64,000 nt of DNA from Longibaculum muris (GTDB lineage Bacteria > Bacillota_I > Bacilli_A > Erysipelotrichales > Coprobacillaceae): positions 245,671 to 309,670 of the forward strand of contig NZ_SMCQ01000001.1 of assembly GCF_004343035.1 (NCBI RefSeq). The letters are read 5' to 3'. Numbering within the stretch: position 1 is the stretch's first letter; the number at the start of each line of letters is the position of its first letter. Below, piece after piece: positions 1-64,000 of the stretch. Both the position numbers and the translations under genes were made by a program. Below the pieces are notes generated by a model, which was given only the letters and a program-made list of their open reading frames with translations, made no database searches and had not been told where the DNA came from.

Positions 1-269
1 GCTTTAAAATTCGTTTTAAAATTTAAGTGATATGTTTTTAATTGGACAATCAGTATTAGAAAGGTAATTAAAATTGTATAAAAGAAACCAGGTGATACAA
101 TATTTATAAATATTAGAATTACTAGACATAGGCAATTTATTGGATTTATTTTTAAATATTTTTCATCTTTATTTTTTTTATGACTGATGTTAATTATAAG
201 AAAATTAATCAGATATAAGTCTATGACTGATAAAATACAATTAATTATAAAATTAATAATCGAATCCAT
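1..269 (-). CDS. Sensor histidine kinase, N-terminal membrane part (partial)
   Basis: An open frame of 89 codons runs from an ATG at 269 off the left edge with no stop. It begins two bases after the stop of the LytTR regulator, and GGAGC sits at a good distance, so it is the second gene of that operon. The visible part is hydrophobic: one membrane segment at about residues 4-27, a charged loop (HKKNKDEKYLK), then further segments from about residue 44 to 73. Partner genes of LytTR regulators are usually AgrC/ComD-type membrane kinases, so that role is inferred. No kinase motif lies inside the window. Confidence 0.55.
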   Translation of the reverse strand, partial: MDSIINFIINCILSVIDLYLINFLIINISHKKNKDEKYLKINPINCLCLVILIFINIVSPGFFYTILITFLILIVQLKTYHLNFKTNFK

Positions 270-271
270 TC

Positions 272-982
272 TTAAAGCTCCTTATTGATAAATTCACGAT
301 ATTTTACCTTGAAATCTTTTCTCTTTTTCTTAGTAATATGTAATTCATGCTTATTTGTCATTGTGATATCTTCATAAGTAAATGTATCAACATGCTTAAA
401 GTTAATGATAATACTTCTATTAAGTTGGTAAAAATTATAATTCAATAAATCCTTTTTAGTTTGTTTTATTGATTTACTATTACCAAAATATTGTGTTCTA
501 GGCGTAAACAGTTTATAAGTATCATAACTTGTTTCAATATAAACAATATCATCTGTTTTAATATACTTTGTTCCTCCACTTGTATTAAAGACTACACAAC
601 GATTTAATTGCGTATATCTATCAACAGAACGTCTTAATTCTTTTTCAAATAAACTATCTTTGATTGGCTTAGTAATAAATTGAGCAGCACCAACCCAATA
701 GGATTCAGGAATATAATCACTATATCCACTTACAAAAACAATAATACATTCAGGCATAATATCTTTAATTTGATATGCCATTTCGATACCGTTCTTTTCT
801 TTAAATTCAATATCTAGATAAACTAAATCATATCTTACAAATTTAAAGCTTTCCATAAATTCTTCAGGATCAGTAAAACCATCAAATTTATTTGGTTGGA
901 TATCCTCTACTCCAAAATTTCTTATTCTTTCTAAAATGTTGTTGACGTAGTATTCTTCATCGTCACAAACCGCAATTTTCAT
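272..982 (-). CDS. LytTR-family response regulator (AgrA/ComE-like)
   Basis: Two-component response regulator of 236 aa. Residues 1-120 form a receiver domain: MKIAVCDDEE carries the acidic pocket, LVYLDIEF the phosphoacceptor Asp, and ITKPI the conserved Lys. Residues about 135-230 are a LytTR DNA-binding domain (YIKTDDIVYIET; FYQLNRSIIINFKHV). Regulators of this family usually control peptide-pheromone or bacteriocin-type regulons by binding paired direct repeats. The gene is followed after 2 bases by the membrane kinase partner. The divergent region 983-1163 leads into a small secreted protein that could be its target, but no clear LytTR-type repeat pair was established there. Confidence 0.9.
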   Translation of the reverse strand: MKIAVCDDEEYYVNNILERIRNFGVEDIQPNKFDGFTDPEEFMESFKFVRYDLVYLDIEFKEKNGIEMAYQIKDIMPECIIVFVSGYSDYIPESYWVGAAQFITKPIKDSLFEKELRRSVDRYTQLNRCVVFNTSGGTKYIKTDDIVYIETSYDTYKLFTPRTQYFGNSKSIKQTKKDLLNYNFYQLNRSIIINFKHVDTFTYEDITMTNKHELHITKKKRKDFKVKYREFINKEL

Positions 983-1163
983 AATATCAACCTCCCATAT
1001 TAATTTTTATTCGTAATTATAGAAATCGCGAGTAACTCTATTGTATAACAAATTTTACCATTTGTGTGTGCATTTTTATCCCAAATGCATGCACTTTTCA
1101 CCTTTTCGACACAAAAATGCTTAATTTTCAATTATTTTTATATTGGGAAGGGGGTGTAATGAT

Positions 1164-1595
1164 ATGAAAACAAAGAAGAAAATGGTTGCTTTAGGAATGA
1201 GTTTAATGATTTTATGTGGAAGTCTTGCTAGCGTCTCTGCCTATGTTTATGTGCCTGGTACACAGTATCAAACTGTGACACATAAAGATATTCCAGCGTG
1301 GGGATATCACAGTTTTGATACATACTATGGAAGCAAGAAAGCAACAACTGGATATTTTGCTACATTTCATAAAACACATGGAGATGCAGCTTTAGGAAAT
1401 TTTGCTGAAATCATTACAAGTGGAAAAACGGCTAGATCTAATATGATTGGTATTCCTGAAGGAAAAACAGTATTATCTGAAGAACATAGTTGTTCAAAAG
1501 GAACTGTATATTTCACTGCAGTAGGATCTCATAGCTTAGAACCAAGCAACACATGTGATGTTAACTTAAAATTTAGCGCAGATAATCTACGCTAA
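1164..1595 (+). CDS. Small secreted protein of unknown function
   Basis: Protein of 143 aa. ATG at 1164 is chosen over the upstream in-frame TTG at 1143 because GGGGGTG lies just before it. Residues 1-27 look like a Sec signal peptide: KTKKK, then a hydrophobic core MVALGMSLMILCGSLA, then a likely cleavage site SVSA-YV. The mature part is rich in Tyr, Thr, Ser and Gly. It has two late cysteines (SCSKG and NTCDV) that could form a disulfide. I do not recognise the family; a bacteriocin-like or cell-surface role is possible given the divergent LytTR regulator, but nothing in the sequence proves it. It ends right at a strong terminator. Confidence 0.6.
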   Translation: MKTKKKMVALGMSLMILCGSLASVSAYVYVPGTQYQTVTHKDIPAWGYHSFDTYYGSKKATTGYFATFHKTHGDAALGNFAEIITSGKTARSNMIGIPEGKTVLSEEHSCSKGTVYFTAVGSHSLEPSNTCDVNLKFSADNLR

Positions 1596-1600
1596 AAAAT

Positions 1601-1640
1601 AGCAAGCCCCCTCACTATCGAAGGGACTTGCTTTCTTTTT
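1601..1640. terminator. Bidirectional terminator between the secreted protein and the CNNM gene
   Basis: AGCAAG-CCCC pairs with GGG-CTTGCT, followed by a T run on the plus strand and, on the minus strand, by TATTTTTT. It serves both converging genes; the last codons of the minus-strand gene lie inside the stem. Confidence 0.8.
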
Positions 1641-2940
1641 TAGTAATAATAACTTCTTGAATACGTTTGTTTTGAATCTTGGTGATTTGAAAACTCCATT
1701 CATCAACAACAAGTGTTTTGGTCGTACCATCTTGAGGGATAGTACGCAAATAACTATATAAAAATCCACCTAAAGTATCATAATCATCATTAAATGAAAT
1801 GTTAATACCCAGTTCTTCTACTAAATCATCTATAAGAATATGACCTTTCACTTTCCATTGACAATTATTTATTTGTTGAATAAGAGATTGTTCATGCATA
1901 TCATGTTCATCATAAATATTCCCAAATATTTCTTCAACAAGATCCTCTAATGTAATGATTCCGCTCATTTTACCAAATTCATCAATCGCAATTGAAAAAT
2001 GAACATTTTTATCTTGCATATCAGCAAATAAATCATCTGCACTAATTGTTTCAGGAACAAAATAAGGTGAAGTTAAAAGCTCTTTAAGAGTTTTTTCTTT
2101 TGTTTGTAAATTTAACAGATAATCTCTTACATGTAAAATACCAATAATGTTATCTTCATCATTTTCATAAACTGGATATCTTGATAAACCAGTTTCTTTG
2201 ATGATTTGAATGATCTCATCATCATTTGCTTCTATTGATAAAGTCATAACATCAACACTATGTGTCATAATTTCACGGATACAAGTATCATCAAAATCAA
2301 ATATATTTTGTAACCATTCACTTTCATCTTCATCTAAAATACCACGTTTTTCACCTAATTCAATCATTGTTAAAATATCTTCCTCAGTAACGGATTCTTC
2401 ATTCGCTTCAGTTTTAAGATGAAGTAATTTTAAAATTGCATTCGTAGATAATGAAAGAAATGAAACAATAGGTTTCACAACCTTTGCTACTCCAAGAACA
2501 ACACCACAAGAAAGTTTTGAAACTTCATATGGTTTTTGCATCGCAATTCTTTTAGGAACCAGCTCACCAAAAACCAAGGTAAAATAAGACAAAATCAAAG
2601 TAATAATAATAACTGAAATCGTATCTAAAACATTGATTGATAAAGCAGTTAATCCTAAATCATAATAAATCCAATTGGTTAAATATTTAGAAAAGTTATC
2701 TGCTGCAAAGGCACTACCTAAAAATCCGGCTAAAGTAATGCCTATTTGAATCGTAGATAAAAATCCCGAAGGTTCTTTTGTTAAACGTAAAAGACGTTGT
2801 GCAGTTTTTTCACCTTTGTCTGCTTGCTTTTCTAATTGTGTTACATTGAGAGATAAAACAGCAATCTCACTAGCCGCAAAGAATGCATTCACTAAAATTA
2901 AAATAACTTGCAATAATAATTGCGAGGGTATAGAGTCCAT
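1615..2940 (-). CDS. CNNM/CBS-domain membrane transporter (HlyC/CorC family)
   Basis: Membrane protein of 441 aa. It opens with a DUF21/CNNM transmembrane domain (residues about 1-185; FFAASEIAVLSLN and ELVPKRIA are typical). A CBS pair follows (about 205-330; ILHVRDYLL, FGKMSGIITLEDLVEEIFG), then a C-terminal CorC_HlyC domain (about 345-430; DYDTLGGFLYSYL). The family moves divalent cations such as Mg2+ or Mn2+; older haemolysin names are misleading. The gene stands alone behind a Mn2+-type riboswitch with its own terminator, which points to manganese efflux or homeostasis. Start ATG at 2940 is preceded by GAGGAGTG on the minus strand. Confidence 0.9.
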   Translation of the reverse strand: MDSIPSQLLLQVILILVNAFFAASEIAVLSLNVTQLEKQADKGEKTAQRLLRLTKEPSGFLSTIQIGITLAGFLGSAFAADNFSKYLTNWIYYDLGLTALSINVLDTISVIIITLILSYFTLVFGELVPKRIAMQKPYEVSKLSCGVVLGVAKVVKPIVSFLSLSTNAILKLLHLKTEANEESVTEEDILTMIELGEKRGILDEDESEWLQNIFDFDDTCIREIMTHSVDVMTLSIEANDDEIIQIIKETGLSRYPVYENDEDNIIGILHVRDYLLNLQTKEKTLKELLTSPYFVPETISADDLFADMQDKNVHFSIAIDEFGKMSGIITLEDLVEEIFGNIYDEHDMHEQSLIQQINNCQWKVKGHILIDDLVEELGINISFNDDYDTLGGFLYSYLRTIPQDGTTKTLVVDEWSFQITKIQNKRIQEVIITKKESKSLR

Positions 2941-2988
2941 ATCATCACACTCCTCTTTTTTTGTGTCCTCTAACCGTTTTTGTGATAC

Positions 2989-3023
2989 AAAAAAAGACTC
3001 ATATCACAAAAGTAATAAAAGTC
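2989..3023 (-). terminator. Riboswitch expression-platform terminator
   Basis: On the minus strand, AGACTTTTATTAC pairs with GTGATATGAGTCT around a TTTT loop and runs into seven Ts. The 5' arm overlaps the last conserved segment of the aptamer (GAGACTTTTA), so aptamer folding and terminator folding exclude each other. That is the layout of an ON switch. Confidence 0.75.
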
Positions 3024-3104
3024 TCGTTATTTCATATATAAACCGGCTATAAAAGCGTGGTGACGATTATATAACATCTAAATAGATGCTAACTACTCCC
3101 TTTT
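3015..3104 (-). promoter_or_regulatory. yybP-ykoY (Mn2+) riboswitch aptamer
   Basis: Read on the minus strand, the leader of the CNNM gene carries the conserved blocks of the yybP-ykoY class in order: AAAGGGAGTAG near the 5' end, GTCACCA in the middle, and CGAGACTTTTA at the 3' end. Paired segments lie between them (AGCATCTATTTAGATGTT is one hairpin). The class binds Mn2+ and commonly controls TerC-type and other Mn exporters. The assignment rests on motif recall and layout; no covariance model could be run. Confidence 0.75.
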
Positions 3105-3112
3105 ATGTCTCT

Positions 3113-3140
3113 ATTTTATCATATTCTTTAAAACTGTCAA
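3113..3140 (-). promoter_or_regulatory. Promoter for the riboswitch-CNNM transcript
   Basis: Minus-strand TTGACA (3140-3135) and TAAAAT (3118-3113) are separated by 16 bp, and the aptamer begins about 10 bp downstream. Confidence 0.65.
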
Positions 3141-3192
3141 TATGGATTTGATTATGCTAAAATAGAAATATGAAAGTAGGAGATGTGAGAAG

Positions 3193-3588
3193 ATGGAATT
3201 GATATTAGAAGAATATGTTCATGAAAATTTACCTAAAGGATTTCAACCCTATTCTATTTATTGCATGATTGTAGATAATGTTGAAGTTGGAAGATTGGTC
3301 TTAAGAGAAGGACGTGATGAGGAAGTTTATTTTGCTGGACATATTGGATATAGTGTTTATGAAGAATATCAAGGGCATCATTATGCTTATCAAGCTTGTC
3401 TGCTTTTAAGAGAAATGCTTGATTTTGATCATCTTCTCATAACATGTAATCCTGATAACTATGCGTCTTTAAAAACAATTCAAAGATTAGGCTGTCAGTA
3501 TATTGAAACAAAAACAATACCTGCACATTTAAAAAAAGATTTTGCATCTGAAGATACAGAAAAAATGATATTTATTTTCAAAAAATAA
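3193..3588 (+). CDS. GNAT family N-acetyltransferase
   Basis: Protein of 131 aa with the compact GNAT fold. It has GRLVLREG, then HIGYSVYEEYQGHHYAYQAC, which is the acetyl-CoA pyrophosphate-binding loop region (Y-Q-G-x-x-x-A), and DNYASLKTIQRLGCQY, the usual C-terminal half (N-x-x-S-x-x-x-x-x-x-x-G). The substrate cannot be told. Start ATG at 3193 follows GTAGGAGATGTG. The gene lies 19 bases before sbcD and is probably co-transcribed with sbcCD. Confidence 0.8.
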   Translation: MELILEEYVHENLPKGFQPYSIYCMIVDNVEVGRLVLREGRDEEVYFAGHIGYSVYEEYQGHHYAYQACLLLREMLDFDHLLITCNPDNYASLKTIQRLGCQYIETKTIPAHLKKDFASEDTEKMIFIFKK

Positions 3589-3607
3589 TAGAACAAGGAG
3601 GAAACAC

Positions 3608-4735
3608 ATGAAGTTTGTACATATTGCCGATTTACATTTAGGGAAAGTTATTCATCAATATTCATTATTAGATATTCAAAGAGAATTGCTTTTTGAATTA
3701 TTAGAATACATGAATCAAGAGGATATTAGAATTCTATTGATTGCTGGAGATATTTATGATCGTTTTATTCCTAGTCAAGAAGCGGTCAATTTACTAGATG
3801 AATTTTTAAGCAAAGCCTTGCTTGATTATCATATTGAAGTTTTAATGATTAGTGGTAATCATGATAGTAGTGATCGTATTCATTTTGCAAGCTCTATCTT
3901 ATCAAAAAGAGGATTGCATATAGAAACTTATTTATCACAACATTTAAATTATGTTGAAAAAGAAGATGTCAGATTTTATTTATTGCCATTTGTGAAACCA
4001 TCACAAGTTAAAGCTTTATATCATGATGAACAAATTCATGATTATCAAAGTGCTTTGAAAGCCTATATGTCACATCAAAAATTAGATTCTCATTATAAGA
4101 ATATTTTAATTACACACCAATTTGTTGGGCACAATAGTTTAACAAGTGAATCTGAAATGCCAATCAGTGTTGGGGGAAGTGAAATTGTTGATGCATCTTT
4201 ATTTCAAGACTTTGATTATGTAGCTTTAGGTCATTTACATGCTCCACAGGCAGTTACAAGAGAAACTATGCGTTATAGTGGCTCTTTAATGCGTTATTCA
4301 TTTGATGAAGTGAAGCAAAATAAATCTATTGTTATTGTTGATACTGATGATATGTCAATAACATTACATACACTACATCCTAATCAAACATTAGAAAAAT
4401 ACACAGCAACATTTGTCGAATTAATGGATCCTCATTTTATCAAACAAAAAAATGATTTCTTAGCATTTGAGTTAAAAGATGAAACGTTAATTCCTCATGC
4501 AATCGATCAATTGAGAGTCCTATATCCAAACTTATTACAAATAACGTATTCTTACTTATTAAAAGAACAGACCAATCATCAAGTTCAATCCATACAAACC
4601 CTCGAACAGACAGATACTCCCACATTATTTCAACAATTTTATAAAGAAATGAAAAACATAGAATTATCTCCACAACAATTTAAAGTTGTCAAAGAATTAT
4701 TAGAAAAAGTAGGTGAAGAACATGAGAATTCTTAG
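3608..4735 (+). CDS. sbcD: Nuclease SbcCD subunit D (Mre11-like)
   Basis: Protein of 375 aa. Metallophosphoesterase signatures appear in order: HIADLHLGK (residues 5-13), AGDIYDR (about 46-52), SGNHDS (about 81-86), ITHQF (about 164) and ALGHLH (about 205-210). With SbcC it forms the double-strand nuclease that opens hairpins and processes DNA ends during repair and replication. AAGGAGG lies before the ATG. The 3' end overlaps the start of sbcC by 14 bases, which indicates translational coupling. Confidence 0.95.
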   Translation: MKFVHIADLHLGKVIHQYSLLDIQRELLFELLEYMNQEDIRILLIAGDIYDRFIPSQEAVNLLDEFLSKALLDYHIEVLMISGNHDSSDRIHFASSILSKRGLHIETYLSQHLNYVEKEDVRFYLLPFVKPSQVKALYHDEQIHDYQSALKAYMSHQKLDSHYKNILITHQFVGHNSLTSESEMPISVGGSEIVDASLFQDFDYVALGHLHAPQAVTRETMRYSGSLMRYSFDEVKQNKSIVIVDTDDMSITLHTLHPNQTLEKYTATFVELMDPHFIKQKNDFLAFELKDETLIPHAIDQLRVLYPNLLQITYSYLLKEQTNHQVQSIQTLEQTDTPTLFQQFYKEMKNIELSPQQFKVVKELLEKVGEEHENS

Positions 4736-7700
4736 TTTAACCATGAATGCTTTTATGACTTATAAAGATTTAACAACAATTCATTTCGATGAACTGATTG
4801 ATCATGGTCTTTATCTTATCAGTGGTCCAACAGGAGCAGGAAAAACAACAATATTTGATGCTATGACATTTGCATTATATGGTGTTGCAAGTGGTACTTA
4901 TCGTAATCAATCTTATTTTCGTAGTGATTTTGCTGAGGCAAAAGAAGAAACCTATGTTGAAATGACTTTTGAACTTCATCAAAAAATCTATACTGTCAAA
5001 CGTTCACCAACATATATGCGTCCAGGTTATAAAACACCAAAGATGGCAAATGCTTATCTTCAATATGATGATGTTATGATTGAAGGTGTAAAGGAAGTCA
5101 ATAACAAGATCAATGAGCTATTAGGCGTTGATGTTCATCAATTTAAACAAATTGTCATGATTGCTCAAGGAGAATTTACGAAACTCATTTATGCTAATAG
5201 TGAAGAAAGAGAACGTGTCTTAAGACATATTTTTCATAGTGACCCATTAGTGAGTTTTGAAAATATTTTAAAAGAAGAAACACGTAAATATAAAGAAAAG
5301 TATCAGTTATCAAGTGGACAATTATTATCACGTTTTCAATTACTTGATTTTTCTAAAGAATTTCAACAAATTCATCAAGATGGCTTTCATCCTAGTTATA
5401 TTGATGATGCAATACAGGAAAATGATAAACTCTATGCATTGGTACAAGAATATCAAAAACAATATCAAAAGCATAAAGACCAATATGAACAATTATCACA
5501 AGCCTATTATCAAAAACAAAAACATAATCAAGATTTACAAGAATATCATCAAGTGCAACAGGCTTATCAAACATTATCAAATCAACAAGCGAAGATGGAA
5601 CAAATCAAAAAAGATATTGATAAACTAAATATTATTGAAAAAAATCAATCACTTATTTATCAATATCAGCAGACTCAACTTCAATTACAAAATAATCAAA
5701 AACAAAGTGAAAACATTACCTTACAATTACAACAATGTACAACTCTCTTTAAAGATATCCAAAAAAAATATACAAATCTTTCTGTAATTCAACAAGAAAA
5801 AGATGCTTTAATGGTTGAAATGGAAAAAAGCAAACAAGCTTCTTTAAAACAAAAAGAATATCAAAAGCTTAAGTTAAGTTCGCAAAAACTTCATCGTACC
5901 TATCAACAGACCCAACAAAAATATAATGAACTCTTATCAACACATCAAAAATTTATCAAACGTATGGAAAGAGATCAAGAAAATGTCAATCATCTTCCCA
6001 ATTTACAATTAGAACTCCAACAAAAAGAACAATTGGTTAAAGAAGTCAATCAAAAACGGGTTTCTATTCATGAACTAAGTGAATTTTATGATGATTTTAC
6101 AAAACTTCAAGATCAACATTATGAATTATCAAATGAATATAAGAAAAAAGATGCTATTTATCAAGATGTTTTTTTACGTTATCAAAAAGAAGATGAAAAC
6201 TTTAAAAGACAACAAGCAGGAATTTTGGCATCTACTCTTGAAGATAATCAACCTTGTCCGGTTTGTGGATCATTATCCCATCCACATCTAGCAACCTTGA
6301 CTTTTAAGGTTTTGACATCTAATGAATTAGAAGAATTAAATCAAGAGGTAGAAAAGAAAAAAGCTATCAAAGAAGATGCTTATCAAGAAGTCTTGAGCCA
6401 AAATGAGCGTATTCACCAAATGAAGGCAAAGATTGATGTTTTAAAAAAACAGTTAAATATTGAAGAAGAATTATCTAAAGAAGTCTTTATTCGATTGCTT
6501 TCAGATATTATTCATATTGTTGAAGATCAAGAAAAGACATATCAGAAGTATTATACAGAAGTAGCATATTTAAAAAGAATTCAAAAATCACTAGAACAAG
6601 ATCAAATTGTATGTGATAAACAAAAACAAGAGTTAGATCAATTCCAAGAATTATTATATTCCCAAGAAAAACAAGCATCTATTTATCAAACTCAAATACA
6701 AGAATTAATATCACAGTATGAACAGATTGATTCTCAAGATTATCAAAAAGTTTTAACATCTCAACAAGATCAATTGGAATTACTCAATCAACATATCCAT
6801 AATATTGAAGAACAATATTATCAGTGTCAAAAAGATATTTCAGTTTTTACTCAACAAAAAGAAACTCTAGCTCAACAAGCGATTCAATTACAAACTGACT
6901 ATCAACAATTAGAAAAACAATATCTCAATTTTATTTCTTCATCATTTAATGACATACAAGAATTTCATGATTATCAACAGATGTTAGAACAAAAATCAGA
7001 AAAAGAAAACATCTATCAAAATTATCTTGTTGAACAAAAAACATTATTAACACGTCTCAAAACTTTAGAAACACTTACGCAAGGTCAAGAGATGGTGGAT
7101 TTAAGTCAGGAAGAAGTACGTTTAAAAGAATTGGAAGAAAAACGAGATTGTCATTTTCAGACTTATAATCAGAAATTACATACATATACAAAAAATCAAG
7201 AAATTCTTAAAGCATTACAAAAAGACTATACCAAAAATCAAGATATCTTTGAAAAATATACTATGTATCAAGATTTATCTGATATAACGTCAGGGAAAAA
7301 TCCACAACGTATGTCTTTTGAGCGTTATGTTCTATCAGCTTATTTTGAACATATTTTAGAATATGCAAATATTGAATTATTGAAAATGAGTAATGGACGT
7401 TTTGCTTTATATCGAAAACAAGCGGTTAAAGGGGCTAAACAACAGGGGCTAGATTTAAGTGTCTTGGATTATGAGACTGGTATTATGCGTGATATTCAAT
7501 CTTTATCTGGGGGTGAATCTTTTAAGGCAGCATTATCTTTGGCTTTAGGATTATCTTCAATGATTCAAAGTTATGCTGGTGGTATTGAATTGAATACTTT
7601 ATTTATTGATGAAGGATTTGGCACATTGGATAGTGAATCTATTGACCAGGCCTTGTCAGTTTTATTAGATTTAAAAAATGATAATAAAGTGATTGGAATT

Positions 7701-7796
7701 ATTTCTCATGTTGATGAGTTGAAAGAAAGAATTTCAACTCAAATTGTGGTTGAAAAAGGTGTACAGGGAAGTATTTTGCATATTGAAAAAGAATAG
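4722..7796 (+). CDS. sbcC: Nuclease SbcCD subunit C (Rad50-like ATPase)
   Basis: SMC-like ATPase of 1024 aa. Walker A is GPTGAGKTT (residues 35-43). Two very long coiled-coil arms rich in Gln and Lys flank a zinc hook CPVC at about residue 512. The ABC signature SLSGGESFKAALSLALG lies near residue 926 and Walker B LFIDEGFGTLD near 962. It partners with SbcD in DNA end processing. ATG at 4722 is preferred to the in-frame GTG at 4713 because AGGTGAAG lies just upstream and the MRI-x-L-x-x-x-x-F start is family-typical. Coding is strongly biased to CAA and AAA, as expected for the coiled coil. Confidence 0.95.
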   Translation: MRILSLTMNAFMTYKDLTTIHFDELIDHGLYLISGPTGAGKTTIFDAMTFALYGVASGTYRNQSYFRSDFAEAKEETYVEMTFELHQKIYTVKRSPTYMRPGYKTPKMANAYLQYDDVMIEGVKEVNNKINELLGVDVHQFKQIVMIAQGEFTKLIYANSEERERVLRHIFHSDPLVSFENILKEETRKYKEKYQLSSGQLLSRFQLLDFSKEFQQIHQDGFHPSYIDDAIQENDKLYALVQEYQKQYQKHKDQYEQLSQAYYQKQKHNQDLQEYHQVQQAYQTLSNQQAKMEQIKKDIDKLNIIEKNQSLIYQYQQTQLQLQNNQKQSENITLQLQQCTTLFKDIQKKYTNLSVIQQEKDALMVEMEKSKQASLKQKEYQKLKLSSQKLHRTYQQTQQKYNELLSTHQKFIKRMERDQENVNHLPNLQLELQQKEQLVKEVNQKRVSIHELSEFYDDFTKLQDQHYELSNEYKKKDAIYQDVFLRYQKEDENFKRQQAGILASTLEDNQPCPVCGSLSHPHLATLTFKVLTSNELEELNQEVEKKKAIKEDAYQEVLSQNERIHQMKAKIDVLKKQLNIEEELSKEVFIRLLSDIIHIVEDQEKTYQKYYTEVAYLKRIQKSLEQDQIVCDKQKQELDQFQELLYSQEKQASIYQTQIQELISQYEQIDSQDYQKVLTSQQDQLELLNQHIHNIEEQYYQCQKDISVFTQQKETLAQQAIQLQTDYQQLEKQYLNFISSSFNDIQEFHDYQQMLEQKSEKENIYQNYLVEQKTLLTRLKTLETLTQGQEMVDLSQEEVRLKELEEKRDCHFQTYNQKLHTYTKNQEILKALQKDYTKNQDIFEKYTMYQDLSDITSGKNPQRMSFERYVLSAYFEHILEYANIELLKMSNGRFALYRKQAVKGAKQQGLDLSVLDYETGIMRDIQSLSGGESFKAALSLALGLSSMIQSYAGGIELNTLFIDEGFGTLDSESIDQALSVLLDLKNDNKVIGIISHVDELKERISTQIVVEKGVQGSILHIEKE

Positions 7797-7829
7797 CTAG
7801 TGAAGTCGTTTAAAATTCAATATTCATAA

Positions 7830-7857
7830 TTGCAATTTATGATAAATCTTGTATAAT
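7830..7857 (+). promoter_or_regulatory. Promoter of proS
   Basis: TTGCAA and TATAAT are separated by 16 bp, about 35 bp upstream of the proS start codon. No T-box element is visible in the short leader. Confidence 0.6.
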
Positions 7858-7891
7858 AATATGGTAAATATGAAGAAAAGGGGTATATATA

Positions 7892-9331
7892 ATGGCGAAC
7901 AATAAAGTCAAAAATGATGCAATTACATCAAGAGATGAAGACTTTGCTCAATGGTATACAGATGTTTGTAGAAAAGCAGAGTTAATGGATTATTCAAGTG
8001 TCAAAGGATTTATTATTTATCGACCTTATGGGTATGCTTTATGGGAAATGATTCAAGCATACATGGATAAGAAATTTAAAGAAACAGGACATGAAAATGT
8101 TTATATGCCGCTGTTAATCCCTGAATCATTACTTCAAAAAGAAGCAGATCATGTTGAAGGATTTGCACCTGAATGTGCTGTTGTTACAAGAGGTGGATTA
8201 GATAATTTGGAAGAAAATTTAATTATTCGTCCAACTTCTGAAACATTATTTTGTGAACATTATGCAAAAATCGTGAATTCTTATAGAGATTTACCAAAAT
8301 TATACAATCAATGGTGTAGTGTAGTTCGTTGGGAAAAAACGACAAGACCATTTTTAAGAGGTTCAGAATTCTTATGGCAAGAAGGTCATACAATTCATGC
8401 AACAAAAGAAGAAGCAAGAGAAGAAACAATGCGTATGTTAGGTATTTATGAAAATACGGCTAAAGATTTATTAGCAATTCCAATGGTTACCGGAAGAAAA
8501 ACAGAAAGAGAAAAGTTTGCTGGAGCTGAGGAAACATATACAATTGAAGCTTTAATGCATGATGGGAAAGCCTTACAATCAGGAACTTCACATTATTTTG
8601 GTGATGGTTTTGCTAAAGCATTTGGTATTCAATTCTTAGATAAGGATAATAAACAAAAATATGTTTATCAAACATCATGGGGTGTCTCAACTCGTTTATT
8701 AGGTGCAATTATTATGGTTCATGGTGATGACAATGGTTTAGTATTGCCTCCTAGAGTTGCACCAACACAAGTGATGATTATTCCAATCCAACAACAAAAA
8801 GAAGGTATTCTAGATAAAGCTCATGAAATTGAACAACAATTAAAAGCGAGTGGTATCAGAGTCAAAGTTGATGCAAGTGATAAATCACCAGGATGGAAAT
8901 TCTCAGAAGCAGAAATGCGTGGAATTCCACTTCGTTTAGAAGTTGGACCAAGAGATTTACAAAATGGTCAATGTGTTGTCGCAAAAAGAGTCAATGGTGA
9001 AAAAATCACTTTACCATTAGATGAAAAGTTACCTGAAACAATTGCTCAATTATTAGACGATATTCATGAAGAAATGTATCAAAAAGCATTAGCTTTTAGA
9101 AATGATCACATTACAAATGCTACGACATTTGAAGAATTTAAAGAAATCTTAAATACAAAAGGTGGATATGTGAAGTTACCATGGTGTGGTGATGAAGCAT
9201 GTGAAGTAAAGATTAAAGAAGAAACTGCTGCTACTTCTCGTTGTATTGATACTGAAGCAACAGTTGAAGGAGTTTGTCCAATTTGTGGTAAAAAAGCAAA
9301 ACATATTGTTTATTTTGCAAGAGCTTATTAA
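7892..9331 (+). CDS. proS: Prolyl-tRNA synthetase (short, archaeal/eukaryotic-type)
   Basis: Class II aminoacyl-tRNA synthetase of 479 aa that charges tRNA-Pro. Motif 2 region [29 protein letters not shown] and motif 3 region [29 protein letters not shown] are clear. The C-terminal domain carries a Cys-rich zinc site (WCGDEAC ... CPICG) and ends in the family-typical YFARAY. At about 480 aa and without the editing insertion, this is the short ProS class found in archaea, eukaryotes and some Bacillota, not the long E. coli type. It stands alone with its own promoter and terminator. Confidence 0.95.
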
Positions 9332-9358
9332 TATACGTCATATGACGTATATTTTTTT
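9331..9358 (+). terminator. proS terminator
   Basis: A perfect palindrome, ATATACGTCATATGACGTAT, starts one base after the proS stop and is followed by a run of Ts. Confidence 0.85.
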
Positions 9359-9360
9359 AC

Positions 9361-9385
9361 AAAAAAACTCCTTTAAAAAAGGAGT
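9361..9385 (-). terminator. Terminator of the pentapeptide-repeat gene
   Basis: On the minus strand ACTCC-TTTTTTAA-GGAGT is followed by seven Ts, directly after the stop of the minus-strand gene. Confidence 0.8.
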
Positions 9386-10008
9386 CACTGCTTGATTTTG
9401 ACTTTTAATAAATGAATCAGTGAAGCAGCTTGGAAACTATCAATAATTGCACCCTGAATATCTTCTACAGTCGTTATAAGATTTGTCAAATCACAGCTAG
9501 ATAAATCAATCTGATAAAGTGAGGCATGCTGAATTTCACATTGTTGAAGATTACATTCATGAAATGTTGTTTTCTTTAAATTGGTTTCAATAATACTTGC
9601 TTGATATAAATCACAATGTTCAAAATGAACTTCTTTATTTTTCATAAAGGTAAAGTTTGCAAATCTGCATAAACAATCTTTCAATAAAACTTGATCAAAC
9701 AAAGATTCAGAAAAATCAGTGCCTAAAAGCTTACAATTAATAAATTGAACACGACGAAATAAACTCGATAACAATTTTATATTGGAAAAATCACAATCTT
9801 TAAAAATAACATCAATAAAATAACTATCTTCAAATTGAACATCTTGCATACTAACATTTTCAAAAAGACAATGTTTAAATTCAATACCATGGCAATGTTG
9901 ATCAAACAAGACATCCATTTGATAATGGGCATTATTGATTTCCTCATGGTCTAGGTCTTTGGATAATGTTGTTTTTTCTAAATAGTCTAAATTTGGTTTT
10001 TGCATCAA
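9385..10008 (-). CDS. Pentapeptide-repeat protein
   Basis: Protein of 207 aa. From about residue 38 to 185 it consists of degenerate A(D/N)LXX-type five-residue repeats, with F or L at every fifth position (IEFKHCLFENVSMQDVQFED and CDFSNIKLLSSLFRRVQFIN for example). These fold into a right-handed quadrilateral beta-helix. Some relatives (Qnr, McbG) mimic DNA and protect gyrase; most have no known role, so none is claimed. It is a single gene with its own terminator, convergent with proS. Confidence 0.8.
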   Translation of the reverse strand: MMQKPNLDYLEKTTLSKDLDHEEINNAHYQMDVLFDQHCHGIEFKHCLFENVSMQDVQFEDSYFIDVIFKDCDFSNIKLLSSLFRRVQFINCKLLGTDFSESLFDQVLLKDCLCRFANFTFMKNKEVHFEHCDLYQASIIETNLKKTTFHECNLQQCEIQHASLYQIDLSSCDLTNLITTVEDIQGAIIDSFQAASLIHLLKVKIKQ

Positions 10009-10090
10009 ATCACCCCATTGACTATCATAACATAAATCAATTTTCTTTTAACCATATTTATGATAGAATATATAAAAATGAGGTGACAAT

Positions 10091-10930
10091 ATGGAAAGAC
10101 AAAAAAGAATTGCATTAATTAACGACATAACCGGATTTGGAAGGTGTGCTATTGCTGTTATGGCACCGATTATTTCGGCAATGAAAATACAGGCAATTAC
10201 AATTCCTACTGCGATTCTTTCTGCACATACTCAATTTCCAGTTTTTTATTTTGATGATTATACAAGTAAAATGTCTGATTATATTCAAACATACAAAGAT
10301 TTAAACATAGAATTTGATGCAATTGCAACAGGATTTTTAGGCTCAAAAGAACAGGTTGATATTGTGATTGACTTTATAAAAAGGTTTAAAAATGCTTCTT
10401 CTTTTGTTTTGGTTGACCCAGTCATGGGTGATCATGGGAAATTGTATTCAACATATACTCCTGAAATGTGTGCAAAAATGAAGGAGCTCGTTCAATACGC
10501 AGATTTAATGACACCGAATTTAACTGAACTCGTGACTTTAGTTGATCAGCCTTATCCAGAAAAATTACCAAGTTTTGATGAGTTAAATGCAATGTGTGCA
10601 TTGCTTTCTCATCAAGGACCTCGTCATATCGTTGTAACAGGTATTCCATTTAATGACAAGCAAATCTTAAATTTTATTTATAATCAAGGAGAGGATTATC
10701 AAATTGTGATGGTCGATCGAATCGGTCAAGATCGATGTGGGACAGGAGATGTTATTTCAGCAGTTATTGCTGGTCATTATTTAAACGGACATAGTTTTTA
10801 TGAAAGTGTTCAAAAAGCAACATCTTTTGCTTCTAAGTGTATTGCCTATTGTGAAGAAACCAATGTTCCACGTCATTATGGTTTAGCATTTGAACAATAT
10901 TTATATGAGTTAGGAGAAGATAGAAAATGA
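10091..10930 (+). CDS. Pyridoxal/pyridoxamine kinase
   Basis: Ribokinase-fold kinase of 279 aa that phosphorylates B6 vitamers for salvage of pyridoxal phosphate. RIALINDITGFGRCAIAVMAPIIS at the N-terminus is characteristic of Bacillota pyridoxamine kinases. VDPVMGDHGK lies near residue 107 and the C-terminal anion-hole motif is DRCGTGDVISAV near residue 215. Start ATG follows TGAGGTGAC. It overlaps the next gene by 4 bases (ATGA), so the two are translated together. Confidence 0.88.
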   Translation: MERQKRIALINDITGFGRCAIAVMAPIISAMKIQAITIPTAILSAHTQFPVFYFDDYTSKMSDYIQTYKDLNIEFDAIATGFLGSKEQVDIVIDFIKRFKNASSFVLVDPVMGDHGKLYSTYTPEMCAKMKELVQYADLMTPNLTELVTLVDQPYPEKLPSFDELNAMCALLSHQGPRHIVVTGIPFNDKQILNFIYNQGEDYQIVMVDRIGQDRCGTGDVISAVIAGHYLNGHSFYESVQKATSFASKCIAYCEETNVPRHYGLAFEQYLYELGEDRK

Positions 10931-11568
10931 TTTTATATACATTGAAAGATAATCAGTTTGTAGATTTAGCAAGTTTAGATTCTTTAGAAGATGCTCATGT
11001 GTATGTGAATTTAACAAACCGTTGTCCTTGTGCATGTACGTTTTGTTTACGTCAGACAAAGGTGATGAGTGAATCACACACACTTTGGTTAAAAGAAGAA
11101 CCGACTGTTGATGAAATTATGAAAGAATTTCAAAAATATGATTTAGATGATTTTAGTGAGGTTGTTTTTTGTGGGTTTGGTGAACCATTAGAAAGAGTGG
11201 ATGAAGTGATTCAAATTGCAGGTCTTTTAAAGTTATATCGTCGAGATTTACCAATTCGTATCAATACCAATGGTTTAGCTAATTTAATTCATCAGCGGGA
11301 TGTAACCCCTCAATTTAAAGGTCGGATTGATATTGTTTCCATTAGTTTAAATGCTCCTGATGAAAAGGAATATTATGAATTGACAAGAAGCCGTTTTGGA
11401 ATTGAATCATTTCAGGCAATGCTCGATTTTGCTAAAAAATGTAAAGCCTACGTTCCCCATGTTATTTTAAGTGTTGTTGATATTATAGGGGAAGATAAAA
11501 TAAAAAGATGTCAAAAAATTTGTGATGATTTAAACGTGACATTAAGAGTGCGTCCATTTGAAGAATAG
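10927..11568 (+). CDS. TatD-associated radical SAM protein
   Basis: Radical SAM enzyme of 213 aa. The cluster motif CxxxCxxC is made by Cys33, Cys37 and Cys40 in NRCPCACTFCLRQ, followed by a GFGEPL glycine-rich SAM-binding segment. Length and sequence style fit the family often annotated as TatD-linked radical SAM protein. Here there is no tatD nearby; it sits between a pyridoxamine kinase (4-base overlap) and a tyrosine phosphatase (10-base gap). The reaction is unknown. Confidence 0.8.
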   Translation: MILYTLKDNQFVDLASLDSLEDAHVYVNLTNRCPCACTFCLRQTKVMSESHTLWLKEEPTVDEIMKEFQKYDLDDFSEVVFCGFGEPLERVDEVIQIAGLLKLYRRDLPIRINTNGLANLIHQRDVTPQFKGRIDIVSISLNAPDEKEYYELTRSRFGIESFQAMLDFAKKCKAYVPHVILSVVDIIGEDKIKRCQKICDDLNVTLRVRPFEE

Positions 11569-11578
11569 GAGGAAGATT

Positions 11579-12316
11579 ATGTTATATATGACAAGAGAAG
11601 AACGTCAGATTTCTTTAGAAAAAATGGTGAATACAAGAGATTTAGGCGGTTATGAAACACAAGGTGGAAAGTACAGCAAAGCGCATAAGTATATCCGTGC
11701 TTCTGCTCCAACATATGCAACCAAAAAAGATATTGCGGATTTAAAAGCCTATGGCGTAAAGGTCGTTATTGATTTAAGAAGTGATTTTGAAAAAGAATGT
11801 CAAAAAAATCCTTTTAAAGATGATCCGGATATTGATTTTTATGAAGTGAATCTTTTTGATTCATCCACAGCAACAATCGTTCCTGATGAAGTCAAGATGT
11901 ATAAAGATTTGGGTGGCGTTTATATTTATATGTTAGAAGGTATGAAGGATAAATTTAAGGAGTTATTTGATATTTTCGTTAAGTATCCTTATGAAGGAAT
12001 TATGTTCCATTGTTCGGCTGGTAAAGATCGTACAGGTGTAACATCAGCTTTATTATTAGATTTAATTGGTTGTCATGAATATGATATTGTTAAGGATTAT
12101 AGTGAATCTTATGAGAATAATATTGAGATTAATGAAAATTTATCTGAGATGATGAAAGATGAAGAAGCAAAACAATATTTAAAATCTTCACCACGTTATA
12201 TGATGGAACTTTTGGATTATTTAAGAGAGCATTATGGCAGTGCAAAAGAGTATTTAGTTGAAATTGGGCTTAAAATTGATGAAATAGATCAATTAATTGA
12301 AAATTTTACAATTTAA
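11579..12316 (+). CDS. Tyrosine-protein phosphatase (Y_phosphatase3 type)
   Basis: Protein of 245 aa. The start ATG at 11579 is set by AGGAGG six bases upstream; an in-frame TTG at 11558 lies inside the previous gene. The catalytic P-loop HCSAGKDRTG gives the CX5R signature (Cys145, Arg151). NTRDLGGY near residue 18 and VVIDLRSDFE near residue 62 are conserved in this bacterial family, which includes Listeria LipA-like enzymes acting on phosphotyrosine or phosphoinositides. It is the last gene of the pdxK-radical SAM-phosphatase operon. Confidence 0.88.
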   Translation: MLYMTREERQISLEKMVNTRDLGGYETQGGKYSKAHKYIRASAPTYATKKDIADLKAYGVKVVIDLRSDFEKECQKNPFKDDPDIDFYEVNLFDSSTATIVPDEVKMYKDLGGVYIYMLEGMKDKFKELFDIFVKYPYEGIMFHCSAGKDRTGVTSALLLDLIGCHEYDIVKDYSESYENNIEINENLSEMMKDEEAKQYLKSSPRYMMELLDYLREHYGSAKEYLVEIGLKIDEIDQLIENFTI

Positions 12317-12324
12317 AAAAGAAA

Positions 12325-12367
12325 AATCGCCTCTTACACGCGTATATATAAGTAGGAGGTATTTTTT
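12325..12367 (+). terminator. Terminator-like hairpin that contains the next gene's ribosome binding site
   Basis: CGCCTCTTAC (from 12328) pairs with GTAGGAGGT (12352-12360), and TATTTTTT follows. The 3' arm is AGGAGG, the only Shine-Dalgarno of the gene starting at 12368. The same hairpin can therefore end the upstream operon and hide the downstream start site. Confidence 0.6.
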
Positions 12368-12799
12368 ATGAAAGAAAAATTTACATTGAAAGAAAAAGAT
12401 TTTATTGTACGAGGCATTTACAAACGATATCAAAGAGCACAATTGGATATTCTTTATTTGAATCAGCATTATAATTACTATCCACAGGTTGATGTGTTCA
12501 AAGTGAAGGAATCCAATGCTCATTATCAAAAGGCAGATGCTCAATTTGTTGATCAGCTTCAAAGAAAACAACAGTTAGAAGATTTTGTAGGAATTGTCAA
12601 TCAAATACATACCCATCTTTCTCAAGAAACATATCGTTTTATTGAAAACGAATATTTAAATTTTTATGATTCATCATGGTGGGTGCCTTATTTTTCCCGA
12701 GCAACTTATTATCGTTTGAAACATCGTGCTTTAGATGAAATAATAGAGTGTGCGTATACTTTTTTTAGTGAAAATGATTTAATCAAGTTAATGTTATGA
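12368..12799 (+). CDS. Conserved hypothetical, possible sigma-70 region 4/ArpU-like DNA-binding protein
   Basis: Protein of 143 aa, acidic and basic mixed, with no membrane segment. The C-terminal half ENEYLNFYDSSWWVPYFSRATYYRLKHRALDEI resembles the helix-turn-helix of ArpU-type regulators and of the small MG284/MPN403-like family, where an S-x-(S/A)-T-Y-Y-R-L-K helix contacts DNA. The family name is from memory and not verified. The ribosome binding site lies inside the preceding hairpin. Confidence 0.45.
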   Translation: MKEKFTLKEKDFIVRGIYKRYQRAQLDILYLNQHYNYYPQVDVFKVKESNAHYQKADAQFVDQLQRKQQLEDFVGIVNQIHTHLSQETYRFIENEYLNFYDSSWWVPYFSRATYYRLKHRALDEIIECAYTFFSENDLIKLML

Positions 12800-12865
12800 G
12801 ATATTGCCAAGCGTAGCAAAATTATGTATAATACCAATTAAGTCAATAAAAGGAGAATGTTATTC

Positions 12866-13705
12866 ATGATAAAGAATTTAATTGGTGGAATTGCTGTGGG
12901 AATTGCCAATGTTATTCCTGGTGTTAGTGGGGGTACAATGATGGTTATCCTAGGAATCTTTAATCGTATGATGGAAGCTATTTCTGGGGTTTTCCAAAAA
13001 GACAATGATCACCGTAAAGAAGATATATTATTTTTGTTACAAGTTTTGATTGGAGCAGCCGTTGGATTAATCGGTTTTGCTAAGATTTTAGAATTTCTAT
13101 TTAATCATTATCCAACACAAACAATGTATTGGTTTATTGGGTTAATTGCTTTTAGTATTCCATTATTTTTAAAAGGTGAAATGAAGGGTGAAAAAATTAA
13201 AATCCTTCCATTAGTTTGTGGTTTAGCCATTATTTTTGGTTTAGAGTTTTTAAATCCAGGTGAAGGAAGTGTGGAAGTAAATCCATCATTTCCAACTGTT
13301 ACATTAATATTATGTTTGAAAATGATTCTTGTTGGAATCATTGGAGGAGCAACAATGTTAATGCCTGGTGTTAGTGGATCAATGGTTTTATTGATTATTG
13401 GTGAATACTATTTATTTAAATCTTATTTAGCAAATGTAACATCTTTTCAACTTGATGTGTTGATTCCATTATGTTTTATTGGAATTGGCGTTATTCTTGG
13501 AATTATTTTAAGTGCAAAAGTCTGTGGTTTCTTTATTAAAAGATATAAAGCTGGATTTTTAAGTTTTATTCTTGGATTGATTATTGCTTCATCACTTGTT
13601 TTGATTCCTTTTGATGCAAGCTATGATGTGATGGTTGTAGTGAGTTCATTACTTGCGCTTATTTTTGGTGGTGTCATTGTTTTAGGATTAGGGAAATTAC
13701 AATAA
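12866..13705 (+). CDS. DUF368 family membrane protein (PopT-like polyprenyl-phosphate translocase)
   Basis: Membrane protein of 279 aa with eight or so hydrophobic segments. The two family signatures are present and mirror each other: NVIPGVSGGTMMVILGIF near residue 15 and TMLMPGVSGSMVLLIIGEYY near residue 160. Members recycle undecaprenyl phosphate across the cytoplasmic membrane for cell-wall synthesis (PopT). ATG at 12866 is chosen because AGGAG at 12851-12855 is too close to the upstream ATG at 12857. Single gene with its own terminator. Confidence 0.85.
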   Translation: MIKNLIGGIAVGIANVIPGVSGGTMMVILGIFNRMMEAISGVFQKDNDHRKEDILFLLQVLIGAAVGLIGFAKILEFLFNHYPTQTMYWFIGLIAFSIPLFLKGEMKGEKIKILPLVCGLAIIFGLEFLNPGEGSVEVNPSFPTVTLILCLKMILVGIIGGATMLMPGVSGSMVLLIIGEYYLFKSYLANVTSFQLDVLIPLCFIGIGVILGIILSAKVCGFFIKRYKAGFLSFILGLIIASSLVLIPFDASYDVMVVVSSLLALIFGGVIVLGLGKLQ

Positions 13706-13725
13706 GCAGCGAGGGCTGCTTTTTT
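13704..13725 (+). terminator. Terminator of the DUF368 gene
   Basis: AGCAGC-GAGG-GCTGCT followed by TTTTT immediately after the stop codon. Confidence 0.85.
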
Positions 13726-13780
13726 GTTAATGTTTGATTTGTTTTGGGCTATAATAAGGATAGGGTATAGGAGGTATTTT

Positions 13781-14854
13781 ATGAACGTAGAAATTATTAA
13801 TGTCGGAACAGAATTATTATTAGGAGAAATTGTGAATACCAATGCAACACTTTTGCAAAAAGTTTGTCGTGATTTAGGTTTTGATGTATATTATCAAAGT
13901 GTTGTTGGTGATAACCCTAAACGTCTTTATGAATGTTTAAAGTTAGCCTTTGAACGTGGGGCAGATTGTGTCATGACAACTGGTGGACTTGGACCAACGA
14001 CTGATGATTTAACCAAAGAATTATCGGCACAATATCTTGGCTTAGAGATGGTTTATCATGAGGAAGAAGCTAAAAAAGTTGATTTAAAATGTCGTTATTG
14101 TACTGGGGTAAAAGACATCCCACAAAATAATTTTAAACAAGCTTATTATCCAAAAGATGCATATATTTTAGAAAATGATATGGGAACAGCAAATGGATGT
14201 GTCATGAGTAAAGATGAAAAGATGATTATTAATTTACCAGGGCCACCTAAAGAATTAAAATATGTTGTGGAGCATTCTTTAGTTCCTTATCTTTTAAAAT
14301 ACAAACAAGATACAATTTATACATATGAATATTTAACGATGTTTATTGGTGAAAGTAAACTTGCTGAGGTTTTAAGTGATTTAATTAATGCGCAAAAACA
14401 AGTATCAATTGCTTTATATGCTGGTGAAGAAACCGTAAGAGTGAGACTGGCAGTAAAAGCATCTTCTCAAAAGGAAGCAGATACATTAATGATATCAACA
14501 AAGAAACAGATTGAGGAAAGAATACATTCTTATATTATTTTTGAAAAAGATTTAAAAGAGGCTTTGTTAAAAAATATGGTTCCTATTTCTATAGTTTATA
14601 AAAATGATTTTCGTTTACAAGATGACTTTTTAAAACCATATTTATCAAATTATCCTGAAATTGAGATTGTTATTGAGACAAAACAAGTTGATTTAGGAGA
14701 GATTGTTATTGTTCATTTCAATGATTATACATTTGAAGTTCCAACATTTGTAAAAGCTGAATATTCTTATGCAAAGGTTGAATCACGCTTTATTGCTCAG
14801 CTTTATCGATATATAAAGAACTTCAAGAAAGAAAAATGTCAAAATTTAATGTGA
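13781..14854 (+). CDS. CinA-like protein with a degenerate C-terminal domain
   Basis: Protein of 357 aa. Residues 1-170 are a MoCF/MoaB-like domain (NVEIINVGTELLLGEIVNTNA; TTGGLGPTTDDLTKE; NLPGPPKEL), and residues about 180-260 match the middle domain of CinA. Full CinA (about 410-430 aa) ends in a nicotinamide-nucleotide amidase domain with a TAESCTGG motif. Here the last 95 residues are shorter and carry MVPISIVYKNDFRL where that motif belongs, so deamidase activity looks lost. ATG at 13781 is fixed by AGGAGG; the 19 upstream in-frame codons overlap the terminator of the previous gene. Confidence 0.8.
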   Translation: MNVEIINVGTELLLGEIVNTNATLLQKVCRDLGFDVYYQSVVGDNPKRLYECLKLAFERGADCVMTTGGLGPTTDDLTKELSAQYLGLEMVYHEEEAKKVDLKCRYCTGVKDIPQNNFKQAYYPKDAYILENDMGTANGCVMSKDEKMIINLPGPPKELKYVVEHSLVPYLLKYKQDTIYTYEYLTMFIGESKLAEVLSDLINAQKQVSIALYAGEETVRVRLAVKASSQKEADTLMISTKKQIEERIHSYIIFEKDLKEALLKNMVPISIVYKNDFRLQDDFLKPYLSNYPEIEIVIETKQVDLGEIVIVHFNDYTFEVPTFVKAEYSYAKVESRFIAQLYRYIKNFKKEKCQNLM

Positions 14855-14868
14855 AATGCATAAAAAAA

Positions 14869-14896
14869 TTGTAATTTTCAATTTTCTGTATATAAT
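14869..14896 (+). promoter_or_regulatory. Promoter of the 68-aa protein gene
   Basis: TTGTAA and TATAAT are separated by 16 bp; a GGAGGAT ribosome binding site and the ATG at 14933 follow. Confidence 0.6.
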
Positions 14897-14932
14897 ATCA
14901 CTGTAAAATTTAATATAGAGCGGAGGATATGG

Positions 14933-15139
14933 ATGAAATATAAGATTGAAAATTGTCGCTATGAATTGGTGAAGGATTTATTGTCTAGTCTTGATTCATT
15001 AATCGCTAATGTAGAGAAAGATGAGCAAGGAACTATTGTGACTCTACATGAGGGAAATTCTCAGTTTGATTTAATGAGAGCTTTAAAACAAGATCCTTTA
15101 CAAATGTTTTGTGAAAATTGTAAAGTTTATGCTGTATAG
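14933..15139 (+). CDS. Small conserved hypothetical protein (68 aa)
   Basis: Soluble protein of 68 aa with a GCGGAGGAT ribosome binding site, a good promoter and a terminator starting at its stop codon, so it is very probably expressed. It has alternating charged and hydrophobic residues suggesting a small alpha/beta fold, and a C-terminal CENCKVY pair of cysteines. I do not recognise the family. Confidence 0.6.
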   Translation: MKYKIENCRYELVKDLLSSLDSLIANVEKDEQGTIVTLHEGNSQFDLMRALKQDPLQMFCENCKVYAV

Positions 15140-15167
15140 ACGTCATCATTGGATGGCGTCATTTTTT
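15139..15167 (+). terminator. Terminator of the 68-aa protein gene
   Basis: GACGTCATC-ATTG-GATGGCGTC followed by a run of Ts; the 5' arm starts at the stop codon. Confidence 0.85.
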
Positions 15168-15291
15168 ATCGTTTATGTTGTAAAAATATGGTATTTTTAA
15201 AAACTAATCCTATCTTTTCAAAATGTAAGAGTTTACAACCTTAAAAATAACAAAAAACATTGATAAAAACAGGTAAATTTTAACTTTTTTC

Positions 15292-15319
15292 TTGCGAAAA
15301 TAGAAACTTTCAATATAAT
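15292..15319 (+). promoter_or_regulatory. Promoter of a noncoding transcript
   Basis: TTGCGA and TATAAT with a 16-bp spacer lie in an otherwise empty intergenic region, directly before a string of hairpins and a strong terminator. Confidence 0.6.
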
Positions 15320-15324
15320 AGGAA

Positions 15325-15530
15325 GTGTCCTAAGGGATAACACATGTATGTCAATATAATATTCCTCGACATACAAATCAGCAAATAAAAGTATTCATAT
15401 GAGTTTTACTCAAAAAGAGTAATCACTGTTAGAGGCAGCAGTCTAACAGAGGTAGTGAACAGCAGCGCTATCGATCATTCATATAAGAAAAGAGCGATAA
15501 ATAGGGGTATCGCTCTTTTCTTATATGTGA
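15325..15530 (+). ncRNA. Structured noncoding RNA of unknown class
   Basis: This 200-nt stretch has no credible reading frame but has a promoter, ordered hairpins and a terminator. The hairpins are GTGT..ACAC around 15324-15343, TGTATGTC/GACATACA (8 bp perfect), TTACTC/GAGTAA, CTGTTAGA/TCTAACAG (8 bp perfect, closed outside by CACT/AGTG), and the terminator stem. It does not show the long rod of 6S RNA, nor motifs of tmRNA, RNase P, SRP RNA, T-box or common riboswitches. It ends before the convergent LysR gene, so it is not a leader of purA. Confidence 0.55.
15481..15526. terminator. Bidirectional 19-bp terminator hairpin
   Basis: A perfect 19-bp stem (15481-15499 with 15508-15526) with an 8-nt loop. 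On the plus strand it ends the noncoding RNA; on the minus strand it overlaps the last codons of the LysR gene and can end that transcript too. Confidence 0.75.
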
Positions 15531-16390
15531 AACAATTCAATGAATTTTAAAGCAGCAGGGGTTAATGTTTTTCGAGTAAGATGAGCATAACCAATGCTTC
15601 TTTTAGGAATAGGTGGATTGATCTTAATTTCATAAATATCTTGATTATTTAATTCTTCTAATGAGAACTCTTTGATTACACAAGCTTTACCAAGATTATT
15701 TTTCGCTGCCTCCAATAACAAATCATGGGAACCAAGTTCAATTGAAGATGTTAATAGAAGTCCCTGACTAGCAAAATGATAATCAACATATTGTCTTGAA
15801 TTTGATGACCTTTCTAATAGAATAAGTGATTCATGTGAAAGTTCTTGTAAAGAATACACTTTTTCTTCAGAATTTTTGGAAACAAAAATATCATGGACTT
15901 GTAGACATTCTTGAATGGTTATCGCTTCATCATGTAATGGCATGTTTACAAAACCAATTTCAATTTGACCATTTTTTAATAAATCAATGATTTCTAAACT
16001 GGTACGGTTAACCATTTTAATTGTAACTTGAGGATAGAGTTGATTGAACTTAACAAGATAGGGCATAATATAATTCTCACTTAGGGTATCTCCAGCACCG
16101 ATTGTTAATTCCCCTTTGGTTAAATCATGTAAATGACCGATTTGATTTTCAGCACTTGTGATTAAAGAAAGAGCTTGAGAGATTTTGGTATAAAGCATTT
16201 CTCCTTCTTTGGTTAAAACAACACCTTTAGATTGTCGAATAAAAAGTTGTGTGTTTAACTCTTTTTCTAAAGTATGGATGGCTTGTGAAACAGCTGATTG
16301 AGAAATAAAAAGATTTCTTGCGGCTAGAGAAAAGGATAAAGTTGAAGCAGCTTCATTAAAAATTTTATATTGTTCAAGTTTAATATTCAT
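15521..16390 (-). CDS. LysR-family transcriptional regulator
   Basis: Protein of 289 aa. The N-terminal winged helix-turn-helix is classical: YKIFNEAASTLSFSLAARNLFISQSAVSQAIHTLEKELNTQLFIR (residues 8-52). The periplasmic-binding-like effector domain starts near residue 90 (GELTIGAGDTLSENYIMPYL), a segment seen in CysB/CysL-like and YwfK-type members. It is divergent from purA and could act on the shared 110-bp region, though no T-N11-A site was proved. The effector is unknown. Confidence 0.9.
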   Translation of the reverse strand: MNIKLEQYKIFNEAASTLSFSLAARNLFISQSAVSQAIHTLEKELNTQLFIRQSKGVVLTKEGEMLYTKISQALSLITSAENQIGHLHDLTKGELTIGAGDTLSENYIMPYLVKFNQLYPQVTIKMVNRTSLEIIDLLKNGQIEIGFVNMPLHDEAITIQECLQVHDIFVSKNSEEKVYSLQELSHESLILLERSSNSRQYVDYHFASQGLLLTSSIELGSHDLLLEAAKNNLGKACVIKEFSLEELNNQDIYEIKINPPIPKRSIGYAHLTRKTLTPAALKFIELFHI

Positions 16391-16438
16391 ATTAGTTCTC
16401 CTTATATCATATTTTATAATTATTAATTTTACTAATAG

Positions 16439-17803
<1,365 letters not shown>

Positions 17804-17815
17804 GGAGGGAAATGA

Positions 17816-19360
17816 GTGAAAAGAGAATTAGTCATTGTTTTAGACTTTGGTGGGCAATACAATCAGTTGATTGCTCGTCGTGTGCGTGAATGCAATGTTT
17901 ATTGTGAGATTTATTCTTATAAGATTGATATTGAAAAAATCAAAGCTATGAATCCTAAGGGAATTATTTTAACTGGTGGACCTAGTAGTTGTTATGAAGA
18001 AAATAGTGCAACTTATTCAAAAGAATTGTTTGAATTAGGAATTCCTGTTTTAGGATTATGTTATGGGGCACAATTGATGCAACATTTATTAGGTGGGAAA
18101 GTCGAACGTGCAAGTGTAAGAGAATATGGAAAATCAGAATTAACAGTTGATAATGATTCTGTTTTATTTAAAAATGTTGCAACAAAGAGTATTTGTTGGA
18201 TGAGTCATTTTGATTATATTTCTCAAACAGCACCAGGATTTAAGATTACTGCAACAACACCTGATTGTCCTGTGGCAGCTTGTGAAAATGTAGAAAAGAA
18301 CTTATATGCGATTCAATTCCATCCTGAAGTCTTACATACTGAAGAAGGAACAAAGATGTTATCAAACTTTGTATTGAATGTTTGTAAGTGTTCTAGAGAT
18401 TGGCGTATGGATTCGTTTGTTGAAGAACAAATTCAAGCAATTAGAGAAAAAGTTGGGACAGGAAAAGTCTTATGTGCTTTATCTGGGGGAGTTGATTCCT
18501 CTGTAGCCGCTGTTCTTCTTTCTAAAGCGATTGGGAATCAATTGACTTGTGTCTTTGTTGATCATGGTTTACTTCGTAAAAACGAAGGTGATGAAGTTGA
18601 AGCTGTTTTTGGACCTGAGGGTAACTATGATTTGAATTTCATTCGTGTGAATGCGCAACAAAGATATTATGAAAAGTTAAAAGGTGTTGAAGAACCAGAA
18701 GCCAAAAGAAAGATTATTGGTGAAGAATTTATTCGTGTCTTTGAAGAAGAAGCAAAGAAGATTGGTGCAGTCGATTTCTTAGTTCAAGGAACAATTTATC
18801 CTGATGTTGTTGAAAGTGGCTTGGGTGGCGAATCTGCAGTGATTAAGTCACATCATAATGTGGGTGGATTACCTGATTGTGTTGATTTCAAAGAAATTAT
18901 TGAACCATTAAGAGATTTATTCAAGGATGAAGTTCGTAAGGTTGGGTTGGAATTAGGTATTCCTGAATATTTAGTCTTTAGACAACCTTTCCCAGGACCA
19001 GGACTTGGTATTCGTATTATTGGTGAAGTGACTGAAGAAAAAGTAAAGATTGTTCAAGATGCTGATTTCATCTATAGAGAAGAAATTGCTAAGGCTGGAC
19101 TTGATCGCTCAATTGGACAATATTTTGCAGCACTTACAAATATGCGTTCTGTTGGTGTTATGGGTGATGAGAGAACCTATGATTATGCAGTTGTTTTACG
19201 TGCAGTGAATACAATTGATTTTATGACAGCTGAGTCTGCAGAGATTCCTTATGAAGTTTTAAATAAGGTGATGTCTCGTATTATTAATGAGGTTCGTGGT
19301 GTGAATAGGGTATTCTATGATATTACGTCTAAACCACCAGGGACAATAGAATTTGAATAG
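17816..19360 (+). CDS. guaA: GMP synthase (glutamine-hydrolysing)
   Basis: Enzyme of 514 aa that converts XMP to GMP. The class I glutaminase domain is intact ([14 protein letters not shown] with the catalytic Cys; FHPEV with the catalytic His and Glu). The ATP-pyrophosphatase P-loop is [14 protein letters not shown] near residue 224, and the dimerisation domain ends KPPGTIEFE. The start is GTG at 17816 behind AAGGAGGG. A second, glutaminase-less paralogue lies at 60640. Confidence 0.96.
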
Positions 19361-19372
19361 TAAATAGAATGT

Positions 19373-19403
19373 AAAAAAGCCTTTAAATAAAGGCTTTTTT
19401 TTT
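19373..19403 (+). terminator. purA-guaA operon terminator
   Basis: AAAAAGCCTTTA-AAT-AAAGGCTTTTT followed by more Ts; it marks the end of the housekeeping block and the left edge of the defence island. Confidence 0.9.
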
Positions 19404-19409
19404 AGTATG

Positions 19410-19753
19410 CCGGGCATGGCATATATCTAGGTGGTGAAAGTCCATTGTGGGGGTGATGTCGCAACTGCCAACCACTAGCCAATATCAAGGGTGTCTATCG
19501 TGAGGTGGAATCTGAAAGAATATGGAGGCAAAATCCTGGTCCGAGGAACACGAATCACATCAGGCGTATAATGGGGACGAGTGTGCTAAATAACACGAAG
19601 TCATAAGAGGTTGCGGAATAAAACTAGTATATGTAAATGTGGCGGATATATGGGAGGAAAGAGATATGACCTTATCCCGGGAGGTCTCATGATGGAGAAA
19701 TCCTAGTAACAACGAATCATGAGAAGTCAGCAGAGGTCGTAGTAGCGAAGAAG
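19410..19753 (+). mobile_element. Group II intron 5' remnant (domains upstream of the missing reverse transcriptase)
   Basis: This is noncoding, GC-richer than its surroundings, and reads like the 5' ribozyme part of a bacterial group II intron. Segments such as AAGTCCATTGTGGGGGTGATG, GTGAGGTGGAATCTGAAAG, GGAGGCAAAATCCTGGTCCG and AGTCAGCAGAGGTCGTAGTAGCG are in the usual order before the intron-encoded protein. The expected reverse transcriptase/maturase frame does not follow; sequence switches to a tnpV remnant. Assigned by pattern recall, not by a covariance search. Confidence 0.7.
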
Positions 19754-19760
19754 TGGTACT

Positions 19761-19880
19761 ATGTCAAGAAATATAACAGAAGAATTAAAAGAACAAGATC
19801 AAATGAAATGGGTTCAAGAAATGAATAATATAAGAGTCATGGTAGAAGAAATGTTGATCAATGTAATCATGGCTATGTAA
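19761..19880 (+). pseudogene. TnpV C-terminal remnant
   Basis: A 39-codon open frame encodes ITEELKEQDQMKWVQEMNNI and a few more residues, which resembles the C-terminal end of TnpV, the small accessory protein of several Clostridial transposons. The N-terminal two thirds are absent, and the last residues are altered. It is fused to the intron fragment, so the junction is a deletion or insertion scar. Confidence 0.6.
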
Positions 19881-19932
19881 ATCAAAATAATATCAGCAAG
19901 ATTTTTATTAGAAGATAAAAGGAGAAATAATT

Positions 19933-20283
19933 ATGACTTTATATGAAGAATTTAAAGAAAAATATCTAAAGGATGATCTTATTGATTTCTTTATCGAAAA
20001 AAGAAAGTTCATATTAGAAAACAATAAGAAAGACTATCTAAATTATCTAATCAAGGAAGGGCTATTGGAAGAAGATATCACTAACGTAGCTAAGATGTCA
20101 TTAGATTTATTTATTGTACAGGCACAAATGATATTGATTCATGATAAGGATATTGTTGAAACTTATTCAAAGCTAAATAAGAAACAAAAATCTATGTTAT
20201 TTAGTGAAATCAATAAAAAACTTCGTTGCATGGTGTTAAATGAAATAACATACGTAGCTGAACTCGAACAGTATCAACGTTGA
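19933..20283 (+). CDS. Hypothetical protein (116 aa)
   Basis: Highly charged, mostly helical protein of 116 aa (many Lys, Glu, Leu), with AAAAGGAG before the ATG and its own terminator. It has no membrane segment, signal or recognisable motif. It sits between mobile-element scars and the Sau3AI-like system and may be accessory cargo. Family not recognised. Confidence 0.5.
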   Translation: MTLYEEFKEKYLKDDLIDFFIEKRKFILENNKKDYLNYLIKEGLLEEDITNVAKMSLDLFIVQAQMILIHDKDIVETYSKLNKKQKSMLFSEINKKLRCMVLNEITYVAELEQYQR

Positions 20284-20295
20284 TGAATAAATGTT

Positions 20296-20318
20296 AGCCT
20301 CTATTCAAGAGGCTTTTT
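20296..20318 (+). terminator. Terminator of the 116-aa gene
   Basis: AGCCTCT-ATTC-AAGAGGCT followed by five Ts. Confidence 0.85.
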
Positions 20319-20412
20319 CAATTTAACAAATAAAAAATCCAATTATATGAAAAAACTATTCAATTATAAGATGATAATTGATATAATTTTTATTGTTGAA
20401 AGGAAAATCAAT

Positions 20413-20616
20413 ATGCAAGTTAGTTATAATAATTTATTCAAAAAATTAATTGATAAAGGTTTGAAAAAGACAGAATTTGCAAAAGAAGCGGGAATTTCTC
20501 CTGGGACTTTAGCAAAATTATCAAAAAATGAGACTATTTCGATGGAAAATTTATTAAAGATTTATAAGTTTTTAGGTTGTAATAGTTTGGATGAAATTAT
20601 AGAAGTTATTGATTGA
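20413..20616 (+). CDS. Small XRE-family (Cro/CI) regulator
   Basis: Protein of 67 aa, essentially one helix-turn-helix domain: LIDKGLKKTEFAKEAGISPGTLAKLSKNETISMENLLKIYKFLGC. ATG at 20413 is chosen because GAAAGG precedes it; the upstream in-frame ATG at 20347 lies in AT-rich leader without a ribosome binding site. Its place 120 bp upstream of the methyltransferase suggests a controller-type role for the restriction-modification genes, which is inference. Confidence 0.8.
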   Translation: MQVSYNNLFKKLIDKGLKKTEFAKEAGISPGTLAKLSKNETISMENLLKIYKFLGCNSLDEIIEVID

Positions 20617-20633
20617 TTTTCTTTTTTGAGCTG

Positions 20634-20706
20634 AGGCTCATTTCGGTGTGGAATCATGATCTATCGTTTGATAGTGTTCAAGGCAAAGCTTAGATTCCAA
20701 AAAAAT
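20634..20706 (+). promoter_or_regulatory. Hairpin-rich leader before the methyltransferase
   Basis: TGAGCTGAGGCTCA is a short palindrome. TGGAATC (20649-20655) pairs with GATTCCA (about 20694-20700) around an inner CTATC-GTTT-GATAG hairpin. No T run follows on the plus strand, so it is not a simple terminator; it may be an operator or leader structure for the restriction-modification operon. Confidence 0.35.
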
Positions 20707-20735
20707 AAGTGAGAAGTGTAAACTAGGAGGACTTT

Positions 20736-21953
20736 ATGAACAAAACAATATGTGAATTATTTGCCGGTGTAGGAGGATTTAGATTAGGTTTTGAAAGAGC
20801 CGATTCTGGATGGGAAACTACATGGTTTTCACAATGGGAACCAGGGGCGAGAACACAATGGGCAAATCAGTGCTATGTGCAACATTTTGGAGATTCACCA
20901 GATATAAATGGAGAATTTCATACTTGTGAAGATATTTCTACTGTAGATAAAAACGCTATTCCAGATCATACCCTTTTGGTTGGGGGATTTCCTTGCCAAG
21001 ATTATTCAGTAGCTCAATCGTTATCTAGCTCAAAAGGTATCGAAGGAAAAAAAGGAGTTCTATGGTGGCAAATTAGAGATACCATCGAAGCAAAGAGACC
21101 AGCATTTTGTATTTTTGAAAATGTTGATAGATTATTAAAATCTCCAGCAAAGCAACGTGGGAGAGATTTTGGTATCATCTTAAGTTGTTTGAATGCCTTA
21201 GGATATTCTGCTGAGTGGAGAGTAATCAATGCCGCTGAATATGGTGCGGCACAACGCAGAAGAAGAGTATTTATTTTTGCATATAGAAATGATACGGTTT
21301 ATGCTGACTCAGTAAAAGAAATGGACGAATTATCACTGATCAATTCAGATGGATTCATGGCGAAATCATTTCCGATTGAACAAGTAGAGAATTGTTTTGA
21401 AGGAACTTTGATGAATGATTTATTAGAAATGACAGATAAATTTTCATTTGATTTTAAATCAGCTGGATTGATGAGAAACGGAAAAATATATACAAATAAT
21501 GTCGTTCCAGTAATGGAGACACCTATATTATTGGGAGATATCTTACAGTCTAATGTTGACGAAAGTTTTTATATAACAAACGAAAAAATGAGCAAATGGA
21601 CATATTTGAAAGGTGCGAAAAAAATAAATCGTATATCAAAGACTGGACATGAGTATGTCTTTTCAGAGGGGCCTATTGCTTTTCCAGATTCATGGGATAA
21701 ACCAGGTAGAACCATGCTTACAAGCGAATCTACTTTGAATAGAAGTACGCATGTTGTTTCAGATCCTGGAACAGGAGGATTGAGAACATTGACTCCAATC
21801 GAAGCAGAACGTTTACAAGGTTTCGATGACGATTGGACTAATAGTGGAATGCCAAATAGGATGAGATTTTTTTGCATGGGGAATGCTTTAGTAGTACCAA
21901 TGATAACAAGAATGGCAAAAGTTTTAGATGGTATTATAGTAAATGAAAAATAG
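20736..21953 (+). CDS. DNA (cytosine-5) methyltransferase, M.Sau3AI-like
   Basis: C5-cytosine methyltransferase of 405 aa. Motif I is ELFAGVGGFRLGFE (residues 7-20), motif IV GGFPCQDYSVAQ with catalytic Cys87, motif VI FENVDRLLKSP, and motif VIII YGAAQRRRRVFIF; motifs IX-X are at the end (LTPIEAERLQGFDDDWT; MGNALVVP). Blocks between motifs (GKKGVLWWQIRDTIE; LKSPAKQRGRDF; SKTGHEYVFSEG) agree closely with my memory of M.Sau3AI, so GATC (GATm5C) is the probable target. The adjacent Sau3AI-type nuclease supports this. AGGAGG precedes the ATG. Confidence 0.93.
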   Translation: MNKTICELFAGVGGFRLGFERADSGWETTWFSQWEPGARTQWANQCYVQHFGDSPDINGEFHTCEDISTVDKNAIPDHTLLVGGFPCQDYSVAQSLSSSKGIEGKKGVLWWQIRDTIEAKRPAFCIFENVDRLLKSPAKQRGRDFGIILSCLNALGYSAEWRVINAAEYGAAQRRRRVFIFAYRNDTVYADSVKEMDELSLINSDGFMAKSFPIEQVENCFEGTLMNDLLEMTDKFSFDFKSAGLMRNGKIYTNNVVPVMETPILLGDILQSNVDESFYITNEKMSKWTYLKGAKKINRISKTGHEYVFSEGPIAFPDSWDKPGRTMLTSESTLNRSTHVVSDPGTGGLRTLTPIEAERLQGFDDDWTNSGMPNRMRFFCMGNALVVPMITRMAKVLDGIIVNEK

Positions 21954-21969
21954 TATTATATCATAAAGG

Positions 21970-23532
21970 ATGGTGATAATTGTGCCTAATCATATTTTTG
22001 AAAAAAAGGATGTTATACAGCGGCTTGAACATTATAAAGGTAAGAAATTTGAGGATATTGATAATAAAGGAATGTTTAAGCATGTACAAGACTTTAATTT
22101 ACAAAAAGGTATTGCAGGCGCGGTTGTAGAGCAATGTATATTTGGTTATGACGCAGATACTAAACAAGAGGCGGATCTTATAATTATAGATGGTAGTGAA
22201 TCAATAAAGACTGAGTTAAAAACCACAGGAATGCTGATTGAAACAGAGCCAAAAAGACATTATGTTGCAAAAGAGCCGATGTCAATTACCGCAGTTGGGG
22301 TCTATGATATTTCAGAACAAGAGTTTTATTCTTCCCACTTTTGGGAAAAGTTAGAAAATATGCTGATTGTTTATTATCATTATGCGTCAGACCATGCTGT
22401 TACACCATTTGAATACAAAAATTTTCCTCTTGTTGGATATGAATTTCATAAATTTTCGGAAGATGATATAGAAGTATTGAAAAATGATTGGGAAGCTGTT
22501 CGAAACCTATGCGCAGAGATTACAAGTCATTATCCAGGAATCAGAAATAGGGAATGGAAAGCAGCTGTTAAAGAGGAATATATTAATGTTCATGGGCAAT
22601 TAAGAAAAGTATTAAGTTATATAAATTTAGCTCCGAAGTTTCCACCTAGGTTCAGATTAAAAAAACCTTTGGTTACAACTATCATTGCAAATCATTTTGG
22701 TTATAACCTTGAGCAAATACCTGGTAATTACACAACAATATCAGATATTGATAAAAAATGCCAAGAATTAACTTCAAAATATAAAGGGAGAACAATTTCA
22801 TCGTTAGCTCAAGAATTTGGAATACCACATATTCGAGATAAAGAGAATAAATCTGTTACTGAACAAATAATAGTTGCAATGTTTGGTGGAAAATCTGAAA
22901 AATTGAATCAAATTAGTTTATTTGAGAAGTTTGGTTTAATAGGAAAAACAGTAGTTACCACTGCTAAAGGTGGCCGCACTGAAGATATGAAATTGTTTAA
23001 AATTGATTTTAATGAAGTTACACGATTAGAAGTGAGTGATGATCTTGAATGTAGAAAATATCAATTTGAAGATTCTGATTTATATACTTATTTTGCAGAT
23101 CATGAATTTTTATGTATTATATTTGAAGAACCTAAACCTAAGGTTATTGAGGATTCATCAGGAATGTTTGTTAATATTACTCATAAGTTAGGTGATAACA
23201 GATTTATTGGGTTTAAGAGACTTGTGTTTAGCGATAAATTTATTGATGTAAAAGTAAGAAAAGTATGGGAGGATACTCGTACTAAGATTCTGACTAAAAC
23301 TTTAATTGATGTTGTGCAGAGAAGAAAAGATGGATCCGTTATAATAAATAAGAATGGTGAAATCAGTTCTGTGCCAAATTTTATTAAAAGCAAAGATAAT
23401 GATGTTTTTCTTAGGGGGTCAGGAAAAGATTCTTCCTGTAAAACAGAATGCGTCAATGGAATTAAAATGTTGCCTCAGTATGTATGGATTAAAGGAACTT
23501 CAATTGTGAAAGAACTCAATAAATTAGATTAG
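21970..23532 (+). CDS. Sau3AI-like type II restriction endonuclease (MutH fold)
   Basis: Endonuclease of 520 aa. The N-terminal MutH/Sau3AI domain has Glu54 (AGAVVEQCIFG), Asp69 (EADLIIIDG) and the ExK pair Glu82-Lys84 (KTELKTTGM). The C-terminal half repeats the fold without a clear catalytic set, as in Sau3AI where it acts as a regulatory, second DNA-binding domain (KVRKVWEDTRTKI; FLRGSG; QYVWIKGTSIVKEL). Expected to cut unmethylated GATC. Start is uncertain: ATG at 21970 touches the AAAGG, GTG at 21982 has better spacing. It lies 16 bases after the methyltransferase. Confidence 0.88.
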   Translation: MVIIVPNHIFEKKDVIQRLEHYKGKKFEDIDNKGMFKHVQDFNLQKGIAGAVVEQCIFGYDADTKQEADLIIIDGSESIKTELKTTGMLIETEPKRHYVAKEPMSITAVGVYDISEQEFYSSHFWEKLENMLIVYYHYASDHAVTPFEYKNFPLVGYEFHKFSEDDIEVLKNDWEAVRNLCAEITSHYPGIRNREWKAAVKEEYINVHGQLRKVLSYINLAPKFPPRFRLKKPLVTTIIANHFGYNLEQIPGNYTTISDIDKKCQELTSKYKGRTISSLAQEFGIPHIRDKENKSVTEQIIVAMFGGKSEKLNQISLFEKFGLIGKTVVTTAKGGRTEDMKLFKIDFNEVTRLEVSDDLECRKYQFEDSDLYTYFADHEFLCIIFEEPKPKVIEDSSGMFVNITHKLGDNRFIGFKRLVFSDKFIDVKVRKVWEDTRTKILTKTLIDVVQRRKDGSVIINKNGEISSVPNFIKSKDNDVFLRGSGKDSSCKTECVNGIKMLPQYVWIKGTSIVKELNKLD

Positions 23533-23560
23533 AAATAATAAGTTTGCAAAGGAGAATTAA

Positions 23561-24022
23561 ATGAAAAAATATGTTTCTTTCGAAGAAATATGCAATCACA
23601 AAGAGAATTTTAAAAATTCAAACTTAAAATTGATTCCTGGAATGATTTATAAAGGTGGTAATAAAGGTAATCATAGTTCTGAAGTATTATCAAAATTAAT
23701 GAAGGTTGGTAATACTGGAGGAATGCGTCCAAAAAATAATAAATATAAAAATACAGCTTATATTGTTTTGAATATTACACATGATAACAACGCATGGGAA
23801 GATTATATTGATTATAAAAAAGAAGAAGTTATTTATTATGGGGATAATGCAAAAAGTGAAGATTTATTTGAAACAAAACATAAGGGAAATAGAAATTTAA
23901 AATTTTTATTTGATAATATAGACAATCCTGATAATCAGTTCCCTTTATTTCTTTTTGAGAGGGATGCAGAATGTGTTAATAGAGATTTTAAATATATTGG
24001 GTTAGTAATCCCGAGTATATAA
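23561..24022 (+). CDS. ScoMcrA-like SRA domain protein (5' part of a stop-interrupted SRA-HNH gene)
   Basis: The 153-aa product fits the ScoMcrA-like SRA domain: GMIYKGGNKGNHSSEVLSKL, then TGGMRPKN, then EEVIYYGDN and TKHKGNRNLKFLFDNI with PLFLFERD. Such domains read modified bases (5-methylcytosine or phosphorothioate) in type IV-like restriction. The frame ends in TAA at 24020 and the HNH part continues in exactly the same frame 9 bases later, so this is probably one gene with a nonsense mutation. AAGGAG precedes the ATG. Confidence 0.75.
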   Translation: MKKYVSFEEICNHKENFKNSNLKLIPGMIYKGGNKGNHSSEVLSKLMKVGNTGGMRPKNNKYKNTAYIVLNITHDNNAWEDYIDYKKEEVIYYGDNAKSEDLFETKHKGNRNLKFLFDNIDNPDNQFPLFLFERDAECVNRDFKYIGLVIPSI

Positions 24023-24031
24023 TCTGATGGA

Positions 24032-24595
24032 TTGAGCATTGTAAAAGAAAATAATAATGGAAAAGTTATTGAAAATTTTAAGGCAAGATTAAAACTGATT
24101 CAATGTGAAGTAGATTTTAGGTGGATTAATGATTTACTTGAAGGTATAAAACCATTAGAAAGTGAATTTTGCCCTTTGCCATGGGAAACTACAATTTTAA
24201 ATTTTGGAAATGGATGCATAAATGAGTTGATTGCTAGTGGAGAAGAAAACTGGCAACAAGAGTCAATTGTTGAAAGTATAGCTGAAGGGAAGAAAAAGAA
24301 GATTTATACCACAAAATATGAAAGAAATCCTAAACTTAGAAAAAAGGCTATTGAAATACATGGTACAAAATGTGAAATTTGCGGTTTTGATTTTGAAAAG
24401 ACATATGGAGAAGTTGGAAAAGGGTTTATTGAAGTTCATCATATAAACCCCTTATTCGAGTATGCTGAAGAGATGGAAGTAAATCCTAAATCAGATTTGA
24501 TATGTGTATGTTCCAATTGCCATAGAATGTTGCATAGAAGGCGTGATAAAGTTATGGATATTAATGATTTAATCAAATTAGTTAATAGTAATTAA
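24032..24595 (+). CDS. HNH endonuclease (3' part of the SRA-HNH gene)
   Basis: The HNH domain occupies residues about 105-180: CEICGFDFEKTYGEVGKGFIEVHH, INPLFE, then CVCSNCHRMLHRR, giving two CxxC zinc pairs and the His-Asn-His catalytic set. The N-terminal segment (KVIENFKARLKLIQCEVDFRWINDLLEG) matches the linker that follows the SRA domain in intact fused proteins. The nominal start TTG at 24032 has no clear ribosome binding site. Either this half is silent, is made by read-through, or reinitiates after the upstream stop. Confidence 0.75.
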   Translation: MSIVKENNNGKVIENFKARLKLIQCEVDFRWINDLLEGIKPLESEFCPLPWETTILNFGNGCINELIASGEENWQQESIVESIAEGKKKKIYTTKYERNPKLRKKAIEIHGTKCEICGFDFEKTYGEVGKGFIEVHHINPLFEYAEEMEVNPKSDLICVCSNCHRMLHRRRDKVMDINDLIKLVNSN

Positions 24596-24650
24596 TTTTA
24601 GTTTAGGAATGTATTGTGTTTGTTGTTTACAAATAGTTTATTAAATGTCT

Positions 24651-24699
24651 GTTGCTTAGATAATTACAATTAGGTAATCATCTAAGCAACGTTTTTTTA
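24651..24699 (+). terminator. Terminator after the SRA-HNH gene
   Basis: GTTGCTTAGAT pairs with ATCTAAGCAAC around an inner ATTAC/GTAAT stem, followed by seven Ts. Confidence 0.85.
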
Positions 24700-24735
24700 T
24701 ATTTAGACAATATATGAAAAATATTGTCTAAATAT
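24699..24735. promoter_or_regulatory. Perfect 15-bp inverted repeat upstream of the GHKL-ATPase operon
   Basis: ATATTTAGACAATAT (24699-24713) and ATATTGTCTAAATAT (24721-24735) are perfect complements with a 7-nt loop and no T run. It ends two bases before a TTGACA -35 box, so it is placed as an operator for the operon that follows. Confidence 0.55.
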
Positions 24736-24736
24736 A

Positions 24737-24765
24737 TTGACAAATATAAATATATTATGTATATA
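24737..24765 (+). promoter_or_regulatory. Promoter of the GHKL-ATPase operon
   Basis: Consensus TTGACA (24737-24742) and TATATA (24760-24765) with a 17-bp spacer; first gene starts at 24817. Confidence 0.55.
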
Positions 24766-24816
24766 TAAATTGTAGATATTTAATATATTATTATATTTGT
24801 AATGAGAGGTAAAAGT

Positions 24817-25041
24817 ATGGCATCTGAAAAAGAGAAAATTGAACGTTTTAAAAGAGTTGCAGAGAATAGAACTAATAAAATAATTGATCAAATTCGTCTT
24901 CTTGGCAATTGTGCTAATAAATCGAACTATGAGTACGATGAGGAAGATGTAAAAAAGATTTTTTCTGCCATTGAAGCTGAGTTAAAGGAAACAAAATCAA
25001 AATATCAAACAAAAGCCAGAAGTAAAAAATTCGAACTATAA
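24817..25041 (+). CDS. Small charged protein, first gene of the GHKL-ATPase operon
   Basis: Protein of 74 aa starting at the ATG after GAGAGG (an in-frame ATG at 24802 overlaps that site). It is highly charged and predicted helical or coiled (EKEKIERFKRVAENRTNKII; KKIFSAIEAELKETKSKY). I do not recognise the family. It ends 12 bases before the ATPase start and has been kept directly in front of it, which suggests a small subunit or regulator. Confidence 0.6.
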   Translation: MASEKEKIERFKRVAENRTNKIIDQIRLLGNCANKSNYEYDEEDVKKIFSAIEAELKETKSKYQTKARSKKFEL

Positions 25042-25053
25042 GGGGGCGTGATT

Positions 25054-26970
25054 ATGAAAAAGTGGAGATTTTTATCAAATCAAAATTCTACAATAGTAGG
25101 GATAAATGATGCTGGAATAGAAACGTTTACTGCGAATATGAATAAATCTTTAGTTAGAGAAATTATACAAAATTCATTAGATGCAGTAATAGATGGGTGC
25201 ACGGATCCAGTAGAGGTAGAGTTTGTGCAGTTTGATATTTTAAGAGAAAGTATTCCAGATGTAGATGAACTTCAAAGAGCAATTAACAAATGTAAAAAAA
25301 GTAATCAGAATGAACCTGATGCTTATAAATTTTTTCTTAATGCAGAAAATATCTTATCTCAACCTAAAATAAGAGTTTTGAGGATTAGTGATCACAAAAC
25401 TAAAGGACTCGAAGGAACTGATACATGTGAAAAAGGAATTAGTTGGAGTAGATTGGTTAAGGAAAGTGGATCATCTAATAAAGGGCAGGGATCAGGAGGT
25501 AGTTTTGGAATTGGAAAAGCAGCTGCATTTGCATGTTCTGATTTGAGAACTGTATTCTATTCATCTAAAGATGCGCGAGGTTTGTTGTCAAATTTTGGCG
25601 TTGCAAAACTAGTATCATTTGAGGATAAAAATCCTGGTGACTGGACTACAGGTATAGGATACTATTCAGAGGATAATAGATTTGTAGCAATTAATGAGCT
25701 AACAAAATTTGATATTAATTATAATAGAGTTGATAGTGGTACTGATATTTATATTTTGGGCATGCATGATACAGATGATTTTGAAAATACTTTTACAAAA
25801 GCTGTATTGTTAGATTTTTTGGTTTCTTTAGTAAATAAAAAACTTGTGGTAAGAATACAAAATCAAATAATTGATTCAACTACATTATCAAAATATATGA
25901 ATAAATTAAATCCATATGAAAGTGAAGAAATCAAGGATTTATTAGAATATTATCATCTATTAACATCACATGATCCAAAGATAAAAAAAATCAAACTTGA
26001 TTCAGCAAAATATGGAAAACAATTTGGATTTAAAGATGGTGAATGTACTTTATATTTAAAAGAAGATGAGGGACTAAATCGGAAAATTATGATTACAAGA
26101 AGAGCAGGAATGAGAATTCTTGAGCAAAATAGGATAAGTGGTAGTATAGATTTTACTGGGGTATTGATTATCGAAGGTAATCAGATGAATGAATCATTTA
26201 AAAAGATGGAAGTCCCTTCACATGATGCTTGGGAACCTGGACGAGTTCGTGGTGAAGAAAAGAAATATAATAATATATTACTTGGACTCCGCAAGTATTT
26301 AAGAGAAACTGTAAAGGATTTATTCGGTAAAGTTACTACAAATTCAATGGATGCTTTGGGAGCGAGTGATTTTCTTCCTGATAAATCAACAGATGAAGAA
26401 GAAAAATCTTTGAAAAAAGATGAAATGAGTACAAGAATTAAAAGTCTTGAAGGTAAGGTAATAGAACCATCTAAAGAAAGAACAAGAAGCATTGATAAGG
26501 TAGAAGTAGATTCTGATCCTGAAGGGGAAACTGGAAGTGGTAAAGGTGAAGAACCTGGACCGGTAAAGCCAACACCTCCTCATCCTGGACCGGTTATTGG
26601 AGTAAATCCAAGAAATCAAGGAGGTTTGAAAAATAAAGAAGGAAATGAAAAAAATTTAAAGAAAATACAAGTAAAAAAAAGGTTGATGTGTACAAATGCG
26701 AAAAGTGGAATTTATCATCTAAGTTTTATTGTTCCTTCTAATACATCAGAAGCCAAACTAGAGTTTACACTTTCAGGAGAGCAAAGTGATTTCGAATTAC
26801 CTATACTTAATGCAAAAGTATTAAATGGAAATGCGAAAGTGACTTCTATTAAAGGTAACAAGGTTTTTTTATCTGGTTTAGAAAAAGGAAAAAATTTAAA
26901 AACTGAAATACAAGTTGAATTTGATAAATATTGTATGATGGAGGTGGATTACTATGCGTGTAAAAAGTAG
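25054..26970 (+). CDS. GHKL-fold ATPase, MutL/MORC-like, of a putative defence operon
   Basis: Protein of 638 aa. The Bergerat ATP-binding motifs are visible: N-box EIIQNSLDA (Glu36-Ala44), motif II around VLRISDHKTKGLEG (about 107-120) and the glycine-rich lid GSGGSFGIGKAAAF (about 149-162). A transducer-like region follows (about 220-420). A Pro/Gly/Glu-rich linker (about 485-530) leads to a C-terminal beta-rich domain. GHKL ATPases of this MORC/MutL type are known next to restriction systems and vsr genes. AGGGGG sets the start at 25054 rather than GTG 25048. The 3' end overlaps the next gene by 17 bases. Confidence 0.75.
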   Translation: MKKWRFLSNQNSTIVGINDAGIETFTANMNKSLVREIIQNSLDAVIDGCTDPVEVEFVQFDILRESIPDVDELQRAINKCKKSNQNEPDAYKFFLNAENILSQPKIRVLRISDHKTKGLEGTDTCEKGISWSRLVKESGSSNKGQGSGGSFGIGKAAAFACSDLRTVFYSSKDARGLLSNFGVAKLVSFEDKNPGDWTTGIGYYSEDNRFVAINELTKFDINYNRVDSGTDIYILGMHDTDDFENTFTKAVLLDFLVSLVNKKLVVRIQNQIIDSTTLSKYMNKLNPYESEEIKDLLEYYHLLTSHDPKIKKIKLDSAKYGKQFGFKDGECTLYLKEDEGLNRKIMITRRAGMRILEQNRISGSIDFTGVLIIEGNQMNESFKKMEVPSHDAWEPGRVRGEEKKYNNILLGLRKYLRETVKDLFGKVTTNSMDALGASDFLPDKSTDEEEKSLKKDEMSTRIKSLEGKVIEPSKERTRSIDKVEVDSDPEGETGSGKGEEPGPVKPTPPHPGPVIGVNPRNQGGLKNKEGNEKNLKKIQVKKRLMCTNAKSGIYHLSFIVPSNTSEAKLEFTLSGEQSDFELPILNAKVLNGNAKVTSIKGNKVFLSGLEKGKNLKTEIQVEFDKYCMMEVDYYACKK

Positions 26971-27811
26971 ATTATCACCATATCCAATACTTGATAATTA
27001 TGGAGACGATTATGTAAATTCTTCATTTGATGCAGAGTATGAGATGACTACACAATTTAGTGAAATATATGCGAAAATTAGATTTCATTTAGAGAATAAA
27101 GAAATTGAAGAATTAATAAAGAATGAAAAAGCACAATATTTAGTTCATGTTGAATGTCCATCTACATGTTTTCGTATGAAATTTAGTTCGACTGAGAATG
27201 AGATAGAATTCAAATTAAGTTCTGTTAATCTAGCAAAAATATTAGAAATAAGAACATTTATTGTTTTAACTCAAGATATAAAAAATTTTAAATCAGTTGA
27301 TTTTCATCCGGATTATTTAGGAGAAACATTTAATCTTTTTAAACATCAGATAATTGCGATTGGTACAGGAAAAAATTATATTCTCAATAAAGATGATAGA
27401 GATTTAGAATCGTTACCTTCAGTAATACAGATAATGAAAACGAGTGATAAAAAAGGAAGTTTAACTGTAAATACAGATAGTGATAATTATATAATGGTTG
27501 GTCTATCTGAAGATGTATATGAATTATACGCTAGACTAGGTAAGAATACATATAAATCAACAGCTTTTAGCTTAGTATTACTTCCAGCTTTAATGATTGT
27601 TTTACAAAGAATGCATGCAAATAAAGATGATGAAGATTACAAGTCAAGGCATTGGTTTCAAGTCATTAATTCAATTTTAGAAAACAATAAACAAAAATTG
27701 GATGATATTACTATAGAAAATGATACTTTGTTGATGGTGTGTCAGTCTATATTTGCAGATCCAATTTCCAGAAGTTTTAAGGAATTGGATTCTTGTAGTG
27801 AAAGGATGTGA
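26954..27811 (+). CDS. Uncharacterised protein, partner of the GHKL ATPase
   Basis: Protein of 285 aa, with GGAGGTGG before the ATG inside the end of the ATPase gene. Its middle part is beta-rich (YLVHVECPSTCFRMKFSSTENEIEFKL), then a mixed helical C-terminus (STAFSLVLLPALMIVLQRM; HWFQVINSILENNKQKLDD). No nuclease, helicase or membrane motif can be seen. Tight overlap with both neighbours argues that it acts in one complex with them. Confidence 0.6.
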   Translation: MRVKSRLSPYPILDNYGDDYVNSSFDAEYEMTTQFSEIYAKIRFHLENKEIEELIKNEKAQYLVHVECPSTCFRMKFSSTENEIEFKLSSVNLAKILEIRTFIVLTQDIKNFKSVDFHPDYLGETFNLFKHQIIAIGTGKNYILNKDDRDLESLPSVIQIMKTSDKKGSLTVNTDSDNYIMVGLSEDVYELYARLGKNTYKSTAFSLVLLPALMIVLQRMHANKDDEDYKSRHWFQVINSILENNKQKLDDITIENDTLLMVCQSIFADPISRSFKELDSCSERM

Positions 27812-27816
27812 TTTTA

Positions 27817-28566
27817 GTGAGATTATTATATTTGGATCAATCAGCAATTGATGATTTAAAAATGAATTATTCAATATACGAAAATCATTTTTTTGACGAA
27901 ACTAATGAATGGTTTTTAAAAAAGTTCAATGAAAAAGGATGGATTAAAGAATCTAAAATTCAATGTAAAGATTTTGAATTGAATTATGATGAAGATTTTA
28001 ATGTTTCGGATAGGAAAAATATAGAAATACTTTACGAAGCATTGAATGATCTAAATCCTGCCAATGCATTGGATGAACGATTATGGGCTGGAATGTTGTT
28101 TGGTCAATTTTGGAAGTATGTAAAATATAGAAGAGCGGAGGCGTTTAAATCTGGAGATGAAAGAGAGATACTGAATTCCTTTCTTTTCCTTCGTGGTACA
28201 AAAAGGAGTTGTTTTATAAATTGTTTATCTAGATTATGGTGGGCTGGTTACTTACTATATGACAACAAGAATTCATATCACTATAAGGCGATTGATTTAA
28301 TCACAGAAAGTGCTTTTTCTTCAAATATAATGCTATTGTCATCAAGTAATTTTATGGCAAATAAATCTTTGGCATTAGGGGTAATGGATTGCATAAGTTC
28401 TCGTAAAGAAAAAGGAGAAAAAATTGGAAGATATCATTTTGTTGAAGCCAATAAATATTTGAATTGCTTAGGTGGAATAACTTTGCTGGATACAATGACA
28501 AGAGAAGAAGTTCAGAGTATTGTTAATGAAAGATTAAATAAAGTATATGGAAATATTCGAATTTGA
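27817..28566 (+). CDS. Uncharacterised protein (possibly DUF6339), partner of the GHKL ATPase
   Basis: Protein of 249 aa from GTG at 27817; the alternative GTG at 27808 overlaps the upstream stop but sits only one base from AAAGGA. A central conserved-looking block LNPANALDERLWAGMLFGQFWKYVKYRRAE is followed by RGTKRSCFINCLSRLWWAGYLLYD. The DUF6339 name comes from memory and was not checked. It is helical and soluble, with no catalytic signature seen. Last gene of the ATPase operon. Confidence 0.55.
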   Translation: MRLLYLDQSAIDDLKMNYSIYENHFFDETNEWFLKKFNEKGWIKESKIQCKDFELNYDEDFNVSDRKNIEILYEALNDLNPANALDERLWAGMLFGQFWKYVKYRRAEAFKSGDEREILNSFLFLRGTKRSCFINCLSRLWWAGYLLYDNKNSYHYKAIDLITESAFSSNIMLLSSSNFMANKSLALGVMDCISSRKEKGEKIGRYHFVEANKYLNCLGGITLLDTMTREEVQSIVNERLNKVYGNIRI

Positions 28567-28709
28567 TATATATTTTTCCCTCTATTATAAAAAAGCTTTA
28601 CCAAGAATTAAAACTGATTTACTGAACTTTATTATTATAAAACATGATTTTCATATGCTTAAAATATCCTTAATAGAACTATTTGTTACGAATCGTATAA
28701 TATAAACAA

Positions 28710-29144
28710 ATGAAGCATCAAAAGTTAAATACTACACAAGAAGTTTCTAAACGTATGAAAGCATTGAGTATTAAAAAAAGTAAGGTAGAATCTGTTCTTG
28801 CGAAAGCATTATGGAAAAGGGGATATAGATATCGGTTAAATTATAAAAAATTGCCGGGAACACCGGATATAGTGTTAGTTAAATATAGAATTGCAATTTT
28901 TGTTGATGGTGAATTTTGGCATGGTAAAGATTTTAATATAAATAAGGAAAAATTAAGAAATAATAAGTCATACTGGATAGAAAAGATAGAAGAAAATATT
29001 CAACGCGATATAAAGAATGATAATTTACTACGTCAAATGGATTGGATTCCTCTTCACTTTTGGAGCAATGATGTAAAAAAATATTTAAATTATTGTTTAG
29101 ATGAAGTAGAAGATGTTATCTACGAGATTAGTTGCAGAGAGTAA
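28710..29144 (+). CDS. vsr: Very short patch repair endonuclease Vsr
   Basis: Nuclease of 144 aa that nicks next to T:G mismatches arising by deamination of 5-methylcytosine. Family blocks are all present: TTQEVSKRMKALSIKKSKVE, LWKRGYRYRLNYKKLPGTPDIVL with the catalytic Asp, IAIFVDGEFWHGKDF, and the C-terminal WIPLHFWSNDV. The ATG has no Shine-Dalgarno; TATAAT at 28696-28701 lies only 8 bp upstream, so the mRNA may be leaderless. Biologically it fits the nearby GATC C5-methyltransferase. Confidence 0.92.
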   Translation: MKHQKLNTTQEVSKRMKALSIKKSKVESVLAKALWKRGYRYRLNYKKLPGTPDIVLVKYRIAIFVDGEFWHGKDFNINKEKLRNNKSYWIEKIEENIQRDIKNDNLLRQMDWIPLHFWSNDVKKYLNYCLDEVEDVIYEISCRE

Positions 29145-29232
29145 TTTATTATTGATAGTGATTTGTATTTTGTAATAATCACTAAAGCTATAATCGATTA
29201 TAAAATTAAAAAACATAATAAGGTGGTGAATC

Positions 29233-29802
29233 ATTACGAAAAATAATTATAAAACATTGGAGACATCAGTAAGACGAAGTTATGCAAGTGTTGTGTGGTC
29301 GCATAAGATTCAAGAAAAACAATGTGATATTTATACAAAGCAATATAGATATTTAGAAACACTAAATATTATTGCTGCGTCTACGACATCGGTTGGAATA
29401 TTATCATTAATATTTACTAATCAATTTTGGATTAAAATAATATCTGCAATTTTATCATTTGTTACAATATTTGTGAGTGCTTATTTTAAATCGTTTGATT
29501 TACATCAGATGACTTTAAGTAATAAAACTACAGCAAATAAACTGTTATGTATTCGAGACCAATTATATTTAATCATTCTAAAAATACACATGGAATGTGA
29601 TTCTGCAGATGATTTACTAATACAATACGAGAAAACACTTGAAGAATTAGATAAAATATATCAATCTGCTCCGAATACTACAGATAAGGCGGTAAAGTTG
29701 GCAAGAAAAGCTTTAAATGTAAGTAAAGATAATACTTTTACAGAAGATGAAATAAATGCATTTCTTCCTGATGAACTGATAATGGAGGGAAAATATGAGT
29801 AA
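29233..29802 (+). CDS. SLATT-domain 2TM effector of a CBASS-like system
   Basis: Membrane protein of about 189 aa with two adjacent hydrophobic segments (LNIIAASTTSVGILSLIF and IISAILSFVTIFVSAYF, about residues 47-90), then a helical cytoplasmic tail. This is the SLATT architecture, thought to form pores or leak the membrane when a nucleotide signal is made. The start is unusual: AAGGTGGTGA is placed to serve ATT at 29233 (protein begins TKNNYKTLE), while the first standard codon is TTG at 29257 without a ribosome binding site. It overlaps the CD-NTase gene by 8 bases. Confidence 0.75.
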   Translation: MTKNNYKTLETSVRRSYASVVWSHKIQEKQCDIYTKQYRYLETLNIIAASTTSVGILSLIFTNQFWIKIISAILSFVTIFVSAYFKSFDLHQMTLSNKTTANKLLCIRDQLYLIILKIHMECDSADDLLIQYEKTLEELDKIYQSAPNTTDKAVKLARKALNVSKDNTFTEDEINAFLPDELIMEGKYE

Positions 29803-30610
29803 TTTAGTTTGTAAGCATGGAGAAATAATAGCTTTAGATATTAGAAGTAAGATTTCGCAAAGATACCATACTGTCACAAAAGCAATCAATAAAGAATTTT
29901 GGAATAGTTATAGTGACACTGCTAACAGTTTATATGTTGGATCTTATGGAAGGGGTACAGCAATAGATACAAGTGATTTAGATATTTTAGTGTGTCTCCC
30001 AGAATCAGAATACTATCGTTACGATGCGATGAAAGGTAATGGTCAATCAAGATTGTTGCAAAGTGTTAAGAATGCAATATTAAATGTATATCCGAGAAGT
30101 GATGTACGAGCTGATGGACAAGTAGTAAAAATTAACTTTTCAGATGGAATGAAGTTTGAGATATTACCCGCATTTAAGGTGTTTGATTGGTTCGGTAATT
30201 GGACAGGAACATATAAATATCCTGATACAAATATGGGTGGAAATTGGAAATCTACAAATCCTAAAGCTGAACAAGATGCTATGGCAAGCAAAAATAAGAG
30301 TAGTAATGGTTTGTTATATGATACTTGTAAACATATTCGTAGAATAAGAGATGACCATTTTAGCAGTTACCATTTATCGGGAATTGTGATTGATAGTTTT
30401 GTTTATAATGCTATTGGAGGATGGCGATGGTCTGAACCGGGAAGTACTTCTTCTGCAACAATAGGTTCATATGAGCAGGTCTTGATTGATTATTTTAATA
30501 GCCACCTTTTTTGGGGGCTTCCTATAAATGCTCCAGGTAGCAATGACTTAGTTTCTACTGATACGAGTATTGAATGTTTGAAAAAAGTACTTGATTATAT
30601 GACTAAATAA
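29795..30610 (+). CDS. CD-NTase (SMODS-type cyclic oligonucleotide synthase)
   Basis: Nucleotidyltransferase of 271 aa. The pol-beta signature GSYGRGT (residues 49-55) is followed by the catalytic pair in DTSDLDILV (Asp61, Asp63); a third acidic residue is Glu122 in KFEILPAF. The region WSEPGSTSS and the helical C-terminus fit DncV/CdnB-like enzymes. With the SLATT protein it forms a minimal two-gene CBASS-like unit: infection sensing, signal synthesis, membrane damage. No Cap2/Cap3 or HORMA/TRIP13 genes are present, so it would be a type I CBASS. GGAGGG precedes the ATG. Confidence 0.85.
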   Translation: MSNLVCKHGEIIALDIRSKISQRYHTVTKAINKEFWNSYSDTANSLYVGSYGRGTAIDTSDLDILVCLPESEYYRYDAMKGNGQSRLLQSVKNAILNVYPRSDVRADGQVVKINFSDGMKFEILPAFKVFDWFGNWTGTYKYPDTNMGGNWKSTNPKAEQDAMASKNKSSNGLLYDTCKHIRRIRDDHFSSYHLSGIVIDSFVYNAIGGWRWSEPGSTSSATIGSYEQVLIDYFNSHLFWGLPINAPGSNDLVSTDTSIECLKKVLDYMTK

Positions 30611-30615
30611 AAAAC

Positions 30616-30659
30616 GATCACACCAGAGAAATTAATACTCTAGTGTGGTCATTCTTTTT
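30616..30659 (+). terminator. Terminator of the CBASS-like operon
   Basis: GATCACACCAGAG pairs with CTCTAGTGTGGTC (with G-T pairs) and is followed by ATTCTTTTT. Confidence 0.8.
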
Positions 30660-31021
30660 AAAAGTTCGTTTAAAGATTGTTACTAACAATTGATTTTATT
30701 CAATTTCTAATTTTGCTTTCTAAATTCTAACATATTTTGAGTATATTATAAAATTCAGAATATTTTATAAAATCTGATTATACTTTTAATAGGTATTAAA
30801 ACTTAAATATTAACCATTGAGATAATTTGTATGCATTAGACAAAAATAAATTGAAAAATGTATTAAAATTTAATATTTGACGATACCTTTTCGCTACCAA
30901 CATATTATAAAACTTTTATAAGAGAAGTAATAAATAGACAAAATAACAATATTTGACATGAAACGTTAACAAATATGTTAACTATAATCGTTTCATTTCG
31001 GAGTTTGAATAGTTGAAGCCA
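30660..31021. other. AT-rich intergenic region with a nested palindrome
   Basis: No credible gene. At 30953 TTGACA is followed by a nested inverted repeat: TGAAACG (30959-30965) with CGTTTCA (30989-30995), enclosing two GTTAAC hexamers (30965-30970 and 30977-30982). It looks like an operator or an attachment-type site at the edge of the integrase remnant; nothing else was recognised. Confidence 0.4.
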
Positions 31022-31062
31022 TGCTGTAAAGTCCTTAACCATAGGGTTTTACAGCTTTTTTC
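31022..31062 (+). terminator. Terminator near the integrase end
   Basis: GCTGTAAA pairs with TTTTACAGC, with CC/GG further inside, followed by six Ts. Confidence 0.7.
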
Positions 31063-31093
31063 TGTTTTTATTGCATATTACTTATTGCATTTT

Positions 31094-32275
31094 TTATTTG
31101 ACTTCTCTGTGGTAGATGGCAGTGTGCTGATTGCTGGTATAATTTGCAATGCTTTGTGAAGCTGGTTTATATTGCAAAATGCTAGTCAATTTATTAGCAA
31201 CTTCAAGATTAGTGTTGGGATATAAATGTCCATATGTTCCCAGCGTGGTCTGTATCTTTTCATGTCCCAGACGTTCCTTGAGTAGCAACGGGTTTTCTCC
31301 CATACTGATAAGCAGCGAAGCATGGGAATGGCGTAACGCATGAATTTTAATACGATGGACACCAGCTAATTTCGCAAGTTTTCCAATGCTCTAGGTAGGG
31401 TGGTTTTACTGGTAGGCGTACCATTATAACTTAAAATCAGTTTGCATTTTGGGAGGATTTTTTGTTGCACTTCTTTCCATACTTTTAGTTCATTGATAGT
31501 ATCAGCATCAATGTATAGGGTGCGGATGCTTGCCTGTGTTTTAGGCTCAACAAATTTGTAATCAGTCATGGTTTTGTAATACAGAGTTTTTGTAATACTT
31601 AACATTCCTGTTTCAAAGTCTATATCACTCCATTGCAGAGCAGCGGCTTCACCAATACGCATACCTGTCATAAATAATAGCCAAAATGACATAAATAGGT
31701 AGTGTTCGTAGTAATCACCTTTATAAAGCAAAGAAATTACTTTTTGAAATTCTTCCAACGTCCAAAAGTCAACCTTAGTCTTTTTACTCTTGATATTTCC
31801 TATCATTCGTGAGGGGTTCTTTTTTGCTAAACCGAGAACAATCGCTCTATCAAATGCAATAGAGAGCATACCTTGTACTATGCGAATGTAGTTGGGACTG
31901 AATTCTTTTGTTATTTTCAGTTGCCAGTTTTGAACATTGATAGGCTCTATCTCATCTGTAGCCATTTTATAAAAATACTTAAAATGTTTTTTATGGTAGA
32001 ACAGCGATTTATGTATGTGCTTTCCTTGACTTGTGTTTTATACCAAGGAAGATAGGTTTCTTCAATAAATTGTTGGAAAGTCACTTTACTTTTCTAATCT
32101 GTTAATTCATCTACCGAGGTCAAAAAAAGCTTTGAATATTCTTCTTTGCTTCTTTTTTTGTTTTGAAACTGCTACGGTATTTTTGTATTTGTTTACCTGT
32201 AATCGGATCATAACCTAAATTTGCTCTAAAATAATATGTTCCGTTATTTACTTTTTTAATAGGGTCTTTTGCCAT
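31094..32275 (-). pseudogene. Tyrosine integrase of an ICE/transposon, broken by frameshifts
   Basis: Three same-strand fragments line up with one Tn916/ICE-type integrase of about 390 aa. The AP2-like N-terminus (MAKDPIKKVNNGTYYFRANLG) stops after KNIQSFF, and the SAM-like core continues in another frame (VTFQQFIEETYLPWYKTQVK). The catalytic domain (TGMRIGEAAALQWSDID) ends at LENLRN in a TAG made by loss of one base. The rest then continues in a third frame with HALRHSHASLLISMGENPLL and GHEKIQTTLGTYGHLYP. All active-site residues are still encoded, so decay is recent, but no intact protein can be made. Confidence 0.85.
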
Positions 32276-32312
32276 AATTTCACTCCTTACATAGAAATGC
32301 AAGAAGTACAAA

Positions 32313-32507
32313 TCAATCTTGTTTTTCAGTAAGTGATATCCCTAATAATTCTTCTACGGCTTCTTTAGGAACTCTATCCAGTTTACATGACTGATAATAA
32401 GTATGTCCTTTAGCAATCATAAGTTTTTTGGCTTCTCTTATGATGTCTGCTGCAAAAGAAGTTCCATAGCCTAGTGCTATTAAGTCTTTTTTTGTTACAG
32501 TAACCAT
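32313..32507 (-). CDS. DUF3173 family protein (ICE excision/regulation accessory)
   Basis: Protein of 64 aa (MVTVTKKDLIALGYGTSFAADIIREAKKLM ... RVPKEAVEELLGI) of the DUF3173 type that regularly precedes integrase genes of Gram-positive ICEs and has an excisionase-like helix-turn-helix. ATG at 32507 has AAAGGAGG four bases upstream; the in-frame ATG at 32522 contains that site. It is followed by the decayed integrase. Confidence 0.75.
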   Translation of the reverse strand: MVTVTKKDLIALGYGTSFAADIIREAKKLMIAKGHTYYQSCKLDRVPKEAVEELLGISLTEKQD

Positions 32508-32632
32508 AATCCTCCTTTCCATAGGCTAGATAAATGAAACCTCAATATCTGTCTATTATTACAACAAGTTTTAAGCAAATATGCCCTATTAAATTCGCAT
32601 TTCTTGCAAATCGTTGATATTATAAATTATGG

Positions 32633-32886
32633 GTAATCAAACAGTCCAGAGGCTCACGGGAGTTCCACCCCTGCATACACGGTGCAGCTATATCCTTTGC
32701 GTGCGACGCTTCAAACGCTCAAGCTAAGGCTATATAGGAGTATCATTGTAGGATATGTAGCGTCATGGCTCACGACCGTTCCAGAGGTCGCTTGCGGAAC
32801 ACAAATAGGTATCGCTCACTTACAGGTGTAAGGTCAAGGCGTATTTGTCCGCAGGCTCGGCACATATCTAAAGTATTTGATTACCT
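32633..32886. ncRNA. GC-rich structured element bounded by a 10-bp inverted repeat
   Basis: About 250 bp of clearly higher GC than anything nearby, with no open frame. The ends pair: GGTAATCAAA (32633-32642) with TTTGATTACC (32877-32886). Inside are GCTATATCCT with AGGATATGTAGC, GACC-GGTC, CTTAC-AGGT-GTAAG and CAAATA-TATTTG. The layout says structured RNA or a folded single-stranded element belonging to the ICE remnant. Strand and class are not known. Confidence 0.5.
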
Positions 32887-32954
32887 TATTCAATTTTCAA
32901 AGAGCTATAATTGGGGAATCTGAAATGAGGTGGTAGGACACTCCCGAATACCAT

Positions 32955-33074
32955 TTATTTCACTTTGACTTCAAAATCTAAAATTGCCTTAATCAATGCA
33001 GCTCTTATTCTACCTTTCAGTTCCATATCAACCACGATATACATATTTCCGTGTTCATCATAGAAAGGTTGATG
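32955..33074 (-). pseudogene. C-terminal remnant of an unidentified ICE gene
   Basis: On the minus strand 39 codons read HQPFYDEHGNMYIVVDMELK and then GRIRAALIKAILDFEVKVK before a stop; upstream is an in-frame stop at the edge of the IS3 element. The composition is clearly protein-like, but I cannot name the family. Confidence 0.45.
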
Positions 33075-33171
33075 CTAGAATAGAAACCGTACTAGTTAAA
33101 TGGAAGAATTAAAGCATCATGTGGTATAATGTCATTAATTATTATCATTAGAAAGCAAGAGGTATTTAATT

Positions 33172-33462
33172 ATGACTAAACCAACATTTACTGATGAATT
33201 TAAACAGGGAGTTGTTCAATATGTCCTTGATCACCCAGATGAATCTAAAGTATCAATTGCCAAGCGTTTTGGCATTGCTGACAGTACTATTCATAAATGG
33301 ATGAAAGATGCTGATAAAAATAATGGAACTATTGTTTCAAGAGGTTCAGGTAATTTCTCAAGTGATGAGGCTAAGGAAATTGCTCGATTAAAAAAAGAAC
33401 TTAAAGATACTCAGGATGCACTCGATGTCCTAAAAAAGGCTATTGGCATACTGGGAAAATAA
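33172..33462 (+). CDS. IS3-family transposase OrfA
   Basis: Protein of 96 aa: an N-terminal helix-turn-helix (FTDEFKQGVVQYVLDHPDESKVSIAKRFGIADSTIHKWMKDA) and a C-terminal leucine-zipper-like helix (AKEIARLKKELKDTQDALDVLKKAIGIL). It binds the IS ends and is joined to OrfB by a -1 frameshift near its stop (GGGAAAATAA). GCAAGAGG lies upstream of the ATG. Confidence 0.85.
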   Translation: MTKPTFTDEFKQGVVQYVLDHPDESKVSIAKRFGIADSTIHKWMKDADKNNGTIVSRGSGNFSSDEAKEIARLKKELKDTQDALDVLKKAIGILGK

Positions 33463-33948
33463 TCAAGCAGGATCTGTATTATCAGGTAAAAATCAAAAAA
33501 CAGGATGATAAAACAGCTTCCATTTCCAGTATGCTTGAAAAACTAGAATTAAGCAAATCAGGTTATTATGATTACGTTAACAGAAAACCTTCCAACCAGA
33601 AAAAAAGAAAACAAGAACTTAGCGAAAAAATAAAATCAATTCATGAGGAATCACATGAGATATATGGTGCCCCAAAAATAACTGCAAAATTAATTCAGTC
33701 AGGGATTAAAGTCAGTGAAAAATATGTAGGGAATATTATGCGAGAAATCGGTATAAAAGCACATTATATCAAGCCTTATACAATGACCACTAAAGACTGC
33801 GATTTCTCACCTAAGCTAAGAAACATCCTAAAACGTAATTTCAATCCTGAAAGACCAAATTCAGCGTGGTGTACAGATATCACATATATATGGATACAGG
33901 AAGATGGATTTGTGTATCTGACGAGTATAATGGATTTATATTCAAGAA

Positions 33949-35119
33949 AATAAATCCTCAAAGAAATGTTTTTAAAACCTAAATAACGGTTTTTATTCAA
34001 TGTTATTGAAAACATCAACTCTTTTTATCAGATATAATATAAGTATCTAATGAAAGAGAGGTACCTTCAATGACTAACAATGACGAACTATTTCAACAAT
34101 TTATCGATGATTTTAAGAAATTAGATTTATCATCTCTTGATGAACTTTATTCTCAGTTTCATGATTTCTATCTTGAACAGGAATTTGATAAATTCTTCAA
34201 AAAAGAAATTCATGATATTCAATCACAACATATTGTTTGTCCTGATTGTGGATGTAAACACATCACAAAGGCTGGTTTTGACCAATTTGGTGATTAACGC
34301 TACAAATGTCATAATCATGACTGCAAAAGAACAACTTTCACTTTGAAAAGAAATACATTGATGTATTATAGTAAATCTTCTAAGCAACAATGGCTAATCT
34401 TCTTTGAATGTCTTTTTCATGGTGAAACCATCAAAACAACTATGGATAAAGTTGGAATCTGTGAAAATACAGTTCTTGCATGGAGACACAAGACAATGTA
34501 TTTGATTTTTAAAATGTTAGAACACGATAAGCTGGAGGGTGAAGTCGAAATGGACGAAACCCTTTTTGGCTATCATACAAAAGGTAAACTTAAGGAAATT
34601 GATGTTGAAAAGCCTAAAAAGAGAGGAATCTCAGAAGATAAAATTAGTGTAGCGTGTGCAATTGATGAAAAAGGAAAAACAATCATCAAGGTCATCAATC
34701 GAGGAAGAGCTACAAGCAAGTCATTAATAGATACATTCAATGGATATATCGATAAATCGAATTTGGTCATAAGTGATAGCTTAAGATCATATCACAAGGT
34801 ACAAAAGACATTGGGATATGATTGGATAAAGATACCTTCAGGTAAATCATCATATAAAGGCTATACGCTAGATAGAGTAAATTCATTGCATGGAAATATT
34901 AAAATGTATATAGGACATTTAAGAGGAGTAAGTGTATCTTTTCTTCAAGGATATTTATCATTATATGAATTAATACAAAGATATCCCAGATATTATCAAA
35001 GAAAATCATATAGAGATATAGTTTTAAAAATCATGACTACAGCTATGCCTTATAGAGGCAGTGATTTTGACGAGACTTTTTCTTACGTTTAACTAGAAAC
35101 ATTTCTTTGAGGATTTATT
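33949..35119 (+). mobile_element. IS1595-family element inserted into the IS3 orfB
   Basis: About 1.17 kb with perfect terminal inverted repeats: AATAAATCCTCAAAGAAATG at the left and its complement at the right. ATTCAAGAA flanks it on both sides (33940-33948 and 35120-35128), which is the target duplication (8-9 bp; the exact length is ambiguous). Confidence 0.85.
34070..35092 (+). pseudogene. IS1595-family (ISXO2-like) transposase with a nonsense codon
   Basis: One frame interrupted once. The first 75 codons hold the zinc-ribbon start (IVCPDCGCKHITKAG), then TAA at 34295-34297, and the same frame continues RYKCHNHDCKRTTFTL, GEVEMDETLFGYHTKGK (DDE Asp-Glu region), NLVISDSLRSYHKV and the C-terminal LHGNIKMYIGHLRGVS. 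Relatives have Q-R-Y-K-C here, so CAA to TAA is the likely mutation. The element can therefore move only if supplied with transposase in trans. Confidence 0.8.
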
Positions 35120-35652
35120 ATTCAAGAAAAATAATAGCCTGGAAACTAACAAGAACAATGGAGGTAGATGAAGTGTTGAAATGTCTTGAAGAAGCAAAAG
35201 CAAGGAGAAAGGCAGATAATCCAATAGTGATTCATAGTGATAGAGGTGTACAATTCACATCGAAAAAATATTATGATATGACAGTTGGAATGATCAGCAG
35301 TTATTCAAAAAAAGGGAATCCCTGGGATAACGCATGTATAGAATCATTTCATGCATTAATTAAAAGGGAATGGCTAAACAGGAAGAAAATCAATGATTAT
35401 GAAGAAGCATATCAGAAGGTGTTTGAATATATAGAAGGGTTTTATAACACAGTAAGAATTCATTCACACTGCAATTACCAATCACCAAACAAATATGAAA
35501 AAAACTTCAATTCGAACAAATTAAATTAAAATTTCTTACATTTTAGTTGTCCGAAATCTTGACATAGTACCAAAAGTATTGCAAGATATGATTTTGATAA
35601 GGCAGAAGATATTTATCATCAATTAGAATTATTATATCCAAAGCGCTATGCA

Positions 35653-36090
35653 ATGTTAGAAGAAATGAAAATAGAAAGATCTTTATCAGTTCAATTAATT
35701 GATATTATTTTTGCAATTGAAAATTCCTCTAATCATGTAACAAGTTATTATAACAAGAAAACACAAAAAATTATTTCGCTTTTTGAAGAACTTATTGATC
35801 AAGACTTAATTGATGAAATAGATGAAAATTGGGATCAATATATTGCATTGCCATCTTCATATGATGTTCATGAATATCAAATTATGCAAGATTTTATTCT
35901 TAATCTAAAAAATAAAGATATAAGAGATCAATTATGGAACACGATTCATGGAAAAGGTGCTTTTCGTCGTTTTAAAGATTTAGCGGCACGCTTTGGTGTT
36001 CTTGAAGACTGGTTTTTGTATTTAAATCAACAATACAGAAAAATAGCTATCAAATGGTGCAGAGAAAACAATATCATATATGTAGAATGA
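35653..36090 (+). CDS. UPF0158 family protein, 5' end probably lost to the IS3 element
   Basis: The 145-aa frame covers a full UPF0158 domain: LIDIIFAIENSSNHVTSYYN, YIALPSSYDVHEYQIMQDFI, GKGAFRRFKDLAARFGVLEDWF and AIKWCRENNI. The open frame continues upstream without a start (RYDFDKAEDIYHQLELLYP) until the IS end at 35572, and no ribosome binding site precedes the ATG at 35653. So the original N-terminus was probably removed. Function of UPF0158 proteins is unknown. Confidence 0.7.
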   Translation: MLEEMKIERSLSVQLIDIIFAIENSSNHVTSYYNKKTQKIISLFEELIDQDLIDEIDENWDQYIALPSSYDVHEYQIMQDFILNLKNKDIRDQLWNTIHGKGAFRRFKDLAARFGVLEDWFLYLNQQYRKIAIKWCRENNIIYVE

Positions 36091-36507
36091 AAAATAGAGA
36101 AGAGGAAGATATATGGAATGAAGTATAGCACAATCAGTAAGGAAGGAATTTATATATGAGGTTTATAGTAAAAATATATTAAAGACTAATTGGAAATATT
36201 ACTAAAAATGATATTATCAATATATTAATAATTGTTTACAATTACATGAATAAGTAGGCTATTTCTAAGTATAATTTTGATTTTTATGATTTCATAATAA
36301 TTGTTGAAATACTTGACAAAACATTAAAAAATGTTGTTTATATCATATAAATTTAAAAATTAGTATTAATAACTGCTATATTTTATCTAGGTTAAACAGC
36401 AACATATGATGTATTGCAACCAAAAGAAACAATAAAAGGTTGAGTGAAATTACATGCGATTACTAATAATATATGATTTAAGTCTTATTAAATATTTTAA
36501 ACATTTA
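36091..36507. other. AT-rich intergenic region with an orphan promoter
   Basis: No gene is supported. TTGACA at 36313-36318 is followed by the inverted repeat AACATT-AAAA-AATGTT (36320-36335) and a TATA-rich stretch, which looks like an operator-bearing promoter, but no frame or hairpin gene follows it. Confidence 0.35.
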
Positions 36508-36537
36508 TTGCTTATTATAATGTATCCATGTTACAAT
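36508..36537 (+). promoter_or_regulatory. Promoter of the trigger-factor-like gene
   Basis: TTGCTT and TACAAT with an 18-bp spacer, about 30 bp before the start codon. Confidence 0.5.
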
Positions 36538-36568
36538 ATGCCTATGTTAAATTGAAAGGAAACGAATA

Positions 36569-37519
36569 ATGAGTAAAGTAAACAAATTAGGACAATACAA
36601 AGGTATTGAAGTCAATGTAGAAAAACATATAGCTACAAAAGAAGAAGTTGAACAACAAGTTCAAGCTTTAGTTGCGCAAAATCCAACATTAGTAGAAAAA
36701 GATGGAGAAGTTGCACATGGTGATATCACAACAATTGATTTTGAAGGATTCAAAGATGGTGTTGCTTTTGATGGTGGTAAAGCAGAAGGACATCAATTAG
36801 AAATTGGATCAGGTCAGTTTATTCCAGGATTTGAAGATCAAATGATTGGAATGAAGAAAGGTGAAACAAGAGATTTAAATTTAACTTTCCCTGAAGATTA
36901 TGGAATGCAAGATTTAGCTGGAGCTGATGTTGTTTTTAAAGTTAAATTACATAAAATTGAAAATAAGCAAGAGTCAGAATTAAATGACGAGTTTGTTGCT
37001 TCATTAAATTTACCAAACATGCAAACTGTTGAAGATTTACATAAACAAATGGAAGCTTATATTCAATCTCAACATGATCAAACATATAGAACAAGTGTTG
37101 AAAATGCTATTTTTGAAAAATTATTAGATGATAGTGATGTTGAAGTTGGTGATGAAGATGTAGAAAAAGCAATGAATGAACATATGAATCATCTTCGTAA
37201 TGAATTAGCTAGACAAGGTATGACTTTGGAACAATATTTACAAATGACAGGTGCTAATGAAGATATGTTACGTCAACAATTAGAACCTGCTGCAAAACAA
37301 CAAGCAAAATTTGAAGCTATTATTGATGAAATTGTGAAAGTTGAAAACTTAACAACATCTGATGAAGAACTTGATCAACAAATTGAAGCTATTGCTAATC
37401 AAAATCAAATGACAGTTGAGCAAGTTTTAGAACAAATTAATAAAGAAGCATTAAGACATGATTATAATCGTGTAAAAGCAAGTCAATTGGTTATTCAAAG
37501 TGCTCAAATTAATGGATAA
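36569..37519 (+). CDS. Trigger-factor-like FKBP peptidyl-prolyl isomerase lacking the ribosome-binding domain
   Basis: Protein of 316 aa. Residues about 45-135 are an FKBP domain (HGDITTIDFEGFKDGVAFDG, IGSGQFIPGFEDQMIGMKKGE, LTFPEDYGMQDLAGADVVF), and the rest is the helical chaperone C-domain of trigger factor (KVKLHKIE; SLNLPNMQTVEDLHKQME; MTGANEDMLRQQL). Normal Tig is about 430 aa and begins with a ribosome-docking domain with a GFRxGxxP motif; here only about 30 residues precede the FKBP domain. It is likely a paralogue working off the ribosome, or a reduced form. GAAAGGAAAC precedes the ATG. Confidence 0.85.
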   Translation: MSKVNKLGQYKGIEVNVEKHIATKEEVEQQVQALVAQNPTLVEKDGEVAHGDITTIDFEGFKDGVAFDGGKAEGHQLEIGSGQFIPGFEDQMIGMKKGETRDLNLTFPEDYGMQDLAGADVVFKVKLHKIENKQESELNDEFVASLNLPNMQTVEDLHKQMEAYIQSQHDQTYRTSVENAIFEKLLDDSDVEVGDEDVEKAMNEHMNHLRNELARQGMTLEQYLQMTGANEDMLRQQLEPAAKQQAKFEAIIDEIVKVENLTTSDEELDQQIEAIANQNQMTVEQVLEQINKEALRHDYNRVKASQLVIQSAQING

Positions 37520-37536
37520 TTAAATTTCAAAATTAA

Positions 37537-37580
37537 AAGATATAATTACTTTAGAGGTAAAGTATAGTTATATCTTTTTT
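37537..37580 (+). terminator. Terminator of the trigger-factor-like gene
   Basis: AGATATAATTACTTTA pairs with TAAAGTATAGTTATATCT around GAGG and is followed by a T run. Confidence 0.8.
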
Positions 37581-37646
37581 CTTTTTTTAAATTAGCTTAG
37601 ACTACATATCGATTGCTGGAGAATCTAATAAGGATGGTATATGGTT

Positions 37647-39357
37647 ATTTGCATTCCAATATGATTAGATTATGAATTTGGTGGAGTTGTTAAGGGATTA
37701 TTCAGTATGATTAATTTGCATTCCAATACGGTTAGATTATGAATGTTGCTTCTGCTTTAGCACTAAACGATGTCCCTGAACCATTTACATTCCAATATGG
37801 TTAGATTATGAATTACTTGTAATTAAAATTAGTACTTGCTATTATTAGCATTTACATTCCAATATGGTTAGATTATGAATAAAACCGTTATGATTGGTTT
37901 AGAGTTCTTTGTGATAAATTTACATTCCAATATGGTTAGATTATGAATTAAAGAATTAGCGTGGAAGTCTAGATTTCATCATGAATTTACATTCCAATAT
38001 GGTTAGATTATGAATGAACATGCCATTTATGTCGCACACAACTTTATCGTAATTTACATTCCAATATGGTTAGATTATGAATTTCTGATGAAATGCCTGG
38101 TTTAATTGGTTCTTTTGCAATTTACATTCCAATATGGTTAGATTATGAATAGAAAATGAATTACATGGACACATACAATGCAATTACATTTACAATCCAA
38201 TATGGTTAGATTATGAATTCATAAAATATATCCGTATCATACATGTCAAACATATTTACATTCCAATATGGTTAGATTATGAATACCATCAATTCGCAAT
38301 TTCTTGTTTCTTAATTTGCAATTTACATTCCAATATGGTTAGATTATGAATGCAATGGTTGATAGAGGAGCGATGACTCCTAATCAAATTTACATTCCAA
38401 TATGGTTAGATTATGAATCTTTTGCGTGGAACTAGTCCAATTGAAAGTAATGGATTTACATTCCAATATGGTTAGATTATGAATCATTTTCTTGCAATAA
38501 AAACATATAAAACAAAACCAATTTACATTCCAATATGGTTAGATTATGAATGCTGGAATAGTTCTTCTAATGCTGGCGGTTTCTATATTTACATTCCAAT
38601 ATGGTTAGATTATGAATATTACACTTGCAAACAACAGAAAACTGCTCTCTCAAATTTACATTCCAATATGGTTAGATTATGAATCATAATTAACAGCAGA
38701 TAAAGTCTTTCCGCTACCCTGATTTACATTCCAATATGGTTAGATTATGAATTGTTATTCATATTCCTGATATAAAAGAGCCTTTTTCATTTACATTCCA
38801 ATATGGTTAGATTATGAATTGTTAGACAGGCTCTTACATTAAATAGGCATGGTAAATTTACATTCCAATATGGTTAGATTATGAATGATACTGCTAATTA
38901 TGTTATTTCTACTTGTAAAGAAAAATTTACATTCCAATATGGTTAGATTATGAATTGTAGGATGTAATAAAAGAAAAATTAGAACCATCCAAATTTACAT
39001 TCCAATATGGTTAGATTATGAATCTATCATAAATTTTCAATTCAATAGAACCATCTTTTATTTACATTCCAATATGGTTAGATTATGAATGGTTCTGTTG
39101 TTTTTTGGAGTGGTGTTCATTTCGCTATTTACATTCCAATATGGTTAGATTATGAATTTAGTGCATTAGTATTACTTGTACTGATTTCAATTATTTACAT
39201 TCCAATATGGTTAGATTATGAATTTATAAAGAAAGGAGTGTTGATCTAAATGTTTTCTTTATTTACATTCCAATATGGTTAGATTATGAATATTAAGTAT
39301 CTTATCTTGCCGGAGTTTCAAAAGAAATTTACATTCCAATATGGTTAGATTATGAAT
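37647..39357 (-). CRISPR. CRISPR array 1 (26 repeats, 25 spacers)
   Basis: Twenty-six copies of a 31-nt repeat, spaced by 35-38 nt unique spacers. On the plus strand the repeat starts ATTTACATTCCAATATGGTT and ends AGATTATGAAT. The two leftmost copies are degenerate (ATTTGC; ATGATTAG and ATACGG variants), marking the old end. The right end abuts a sequence homologous to the leader of array 2. The array is therefore read on the minus strand, giving crRNAs with the 3' repeat end GGAATGTAAAT, the same handle as known type I-B repeats. Confidence 0.97.
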
Positions 39358-39400
39358 CCGTGAAATCAAAGTAATTGCTCTTAATAACAATTAAATTATA
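39358..39400 (-). promoter_or_regulatory. Leader of CRISPR array 1
   Basis: Read on the minus strand, the 43 bases before the first repeat run from TATAAT through TAATTGTT and TTTGAT to CACGG. Array 2 has the same elements in the same order over the same 43-bp length (50992-51034), which fixes the array orientation and marks the integration leader. Confidence 0.7.
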
Positions 39401-39606
39401 GCATAAGATAGTTGTATAATCTACGCCTTTTGTATTTATATAAAATTAATTTTATAAATTTTGTAAATGAGTTGTGTCAATCTCTGATGATTTTTACATA
39501 ATTGAAATCGACAGATATGTTTATAGATATACGTTTTAATTCGCTTTAGAAGAGAACATTTTTTTCTTTTAACAAGTATAATGTATTATTGAAAGGAAGA
39601 ATAAAA

Positions 39607-39897
39607 ATGGATAAATTAAAAAAATGGTTACTTGATAATGAAGAATTTGATGAAGATGAAAAATATTTAGTTACTGTAAAAAAATACGAAATCAATGATT
39701 ATAATATTTTAGAAAAGGTAGGCGAAGATATTAAACAAAACGATATCGTAATATGTAATATAGAAGAAAAACACTTAATAAGAACATTAGATTTTATTGA
39801 TGGAATTTCTTTTGTATTAGATGTAGAACATGTGATTTTAACTAAAAATATACATTTGTTTGTACCAAAGAATATATGTTATAAATCTATTTCATAA
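39607..39897 (+). CDS. SepF-like protein
   Basis: Protein of 96 aa starting at the ATG after GAAAGGAAG (39607, not 39589). The sequence NDIVICNIEEKHLIRTLDFIDGISFVLDVEHVILTKNIHLFVPKNI follows the SepF core: VIVNL, then R-x-x-DF-x-x-G, then the strand ending F-x-x-P. SepF tethers FtsZ to the membrane with an N-terminal amphipathic helix; MDKLKKWLLDNEEF could serve as a short version. Genuine sepF usually lies in the division cluster, so this copy beside a CRISPR array is a stand-alone paralogue. It overlaps the convergent HTH gene by 19 bases. Confidence 0.65.
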   Translation: MDKLKKWLLDNEEFDEDEKYLVTVKKYEINDYNILEKVGEDIKQNDIVICNIEEKHLIRTLDFIDGISFVLDVEHVILTKNIHLFVPKNICYKSIS

Positions 39898-40295
39898 AGA
39901 ATCTCATTTACTAGAAATAAATTATAAATTTTATTTTGAATACAGTAAATAATTACGATATCAAACTGATTATTTAATGCTAAAGAATAACCAGCACTAT
40001 TTAGAAGAAGCTCAAATTCGTCGATACTTAGCTCTAAAGCTAGACCTAAAGCAATAATAGTTTTTTTGGAAGGATGATATTGTGGATTTCTTAGCTTTGA
40101 AAATAATTTGGCATTAATATGTGCTTTTTTATAAATATATGAATCTTTCTTATTAGGATATTTATTATTTATAAAATAATACAATAATTCAATAAATGTA
40201 TGAAAAGCAAAAGGATTTTCTTGAAGAAATTCCTTATTACTTTTCATTTTTATTTCTAATTTTTTTATATCTTCAATTATATTATTGATTGTCAT
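39879..40295 (-). CDS. HTH domain protein downstream of the WYL regulator
   Basis: Protein of 138 aa. KKAHINAKLFSKLRNPQYHPSKKTIIALGLALELSIDEFELLLNSAGYSL is a lambda-repressor-like fold typical of a family of Bacillota regulators; the C-terminal DIVIIYCIQNKIYNLFLVNEIL is also conserved there. It overlaps the 3' end of the WYL gene by 14 bases, so the two form an operon pointing away from the cas genes. Confidence 0.75.
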   Translation of the reverse strand: MTINNIIEDIKKLEIKMKSNKEFLQENPFAFHTFIELLYYFINNKYPNKKDSYIYKKAHINAKLFSKLRNPQYHPSKKTIIALGLALELSIDEFELLLNSAGYSLALNNQFDIVIIYCIQNKIYNLFLVNEILYEIDL

Positions 40296-41289
40296 TTTCT
40301 ATAAAATTATCCAGTAAGTATTTTTTAAATCTATTAATCTGTTCTGCGTTACCAGATATTTGTATTATTCCACCAAATCCAATAATCCACGAATAAAATG
40401 TATTATTAATTATATGTTTAACTTGTACTCTATATATATTTTCATTGACTTGATAAGGATGAATATCTTTTCCAAATTTATCAATGATATTTGGATAAAT
40501 CGATTCATGAAAATCAAGTTCTATTGTTTCTAATTCTCCTGCACTATACATATATGTAATATTTTTAAGCTTTTCATGGAAACATTGAAGATTATATTCG
40601 TCAAAGAAAAAGAAAGAATCTTCAATAATTTCGACATCTCTAATATAATCTAATCTGTATAACAAACAATCATTTGAATTTCTTGCTCCTTGACATAATA
40701 AATAATATTCATTATTTGAAAAGCAAGTATCTATTGGGGCTAATTCAACTCTTTTTGAAGAGTAGTTAACTTTAAGAGAAGGTTTTTGATAGGAAAAACG
40801 AATTTTTTTCTTTTGCTGAATAGCTTGTGCAATGACTTCTAATTCTTTGTAAAATACTTGATCATTTTCATTTTTGACAACATGTAAATTCAACTTTTTA
40901 TTAAAATATGCTTGATAATGAATGCTAAACATATTTTGAATTCTCTTTTTATAATTTTCTTTAGTTTTTAGTGTGAAAAAGTTAGAACTATATACAAGAT
41001 CAACAATTGCTTTTGCTTCCATTGTATCTAAAGAAGGATTAACAAAATAATAATAATCATTTCTACCTTCTCTATATGATTCGATAATAGTATCTTCATA
41101 ATATTCATTATAATATTGAACATATTTTTTGATGAGACGATAATCTATATGAAAATCATATTGGAGTTCATATAATTTATCTTGAATATCTTTAACTGTC
41201 ATGCTGTGTTTTTCATCACTGTTTTTTATGATTATATCTATTACAGCAATGAATTTTATATAAGAATTACTATCTTTATTTCTTTTCAT
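40282..41289 (-). CDS. WYL-domain transcriptional regulator
   Basis: Protein of 335 aa. The N-terminal winged helix (residues about 10-75; SMTVKDIQDKLYELQYDFHIDYRLIKKYVQ) is followed by a WYL domain (about 145-250; IAQAIQQKKKIRFSYQ, LAPIDTCFSNNEYYLLCQ, LYRLDYIRDVEII) and a C-terminal WCX-like part (YRVQVKHIINNTFYSWIIGFG). WYL regulators often sense nucleic-acid ligands and control defence loci, including CRISPR-Cas. Its place between an array and the cas operon makes it a candidate regulator; the target site is not known. Confidence 0.85.
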   Translation of the reverse strand: MKRNKDSNSYIKFIAVIDIIIKNSDEKHSMTVKDIQDKLYELQYDFHIDYRLIKKYVQYYNEYYEDTIIESYREGRNDYYYFVNPSLDTMEAKAIVDLVYSSNFFTLKTKENYKKRIQNMFSIHYQAYFNKKLNLHVVKNENDQVFYKELEVIAQAIQQKKKIRFSYQKPSLKVNYSSKRVELAPIDTCFSNNEYYLLCQGARNSNDCLLYRLDYIRDVEIIEDSFFFFDEYNLQCFHEKLKNITYMYSAGELETIELDFHESIYPNIIDKFGKDIHPYQVNENIYRVQVKHIINNTFYSWIIGFGGIIQISGNAEQINRFKKYLLDNFIENDNQ

Positions 41290-41405
41290 TTATATCACCT
41301 GATTTCATACTAAGAGATTACTGCATTAAAGTCAATAATATATGCTTATATTAGCATATATAAATTTACATTATAGTTTATAATCACATTGAAGAGGTGA
41401 ATAAT

Positions 41406-41720
41406 ATGCAAATAATGGTAACAATGACAGGAATATCGCATTTTATTGATTGTAAAGAATTAGAAGCAAATCAAGATGTAATTTTAAAAAAGGAACCAAC
41501 AAATAAATATGATAAAGAGGCAATTGCTGTATATGTAAATGATACGATGCAAGTTGGATATATTGCTAATAGTACATTCACTGTAGCGAAAGGAACATAT
41601 TCTGCAGGTAGACTATATGATAAAATAGGCAATGAAGCTAAAGCAAGAATTCTTGTTATATTTAAGGATGCTGCTGTTTTGGTTATACAAAAAGATGGAG
41701 AAGATTTTCATGATTATTGA
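41406..41720 (+). CDS. HIRAN-domain protein
   Basis: Protein of 104 aa from ATG 41406 (the GTG at 41397 is part of the ribosome binding site GAAGAGGTG). It is a free-standing HIRAN domain: MVTMTGISHFIDCKEL, VILKKEPTNKYDKEAIAVYV, MQVGYIANSTFTVAKGT. HIRAN domains bind 3' DNA ends or damaged DNA and usually sit on helicases or nucleases. Here it is a separate gene overlapping the PIN-like nuclease gene by 11 bases. Confidence 0.8.
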   Translation: MQIMVTMTGISHFIDCKELEANQDVILKKEPTNKYDKEAIAVYVNDTMQVGYIANSTFTVAKGTYSAGRLYDKIGNEAKARILVIFKDAAVLVIQKDGEDFHDY

Positions 41721-42573
41721 AAGAATGAAAATGCGAAAATTTAAAGAGATTTTACTTATAGATTGTGAAAATGTAGGTTATCAAATACCATTGAAATTAC
41801 CTAAGCATACATATATATACTTGTTTGTTAGTGATTCTTTTGTTATCGAAAAGTTAAAACAGAATATAAGTGATTTTCAAAATCAGGTAGAAATAGTAGA
41901 TATATGTCATTTGATAAAAAAGCATTCTTCTAAGAATGCTATGGATTTTTGCATAGTTTCTAAATTAGCACAAATTATTAAACATATCTCAAAGAAGCAA
42001 AAAATAGTTATTATTTCTAAAGATAAAGGTTATGATGTTGCAATTGAATTTATCAAAAGTGAATATAATAGGCAAATAGAAAGATATGCTTTACCAGTTG
42101 CTTGTTATTTTCATATAGATACTCATGTTGCAAAAATACTTTCTCAATTAGATGAAAAAACATTAAAACTTATTTCACAACATCACTCAATGTTTGGCTT
42201 GAAAAGGGTTTTAACAAAAAAGCAAAAGAAAATATTTATTTTTGACCAATTCACTGAATCTATTTCAAATATTAAGATATTTATTGAATATGATATTTAT
42301 GATCAGTGCTTTTCATTATATTATTCAGGAAATGTTAAAAAAAGATATCAAACACTACAAGAGGCAAAATATGATTTCAACACACTTGTTCAAGAAACAA
42401 AACAGAAATATGAAAAATATTATTCCAATGAATTGCTAAGAAAAGCGAAGAAATTGAATATCCATCCTTATATTGAAGAAGCGTATTTAAAAAACAAACC
42501 ATTACAAGAATGTTTAATAAATCACTTTGGTATTAAAGAAGGAGAACAATTATTCCAATCGTTTATTAATTAA
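41710..42573 (+). CDS. PIN/NYN-like nuclease coupled to the HIRAN protein
   Basis: Protein of 287 aa from ATG 41710. Residues about 9-140 have a PIN-like layout: ILLIDCENVGYQIP (first acidic residue, Asp-x-Glu-Asn), IYLFVSDSF, AMDFCIVSKLAQII (central Asp) and KIVIISKDKGYDVAIEF (late Asp). The C-terminal half is lysine-rich and helical (KRVLTKKQKKIFIFDQF; YEKYYSNELLRKAKKL). PIN nucleases cleave RNA. The start codon lies inside the HIRAN gene, so the two products are made together; next to CRISPR-Cas a defence role is plausible but unproved. Confidence 0.65.
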   Translation: MIIERMKMRKFKEILLIDCENVGYQIPLKLPKHTYIYLFVSDSFVIEKLKQNISDFQNQVEIVDICHLIKKHSSKNAMDFCIVSKLAQIIKHISKKQKIVIISKDKGYDVAIEFIKSEYNRQIERYALPVACYFHIDTHVAKILSQLDEKTLKLISQHHSMFGLKRVLTKKQKKIFIFDQFTESISNIKIFIEYDIYDQCFSLYYSGNVKKRYQTLQEAKYDFNTLVQETKQKYEKYYSNELLRKAKKLNIHPYIEEAYLKNKPLQECLINHFGIKEGEQLFQSFIN

Positions 42574-42610
42574 AATAAAAGATACTTTCAATTTAAAAGT
42601 GAAAGTATCA
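42571..42610 (-). terminator. Terminator of the crRNA-like RNA
   Basis: GATACTTTCA (42581-42590) and TGAAAGTATC (42601-42610... shifted by one base at the loop) are perfect complements; on the minus strand TTTTATTTT follows the stem, so it terminates transcription coming from 42690. Confidence 0.7.
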
Positions 42611-42690
42611 ACATTAATTCCGATATTCGGTAAGATTATGAAGAAATTATAAATAAAGTATAATTTACATTCCAAAATGGAAGATCCCTT
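42574..42690 (-). ncRNA. crRNA-like RNA (CreR/CreA type) made of two degenerate repeats and a 20-nt spacer
   Basis: On the minus strand an RNA of about 115 nt starts near 42690. Pseudo-repeat 1 (42685-42663) keeps the handle GGAATGTAAAT and a TTCCA-TTT-TGGAA stem. The spacer is TATACTTTATTTATAATTTC (42662-42643). Pseudo-repeat 2 (42642-42617) starts TTCATAATCTTACC like the array repeat, and its stem CCGA/TCGG replaces CCA/TGG by paired changes. Then come a hairpin and a T run. An extended -10 (TGATATAAT) lies just upstream. The spacer matches the cas promoter region (see findings), as in CreR self-regulating RNAs. Confidence 0.75.
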
Positions 42691-42695
42691 TTATT

Positions 42696-42704
42696 ATTAT
42701 ATCA
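42696..42704 (-). promoter_or_regulatory. Extended -10 promoter of the crRNA-like RNA
   Basis: Minus-strand TGATATAAT is an extended -10 box (TGnTATAAT), 6-7 bases before the inferred start AAGGG; a TTGTAC lies 20 bp further upstream. Confidence 0.6.
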
Positions 42705-42752
42705 CAAAAGAGAATATAATTGTACAACTTATTTAATCAAATAAAATATTAT

Positions 42753-42775
42753 CCTTATATGTTATTTATAATTAA
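42753..42775 (+). promoter_or_regulatory. Target site 1 of the crRNA-like spacer (CCT PAM)
   Basis: CCT at 42753-42755 followed by TATATGTTATTTATAATT. It matches the spacer at positions 1-4 and 7-18 and differs at 5 and 6. It contains a TATAAT. It is a diverged copy of target 2. Confidence 0.5.
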
Positions 42776-42781
42776 TATACA

Positions 42782-42804
42782 CCTTATACATTATTTATAA
42801 TAAT
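42782..42804 (+). promoter_or_regulatory. Target site 2 of the crRNA-like spacer (CCT PAM)
   Basis: CCT at 42782-42784 followed by TATACATTATTTATAAT. It matches spacer positions 1-5 and 7-17; the only mismatch in that span is position 6. The site ends three bases before the -35 box of the cas promoter, so a bound Cas complex would block RNA polymerase. Confidence 0.65.
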
Positions 42805-42806
42805 AT

Positions 42807-42834
42807 TGATAAGACAAAATGTAAGCGCTATGAT
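42807..42834 (+). promoter_or_regulatory. Probable cas operon promoter
   Basis: TTGATA (42807-42812) and TATGAT (42829-42834) with a 16-bp spacer, 50 bp upstream of cas6. A TATACT at 42853 is a possible second -10. Confidence 0.5.
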
Positions 42835-42855
42835 AAGACAAAATGTAAGCGCTAT
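42808..42855 (+). repeat. Tandem 24-bp repeat with CcpA-type half sites in the cas promoter
   Basis: Two perfect head-to-tail copies of a 24-bp unit (42808-42831, 42832-42855). Each carries TGTAAGCGCTAT, which matches the first ten bases of the ideal catabolite-repression operator TGTAAGCGCTTACA. The first copy overlaps the spacer and -10 of the promoter. LacI/CcpA-family binding is inferred. Confidence 0.6.
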
Positions 42856-42884
42856 ACTTAAAGTGAAGAAAGGAGGAAAAACTA

Positions 42885-43601
42885 ATGTATAATATGAAAT
42901 TAGATTTTATTTTAGAAAACAATGTTATTCCTGATGATATTAATAGAGTATTTGTTAGTTATATGAAACATTCATTGGAAATGTACAATGAAGATTTATA
43001 CAAGAAATTGTATGAAGATGACCATCGAATAATAAAATCATATACTTTTTGTACAAAAATGCATTCTTTAAAATTTCAAAACGGATTTATTTTTCTAGCC
43101 AATAATTCTTTTTCGGTTGAATTAACTGATTATAATTTTTCAGAACTGTTAGAGTTATACAATGCTTTTTTAAAACAAAAAAAATCAAATCAAAAATATT
43201 CGATGAATAGAAATTCGATGGAATTAAAAAGAATATCTTTATTGCCATTGAAAATGCCAGATGAAAAAGATGTTATTATTAAAATGGAAAGTCCTTTAGT
43301 TGTTAGATATATCCATGATGGTTTGGAAGAATATTTAACTTTGAATGATGATAAATTCGAAGAAGTTCTTAATTTAGTCACTGAACAAATGTTAATTTCA
43401 TTAGGTTTTAACAATCCAAAAATTCATATTGTTCCTTTAAAAGCAAAAAAGACAGTGATGAATTTGTACAAGCATAAAGCAAATGCTTCATTGGGTTTCT
43501 TTAAAATAACTGCTGATCCATTATTTATATCTGTTTTATTACAGACTGGAATAGGAAGTCGCAGGTCAATTGGTGCAGGAAAATTTAAGATTATAGGTTA
43601 G
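42885..43601 (+). CDS. cas6: CRISPR endoribonuclease Cas6
   Basis: Protein of 238 aa that cuts the repeat to release crRNAs. The C-terminal glycine-rich loop of the family, TGIGSRRSIGAGKFKI, is clear, and the first half shows the expected ferredoxin-like pattern (ENNVIPDDINRVFVSYMKHSLE near the start with a likely catalytic His at MKHS). First gene of the operon, with AAAGGAGG eight bases before the ATG. The processed sites would include the pseudo-repeats of the crRNA-like RNA upstream. Confidence 0.9.
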   Translation: MYNMKLDFILENNVIPDDINRVFVSYMKHSLEMYNEDLYKKLYEDDHRIIKSYTFCTKMHSLKFQNGFIFLANNSFSVELTDYNFSELLELYNAFLKQKKSNQKYSMNRNSMELKRISLLPLKMPDEKDVIIKMESPLVVRYIHDGLEEYLTLNDDKFEEVLNLVTEQMLISLGFNNPKIHIVPLKAKKTVMNLYKHKANASLGFFKITADPLFISVLLQTGIGSRRSIGAGKFKIIG

Positions 43602-43616
43602 AAAGGAGGCGAGTTT

Positions 43617-45300
43617 ATGCAAGATGATTACATAACAATTTTAACGAATGATTATTTGAAAAATAGTGGTATTGTTGGAATGATGACTTTATTAAAAAGT
43701 GATGATGCAGCAATAGAAGGACAGGAGTATTTCGTTGAAGGAAACAAATTGATCATTAAGAAGGACTATTTACTAAATGCTGATTTGACTCAATTATATT
43801 TTAACTGTATGATTGAACGTTTTGAAAAAGATACAACTATTTATAGAATTAATCAAAAAATTAAGAACATGCTTAATAATAAAGATAAAATAAGTGATCC
43901 AAGCTTTGAAAAAGTTGTTAAAGAAGATATTGTTTTTATTTCTGAAAAACTTGCTTCTGCTAGTTTTAAAACAGGAATAGATACTATTAAAGGCAAAGTA
44001 GAAGATATTCAAATTTATTATGATGTTATAAATAAGTCATTTAAAAATCAACCAATTGATAATGAGTTACTTAATCAATTAAAACAACTTCAAATGTTTT
44101 TAAGTAGTCCATTAGTAAATGAAACACTGTGTTTTAAAAATATCATTTATAAGTATATAAATAAATTTTGGAATAGAAGTTTTTTACTTAGAAATAATGC
44201 TAAAAAGGATATGAAAGAATGTTTTGAAAATGATTTTGTTGCTCCTTTGAAAGAATATTTAAAATTAGATAAAAGTAAAATGAAAGACCAATGTGTTGAT
44301 TGTGGTAATCCAATTAATAACAAGACAGGTGTTTCTATATCATTTATGAATGATTTTGCTGATGATCTTGTGAGAAAAAGATCAGCATTATATAACTTCA
44401 ATGTTGATATGAATTTATGTCCAATATGTACATTTTTATATGCTTTAACACCATTAGGATTTATCAAATATCATAATGATTTTCTATTCTTTAATGATAA
44501 TAGTAGTATTCAAAAATTATGTAATTCAAATTCGTATGGTGGAAAGAATAATGAAGATGAAGTTAAAGAAAACTCTAAACTAGAGGGAAAATATTATAAG
44601 ATTTATCAATATATTGAAAATGCTATTCTATATTCAACAAAAGATAATATTAATCGTAATATTCAGGTTATTACAAGGAAAACACTAGATAATGGTGAAA
44701 TAAGATATGAATTTGATATTTTAGATGGATATTTAATTAAGACTTTAAATCATAAAAGAATCAAAAAAAATTTAGAATATTTTGCAACTGTTAATGTTAT
44801 TAAGATGAAGGATGAATATTTGAGTTTATTTAAAGAAGTTTTAATAAGATTTTTAAGCAAAAGGAACTTTTATGATTTGATTGATTTATTAATTAAGCGA
44901 AATCTAGAAAATTCTAATGATTATTATTTGATTGTTTATGCTAGAAAAGTTTTAGAAATTCAGTATTTAACGAATGGAGGTAAGAATATGAACTACGTAT
45001 ATTTTGCAACAAGAGATGGTAATGATTTAAGAAATAAACTATCTCAACTCAAAAAAGGAGATAATGTTGATGAAAGTTTTAGAGGAACAGTCTACCAATT
45101 AACAAATGCATTACGTGTAAATAATAAGAAAAGGTTTTTAGATATTATTATACGTTTATATACTACATTAGGGGCTCCAATCCCTCAAACGGTTTCTTCT
45201 ATTATATCTAATGAAAATGGAGAAGAAATTGCATATGCATTTTTACTTGGTTTAAAAGGTGCATTCTATGATTCAAAAAAAGAACAGGAGGATATAGCAG

Positions 45301-45308
<8 letters not shown>
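43617..45308 (+). CDS. cas8b: Type I-B CRISPR large subunit Cas8b (Cst1-like)
   Basis: Protein of 563 aa in the position of the Cascade large subunit, which recognises the PAM. A zinc-finger pair is visible in the middle: QCVDCGNPI (about residue 223) and NLCPICTFLYAL (about 265), typical of Cst1/Cas8b proteins of the Tneap form of type I-B. Otherwise the sequence is variable, as usual for Cas8. GAAAGGAGG precedes the start, and it overlaps cas7 by 8 bases. Confidence 0.85.
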
Positions 45309-46877
<1,569 letters not shown>

Positions 46878-46879
<2 letters not shown>

Positions 46880-46907
46880 GGTTTGGCTATATAGCCAAAC
46901 CCTTTTT
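46878..46907 (+). terminator. Perfect terminator hairpin inside the cas operon, between cas5 and cas3
   Basis: AGGGTTTGGCTAT (46878-46890) is exactly complementary to ATAGCCAAACCCT (46891-46903), followed by TTTTT. No other promoter is obvious before cas3, so it should act as a partial terminator lowering cas3-cas4-cas1-cas2 relative to the effector genes. Confidence 0.8.
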
Positions 46908-46922
46908 AAAGGAGAAGATAAG

Positions 46923-49091
46923 ATGACTTTTTATGCAAAATCTCATCCACTTATGACATTGGATGAACATACTCAAATGGTAGAAAAGAAATATGATGAT
47001 TTATTGGAAACAATGAGATTATATTTTAGTAATGATGAAATTAAAATGATTAAAATAGCATGTCATTACCATGATATAGGCAAAATTAATCAAATTTTTC
47101 AAGAAAAATTACAAGGAAAAATAAATAAAAATAATGAAGAAATACCTCATGGTTATCTAAGTATTTTATTGTTAAATTATGAAAATATGATAAAAATACT
47201 AAATAATAAAGAATGTTTTGAAATAGTTTTAAATGCTATTTTTTATCATCATAAACGGAATGATCAAGAAAATGAAAAAATCGAGAAATTTGCTAAAAAT
47301 TATTTCCAAAAAAATATAAATCAATATTATGGAAAAGAAATTGAATTAGAATTAGAGAACTTACAAGAAATTTATAATCATTACAAGAAACCTTTTATGG
47401 ATAATGATTTCTGGTATCAATATGTGATTGTAAAAGGTATTCTTAATAAATGTGATTGGTGTGCTAGTGCAAGCATTGATGAGGAAATTCCAATAGAAGT
47501 AAAAGGTGAGGAATCAATCAATAATAAAATAGTAGAGCGTTTTCATTCGTTAAAACCTCTTCAACAGTTTATGAAAGAACACCGTAATGATAATGTTGCT
47601 TTAATTGCTAGTACTGGAGGCGGAAAGACTGAAGGGGCTTTGCTATGGTTAAATGATGAAAAAGGTTTTTTTACACTACCTATGAAAGTATCAGCGAATA
47701 GTATCTTTGAACGAATTAAAGAATTTTACTTAAGTAATGTTGCTATATTGCATAGTGATTGTTTTCGTTTTTATGAAGATGAAAAAAATATATACTTAGA
47801 TGAAATTGAACAAGCTGAACATGATAAATTGATAAACTATCAAATTGCTAAGAATTTATCTTATCCTTTAACAGTTTGTACAATTGATCAGATTTTTAAA
47901 TTTGCATATAAAACATTAGGAACTGAACATATTTTAGCAACAATGCGTTATAGTAAAGTTATTGTTGATGAATTACAATCATATTCTCCTGAGTTACTAG
48001 CGACAATTATTTATGGACTTCAATTAATTCATAAGATTGGAGGTAAATTTGCTATTATCACAGCAACCTTACCAAAATTTGTACTAGAAGATTTAAAAGA
48101 ATGTCATGTTCAATTTCAATCATTTCAACATGACATACCAGATAGACATAAAATAGAAATAATTGATAAAGATTTAAAAGAAGATGTAGAAAAAATTAAA
48201 GAAGTATCAAAACATAAAAAGGTTCTTATTATCTGTAATACAGTTGCAAAAGCTCAAGAAATATATCAGATGTTTCAGGATAATAAAACCAATGTTTATC
48301 TTCTTCATTCTCGTTTTTTAAAGAAAGATAGAGAACTTATTGAAAGAAAAGTTATCAATTTTTCAAATGGTAATGAAAATGGAATTTGTATCTCAACACA
48401 AATTGTGGAAGCAAGTTTAGATATTGATTTTGATGTGTTATATACATATATGTCTTCAGTAGATAGTCTTATTCAACGTATGGGAAGAATATATAGAAAT
48501 AGAAGAAACGATAGTCATGAAACAAATATTTATATTTATACTAAACGAGATGGAATTGGAGGTGTATATGATCCTGAAATATTTAAAGAATCTCTGCAAG
48601 CCATAAGGAAGTATAATCATCAGATATTCTTAGAAGAAGAAAAATTAAAATGTATTGATGAAGTTTATGATATTAAAGGAATTAAGGAACTTAATTATTA
48701 TAATAGATATAGAAAAAAACTCGAAAATTTGAAGGGAACTCGTCCTATGGAATATGATTCTAAAGATGCAAATGATAAATTTAGAGATATTCATAGTGTT
48801 AAATTGATACCTGATATTATTTTAAATAAACATTTAGATGAGATTATGCAAATAGTAGATGAATTAAAAGAAGGAAAGAATAAGAATAAGTTAGTATTTG
48901 CTTTGGATGAATATTGTATAAACTATAATTTGTATAAACCAATTTATAAATATGAATATATAGATCATCAAAGTTTTGTTGAAGGAGCACAGATATATTT
49001 AACACATTGTTTATATGATTTTGATGAATTTCTTTTACAAGGACAAGGTCTGATTATTGATAAAAAACAAGATGATGAACAGTTTGTTTAG
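46923..49091 (+). CDS. cas3: CRISPR-associated nuclease-helicase Cas3
   Basis: Protein of 722 aa that is recruited by Cascade to nick and unwind target DNA. The N-terminal HD nuclease shows HYHDIGK (His48-Asp51 region) and FYHHKR. The SF2 helicase shows Walker A STGGGKTEGALLW (near residue 230), DEAH-box variant VDELQSY (near 349), motif III TATLP, and motifs V-VI STQIVEASLDIDFDVL and QRMGRIYRNR. AAAGGAG precedes the ATG right after the intra-operon terminator. Confidence 0.95.
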   Translation: MTFYAKSHPLMTLDEHTQMVEKKYDDLLETMRLYFSNDEIKMIKIACHYHDIGKINQIFQEKLQGKINKNNEEIPHGYLSILLLNYENMIKILNNKECFEIVLNAIFYHHKRNDQENEKIEKFAKNYFQKNINQYYGKEIELELENLQEIYNHYKKPFMDNDFWYQYVIVKGILNKCDWCASASIDEEIPIEVKGEESINNKIVERFHSLKPLQQFMKEHRNDNVALIASTGGGKTEGALLWLNDEKGFFTLPMKVSANSIFERIKEFYLSNVAILHSDCFRFYEDEKNIYLDEIEQAEHDKLINYQIAKNLSYPLTVCTIDQIFKFAYKTLGTEHILATMRYSKVIVDELQSYSPELLATIIYGLQLIHKIGGKFAIITATLPKFVLEDLKECHVQFQSFQHDIPDRHKIEIIDKDLKEDVEKIKEVSKHKKVLIICNTVAKAQEIYQMFQDNKTNVYLLHSRFLKKDRELIERKVINFSNGNENGICISTQIVEASLDIDFDVLYTYMSSVDSLIQRMGRIYRNRRNDSHETNIYIYTKRDGIGGVYDPEIFKESLQAIRKYNHQIFLEEEKLKCIDEVYDIKGIKELNYYNRYRKKLENLKGTRPMEYDSKDANDKFRDIHSVKLIPDIILNKHLDEIMQIVDELKEGKNKNKLVFALDEYCINYNLYKPIYKYEYIDHQSFVEGAQIYLTHCLYDFDEFLLQGQGLIIDKKQDDEQFV

Positions 49092-49105
49092 GAGGTATGA
49101 TAATC

Positions 49106-49591
49106 TTGAAAGAAATATCTGGGACAATGTATTCATATAGTTATTTATGTGATAGAAAGTTGTGGCTTTATTCAAAAGATATAGTTATGGAACAAGAAAG
49201 TGAATATGTAAGTATGGGGAAGATTATTGATGAAGAAAGTTATAAAAGAGATAAAAAACATTTGTATCTAGATGATTTGGTTTGTATTGATATAGTACGA
49301 CAGAATGTTATATGTGAAGTTAAGAAAAGTTCTTCACAAAAACAAATGGCTATTCATCAATTGAAGTATTATTTATATTTGTTAAAGAAAAAAGGAATAA
49401 AAGCAAGTGGAGAATTACTTATACCAAAAGAAAATGTTAAAGAAAAAATTAATTTTGAGGATGATGATGTAAAGAATATCGAAAGACAATTAAATAGAAT
49501 AAGTGAAATATGTAGTCAACAAAGTCCACCAGAGATTATTAATAAAAAAATCTGTAAAAAATGCGCATATTTTGAATTGTGCTATATTTGA
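49106..49591 (+). CDS. cas4: CRISPR-associated exonuclease Cas4
   Basis: Protein of 161 aa used in spacer acquisition to trim and orient prespacers by PAM. TTG at 49106 is chosen because AGGAGG is one base from the ATG at 49097 but ten from the TTG, and KEISGTMYSYSYLCDRKLWLY is the usual beginning. RecB-type residues: VICEVKKSSSQ (Glu-x-Lys) and QLKYYLYLL. The 4Fe-4S ligands are the early Cys in YLCDRK and the late cluster ICKKCAYFELC. Confidence 0.9.
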   Translation: MKEISGTMYSYSYLCDRKLWLYSKDIVMEQESEYVSMGKIIDEESYKRDKKHLYLDDLVCIDIVRQNVICEVKKSSSQKQMAIHQLKYYLYLLKKKGIKASGELLIPKENVKEKINFEDDDVKNIERQLNRISEICSQQSPPEIINKKICKKCAYFELCYI

Positions 49592-49594
49592 CAA

Positions 49595-50587
49595 ATGCAA
49601 CAGTCATATTATATTTTTACAAGTGGTGAACTACATAGAAAAGACGATTCACTTATTTTAATAAATTCTGAAGGTAAAAAGTATATTCCAATTGAAAGAG
49701 TTTATGATATATATGTTTTTGCAACTTTAACTATCAATACCACTTTGCTATCATTTCTATCTCAAAAGAAAATTAGTATTCATTTTTATAATTATTATGA
49801 TTTTTATATAGGTTCATATTATCCAAAAGAAACATTAGTTTCAGGAAAATTATTAATTAACCAAGTAGAGAAATATCAAAATTATGAAGAACGTATGTTT
49901 ATAGCACAACAATTTATTGAAGCAGCAAGTTATAATATATTAAGAAATTTAAAATATTATAATAATCGAGAAAAAGATTTAACTAGCTATATAGATGAGA
50001 TTGAAGAATTAAGAAAACAAATATATTTAACATATGACATTAAACAGTTAATGGGCGTTGAAGGGAATATAAGAAAGTTATATTATAGTGCATGGCCTAT
50101 CATCATCAATCAGAAAATAGAATTTGAGAAACGTGTAAAAAGACCGCCAGATAATTTAATTAATACACTTATTTCTTTTATGAATTCAATTATTTATACA
50201 AAAACATTGTCTGAAATATATAAAACTCAATTAAATCCTACAATTAGCTATTTGCACGAACCGTCTGACAAAAGGTTTTCATTATGTTTAGATGTTTCAG
50301 AGGTATTTAAACCATTAATAGTTGATAGAACAATATTTTCTTTATTGAATAAAAATATGATTACAGAAAATGATTTCTATACTGATGATGGAGGATATTA
50401 TAGGATGAAAGAATCATCAATAAAAAAAGTGATGAAAGCTTTAGAAGAGACTTTGTCTAGAACAATCAAACATAAAGATTTAAATAGAGATGTATCTTAT
50501 AAACATCTTATCAGATTAGAATTATATAAATTAATTAAACATATAATAAATGAAAAAAATTATGAAGGATTTAAAATATGGTGGTAA
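49595..50587 (+). CDS. cas1: CRISPR integrase Cas1
   Basis: Protein of 330 aa, type I-B Cas1. Metal ligands are in GVEGNIRKLYYSAW (Glu), ISYLHEPSDKRFSLCLDVSEVFKPLIVDR (His and Asp). It integrates new spacers with Cas2. It starts 4 bases after the cas4 stop without a clear Shine-Dalgarno, so it probably depends on translational coupling. Confidence 0.95.
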   Translation: MQQSYYIFTSGELHRKDDSLILINSEGKKYIPIERVYDIYVFATLTINTTLLSFLSQKKISIHFYNYYDFYIGSYYPKETLVSGKLLINQVEKYQNYEERMFIAQQFIEAASYNILRNLKYYNNREKDLTSYIDEIEELRKQIYLTYDIKQLMGVEGNIRKLYYSAWPIIINQKIEFEKRVKRPPDNLINTLISFMNSIIYTKTLSEIYKTQLNPTISYLHEPSDKRFSLCLDVSEVFKPLIVDRTIFSLLNKNMITENDFYTDDGGYYRMKESSIKKVMKALEETLSRTIKHKDLNRDVSYKHLIRLELYKLIKHIINEKNYEGFKIWW

Positions 50588-50588
50588 T

Positions 50589-50867
50589 ATGTATCTAATA
50601 GTAGTATATGATATTAAGCAAGAGGGTAATTATTCTAAAAGGCAGAGATTTGTATTTAAAACGTGTAAAAAATACTTAAGACATATACAAAATTCAGTAT
50701 TTGAGGGTGAATTGGATAGAGCACAATATGCTGCATTAACTTTTGAATTAAAAAAATATTTAGAAAAAGATGTTGATTCATGTTTAGTATTTTCCGGAAG
50801 AAGCAATGTATGGATGAAAAAGGAGTTTATAACTAGAAAGCAAGACGAAGATGATCAGTTTTTGTAA
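50589..50867 (+). CDS. cas2: CRISPR-associated Cas2
   Basis: Protein of 92 aa from ATG 50589, two bases after the cas1 stop; the longer frame starts inside cas1. MYLIVVYDIKQEGNYSKRQRFVFKTCKKYLRHIQNSVFEGELDRAQY is the standard Cas2 ferredoxin fold with the conserved Asp in YDI. It bridges the two Cas1 dimers during integration. Last cas gene, directly before a hairpin and the leader of array 2. Confidence 0.95.
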   Translation: MYLIVVYDIKQEGNYSKRQRFVFKTCKKYLRHIQNSVFEGELDRAQYAALTFELKKYLEKDVDSCLVFSGRSNVWMKKEFITRKQDEDDQFL

Positions 50868-50880
50868 GAAATTAAAAATA

Positions 50881-50917
50881 GTCGAACTCCATTATGTAAA
50901 AAATATTGGAGTTCGAC
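50881..50917 (+). terminator. Hairpin after cas2
   Basis: GTCGAACTCCA (50881-50891) is exactly complementary to TGGAGTTCGAC (50907-50917). No T run follows, so it may be an mRNA 3' stabiliser or weak terminator rather than a strong stop. Confidence 0.45.
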
Positions 50918-50991
50918 AGGATATATTTCTATAAATAAAAAATATATTTTGTTTTTATCATTAAAATATGGATACTGTTGGAATAGAATGT

Positions 50992-51034
50992 TATAATGTA
51001 ATTGTTTCTTATCAATAATTTTGATATTTAACGG
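50992..51034 (+). promoter_or_regulatory. Leader of CRISPR array 2
   Basis: The 43 bases before the first repeat run from TATAAT through TAATTGTT and TTTGAT to AACGG and match the leader of array 1 in order and length. TATAAT is probably the -10 of the array promoter. Confidence 0.7.
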
Positions 51035-54000
51035 ATATATAATCTAACCAGAAATTGGAATGTAAACATAATAGAACCAACAATAATCGTTCCAATAAAC
51101 AAAATATATAATCTAACCAGAAATTGGAATGTAAACTACAATTCGAGGAATTAAACTAACACCAATCATAAATATATAATCTAACCAGAAATTGGAATGT
51201 AAACTATTTCTTACGAAACTCAGTAGCAAGCCAAGTCATGGATATATAATCTAACCAGAAATTGGAATGTAAACTTTAATGCGAGTATAGCGACTAGCAA
51301 GAGTCTTAACAATATATAATCTAACCAGAAATTGGAATGTAAACGCTCATAACTCTTTACACCATCAAAGTTAAACAAAAATATATAATCTAACCAGAAA
51401 TTGGAATGTAAACATTTAATGTAAGAGCCTGCCTAACAGCCTTAGGAAAGATATATAATCTAACCAGAAATTGGAATGTAAACTCATTAAAACCACCACC
51501 ACTATGCTCAACAAGTTCAATATATAATCTAACCAGAAATTGGAATGTAAACAAAAGACGCGTAACATTCTTATAGTTATACCAACATATATATAATCTA
51601 ACCAGAAATTGGAATGTAAACCCAAATGTAATATTTTTATTCCTAATTGACCTAAAATATATAATCTAACCAGAAATTGGAATGTAAACTTTAAGACGCG
51701 TCAAACGACCACCAAGAGTCTTTACATATATAATCTAACCAGAAATTGGAATGTAAACGTATCGTTTATAAGTTATTATAATTTCGAGGTTAGATATATA
51801 ATCTAACCAGAAATTGGAATGTAAAGAATAAATAAAAGAATGACACACAAAAGAAAATCGCAAATATATAATCTAACCAGAAATTGGAATGTAAAGAATC
51901 GTTCTAATACGGTGCGCAATCTGATTAATGCATATATAATCTAACCAGAAATTGGAATGTAAATCACAGAGATACCAGGAACGTCAGATATACTAAGACA
52001 ATATATAATCTAACCAGAAATTGGAATGTAAATAGTTTTGTCTATAAAGATAATAATATAGAACTTGTTATATATAATCTAACCAGAAATTGGAATGTAA
52101 ATTGTCCGCAAATAACAAATAATTTAGCCATAATATAAAATATATAATCTAACCAGAAATTGGAATGTAAATTACTGCATTACCTTCTTGAATATCTATC
52201 TTACCATCAATATATAATCTAACCAGAAATTGGAATGTAAATTCTTCAGCCTTATCAGAAGTCGAAGGAACAATTTCAATATATAATCTAACCAGAAATT
52301 GGAATGTAAATTATGAATACTTGCTATTTAACTGTTAATAATGTTTAAATATATAATCTAACCAGAAATTGGAATGTAAATTACAAATAGTAGAGCACTA
52401 GCGCAGAAAAGGGGTGCGATATATAATCTAACCAGAAATTGGAATGTAAATATAGAAAGTAATGGGGGAGGTAATAAAAATTGATTATAATATATAATCT
52501 AACCAGAAATTGGAATGTAAATTCTCACGATAGTTATTAGATTTAAGTCTCTTATTCTCATATATAATCTAACCAGAAATTGGAATGTAAATGAAAGCAA
52601 GACATGTATTCCCATACTCGTATTTTTCGATATATAATCTAACCAGAAATTGGAATGTAAATACTCCTCCCCGAGCGCTTAAAAGACAGACGCTTCGATA
52701 TATAATCTAACCAGAAATTGGAATGTAAATTATGAACTAATTGATGATTATATTCATAGTACAAAATATATAATCTAACCAGAAATTGGAATGTAAATGC
52801 TAACAACAGCAATAATATTTCTCTTTTAATCTTCATATATAATCTAACCAGAAATTGGAATGTAAATTATTCAGAATTATTAAATTTAGAAAAATCATCA
52901 TTAATATATAATCTAACCAGAAATTGGAATGTAAATTCTTGATTGACAATAGAAACAGTAAAATACAATGAGATATATAATCTAACCAGAAATTGGAATG
53001 TAAATGATAGTATTCTTTTGACATTAACGAAAGGAATTGAAATATATAATCTAACCAGAAATTGGAATGTAAATGTATTCTTTTTCTGAACCTTCACCAT
53101 TAAATGTTTTCATATATAATCTAACCAGAAATTGGAATGTAAATGAATTCCAAGTGCTTCTATTGTCTAAAACACCTTGCATATATAATCTAACCAGAAA
53201 TTGGAATGTAAATGAAGATGACCTCGTTAATGATCCGATGGGTGATGAGATATATAATCTAACCAGAAATTGGAATGTAAATAATGTTGGCACAACTCTA
53301 TAGCCATTTTCATTTTCGATATATAATCTAACCAGAAATTGGAATGTAAATCAGGAATTTCCTCAAAATACAAAGAAACACCATCCAAAATATATAATCT
53401 AACCAGAAATTGGAATGTAAATCTCTTAAAATCACTATTCATCAGCATGTTATCTCTTATATATAATCTAACCAGAAATTGGAATGTAAATAAAGTTGTT
53501 AATTGGAGACAGAAGCATAGACTCATTTATATATAATCTAACCAGAAATTGGAATGTAAATACGAGATTAAATCTAAAATAAACATTGAACATCTAGATA
53601 TATAATCTAACCAGAAATTGGAATGTAAATTTGTCTTAATTGCTCTTACTCCTGCGGCTTTACACCATATATAATCTAACCAGAAATTGGAATGTAAATA
53701 CAACATGGCTAAATGGTGAGCGTTGGAATGATGAAAATATATAATCTAACCAGAAATTGGAATGTAAATAGATGGAAATTGATGTTCTCATTCAAACATT
53801 TAAAAATATATAATCTAACCAGAAATTGGAATGTAAATTTATTCCAGTTGTTACTGTTATAGCATCACTCATTAATATATAATCTAACCAGAAATTGGAA
53901 TGTAAATGTGTGTGATTCGAGTTGGGAGGCTGTAAACGATTTAATATATAATCTAACTAGAAATTGGAATGTAAATTTCTTTTAAATCGGTGAGCAATCA

Positions 54001-55224
54001 ACTATAAAACGATATATAATCTAACCAGAAATTGGAATGTAAATATATTAGCGTAAATGAATATATTAATTCAAAAATGCCGTATATAATCTAACCAGAA
54101 ATTGGAATGTAAATCATAATCTTGAGCAAAAGATGAGACAAAATGACCAGGTATATAATCTAACCAGAAATTGGAATGTAAATATGGTATAGGCGTGATC
54201 CTCTACCCTGGAGGATTTGGTATATAATCTAACCAGAAATTGGAATGTAAATGTAGAAAGTTTTTCAAAAACAAAGGCACAACTTGTATGTATATAATCT
54301 AACCAGAAATTGGAATGTAAATTTTGCACATAGAGAAAGGAATTATCACGTCTAAATGGTATATAATCTAACCAGAAATTGGAATGTAAATTCAAGAAAA
54401 GTAACAGAATAATCATAATCAGGAACAGGTATATAATCTAACCAGAAATTGGAATGTAAATGATGGTAAAACATTAAAACAAATAGCAAATTATTTCCAG
54501 TATATAATCTAACCAGAAATTGGAATGTAAATCCAAAAGATACTGATTTAATGATATCTAATCCACCAGTATATAATCTAACCAGAAATTGGAATGTAAA
54601 TTATCATCAATTTGGCTATTACTCAAATGTTCAATAGGTATATAATCTAACCAGAAATTGGAATGTAAATTTGATGGATATGGTAAACAGTTTACAAATG
54701 CTAATAGTATATAATCTAACCAGAAATTGGAATGTAAATCCAACCGTTATCGCAACTCATCAATGGTCGTATGATGTATATAATCTAACCAAAAATTGGA
54801 ATGTAAATTCTAACATTCAAGATATTAAACTGAATGAAAATGAGTATATAATCTAACCAGAAATTGGAATGTAAATCTTTCAAAAACTGTAATATTACAG
54901 CATAAAGAAAAAGGTATATAATCTAACCAGAAATTGGAATGTAAATTTCGTTATCATGCGGAACGTCAAGGACGCTGAAAGCGTATATAATCTAACCAGA
55001 AATTGGAATGTAAATTTTTCAAGGGTTTATGTTACTAACGTGTTTCTATCAGTATATAACCTAACCAGAAATTGGAATGTAAATTGAATATATTACAAAT
55101 TCATATCATGTTAATGTAAGGTATATAATTTAACCAGAAATTGGAATGTAAATTAGTATCATATGGGATTAAATCGAAATATACATCTTGCGTATATAAT
55201 CTAACTAGAAATTAAAATGAGAAT
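51035..55224 (+). CRISPR. CRISPR array 2 (61 repeats, 60 spacers)
   Basis: Sixty-one copies of a 33-nt unit with about 34-38 nt spacers (unit length about 67-70). The repeat runs RTATATAATCTAACC then AGAAATTGGAATGTAAAY. Its 3' end matches that of array 1; both form a CCA/TGG stem. The last three copies are mutated (55052, 55121, 55192), marking the old end on the right; the leader is on the left next to cas2. The first base is A in repeats 1-44 and G in 45-61; the last base is C in 1-11, G in 12-13, T in 14-60. Several frames running through it are artefacts. Confidence 0.98.
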
Positions 55225-55260
55225 TTGTTTAACTGTCTTTTGAAATTGTAAACACGATGT

Positions 55261-55297
55261 AACTCAGTTACTTATTTAAGTAACTGGGTTTTCTTTT
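55261..55297 (+). terminator. Terminator after CRISPR array 2
   Basis: AACTCAGTTACTT pairs with AAGTAACTGGGTT around ATTT and is followed by TTCTTTT. Confidence 0.75.
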
Positions 55298-55350
55298 ATA
55301 GATTAATCCATTATATATGTTTATAATGCAAGTAGGGAGTGAGATAAAAG

Positions 55351-55773
55351 ATGAGAATAAAAGATAATGAAGATCTGTTAATTTTACAAATAGAATTTGA
55401 AACATATGAAGAAAAAGAAAAAGTCTTAACATTAATCAATACAATGAATACAAAAATTATTGGCTATAAAAGAGATAAAAAATATTTTATACAAATAGAA
55501 TCTATCTATTATATAGAATTAATCGATAAAAAAACATTCATCTATACAAAAGAAGAATGCTATGAATCACCATTATGGCTCTATCAAATAGAAGAACAAT
55601 TAGATCAACAATTTATCCGTGTCAATAAATCAACGATATTAAACATGAAATATATCAAAAGTTTAAAAGCAGATATTGGCTCAAGAATTATCGTCTATTT
55701 AGACAATCAAGATCAAGTTCTTGTATCAAGAACTTATGCTAAAGAATTTAAGAAAAGATTAGGAGGAGAATAG
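55351..55773 (+). CDS. LytTR DNA-binding regulator
   Basis: Protein of 140 aa without a receiver domain. Residues about 40-135 are a LytTR domain (KKYFIQIESIYYIELIDKKTFIYT; FIRVNKSTILNMKYIKSLKADIGSRIIVYL; VLVSRTYAKEFKKRL). It is the first gene of a compact four-gene operon with a DUF3021 membrane protein and an ABC exporter. In this common arrangement it autoregulates the operon. GGGAGTGAG lies before the ATG. Confidence 0.88.
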   Translation: MRIKDNEDLLILQIEFETYEEKEKVLTLINTMNTKIIGYKRDKKYFIQIESIYYIELIDKKTFIYTKEECYESPLWLYQIEEQLDQQFIRVNKSTILNMKYIKSLKADIGSRIIVYLDNQDQVLVSRTYAKEFKKRLGGE

Positions 55774-55774
55774 A

Positions 55775-56245
55775 ATGGAACAATTAATAGAAATTATGAT
55801 TAATATTATCAAAAAATCAGCACTGCCATTTATTGTTTCTACAATGCTACTTACAATTATAGGAAGTTTTATCGGAAAAGATATGTCCACAATATCTACA
55901 TTATGTACTCCTCAAGGAATTCCTTTTACAAGTTTATTTCAATTAATAGGATTAAGTATCATTATAGGAATTATTAATACTATCTTTGATTTATCAAATA
56001 CTTTAAAAAAAATAAGACTCATTTATCAAATCATTATACGTATTTTTTTCATCATTATCATTATTGTCATTTTTGTGAGTCTATTTGATTGGTTTCCATT
56101 TTATGATATTCATGCATGGCTTGGATTTTTCATCTCATTTGGTTTATGTTTTGGTATATCAATGTTGTTAAGTTTATATTTTACGCATAAAAAAGATCAA
56201 GAATATGAACAGTTATTAGAAAAATATAAAGAAAGAAGGCAATAA
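55775..56245 (+). CDS. DUF3021 family membrane protein
   Basis: Protein of 156 aa with four hydrophobic segments (about residues 13-33, 45-65, 85-107, 114-140) and a charged tail (KKDQEYEQLLEKYKERRQ). DUF3021 proteins nearly always follow a small LytTR regulator and probably hold or sense for it at the membrane. It starts two bases after the lytTR gene; AGGAGGAG lies at the end of that gene. Confidence 0.8.
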   Translation: MEQLIEIMINIIKKSALPFIVSTMLLTIIGSFIGKDMSTISTLCTPQGIPFTSLFQLIGLSIIIGIINTIFDLSNTLKKIRLIYQIIIRIFFIIIIIVIFVSLFDWFPFYDIHAWLGFFISFGLCFGISMLLSLYFTHKKDQEYEQLLEKYKERRQ

Positions 56246-56246
56246 A

Positions 56247-57092
56247 ATGAATGCTATTGAAGTGAGAGGGATTTCTCAATCATTTTTGCAAAAAGAAGTT
56301 TTAAATAATATATCTTTTGAAATTCAAAAGGGAGAGATTTTTGGATTGTTAGGGCCTTCTGGGGCAGGAAAAACAACGCTTATCAATATTATTATAGGAC
56401 AAATAAAACCTAATAATGGAAAGACTTTTGTATTAGGAAAGAATTCGTTAGAACTATCAAGAAAAGATTATACACAGCTAGGTTTAGTGCTAGACCAACT
56501 TGGATTATATGAAAGATTAAGTTGTATGGATAACCTTCAACTCTATGCTTCACTTTATCAATTAGAGAAAAGTAAAATTGAAGAAGCATTGAAATATGTT
56601 CAACTTTTTGATGATAGAAAAAAGACAGTCAATGAATTATCGAAAGGTATGAAACAAAGATTAATTATTGCACGAGCAATTATGCATCATCCTCAAGTCC
56701 TTTTTTTAGATGAACCAACATCTGGATTGGATCCAGCGACAACTTTAAAAATTCATGAACTTTTATTAGAACTCAAGAAACAAGGAACAGCTATTTTCCT
56801 TACTACTCACAATATGGAAGAAGCATCATCATTATGTGATCGGGTAGCTTTGTTAAATGAAGGACATATTATTGAATGTGATACACCAGTTGCCATATGT
56901 TCACGTTATAATCAACTTAACACAGTTACAATTACAACTAAAGATCATCATCAATATACAATTCAAAATAACAAAGAAAACGCAAAAGTTCTTTTTGAGG
57001 AAATGCAGACTGAAAATATTTTGTCTATTCATTCTTCTGAACCAACTTTAGGCAGTGTCTTTATTTCACTCACAGGAAGGGAGTTGATTTAA
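56247..57092 (+). CDS. ABC transporter ATP-binding protein
   Basis: ATPase of 281 aa. Walker A is GPSGAGKTT (near residue 36), the Q-loop is VLDQLGLY, the signature is LSKGMKQRL in place of LSGGQ, Walker B is VLFLDEPTSGLDP, and the switch His is in TTHNMEEA. The C-terminal 70 residues are typical of ABC-2 export ATPases of drug or bacteriocin type. It forms a transporter with the next gene (adjacent, no gap). Confidence 0.92.
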   Translation: MNAIEVRGISQSFLQKEVLNNISFEIQKGEIFGLLGPSGAGKTTLINIIIGQIKPNNGKTFVLGKNSLELSRKDYTQLGLVLDQLGLYERLSCMDNLQLYASLYQLEKSKIEEALKYVQLFDDRKKTVNELSKGMKQRLIIARAIMHHPQVLFLDEPTSGLDPATTLKIHELLLELKKQGTAIFLTTHNMEEASSLCDRVALLNEGHIIECDTPVAICSRYNQLNTVTITTKDHHQYTIQNNKENAKVLFEEMQTENILSIHSSEPTLGSVFISLTGRELI

Positions 57093-57788
57093 ATGAGTTA
57101 TCATGTTATAAAAGCAATATTTATAAAACAATATAAAGATACCTTAAAAAATATTAGTATTCTTATTCAACTTATAATGTTTCCAGCAATTAGTATTGTG
57201 ATGACATCCTCCATTCAAGTATCAGAAATTCCTAGTCAATATTTTGTGATTCTCTTTGCAACAATGTATGTAGGGATGACACCGATTATCATGATTTCTA
57301 ATATTATGGGAGAAGAAAAGGAAAAAGGAAGCTTGAAAATGTTAATGATGTCTAATGTCAAACCGACTGAATACATTTTAGGAGTGAGTTTGTTTGTCAT
57401 GGTAGGTTGTCTCATTGGTTTATTTGTGATGGCAATGGTAGGAGGCTATCGTGGAATAGAACTAATAACCTTTGTAGGCATTTGTAGTTTGGGTATGTTG
57501 ACATCTATTTTTTTAGGCAGTGTGATTGGTATTGTTGCTAAAGATCAAATTGCATCTAACTCTTTATCTGTACCGGCTATGCTTATTTGTTCATTTGTAC
57601 CTATGCTTTCTATGTTTAACGAAAATATTCGTCATTATGGAGGCTTCATTTATACACAACAAATTAATGAACTTTTAACGCATAGTCCAATCACTTCATT
57701 TTCATTACAACCTTTTGTTATTATATTTTTAAATATGATGGTATTACTTGGAATCTATATCTATGTTTTTCAAAAAAGAAAACTGTAA
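57093..57788 (+). CDS. ABC-2 type transporter permease
   Basis: Membrane protein of 231 aa with six predicted hydrophobic segments; EEKEKGSLKMLMMSNVKPTEYILG is the cytoplasmic coupling segment common to ABC-2 permeases. It begins at the base after the ATPase stop. Substrate unknown; self-protection or lipid/peptide export are the usual roles for the LytTR-DUF3021-ABC set. Confidence 0.88.
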   Translation: MSYHVIKAIFIKQYKDTLKNISILIQLIMFPAISIVMTSSIQVSEIPSQYFVILFATMYVGMTPIIMISNIMGEEKEKGSLKMLMMSNVKPTEYILGVSLFVMVGCLIGLFVMAMVGGYRGIELITFVGICSLGMLTSIFLGSVIGIVAKDQIASNSLSVPAMLICSFVPMLSMFNENIRHYGGFIYTQQINELLTHSPITSFSLQPFVIIFLNMMVLLGIYIYVFQKRKL

Positions 57789-57793
57789 AATAA

Positions 57794-57822
57794 AAACGAA
57801 TTGTTTATTGAGCAATTCGTTT
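57794..57822. terminator. Bidirectional terminator
   Basis: AAACGAATTG (57794-57803) and CAATTCGTTT (57813-57822) pair around a short loop, between the ABC permease and the convergent small gene. Confidence 0.75.
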
Positions 57823-58123
57823 AATCAAATAAAGTAAAACCTAAATAATAAACAAGTTCATGAAACATCTTTGTATTAAAACCATAACAAATACAATCAT
57901 CCATTTCTCCATCCCAATCATTATTGAGCTGATCAAGTAAAGGTTGGACTTCTTCTTTTGTAATATCACAAGTGATATAAAATTCACTATGATCTTTTAA
58001 TCCATCATATTCACGACTTGGAGAAATTGAAAAATTTGGATTGATATCTAATAATAAGTCTTTAATCATTTGAATTTCTTTATCATCTTCACTAGAAACA
58101 ATAACATGTAATCTTGCAAACAT
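57821..58123 (-). CDS. Hypothetical protein (100 aa)
   Basis: Acidic protein of 100 aa: FARLHVIVSSEDDKEIQMIKDLLLDINPNFSISPS, then EFYITCDITKEEVQPLLDQLNNDWDGEMDDCICYGFNTKMFHELVYYLGFTLF. The alternation fits a ferredoxin-like alpha/beta fold. No family name is recognised with confidence. On the minus strand AGAGGTGTT lies before the ATG. Confidence 0.55.
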   Translation of the reverse strand: MFARLHVIVSSEDDKEIQMIKDLLLDINPNFSISPSREYDGLKDHSEFYITCDITKEEVQPLLDQLNNDWDGEMDDCICYGFNTKMFHELVYYLGFTLFD

Positions 58124-58290
58124 TCAAAACACCTCTTTCATTTTTAACATTGTAACATAGTCAATAAGAAAATAAAATTCTCTTTCATGAGAAAAAATAT
58201 AAATTTTTCTTTAATCTAATAATTTTTTTGTGTACGTGATTGCCAAATAATGCTAAAATAGGCGTGTATTCATGTAAGGAGTGATAAAGA

Positions 58291-59271
58291 ATGATTAAAA
58301 TTGGAATTGTTGGTTATGGAAATCTTGGACGTGGCGTAGAATGTGCTGTCACAAATAGTCCAGATATGGAATTAGCAGGGGTTTTTACGAGAAGAAAACC
58401 TGAAACAGTGAAAACTCATACAAATGTTCCTGTATATGAAATGGATAAACTTTATGAAATGCAAGGACAAATTGATGTATTGGTTTTATGTGGTGGAAGT
58501 GCAAATGATTTACCAACACAAACTGTTGAACTCGCACAATATTTTAATGTTGTTGATAGTTTTGATACACATGCAAAGATTCCTGAACATTTTAGTAATG
58601 TGAATGCTTCAAGTGAAAAAGGAAAACACATTAGTATTATTTCAGTGGGATGGGATCCAGGTTTATTTTCATTAAATCGTTTATATGGACAAGCTATTTT
58701 ACCAAATGGTCAAGATTATACTTTCTGGGGGAAAGGTGTAAGTCAAGGACATTCAGATGCGATTAGAAGAATTGCAGGAGTTAAAGATGCAAGACAATAT
58801 ACAATTCCTGTTGAAGCTGCATTAGAAAGTGTTCGTAAAGGAGAAAATCCAACTTTATCAACAAGACAAAAACATACACGTGAATGTTTTGTTGTTGCAA
58901 AAGAAGGTGCAGATTTAAAAAGAATTGAAGAAGAAATCAAAACAATGCCAAATTACTTTGCCGATTATGATACAACAGTTCATTTCATTAGTGAAGAAGA
59001 ATTAATGAGAGATCATCAAGGAATTCCTCATGGTGGAGTCGTTTTAAGAAGTGGTGTGACAGGTTTCAATCAAGAAAATAAACATGTGATTGAATATAAA
59101 TTAACTTTAGATTCAAATCCAGAATTCACATCAAGTGTTTTGGTTGCTTATGCAAGAGCAGCATACCGTTTAGCTCAAGATGGACAATGTGGATGTAAAA
59201 CTGTTTTCGATATTCCACCAGCATATTTACATGTGGAATCAGGAGAAGAATTACGTAAGAAGTTATTATAA
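58291..59271 (+). CDS. ddh: meso-Diaminopimelate D-dehydrogenase
   Basis: NADPH-dependent enzyme of 326 aa that makes meso-diaminopimelate from tetrahydrodipicolinate in one step, feeding lysine and peptidoglycan synthesis. KIGIVGYGNLGRGVECA is the nucleotide-binding start. SVGWDPGLFSLNRLYGQAILP, FWGKGVSQGHSDAIRRI and HVIEYKLTLDSNPEFTSSVLVAYARAAYRL are diagnostic. Length is normal. GTAAGGAGTG precedes the ATG, and it has its own terminator. Confidence 0.95.
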   Translation: MIKIGIVGYGNLGRGVECAVTNSPDMELAGVFTRRKPETVKTHTNVPVYEMDKLYEMQGQIDVLVLCGGSANDLPTQTVELAQYFNVVDSFDTHAKIPEHFSNVNASSEKGKHISIISVGWDPGLFSLNRLYGQAILPNGQDYTFWGKGVSQGHSDAIRRIAGVKDARQYTIPVEAALESVRKGENPTLSTRQKHTRECFVVAKEGADLKRIEEEIKTMPNYFADYDTTVHFISEEELMRDHQGIPHGGVVLRSGVTGFNQENKHVIEYKLTLDSNPEFTSSVLVAYARAAYRLAQDGQCGCKTVFDIPPAYLHVESGEELRKKLL

Positions 59272-59296
59272 AACTCGCTTAGCTGCGAGTTTTTTG
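59271..59296 (+). terminator. ddh terminator
   Basis: AACTCGC-TTAGCT-GCGAGTT followed by Ts, right after the stop. Confidence 0.85.
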
Positions 59297-59437
59297 TCGG
59301 AACCGGCTATGAAAAAATAAAAATAGATGAAATTGTGAAAAAAGCAAGGAGATATGACGAAAAAACTTGTCGTAAGGCTAGAAATTATATTATAATAGCA
59401 CTGTATTATGAATATGAAAGTCAGGAAGGTAGATATT

Positions 59438-60628
59438 ATGGATAGAAAAGTAGGAACTATTTCAAGAGGTATTCGTTGCCCAATCATTAGAGAAGGTGAT
59501 GATTTAGCAAAAATCGTTGTTGATAGTGTAACAGAAGCAGCATATAGTGAAGGGTTCATGTTAAGAGATAGAGATGTTATTTCAATTACTGAATCTATCG
59601 TTGCAAGAGCACAAGGAAATTATGCTTCCATTCAAGATATTGCTGATGATGTGAAAGCTAAATTAGGTGGGGAAACAATCGGGGTTATTTTCCCAATTAT
59701 GTCACGTAACCGTTTTGCAATCTGTTTAAAAGGAATTGCAATGGGAGCAAAGAAAGTTGTTTTAATGTTAAGTTATCCAAGTGATGAAGTTGGAAATGCT
59801 TTATTAACATATGATCAATTAGATGAAGCAGGAATCAATCCATATAGTGATATTTTAACATTAGAAAAATATCGTGAATTATTTGGTGGTAATAAACATG
59901 AATTTACAGGTGTTGACTATGTTCAATATTATTCAGATATTATTACTGAAGCTGGAGCTGAAGTTGAAATTATTTTTGGAAATCATGCTCAAGAAATCTT
60001 AAAATATACAGATTGTGTTTTAACATGTGATATTCATACACGTGCCAGAACAAAACGTTTATTAAAAGCTGCTGGCGCAAAAGTTGTTTGCGGCTTAGAT
60101 GATATCTTAACAGCACCAGTAAATGGAAGTGGATATAATGCAAAATATGGTTTATTAGGATCAAATAAATCAACAGAAGATATGATTAAATTATTCCCAA
60201 GAGAATGCCAAGATTTAGTAGAAAATATTCAAAAAGAAATCTTAGAATTAACTGATAAACATGTAGAAGTTATGGTTTATGGAGATGGAGCTTTTAAAGA
60301 TCCTCAAGGGAAGATTTGGGAATTAGCTGATCCAGTTGTTTCTCCAGCTTTTACAAGTGGACTTGTTGGGACTCCAAATGAGTTGAAATTAAAATATTTA
60401 GCTGATAATGATTTTAAAGATTTAAGTGGTAAGGAATTAAGAGATGCCATTGCGAAAAGCATTAAAGAAAAAGATGATAATTTAGTAGGAAATATGGCAT
60501 CTCAAGGAACAACTCCTCGTCAATTGACTGACTTGATTGGATCTTTATGTGATTTAACAAGTGGTTCTGGAGATAAAGGAACACCTATTGTATTGGTTCA
60601 AGGATATTTTGATAATTTCACAGATTAA
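59438..60628 (+). CDS. CofE-like (coenzyme F420:glutamate ligase family) amide ligase
   Basis: Protein of 396 aa from ATG 59438 (AGGAAGG upstream; the frame could start 10 codons earlier). The N-terminal region matches the F420 ligase fold: GTISRGIRCPIIREGDDLAKIV and DRDVISITESIVARAQGN, then FPIMSRNRFAICLKGIAMGAKKVVLML. CofE adds glutamate to F420-0 through an acyl phosphate, but is only about 250 aa, and no other F420 gene is here. The extra C-terminal part contains GDGAFKDPQGKIWELADPVVSPAFTSGL. The gene is followed after 11 bases by a glutaminase-less GuaA paralogue, so the pair likely builds an amide or amine product that is not known. Confidence 0.7.
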   Translation: MDRKVGTISRGIRCPIIREGDDLAKIVVDSVTEAAYSEGFMLRDRDVISITESIVARAQGNYASIQDIADDVKAKLGGETIGVIFPIMSRNRFAICLKGIAMGAKKVVLMLSYPSDEVGNALLTYDQLDEAGINPYSDILTLEKYRELFGGNKHEFTGVDYVQYYSDIITEAGAEVEIIFGNHAQEILKYTDCVLTCDIHTRARTKRLLKAAGAKVVCGLDDILTAPVNGSGYNAKYGLLGSNKSTEDMIKLFPRECQDLVENIQKEILELTDKHVEVMVYGDGAFKDPQGKIWELADPVVSPAFTSGLVGTPNELKLKYLADNDFKDLSGKELRDAIAKSIKEKDDNLVGNMASQGTTPRQLTDLIGSLCDLTSGSGDKGTPIVLVQGYFDNFTD

Positions 60629-60639
60629 GGAGAAGAAGA

Positions 60640-61941
60640 ATGAAACAAGATATGATCGTAATTTTAGATTTAGGGAGTCATCATAATACAAATATTGCTC
60701 GTTGTATTAGAGATTTAGGTGTTTATAGTGAAATTAAAGCTCATGATATTACTGTAGAGGAATTAAAACAATTACCTAATGTCAAAGGGATTGTTTTAAG
60801 TGGTGGTCCTAACAATATCATTGATGGTAAAGAAATTGATATTGCTAGTGAAATCTATAATGCTGGTTATCCAATTATTTCTTTTGAACATAAGTTAGCT
60901 CAAGTTGATAATAGAACTTATCCAGCTAATGAAGAAGAATTAAAAGATATTTTATCTGACTTTGTTTTTAATGATTGTCATGCTCAAAAGAATTGGAATA
61001 TGAAAAACTTTATTAATGATCAAGTGGAAATCATTAGAAAACAAGTTGGAGATAAAAAAGTTTTATTAGCTTTATCTGGTGGAGTTGATTCATCAGTTGT
61101 AGCTGCTTTATTAATTAAAGCAATTGGTAATCAATTAACTTGTGTTCATGTGAATCATGGATTAATGCGTAAAGGTGAATCTGAAAATGTTGTTGAAGTT
61201 TTCAAAAATCAATTACATGCTAATTTAGTATATGTAGATGCAAGTGAACGTTTCTTAAATAAATTAGCAGGTGTTGATGATCCAGAACAAAAACGTAAGA
61301 TTATTGGTTCTGAATTTATTCGTGTTTTTGAAGAAGAAGCAAGAAAACTTGATGGTATTGAATTCTTAGCTCAAGGAACAATCTATCCTGATATTATTGA
61401 ATCAGGAACTAAGACTGCAAAAATGGTTAAATCTCATCATAATGTTGGTGGATTACCAGATGATTTACAATTTGAATTGGTAGAACCATTATATCAATTA
61501 TTTAAAGATGAAGTTCGTGCTTGTGGTGTTGAACTTGGTTTACCATATGAAATGGTTTATAGACAACCATTCCCAGGTCCAGGACTTGGTGTACGTTGCT
61601 TGGGAGCAATTACAAAAGAACGTTTAGAAGCTGTTAGAGAATCAGATGCTATTCTACGTGAAGAATTTGCAAAAGCTGGTTTAGATAAAAAAGTTTGGCA
61701 ATATTTCACAATTGTACCTGATTTCAAATCAGTTGGTGTTAAAAATAATGCTCGTAGTTTTGATTATCCAGTTATCATTCGTGCAGTGAATACTGTTGAT
61801 GCAATGAGTGCAACTATTGAACAAATTGATTGGGCTATCTTAACAAAGATTACTGATCGTATTTTAGCTGAAGTTGATAATGTCAATCGTGTATGTTATG
61901 ACTTATCACCAAAGCCATGCGCGACTATTGAATGGGAATAA
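60640..61941 (+). CDS. GMP synthase-like ATP-pyrophosphatase without a working glutaminase domain
   Basis: Protein of 433 aa, against 514 for the true GuaA at 17816. The C-terminal two thirds are intact: P-loop [16 protein letters not shown] (near residue 146), [33 protein letters not shown] and the dimerisation end PKPCATIEWE. The N-terminal class I glutaminase is gutted: where GuaA has LGLCYGAQL this has IISFEHKLAQ, and about 80 residues with the catalytic His-Glu are deleted. It must use free ammonia, another nitrogen donor, or another substrate. Coupled to the CofE-like gene (AAGGAGAAG before the ATG). Confidence 0.85.
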   Translation: MKQDMIVILDLGSHHNTNIARCIRDLGVYSEIKAHDITVEELKQLPNVKGIVLSGGPNNIIDGKEIDIASEIYNAGYPIISFEHKLAQVDNRTYPANEEELKDILSDFVFNDCHAQKNWNMKNFINDQVEIIRKQVGDKKVLLALSGGVDSSVVAALLIKAIGNQLTCVHVNHGLMRKGESENVVEVFKNQLHANLVYVDASERFLNKLAGVDDPEQKRKIIGSEFIRVFEEEARKLDGIEFLAQGTIYPDIIESGTKTAKMVKSHHNVGGLPDDLQFELVEPLYQLFKDEVRACGVELGLPYEMVYRQPFPGPGLGVRCLGAITKERLEAVRESDAILREEFAKAGLDKKVWQYFTIVPDFKSVGVKNNARSFDYPVIIRAVNTVDAMSATIEQIDWAILTKITDRILAEVDNVNRVCYDLSPKPCATIEWE

Positions 61942-61959
61942 GAGAGAAAAACGCAATTT

Positions 61960-61985
61960 AGCCCGTATTTACGGGCTTTTTTTTA
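61960..61985 (+). terminator. Terminator of the CofE-like/GuaA-like operon
   Basis: AGCCCGT-ATTT-ACGGGCT followed by eight Ts. Confidence 0.9.
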
Positions 61986-62094
61986 TGCTCTCATACCCCG
62001 TGATACTGATATGATACTAAGGAAAATACTCTCTACTATTCTTTAGACGAAAAATAAAGTGGTTTTTTAGAATAAAAAAGAAAGGTTGTGATAT

Positions 62095-62119
62095 GAAAAA
62101 AGCAGGAACAAAGTCCTGC
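62095..62119 (-). terminator. Terminator of the mobile-element repressor gene
   Basis: On the minus strand GCAGGA-CTTTGT-TCCTGC is followed by TTTTTT, just after the repressor stop. Confidence 0.8.
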
Positions 62120-62131
62120 AATATGTATAAG

Positions 62132-62635
62132 TTAATCTTTAGTATGTTTATGTAACCATTCTTCTCTGTCTCTATTGTTATAAAGATTAGAAGAATATTT
62201 TGGATAATTATATTTCCATTCTTCGTATTGTTCTTTGGTAATAACGCCATCCTTGAAGTTCTTAGATTCTTGTAGCCAATCACACAAAGATTCATAAAGT
62301 GCTTTATGTTTAAAGAATTCATCTCTATTAAGACGAATAATCGGTTCTCCATCATCTTCATCAATGATAAGTGCGTGGGAACGTTCTAATTGAAATAAAG
62401 TGTACATAGCACCATATACAGATTCGATATCAGGAATATCAATAGCCATTTCTGATACATCTAATCCATATGCAAGGCTTTCTATGACATCTTTCTTTGG
62501 TTTCTTCTTGTTTGACTCATATTGAGCGATACGGACATCTGCAGAACTGAAAGGGAAACCAAGACCTTGACCTAGTTCTTTAAGTGTCTTATTTCTAAAT
62601 AAACGTATTTGTTTTAAGTTTGAACCTAGTGACAT
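62132..62635 (-). CDS. XRE-family repressor of the right-hand mobile element
   Basis: Protein of 167 aa from ATG 62635 (AAGGAG nine bases upstream). The N-terminal helix-turn-helix is GSNLKQIRLFRNKTLKELGQGLGFPFSSADVRIAQYESNKKKPKKDVIESLAYGLDVS (residues 3-60); the rest is a helical domain with ITKEQYEEWKYNYPKYS. It is divergent from an excisionase-integrase pair, as in prophage and transposon control regions. Three repeated operator-like sites lie between them. Confidence 0.82.
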   Translation of the reverse strand: MSLGSNLKQIRLFRNKTLKELGQGLGFPFSSADVRIAQYESNKKKPKKDVIESLAYGLDVSEMAIDIPDIESVYGAMYTLFQLERSHALIIDEDDGEPIIRLNRDEFFKHKALYESLCDWLQESKNFKDGVITKEQYEEWKYNYPKYSSNLYNNRDREEWLHKHTKD

Positions 62636-62696
62636 TATTATCAACTCCTTATCCCCATTATATCAAAGTTGTTACAATACGTAAACATAAACTTAT

Positions 62697-62806
62697 ACTA
62701 ATTAGGTTAGTAAAATACAGAACACTAACTCAAAAAGGTTAATTTATCCTTGACAATAGTAAAGTGTTGTTATATTCTTTATGTAGACCTAACCCAAATA
62801 GGTTAG
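62697..62806. promoter_or_regulatory. Three operator-like palindromes of the mobile element
   Basis: Site 2 (62725-62742) is CTAACTCAAAAAGGTTAA and site 3 (62789-62806) is CTAACCCAAATAGGTTAG, both of the form CTAACyCAAAwAGGTTAr. Site 1 (62697-62711) is the related ACTAATTAGGTTAGT. They flank the TTGACA promoter of the excisionase-integrase genes, so the divergent XRE repressor is the natural ligand. Confidence 0.65.
62750..62778 (+). promoter_or_regulatory. Promoter of the excisionase-integrase genes
   Basis: TTGACA (62750-62755) and TATTCT (62773-62778) with a 17-bp spacer, lying between operator sites 2 and 3. Confidence 0.7.
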
Positions 62807-62824
62807 AGAGAGGAGGCGAGAGAT

Positions 62825-63010
62825 ATGGATAATTCATTTATGGATGCACATGAGATTGTCAGTGTTACTGGTATGTCAAAAGCTTATGCATATAAGTTAA
62901 TCAAACAATTAAATGAAGAACTAAGTGCTAAGGGATTTGTTACCATCCGAGGAAGAGTTAGCAGACAGTATTTTCAAGAAAGAATCTATGGATTAGGAAA
63001 GGAGGCTTAG
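62825..63010 (+). CDS. Excisionase-like small DNA-binding protein
   Basis: Protein of 61 aa: MDAHEIVSVTGMSKAYAYKLIKQLNEELSAKGFVTIRGRVSRQYFQERIYG. It is a MerR/Xis-type winged helix found directly before integrases of Bacillota mobile elements. AGGAGGCGAG precedes the ATG; the integrase starts one base after its stop. Confidence 0.75.
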   Translation: MDNSFMDAHEIVSVTGMSKAYAYKLIKQLNEELSAKGFVTIRGRVSRQYFQERIYGLGKEA

Positions 63011-63011
63011 T

Positions 63012-64000
63012 ATGCCAGTTTACAAAGATGAAGTAAGAGGAAGTTGGTTTGTTTCATTTTATTATGAAAACGCTCAAGGCGAAAAAAAGAAGAAAATGAA
63101 AAGAGGTTTTAAAACCAAAAGAGAAGCTGAGGAGTTTATTTCAAAGTTTAAATTGGTTAATGAAAGAGATTTGGATATGAAGTTTGATGAATTCATTGAA
63201 ATCTATCTTAACGATTTATCAAATCGAATTAAAGAAAACACAATGATGACAAAAGTATATATCATCAATGATAAAATTCTTCCATTCTTTAAATTAAGAA
63301 AGATGAATGAAATTAAACCATCTCATATTATTGCTTGGCAAAATGAACTACTTGCAAGACGTGATGATGATGGTAATCCGTTCTCACCATGTTATATGAA
63401 AACAGTTCATAATCAATTAAGTGCTATTTTCAATCATGCAGTGAAGTATTATAACCTACGAGAAAATCCTGCAAGAACGGTTGGAAATATGGGGAAGGAG
63501 AAAACAAAGGAAATGGAATTTTGGACAAAAGAGGAATATTTAAAGTTCTCAGAGTCAATGTTAAAGAAAGATGGCGTTTATCAAGCGTTTGAAATGCTTT
63601 ATTGGTGTGGATTAAGACTAGGAGAGATGTTAGCATTAACACCTGCAGATTTTAACTTTACGAAAGGTACAGTTCGCATTAATAAGTCATTACAAAGACT
63701 TAAAGGTAAGGACGTAATTACTGATCCTAAGACTGAAAAGAGTAATCGTACAGTACAAATGCCTAATTTCTTGGTAGATGAAATGAAAGATTATATTCAT
63801 CGCTTATATGGGATTAAAAGAGATGAACGTATCTTCAACATCACAAAATCAGGTATGCATTATGAAATGAAACGTGGATGTAAGGAAACAAACGTGAAAA
63901 GAATTAAAATCCACTCACTAAGACATTCTCATGTCTCATTATTAATTGAAATGGGATTTAGTGCAGTTGCAATCGCTGATAGAGTTGGACATGAAAGTAT
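63012..64000 (+). CDS. Tyrosine recombinase/integrase (partial, runs off the right edge)
   Basis: An open frame of 329 codons with no stop before the edge. The AP2-like arm-binding domain (WFVSFYYENAQGEKKKKMKRGFKTKREAEEFI, residues 11-42) is followed by the SAM-like core-binding domain (about 55-155). The catalytic domain has Arg in YWCGLRLGEMLALTPADF, Lys in the following beta-hairpin, and HSLRHSHVSLLIEMGF; the final GH of DRVGHES lies at the edge. Only the last part with the nucleophilic Tyr is missing. GGAGG in the excisionase gene precedes the ATG. Confidence 0.92.
   Translation, partial: MPVYKDEVRGSWFVSFYYENAQGEKKKKMKRGFKTKREAEEFISKFKLVNERDLDMKFDEFIEIYLNDLSNRIKENTMMTKVYIINDKILPFFKLRKMNEIKPSHIIAWQNELLARRDDDGNPFSPCYMKTVHNQLSAIFNHAVKYYNLRENPARTVGNMGKEKTKEMEFWTKEEYLKFSESMLKKDGVYQAFEMLYWCGLRLGEMLALTPADFNFTKGTVRINKSLQRLKGKDVITDPKTEKSNRTVQMPNFLVDEMKDYIHRLYGIKRDERIFNITKSGMHYEMKRGCKETNVKRIKIHSLRHSHVSLLIEMGFSAVAIADRVGHES

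What the first reader, a model, noticed from the sequence alone, without database searches (positions are those of the whole stretch)
24699..28566. GHKL (MutL/MORC-like) ATPase operon with three unassigned partners: a candidate defence system
Seen: four tightly packed genes (74, 638, 285 and about 249 aa), overlapping or nearly so, behind a consensus promoter and a perfect 15-bp inverted repeat, between a modification-dependent nuclease and vsr/CBASS genes. The big protein has Bergerat-fold motifs and a unique beta-rich tail. Known: GHKL ATPases related to MORC/MutL occur with restriction and vsr genes. Inference: a nucleic-acid-sensing ATPase complex; no nuclease motif is visible in the partners, so the effector activity would be new or supplied by Vsr or the nearby nucleases.
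Basis: partly seen in the sequence, partly recalled or inferred. Interest (0 to 1): 0.72.

Follow-up and report, generated by a model that had tools for sequence, protein, structure and literature searches.

The report
R-M-linked GHKL ATPase cassette (PDC-M33)
Four adjacent bacterial genes form a widespread, mobile, probably antiviral cassette: a three-protein complex built around a MutL/MORC-like ATPase, plus a small leader protein, usually found next to restriction-modification genes; databases already list it as a candidate, but its function has apparently not been tested.

Summary
The four genes are real and intact: S (74 aa), A (638), B (285) and C (249-252). A-B-C is a conserved unit. 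In 118 loci, A was found in 117, B in 113 and C in 104, always in the order A-B-C, and the three diverge together (Mantel r 0.87-0.90). S is present in about half. It is a looser companion that carries its own palindromic promoter element. PADLOC-DB already lists A, B and C as candidate PDC-M33. A has the GHKL motifs and the ExxxH signature that Iyer et al. (2008) gave for 'paraMORC2' ATPases of restriction-modification loci, but no Pfam GHKL model detects it. C5-methyltransferases lie near 42% of loci, about 25 times the background. B is predicted to be an Ig/FN3-like sandwich plus a helical part. C (DUF6339) has a confident helical fold without a PDB match, and sometimes gains DNA-binding domains. 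No nuclease was found in A, B or C. Best reading: a nuclease-less, ATP-driven DNA-engaging defence complex that works beside R-M systems. It is a known candidate, not a new class. The freshest observation is that S also heads operons of other GHKL-type ATPases.

The parts
24698..24736 (.). Perfect 16-bp inverted repeat (7-nt loop) directly upstream of the -35 box; candidate operator of the S-A-B-C operon
   Evidence: an ATATTTTSAAAATAT-like palindrome (>=13/15) is present upstream of 61% of A-adjacent and 67% of non-adjacent S genes, against 1.9% for A genes without S and 1.5% of random windows
24737..24765 (+). Promoter-like: TTGACA - 17 nt - TATATA
24817..25041 (+). S: 74-aa small protein; first gene of the operon; candidate autoregulator or small partner of GHKL ATPases
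   Evidence: alignment A4 (F11, R18, N31, N34, Y38, Y40 invariant); 62 of 118 loci; also heads operons of other GHKL-type ATPases
25054..26970 (+). A: 638-aa GHKL-type ATPase, paraMORC2-like; PADLOC PDC-M33A
   Evidence: PADLOC PDLC04582 E 2.1e-202; invariant E36, Q39, N40, S41, D43, D113, T116, G118, G149, G152, G154, K155, G229, R349, H390 in 65 homologues
25156..25185 (+). N-box of A: R35-E-I-I-Q-N-S-L-D-A44 (general base E36, Mg-binding N40)
   Evidence: aligns with the MutL N-box KELVENSIDA
25387..25518 (+). G1 box (S112-D-H-K-T-K-G-L119) and glycine lid (GGSFGIGK, ending at K155) of A
   Evidence: (local match to the lid of another GHKL protein)
26209..26223 (+). E386-V-P-S-H390: ExxxH motif, the hallmark given for paraMORC2
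   Evidence: H390 invariant, E386 in at least 90%; definition in PMC2292703
26954..27811 (+). B: 285 aa; PDC-M33B; predicted Ig/FN3-like beta-sandwich (about 11-146) plus helical C-terminal part
   Evidence: PDLC04583 E 2.6e-90; AlphaFold2 pLDDT 90.6; PDB comparison
27808..28566 (+). C: 249-252 aa; DUF6339; PDC-M33C; mainly helical fold without a clear PDB match
   Evidence: PF19866 E 1.4e-46; PDLC04584 E 4.1e-122; AlphaFold2 pLDDT 94.7, pTM 0.91
20736..21953 (+). Context: C5-cytosine DNA methyltransferase
   Evidence: PF00145 E 5.1e-61
21970..23532 (+). Context: MutH/Sau3AI-type restriction endonuclease
   Evidence: PF02976 E 3.3e-15; NF040973 E 7.4e-47, below its cut-off
23561..24595 (+). 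Context: AspBHI-N-like reader (23561-24022) and HNH nuclease (24032-24595)
28710..29144 (+). Context: Vsr endonuclease
   Evidence: TIGR00632 E 8.4e-35, above cut-off

Best explanation
S-A-B-C is a horizontally mobile, restriction-modification-linked defence cassette (PADLOC candidate PDC-M33). A is a GHKL ATPase of the paraMORC2 kind. By analogy with MutL and MORC, ATP binding should close an A dimer around or on DNA, and hydrolysis should reset it. B, an Ig-like sandwich with a helical part, would bridge A to C. C, a DUF6339 helical adaptor, would bring the complex to its target DNA, sometimes through an added DNA-binding domain. None of the three shows a nuclease, so the most likely effect on incoming DNA is mechanical: entrapment or compaction that blocks its expression or replication, or exposes it to the neighbouring restriction enzymes, while host DNA is spared through the mark set by the linked methyltransferase. 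S with its palindrome would control expression. Shown here: gene set, order and co-divergence, intact ATPase motifs, R-M linkage, domain predictions, and the S-linked operator-like palindrome. Inferred: complex formation, DNA binding by A, target choice, mechanical effect, defence.
For: A, B and C match PDC-M33A/B/C (E 2e-202, 3e-90, 4e-122). A-B-C order is conserved in about 100 loci, including plasmids of Priestia, Planococcus, Lactococcus, Ligilactobacillus, Deinococcus, Arthrobacter and Paenarthrobacter. A, B and C diverge together (Mantel r 0.90, 0.88, 0.87) while S and dcm follow A less closely (0.53, 0.58). N-box, G1, lid, G3 and ExxxH residues are invariant or nearly so in 65 diverse A proteins. 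The A profile matches a second ExxxH family found as dcm-S-GHKL (hhalign probability 67%, E 5e-5, 272 columns). A C5-MTase lies in the flanks of 50 of 118 loci against about 1.2 per Mb in background genomes. Other sampled neighbours include N6-MTases, GmrSD, ResIII, TIR, DndB, Menshen NsnA and PD-T4-2. Some C proteins carry DNA-binding extensions: DpnI_C wHTH E 7.5e-8, RpiR-type HTH E 4.6e-4, the latter below its cut-off. No nuclease family or fold was seen in A, B or C. VcSduA, a paraMORC3-type protein, defends against phages and needs its GHKL ATPase (PMC12137116).
Against: No phage phenotype is known to me. No Pfam GHKL model reaches E 0.01 for any of 65 A proteins, and similarity to MutL is confined to the N-box. 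The A fold was not predicted. Absence of a recognisable nuclease is not absence of one: C has conserved polar residues (N71, E90, R91, R108) in a fold with no known relative. Contact between A, B and C was not tested.
Confidence: 0.45

Rival explanations
1. A-B-C is a MutL-like helper of the neighbouring nucleases: the ATPase complex loads and stimulates the MutH/Sau3AI-type enzyme and/or Vsr, as MutL does for MutH and Vsr, and has no effect alone.
For: The window holds the cast of the E. coli pathway: C5-MTase, MutH-fold nuclease, Vsr and a GHKL ATPase. The same set follows C in Oribacterium L061 and much of it occurs in Priestia L045 and in L064/L065. Iyer et al. proposed that paraMORCs loop DNA between mark and cut site.
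Against: Vsr was detected in 15 of 118 loci and MutH/Sau3AI-type enzymes in about 5. Other loci sit beside TIR, GmrSD, DndB or housekeeping genes. A follows B and C (r about 0.9) far more closely than dcm (0.58).
Confidence: 0.22
2. A-B-C has its own unrecognised effector, most likely C or the helical half of B, released or activated by A after infection (abortive infection).
For: C is a confident fold with no PDB relative found and near-invariant N71, E90, R91, W93, R108, W144, W145, D228. A distant third gene follows A-B in L039-L042. Lactococcus carries the cassette near AbiG genes.
Against: No catalytic motif is recognisable, and C's extensions are DNA-binding, which suits a targeting subunit better than a toxin. 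B has no recognisable nuclease motif.
Confidence: 0.25
3. The cassette regulates R-M expression or DNA repair rather than defending; co-location reflects that role.
For: S carries a conserved palindrome at the promoter, and paraMORC-linked two-component-like genes have been proposed for R-M loci (PMC8011034).
Against: A-B-C occurs without dcm in many loci and moves on plasmids as a unit. PF19191/PF19192 are not found in A, B or C.
Confidence: 0.08

Closest known systems
PADLOC-DB candidate PDC-M33 (A, B, C)
   Same: All three proteins match full length, in the same operon.
   Different: It is a candidate entry; no paper on it was found. S did not match any PDC-M33 model, and the operator is not part of it.
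paraMORC2 GHKL ATPases (Iyer, Abhiman and Aravind 2008, PMC2292703)
   Same: GHKL motifs, ExxxH in the C-terminal part of the predicted S5 region, R-M/Vsr/C5-MTase neighbourhood, mostly Gram-positive.
   Different: The text read does not describe B, C or S. No SFII helicase was seen next to the cassette in the window.
paraMORC3 / Shedu with GHKL domain (VcSduA, PMC12137116)
   Same: GHKL ATPase used in phage defence.
   Different: VcSduA has a fused PD-(D/E)xK nuclease (DUF4263); A has none.
MutL-MutH-Vsr-Dcm of E. coli
   Same: Same types of protein gathered in the window's locus.
   Different: A matches MutL only at the N-box; B and C have no counterpart; the nucleases are not constant partners.
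RptR repressor of type I R-M islands (PMC12255303)
   Same: Small first gene of a defence operon with palindromes in its own promoter.
   Different: phmmer with S found no related chain in the PDB copy (whether RptR 9R2Z is in that copy was not checked); RptR binds TAGCTA, the S-linked element is a longer AT palindrome.

Membership tests
PADLOC PDC-M33 | Homologues of M33A, M33B and M33C together in one operon | tested here: met
   all three full length; order
GHKL superfamily | N-box, G1, lid and G3 motifs, conserved | tested here: met
   E36, N40, D113, G118, G149, G152, G154, K155, G229 invariant in 65 proteins
GHKL superfamily | Significant match to a GHKL profile or fold | tested here: inconclusive
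   No Pfam HATPase hit in 65 members at E <= 0.01; window protein E 0.25; indirect link through a second ExxxH family and an S-linked 735-aa protein with HATPase_c_3 E 1.3e-4; fold of A not predicted
[quoted passage not shown]
   E386..H390, H invariant; definition
paraMORC2 | S5-fold domain after the GHKL domain | not tested
paraMORC2 | Linkage to R-M genes (C5-MTase, Vsr, RE-fold nucleases) | tested here: met
MORC proper | GhXhhpXXRhl motif in the S5 domain | tested here: not met
   By eye, the closest stretch is GVLIIEGNQMN (about residue 369), with Q in place of the R; the R is absent from the consensus
MutL | Full-length MutL homology including C-terminal domain | tested here: not met
   hhalign finds 17 columns at the N-box only
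paraMORC3/Shedu | C-terminal PD-(D/E)xK nuclease (DUF4263) | tested here: not met
   No such domain by Pfam in the window protein or 64 homologues
HEF_HK / Response_reg_2 system | PF19191 and PF19192 domains | tested here: not met
Anti-phage defence system | Protection against phage | not testable with these tools
   needs plating assays

The most novel reading that the evidence does not exclude
S is the founder of an undescribed family of small leader proteins that, with their own palindromic operator, head operons of several unrelated GHKL ATPases (paraMORC2-type A, a second ExxxH family beside dcm, sacsin-like and HATPase_c_3 types); and A-B-C defends without cutting DNA, as a prokaryotic MORC that traps and silences incoming DNA.
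Probability: 0.18. Interest if true: 0.78.

Novelty: new member of a known kind. Interest (0 to 1): 0.45.

Why it matters
MORC ATPases silence transposons in plants and animals and are thought to descend from ATPases of bacterial restriction loci, yet what those bacterial proteins do is largely untested. This cassette is compact, complete in the window, has a close relative in Oribacterium, and is ready for a phage test. If it protects without a nuclease, it would show that GHKL ATPases can stop foreign DNA by mechanical means and would give the MORC silencing machinery a bacterial model. DUF6339 would gain a role, and S could mark further GHKL defence operons.

Tried and rejected
Single-protein scans of genome contigs and viral contigs with A found no relative; alignment-guided scans did. 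PDB profile searches with A gave nothing at E <= 1, and with B, C and S only chance-level hits. No PDB chain fits C (Foldseek best E 1.4, best Z 5.6 over 64 residues) and no viral model does (best E 2.1); I do not claim a new fold from that. The B hits are a common Ig/FN3 arrangement (Z about 8) and say nothing of function. Idea that A's tail is homologous to B: no profile match. Idea that S is RptR: no sequence support. Idea that the window palindrome recurs elsewhere in the window as a regulon: at chance. Attachment repeats between guaA and the integrase remnant: none convincing. HHalign of A against single GHKL proteins gave only motif-sized local matches, barely above unrelated proteins; two of the 25 random 'negatives' in that run were A homologues themselves.
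Full report
The window encodes four complete, tightly packed genes: S (24817-25041, 74 aa), A (25054-26970, 638 aa), B (26954-27811, 285 aa) and C (27808-28566, 249-252 aa). Upstream is a perfect 16-bp inverted repeat (24698-24736), directly followed by TTGACA and, 17 nt on, TATATA. The general promoter scan is at chance over this AT-rich region, so the promoter rests on position and on the recurrence described below.

What the proteins are. A, B and C match the PADLOC-DB candidate PDC-M33A/B/C full length (E 2.1e-202, 2.6e-90, 4.1e-122). C is DUF6339 (PF19866, E 1.4e-46). A, B and S have no significant Pfam or NCBIfam match. No paper in the library mentions PDC-M33 or DUF6339. So the cassette is listed as a candidate, apparently untested.

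A as a GHKL ATPase. In 65 diverse homologues the residues that make the GHKL ATP site are invariant: E36 and N40 in RExxQNSxDA, D113, T116 and G118 in SDxxTxGL, G149, G152, G154 and K155 in GGSxGxGK, and G229. The S5-like part has R349 and an ExxxH motif (E386, H390). Iyer et al. (2008; [quoted passage not shown] The relation to classical GHKL proteins is remote: no Pfam GHKL model finds any of the 65, and MutL aligns only at the N-box. A second family found here, lying as dcm-S-GHKL and also bearing ExxxH (IEDKVH), matches A over 272 columns (hhalign probability 67%, E 5e-5). I therefore take A to be a GHKL ATPase of the paraMORC2 kind, on motif evidence; its fold was not predicted.

Conservation of the set. 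A was found in 22 of 392 Bacillota genomes, in 21 plasmids and in 80 further genome loci. In 118 loci gathered (a few of them the same locus reached twice), A is in 117, B in 113, C in 104 and S in 62, with A-B-C always in that order and mostly overlapping. Some of the missing genes are cut off by contig ends. Four loci scored as lacking C (L039-L042) have a third gene of 245-252 aa in its place, which aligns weakly with C along its whole length. Pairwise identities of A, B and C rise and fall together (Mantel r 0.90, 0.88, 0.87), whereas S and the neighbouring dcm follow A less closely (0.53, 0.58). A-B-C is thus the unit. The closest relative, 69% identical in A, is in Oribacterium, while genomes of the window's own family searched lack A; the Oribacterium copy too is followed by Vsr, a MutH-type nuclease and dcm. 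This points to horizontal transfer together with its neighbours. Some records are metagenome bins, so their organism names are uncertain.

Neighbourhood. A C5-methyltransferase is found in the flanks of 50 of 118 loci and Vsr in 15. In 100 background genomes I count 138 C5-MTase matches in roughly 115 Mb, that is about 1.2 per Mb, or 0.02 per locus of about 14 kb; the enrichment is about 25-fold, though loci are not independent. Loci without dcm often sit beside other defence genes: D12 and other N6-MTases, GmrSD, ResIII, TIR, DndB, Menshen NsnA, PD-T4-2. At least one (L136) has a housekeeping gene (queuosine synthesis) directly upstream. No single nuclease is a constant partner.

Partners. 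AlphaFold2 gives B at pLDDT 90.6: residues 11-146 form an Ig/FN3-like sandwich (best Z 8.1 over 100 residues), the rest is a strand-and-helix part not tested on its own. C is predicted at pLDDT 94.7, pTM 0.91, mainly helical, with no convincing PDB or viral match. Neither shows a nuclease. C differs between loci by its C-terminal extensions: a DpnI-type winged helix (L027, E 7.5e-8), an RpiR-type HTH (L069, E 4.6e-4, below the curated cut-off), and others without a match (L102, L130). This is what a targeting subunit with exchangeable DNA readers would look like. C keeps near-invariant N71, E90, R91, R108, so a hidden active site is not excluded.

S and its operator. S is a small protein with invariant F11, R18, N31, N34, Y38 and Y40. 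Upstream of it lies an AT palindrome of the type ATATTTTSAAAATAT, often touching TTGACA. At 13 of 15 positions or better it occurs before 61% of S genes next to A and 67% of S genes elsewhere in the same loci, but before only 1.9% of A genes that lack S and in 1.5% of random windows. The motif was drawn from these same sequences, so the absolute enrichment is optimistic; the contrast between A with S and A without S is large enough to stand. S co-occurs with dcm (37 of 61 loci with S against 11 of 51 without; Fisher p 4.6e-5). S also stands first in operons of other ATPases: the second ExxxH family (L186, L187, L196), 615-621 aa proteins in Alphaproteobacteria, two of which weakly match the sacsin N-terminal ATP-binding domain (E 0.001 and 3.5e-4, below the curated cut-off), and a 735-aa protein weakly matching HATPase_c_3 (E 1.3e-4, just below cut-off). 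In other genomes S has neighbours that are not GHKL by motif. It is most simply an autoregulator or small partner of such operons; a functional analogue exists in RptR (PMC12255303), without sequence kinship in phmmer.

How it may work. MutL and MORC use ATP-dependent dimer closure of the GHKL module to clamp, loop or compact DNA (established knowledge; Iyer et al.; MORC compaction papers listed). VcSduA shows that a GHKL ATPase can be essential to phage defence (PMC12137116). With no nuclease of its own, no constant nuclease partner, a tight A-B-C unit and DNA-reader modules on some C proteins, the economical model is an ATP-driven DNA-engaging complex that hinders unmarked DNA directly and cooperates with whatever R-M system is at hand. 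I put this at 0.45; a MutL-like helper of the linked nucleases at 0.22; a hidden effector in B or C at 0.25.

Verdict. The finding is real and well described, but the cassette is a known, apparently untested candidate (PDC-M33) of a family predicted in 2008. What is added here is the A-B-C core with S as a separate regulatory-like module, the paraMORC2 signature, fold predictions for B and C, DNA-binding extensions of C, and S at the head of several GHKL-type operons.

Noticed in passing
window 24698-24736; upstream of S in L083, L094, L098, L099, L101, L116, L124 and others: Palindromes upstream of S share a TTTT-S-AAAA-like core but have arms of very different length (up to 24 bp) and sequence, each nearly perfect. 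Why the arms stay palindromic while their sequence drifts is not explained.
   Followed up: partly
L186, L187, L196 (S at 7136, 7643, 6557): A conserved operon dcm - S - 767-776 aa GHKL/ExxxH protein - 254-269 aa protein without Pfam match: a second paraMORC2-like cassette with its own partner.
   Followed up: partly
L229 4534-6609, L231 4486-6592, L232 4495-6574: In Agrobacterium, Dinoroseobacter and Rhizobium plasmids S precedes a 615-621 aa protein; two of these weakly match the sacsin N-terminal ATP-binding domain.
   Followed up: partly
window 38000-39400 and 51030-55200, genes 42885-50587: Two CRISPR arrays (about 20 and about 60 repeats, repeat sequences related but in opposite orientation) flank genes that look like a type I-B cas set; spacers were not examined.
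   Followed up: no
window 29257-30610: CBASS-like pair: SLATT_4 membrane effector (181 aa) and CD-NTase (271 aa). The same pair follows C in L030, so the cassette and this CBASS may travel together.
   Followed up: no
window 17816-19360 and 60640-61941: Two guaA-like genes (GMP synthase); the second encodes only 433 aa. The defence island follows the first, and a broken tyrosine recombinase lies at 31094-32311.
   Followed up: no
window 23561-24595: AspBHI N-terminal reader domain and HNH nuclease are on separate neighbouring ORFs, possibly a split modification-dependent restriction enzyme.
   Followed up: no
window 33172-35529: An IS3-type transposase gene (33172-33953 and 35107-35529) looks interrupted by an IS1595-type element (34070-35092).
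   Followed up: no
L047 5920-11466: A group II intron (ltrA, 8501-9883) sits inside gene B of a Ligilactobacillus salivarius plasmid copy, and A is also broken there: a decaying copy.
   Followed up: no
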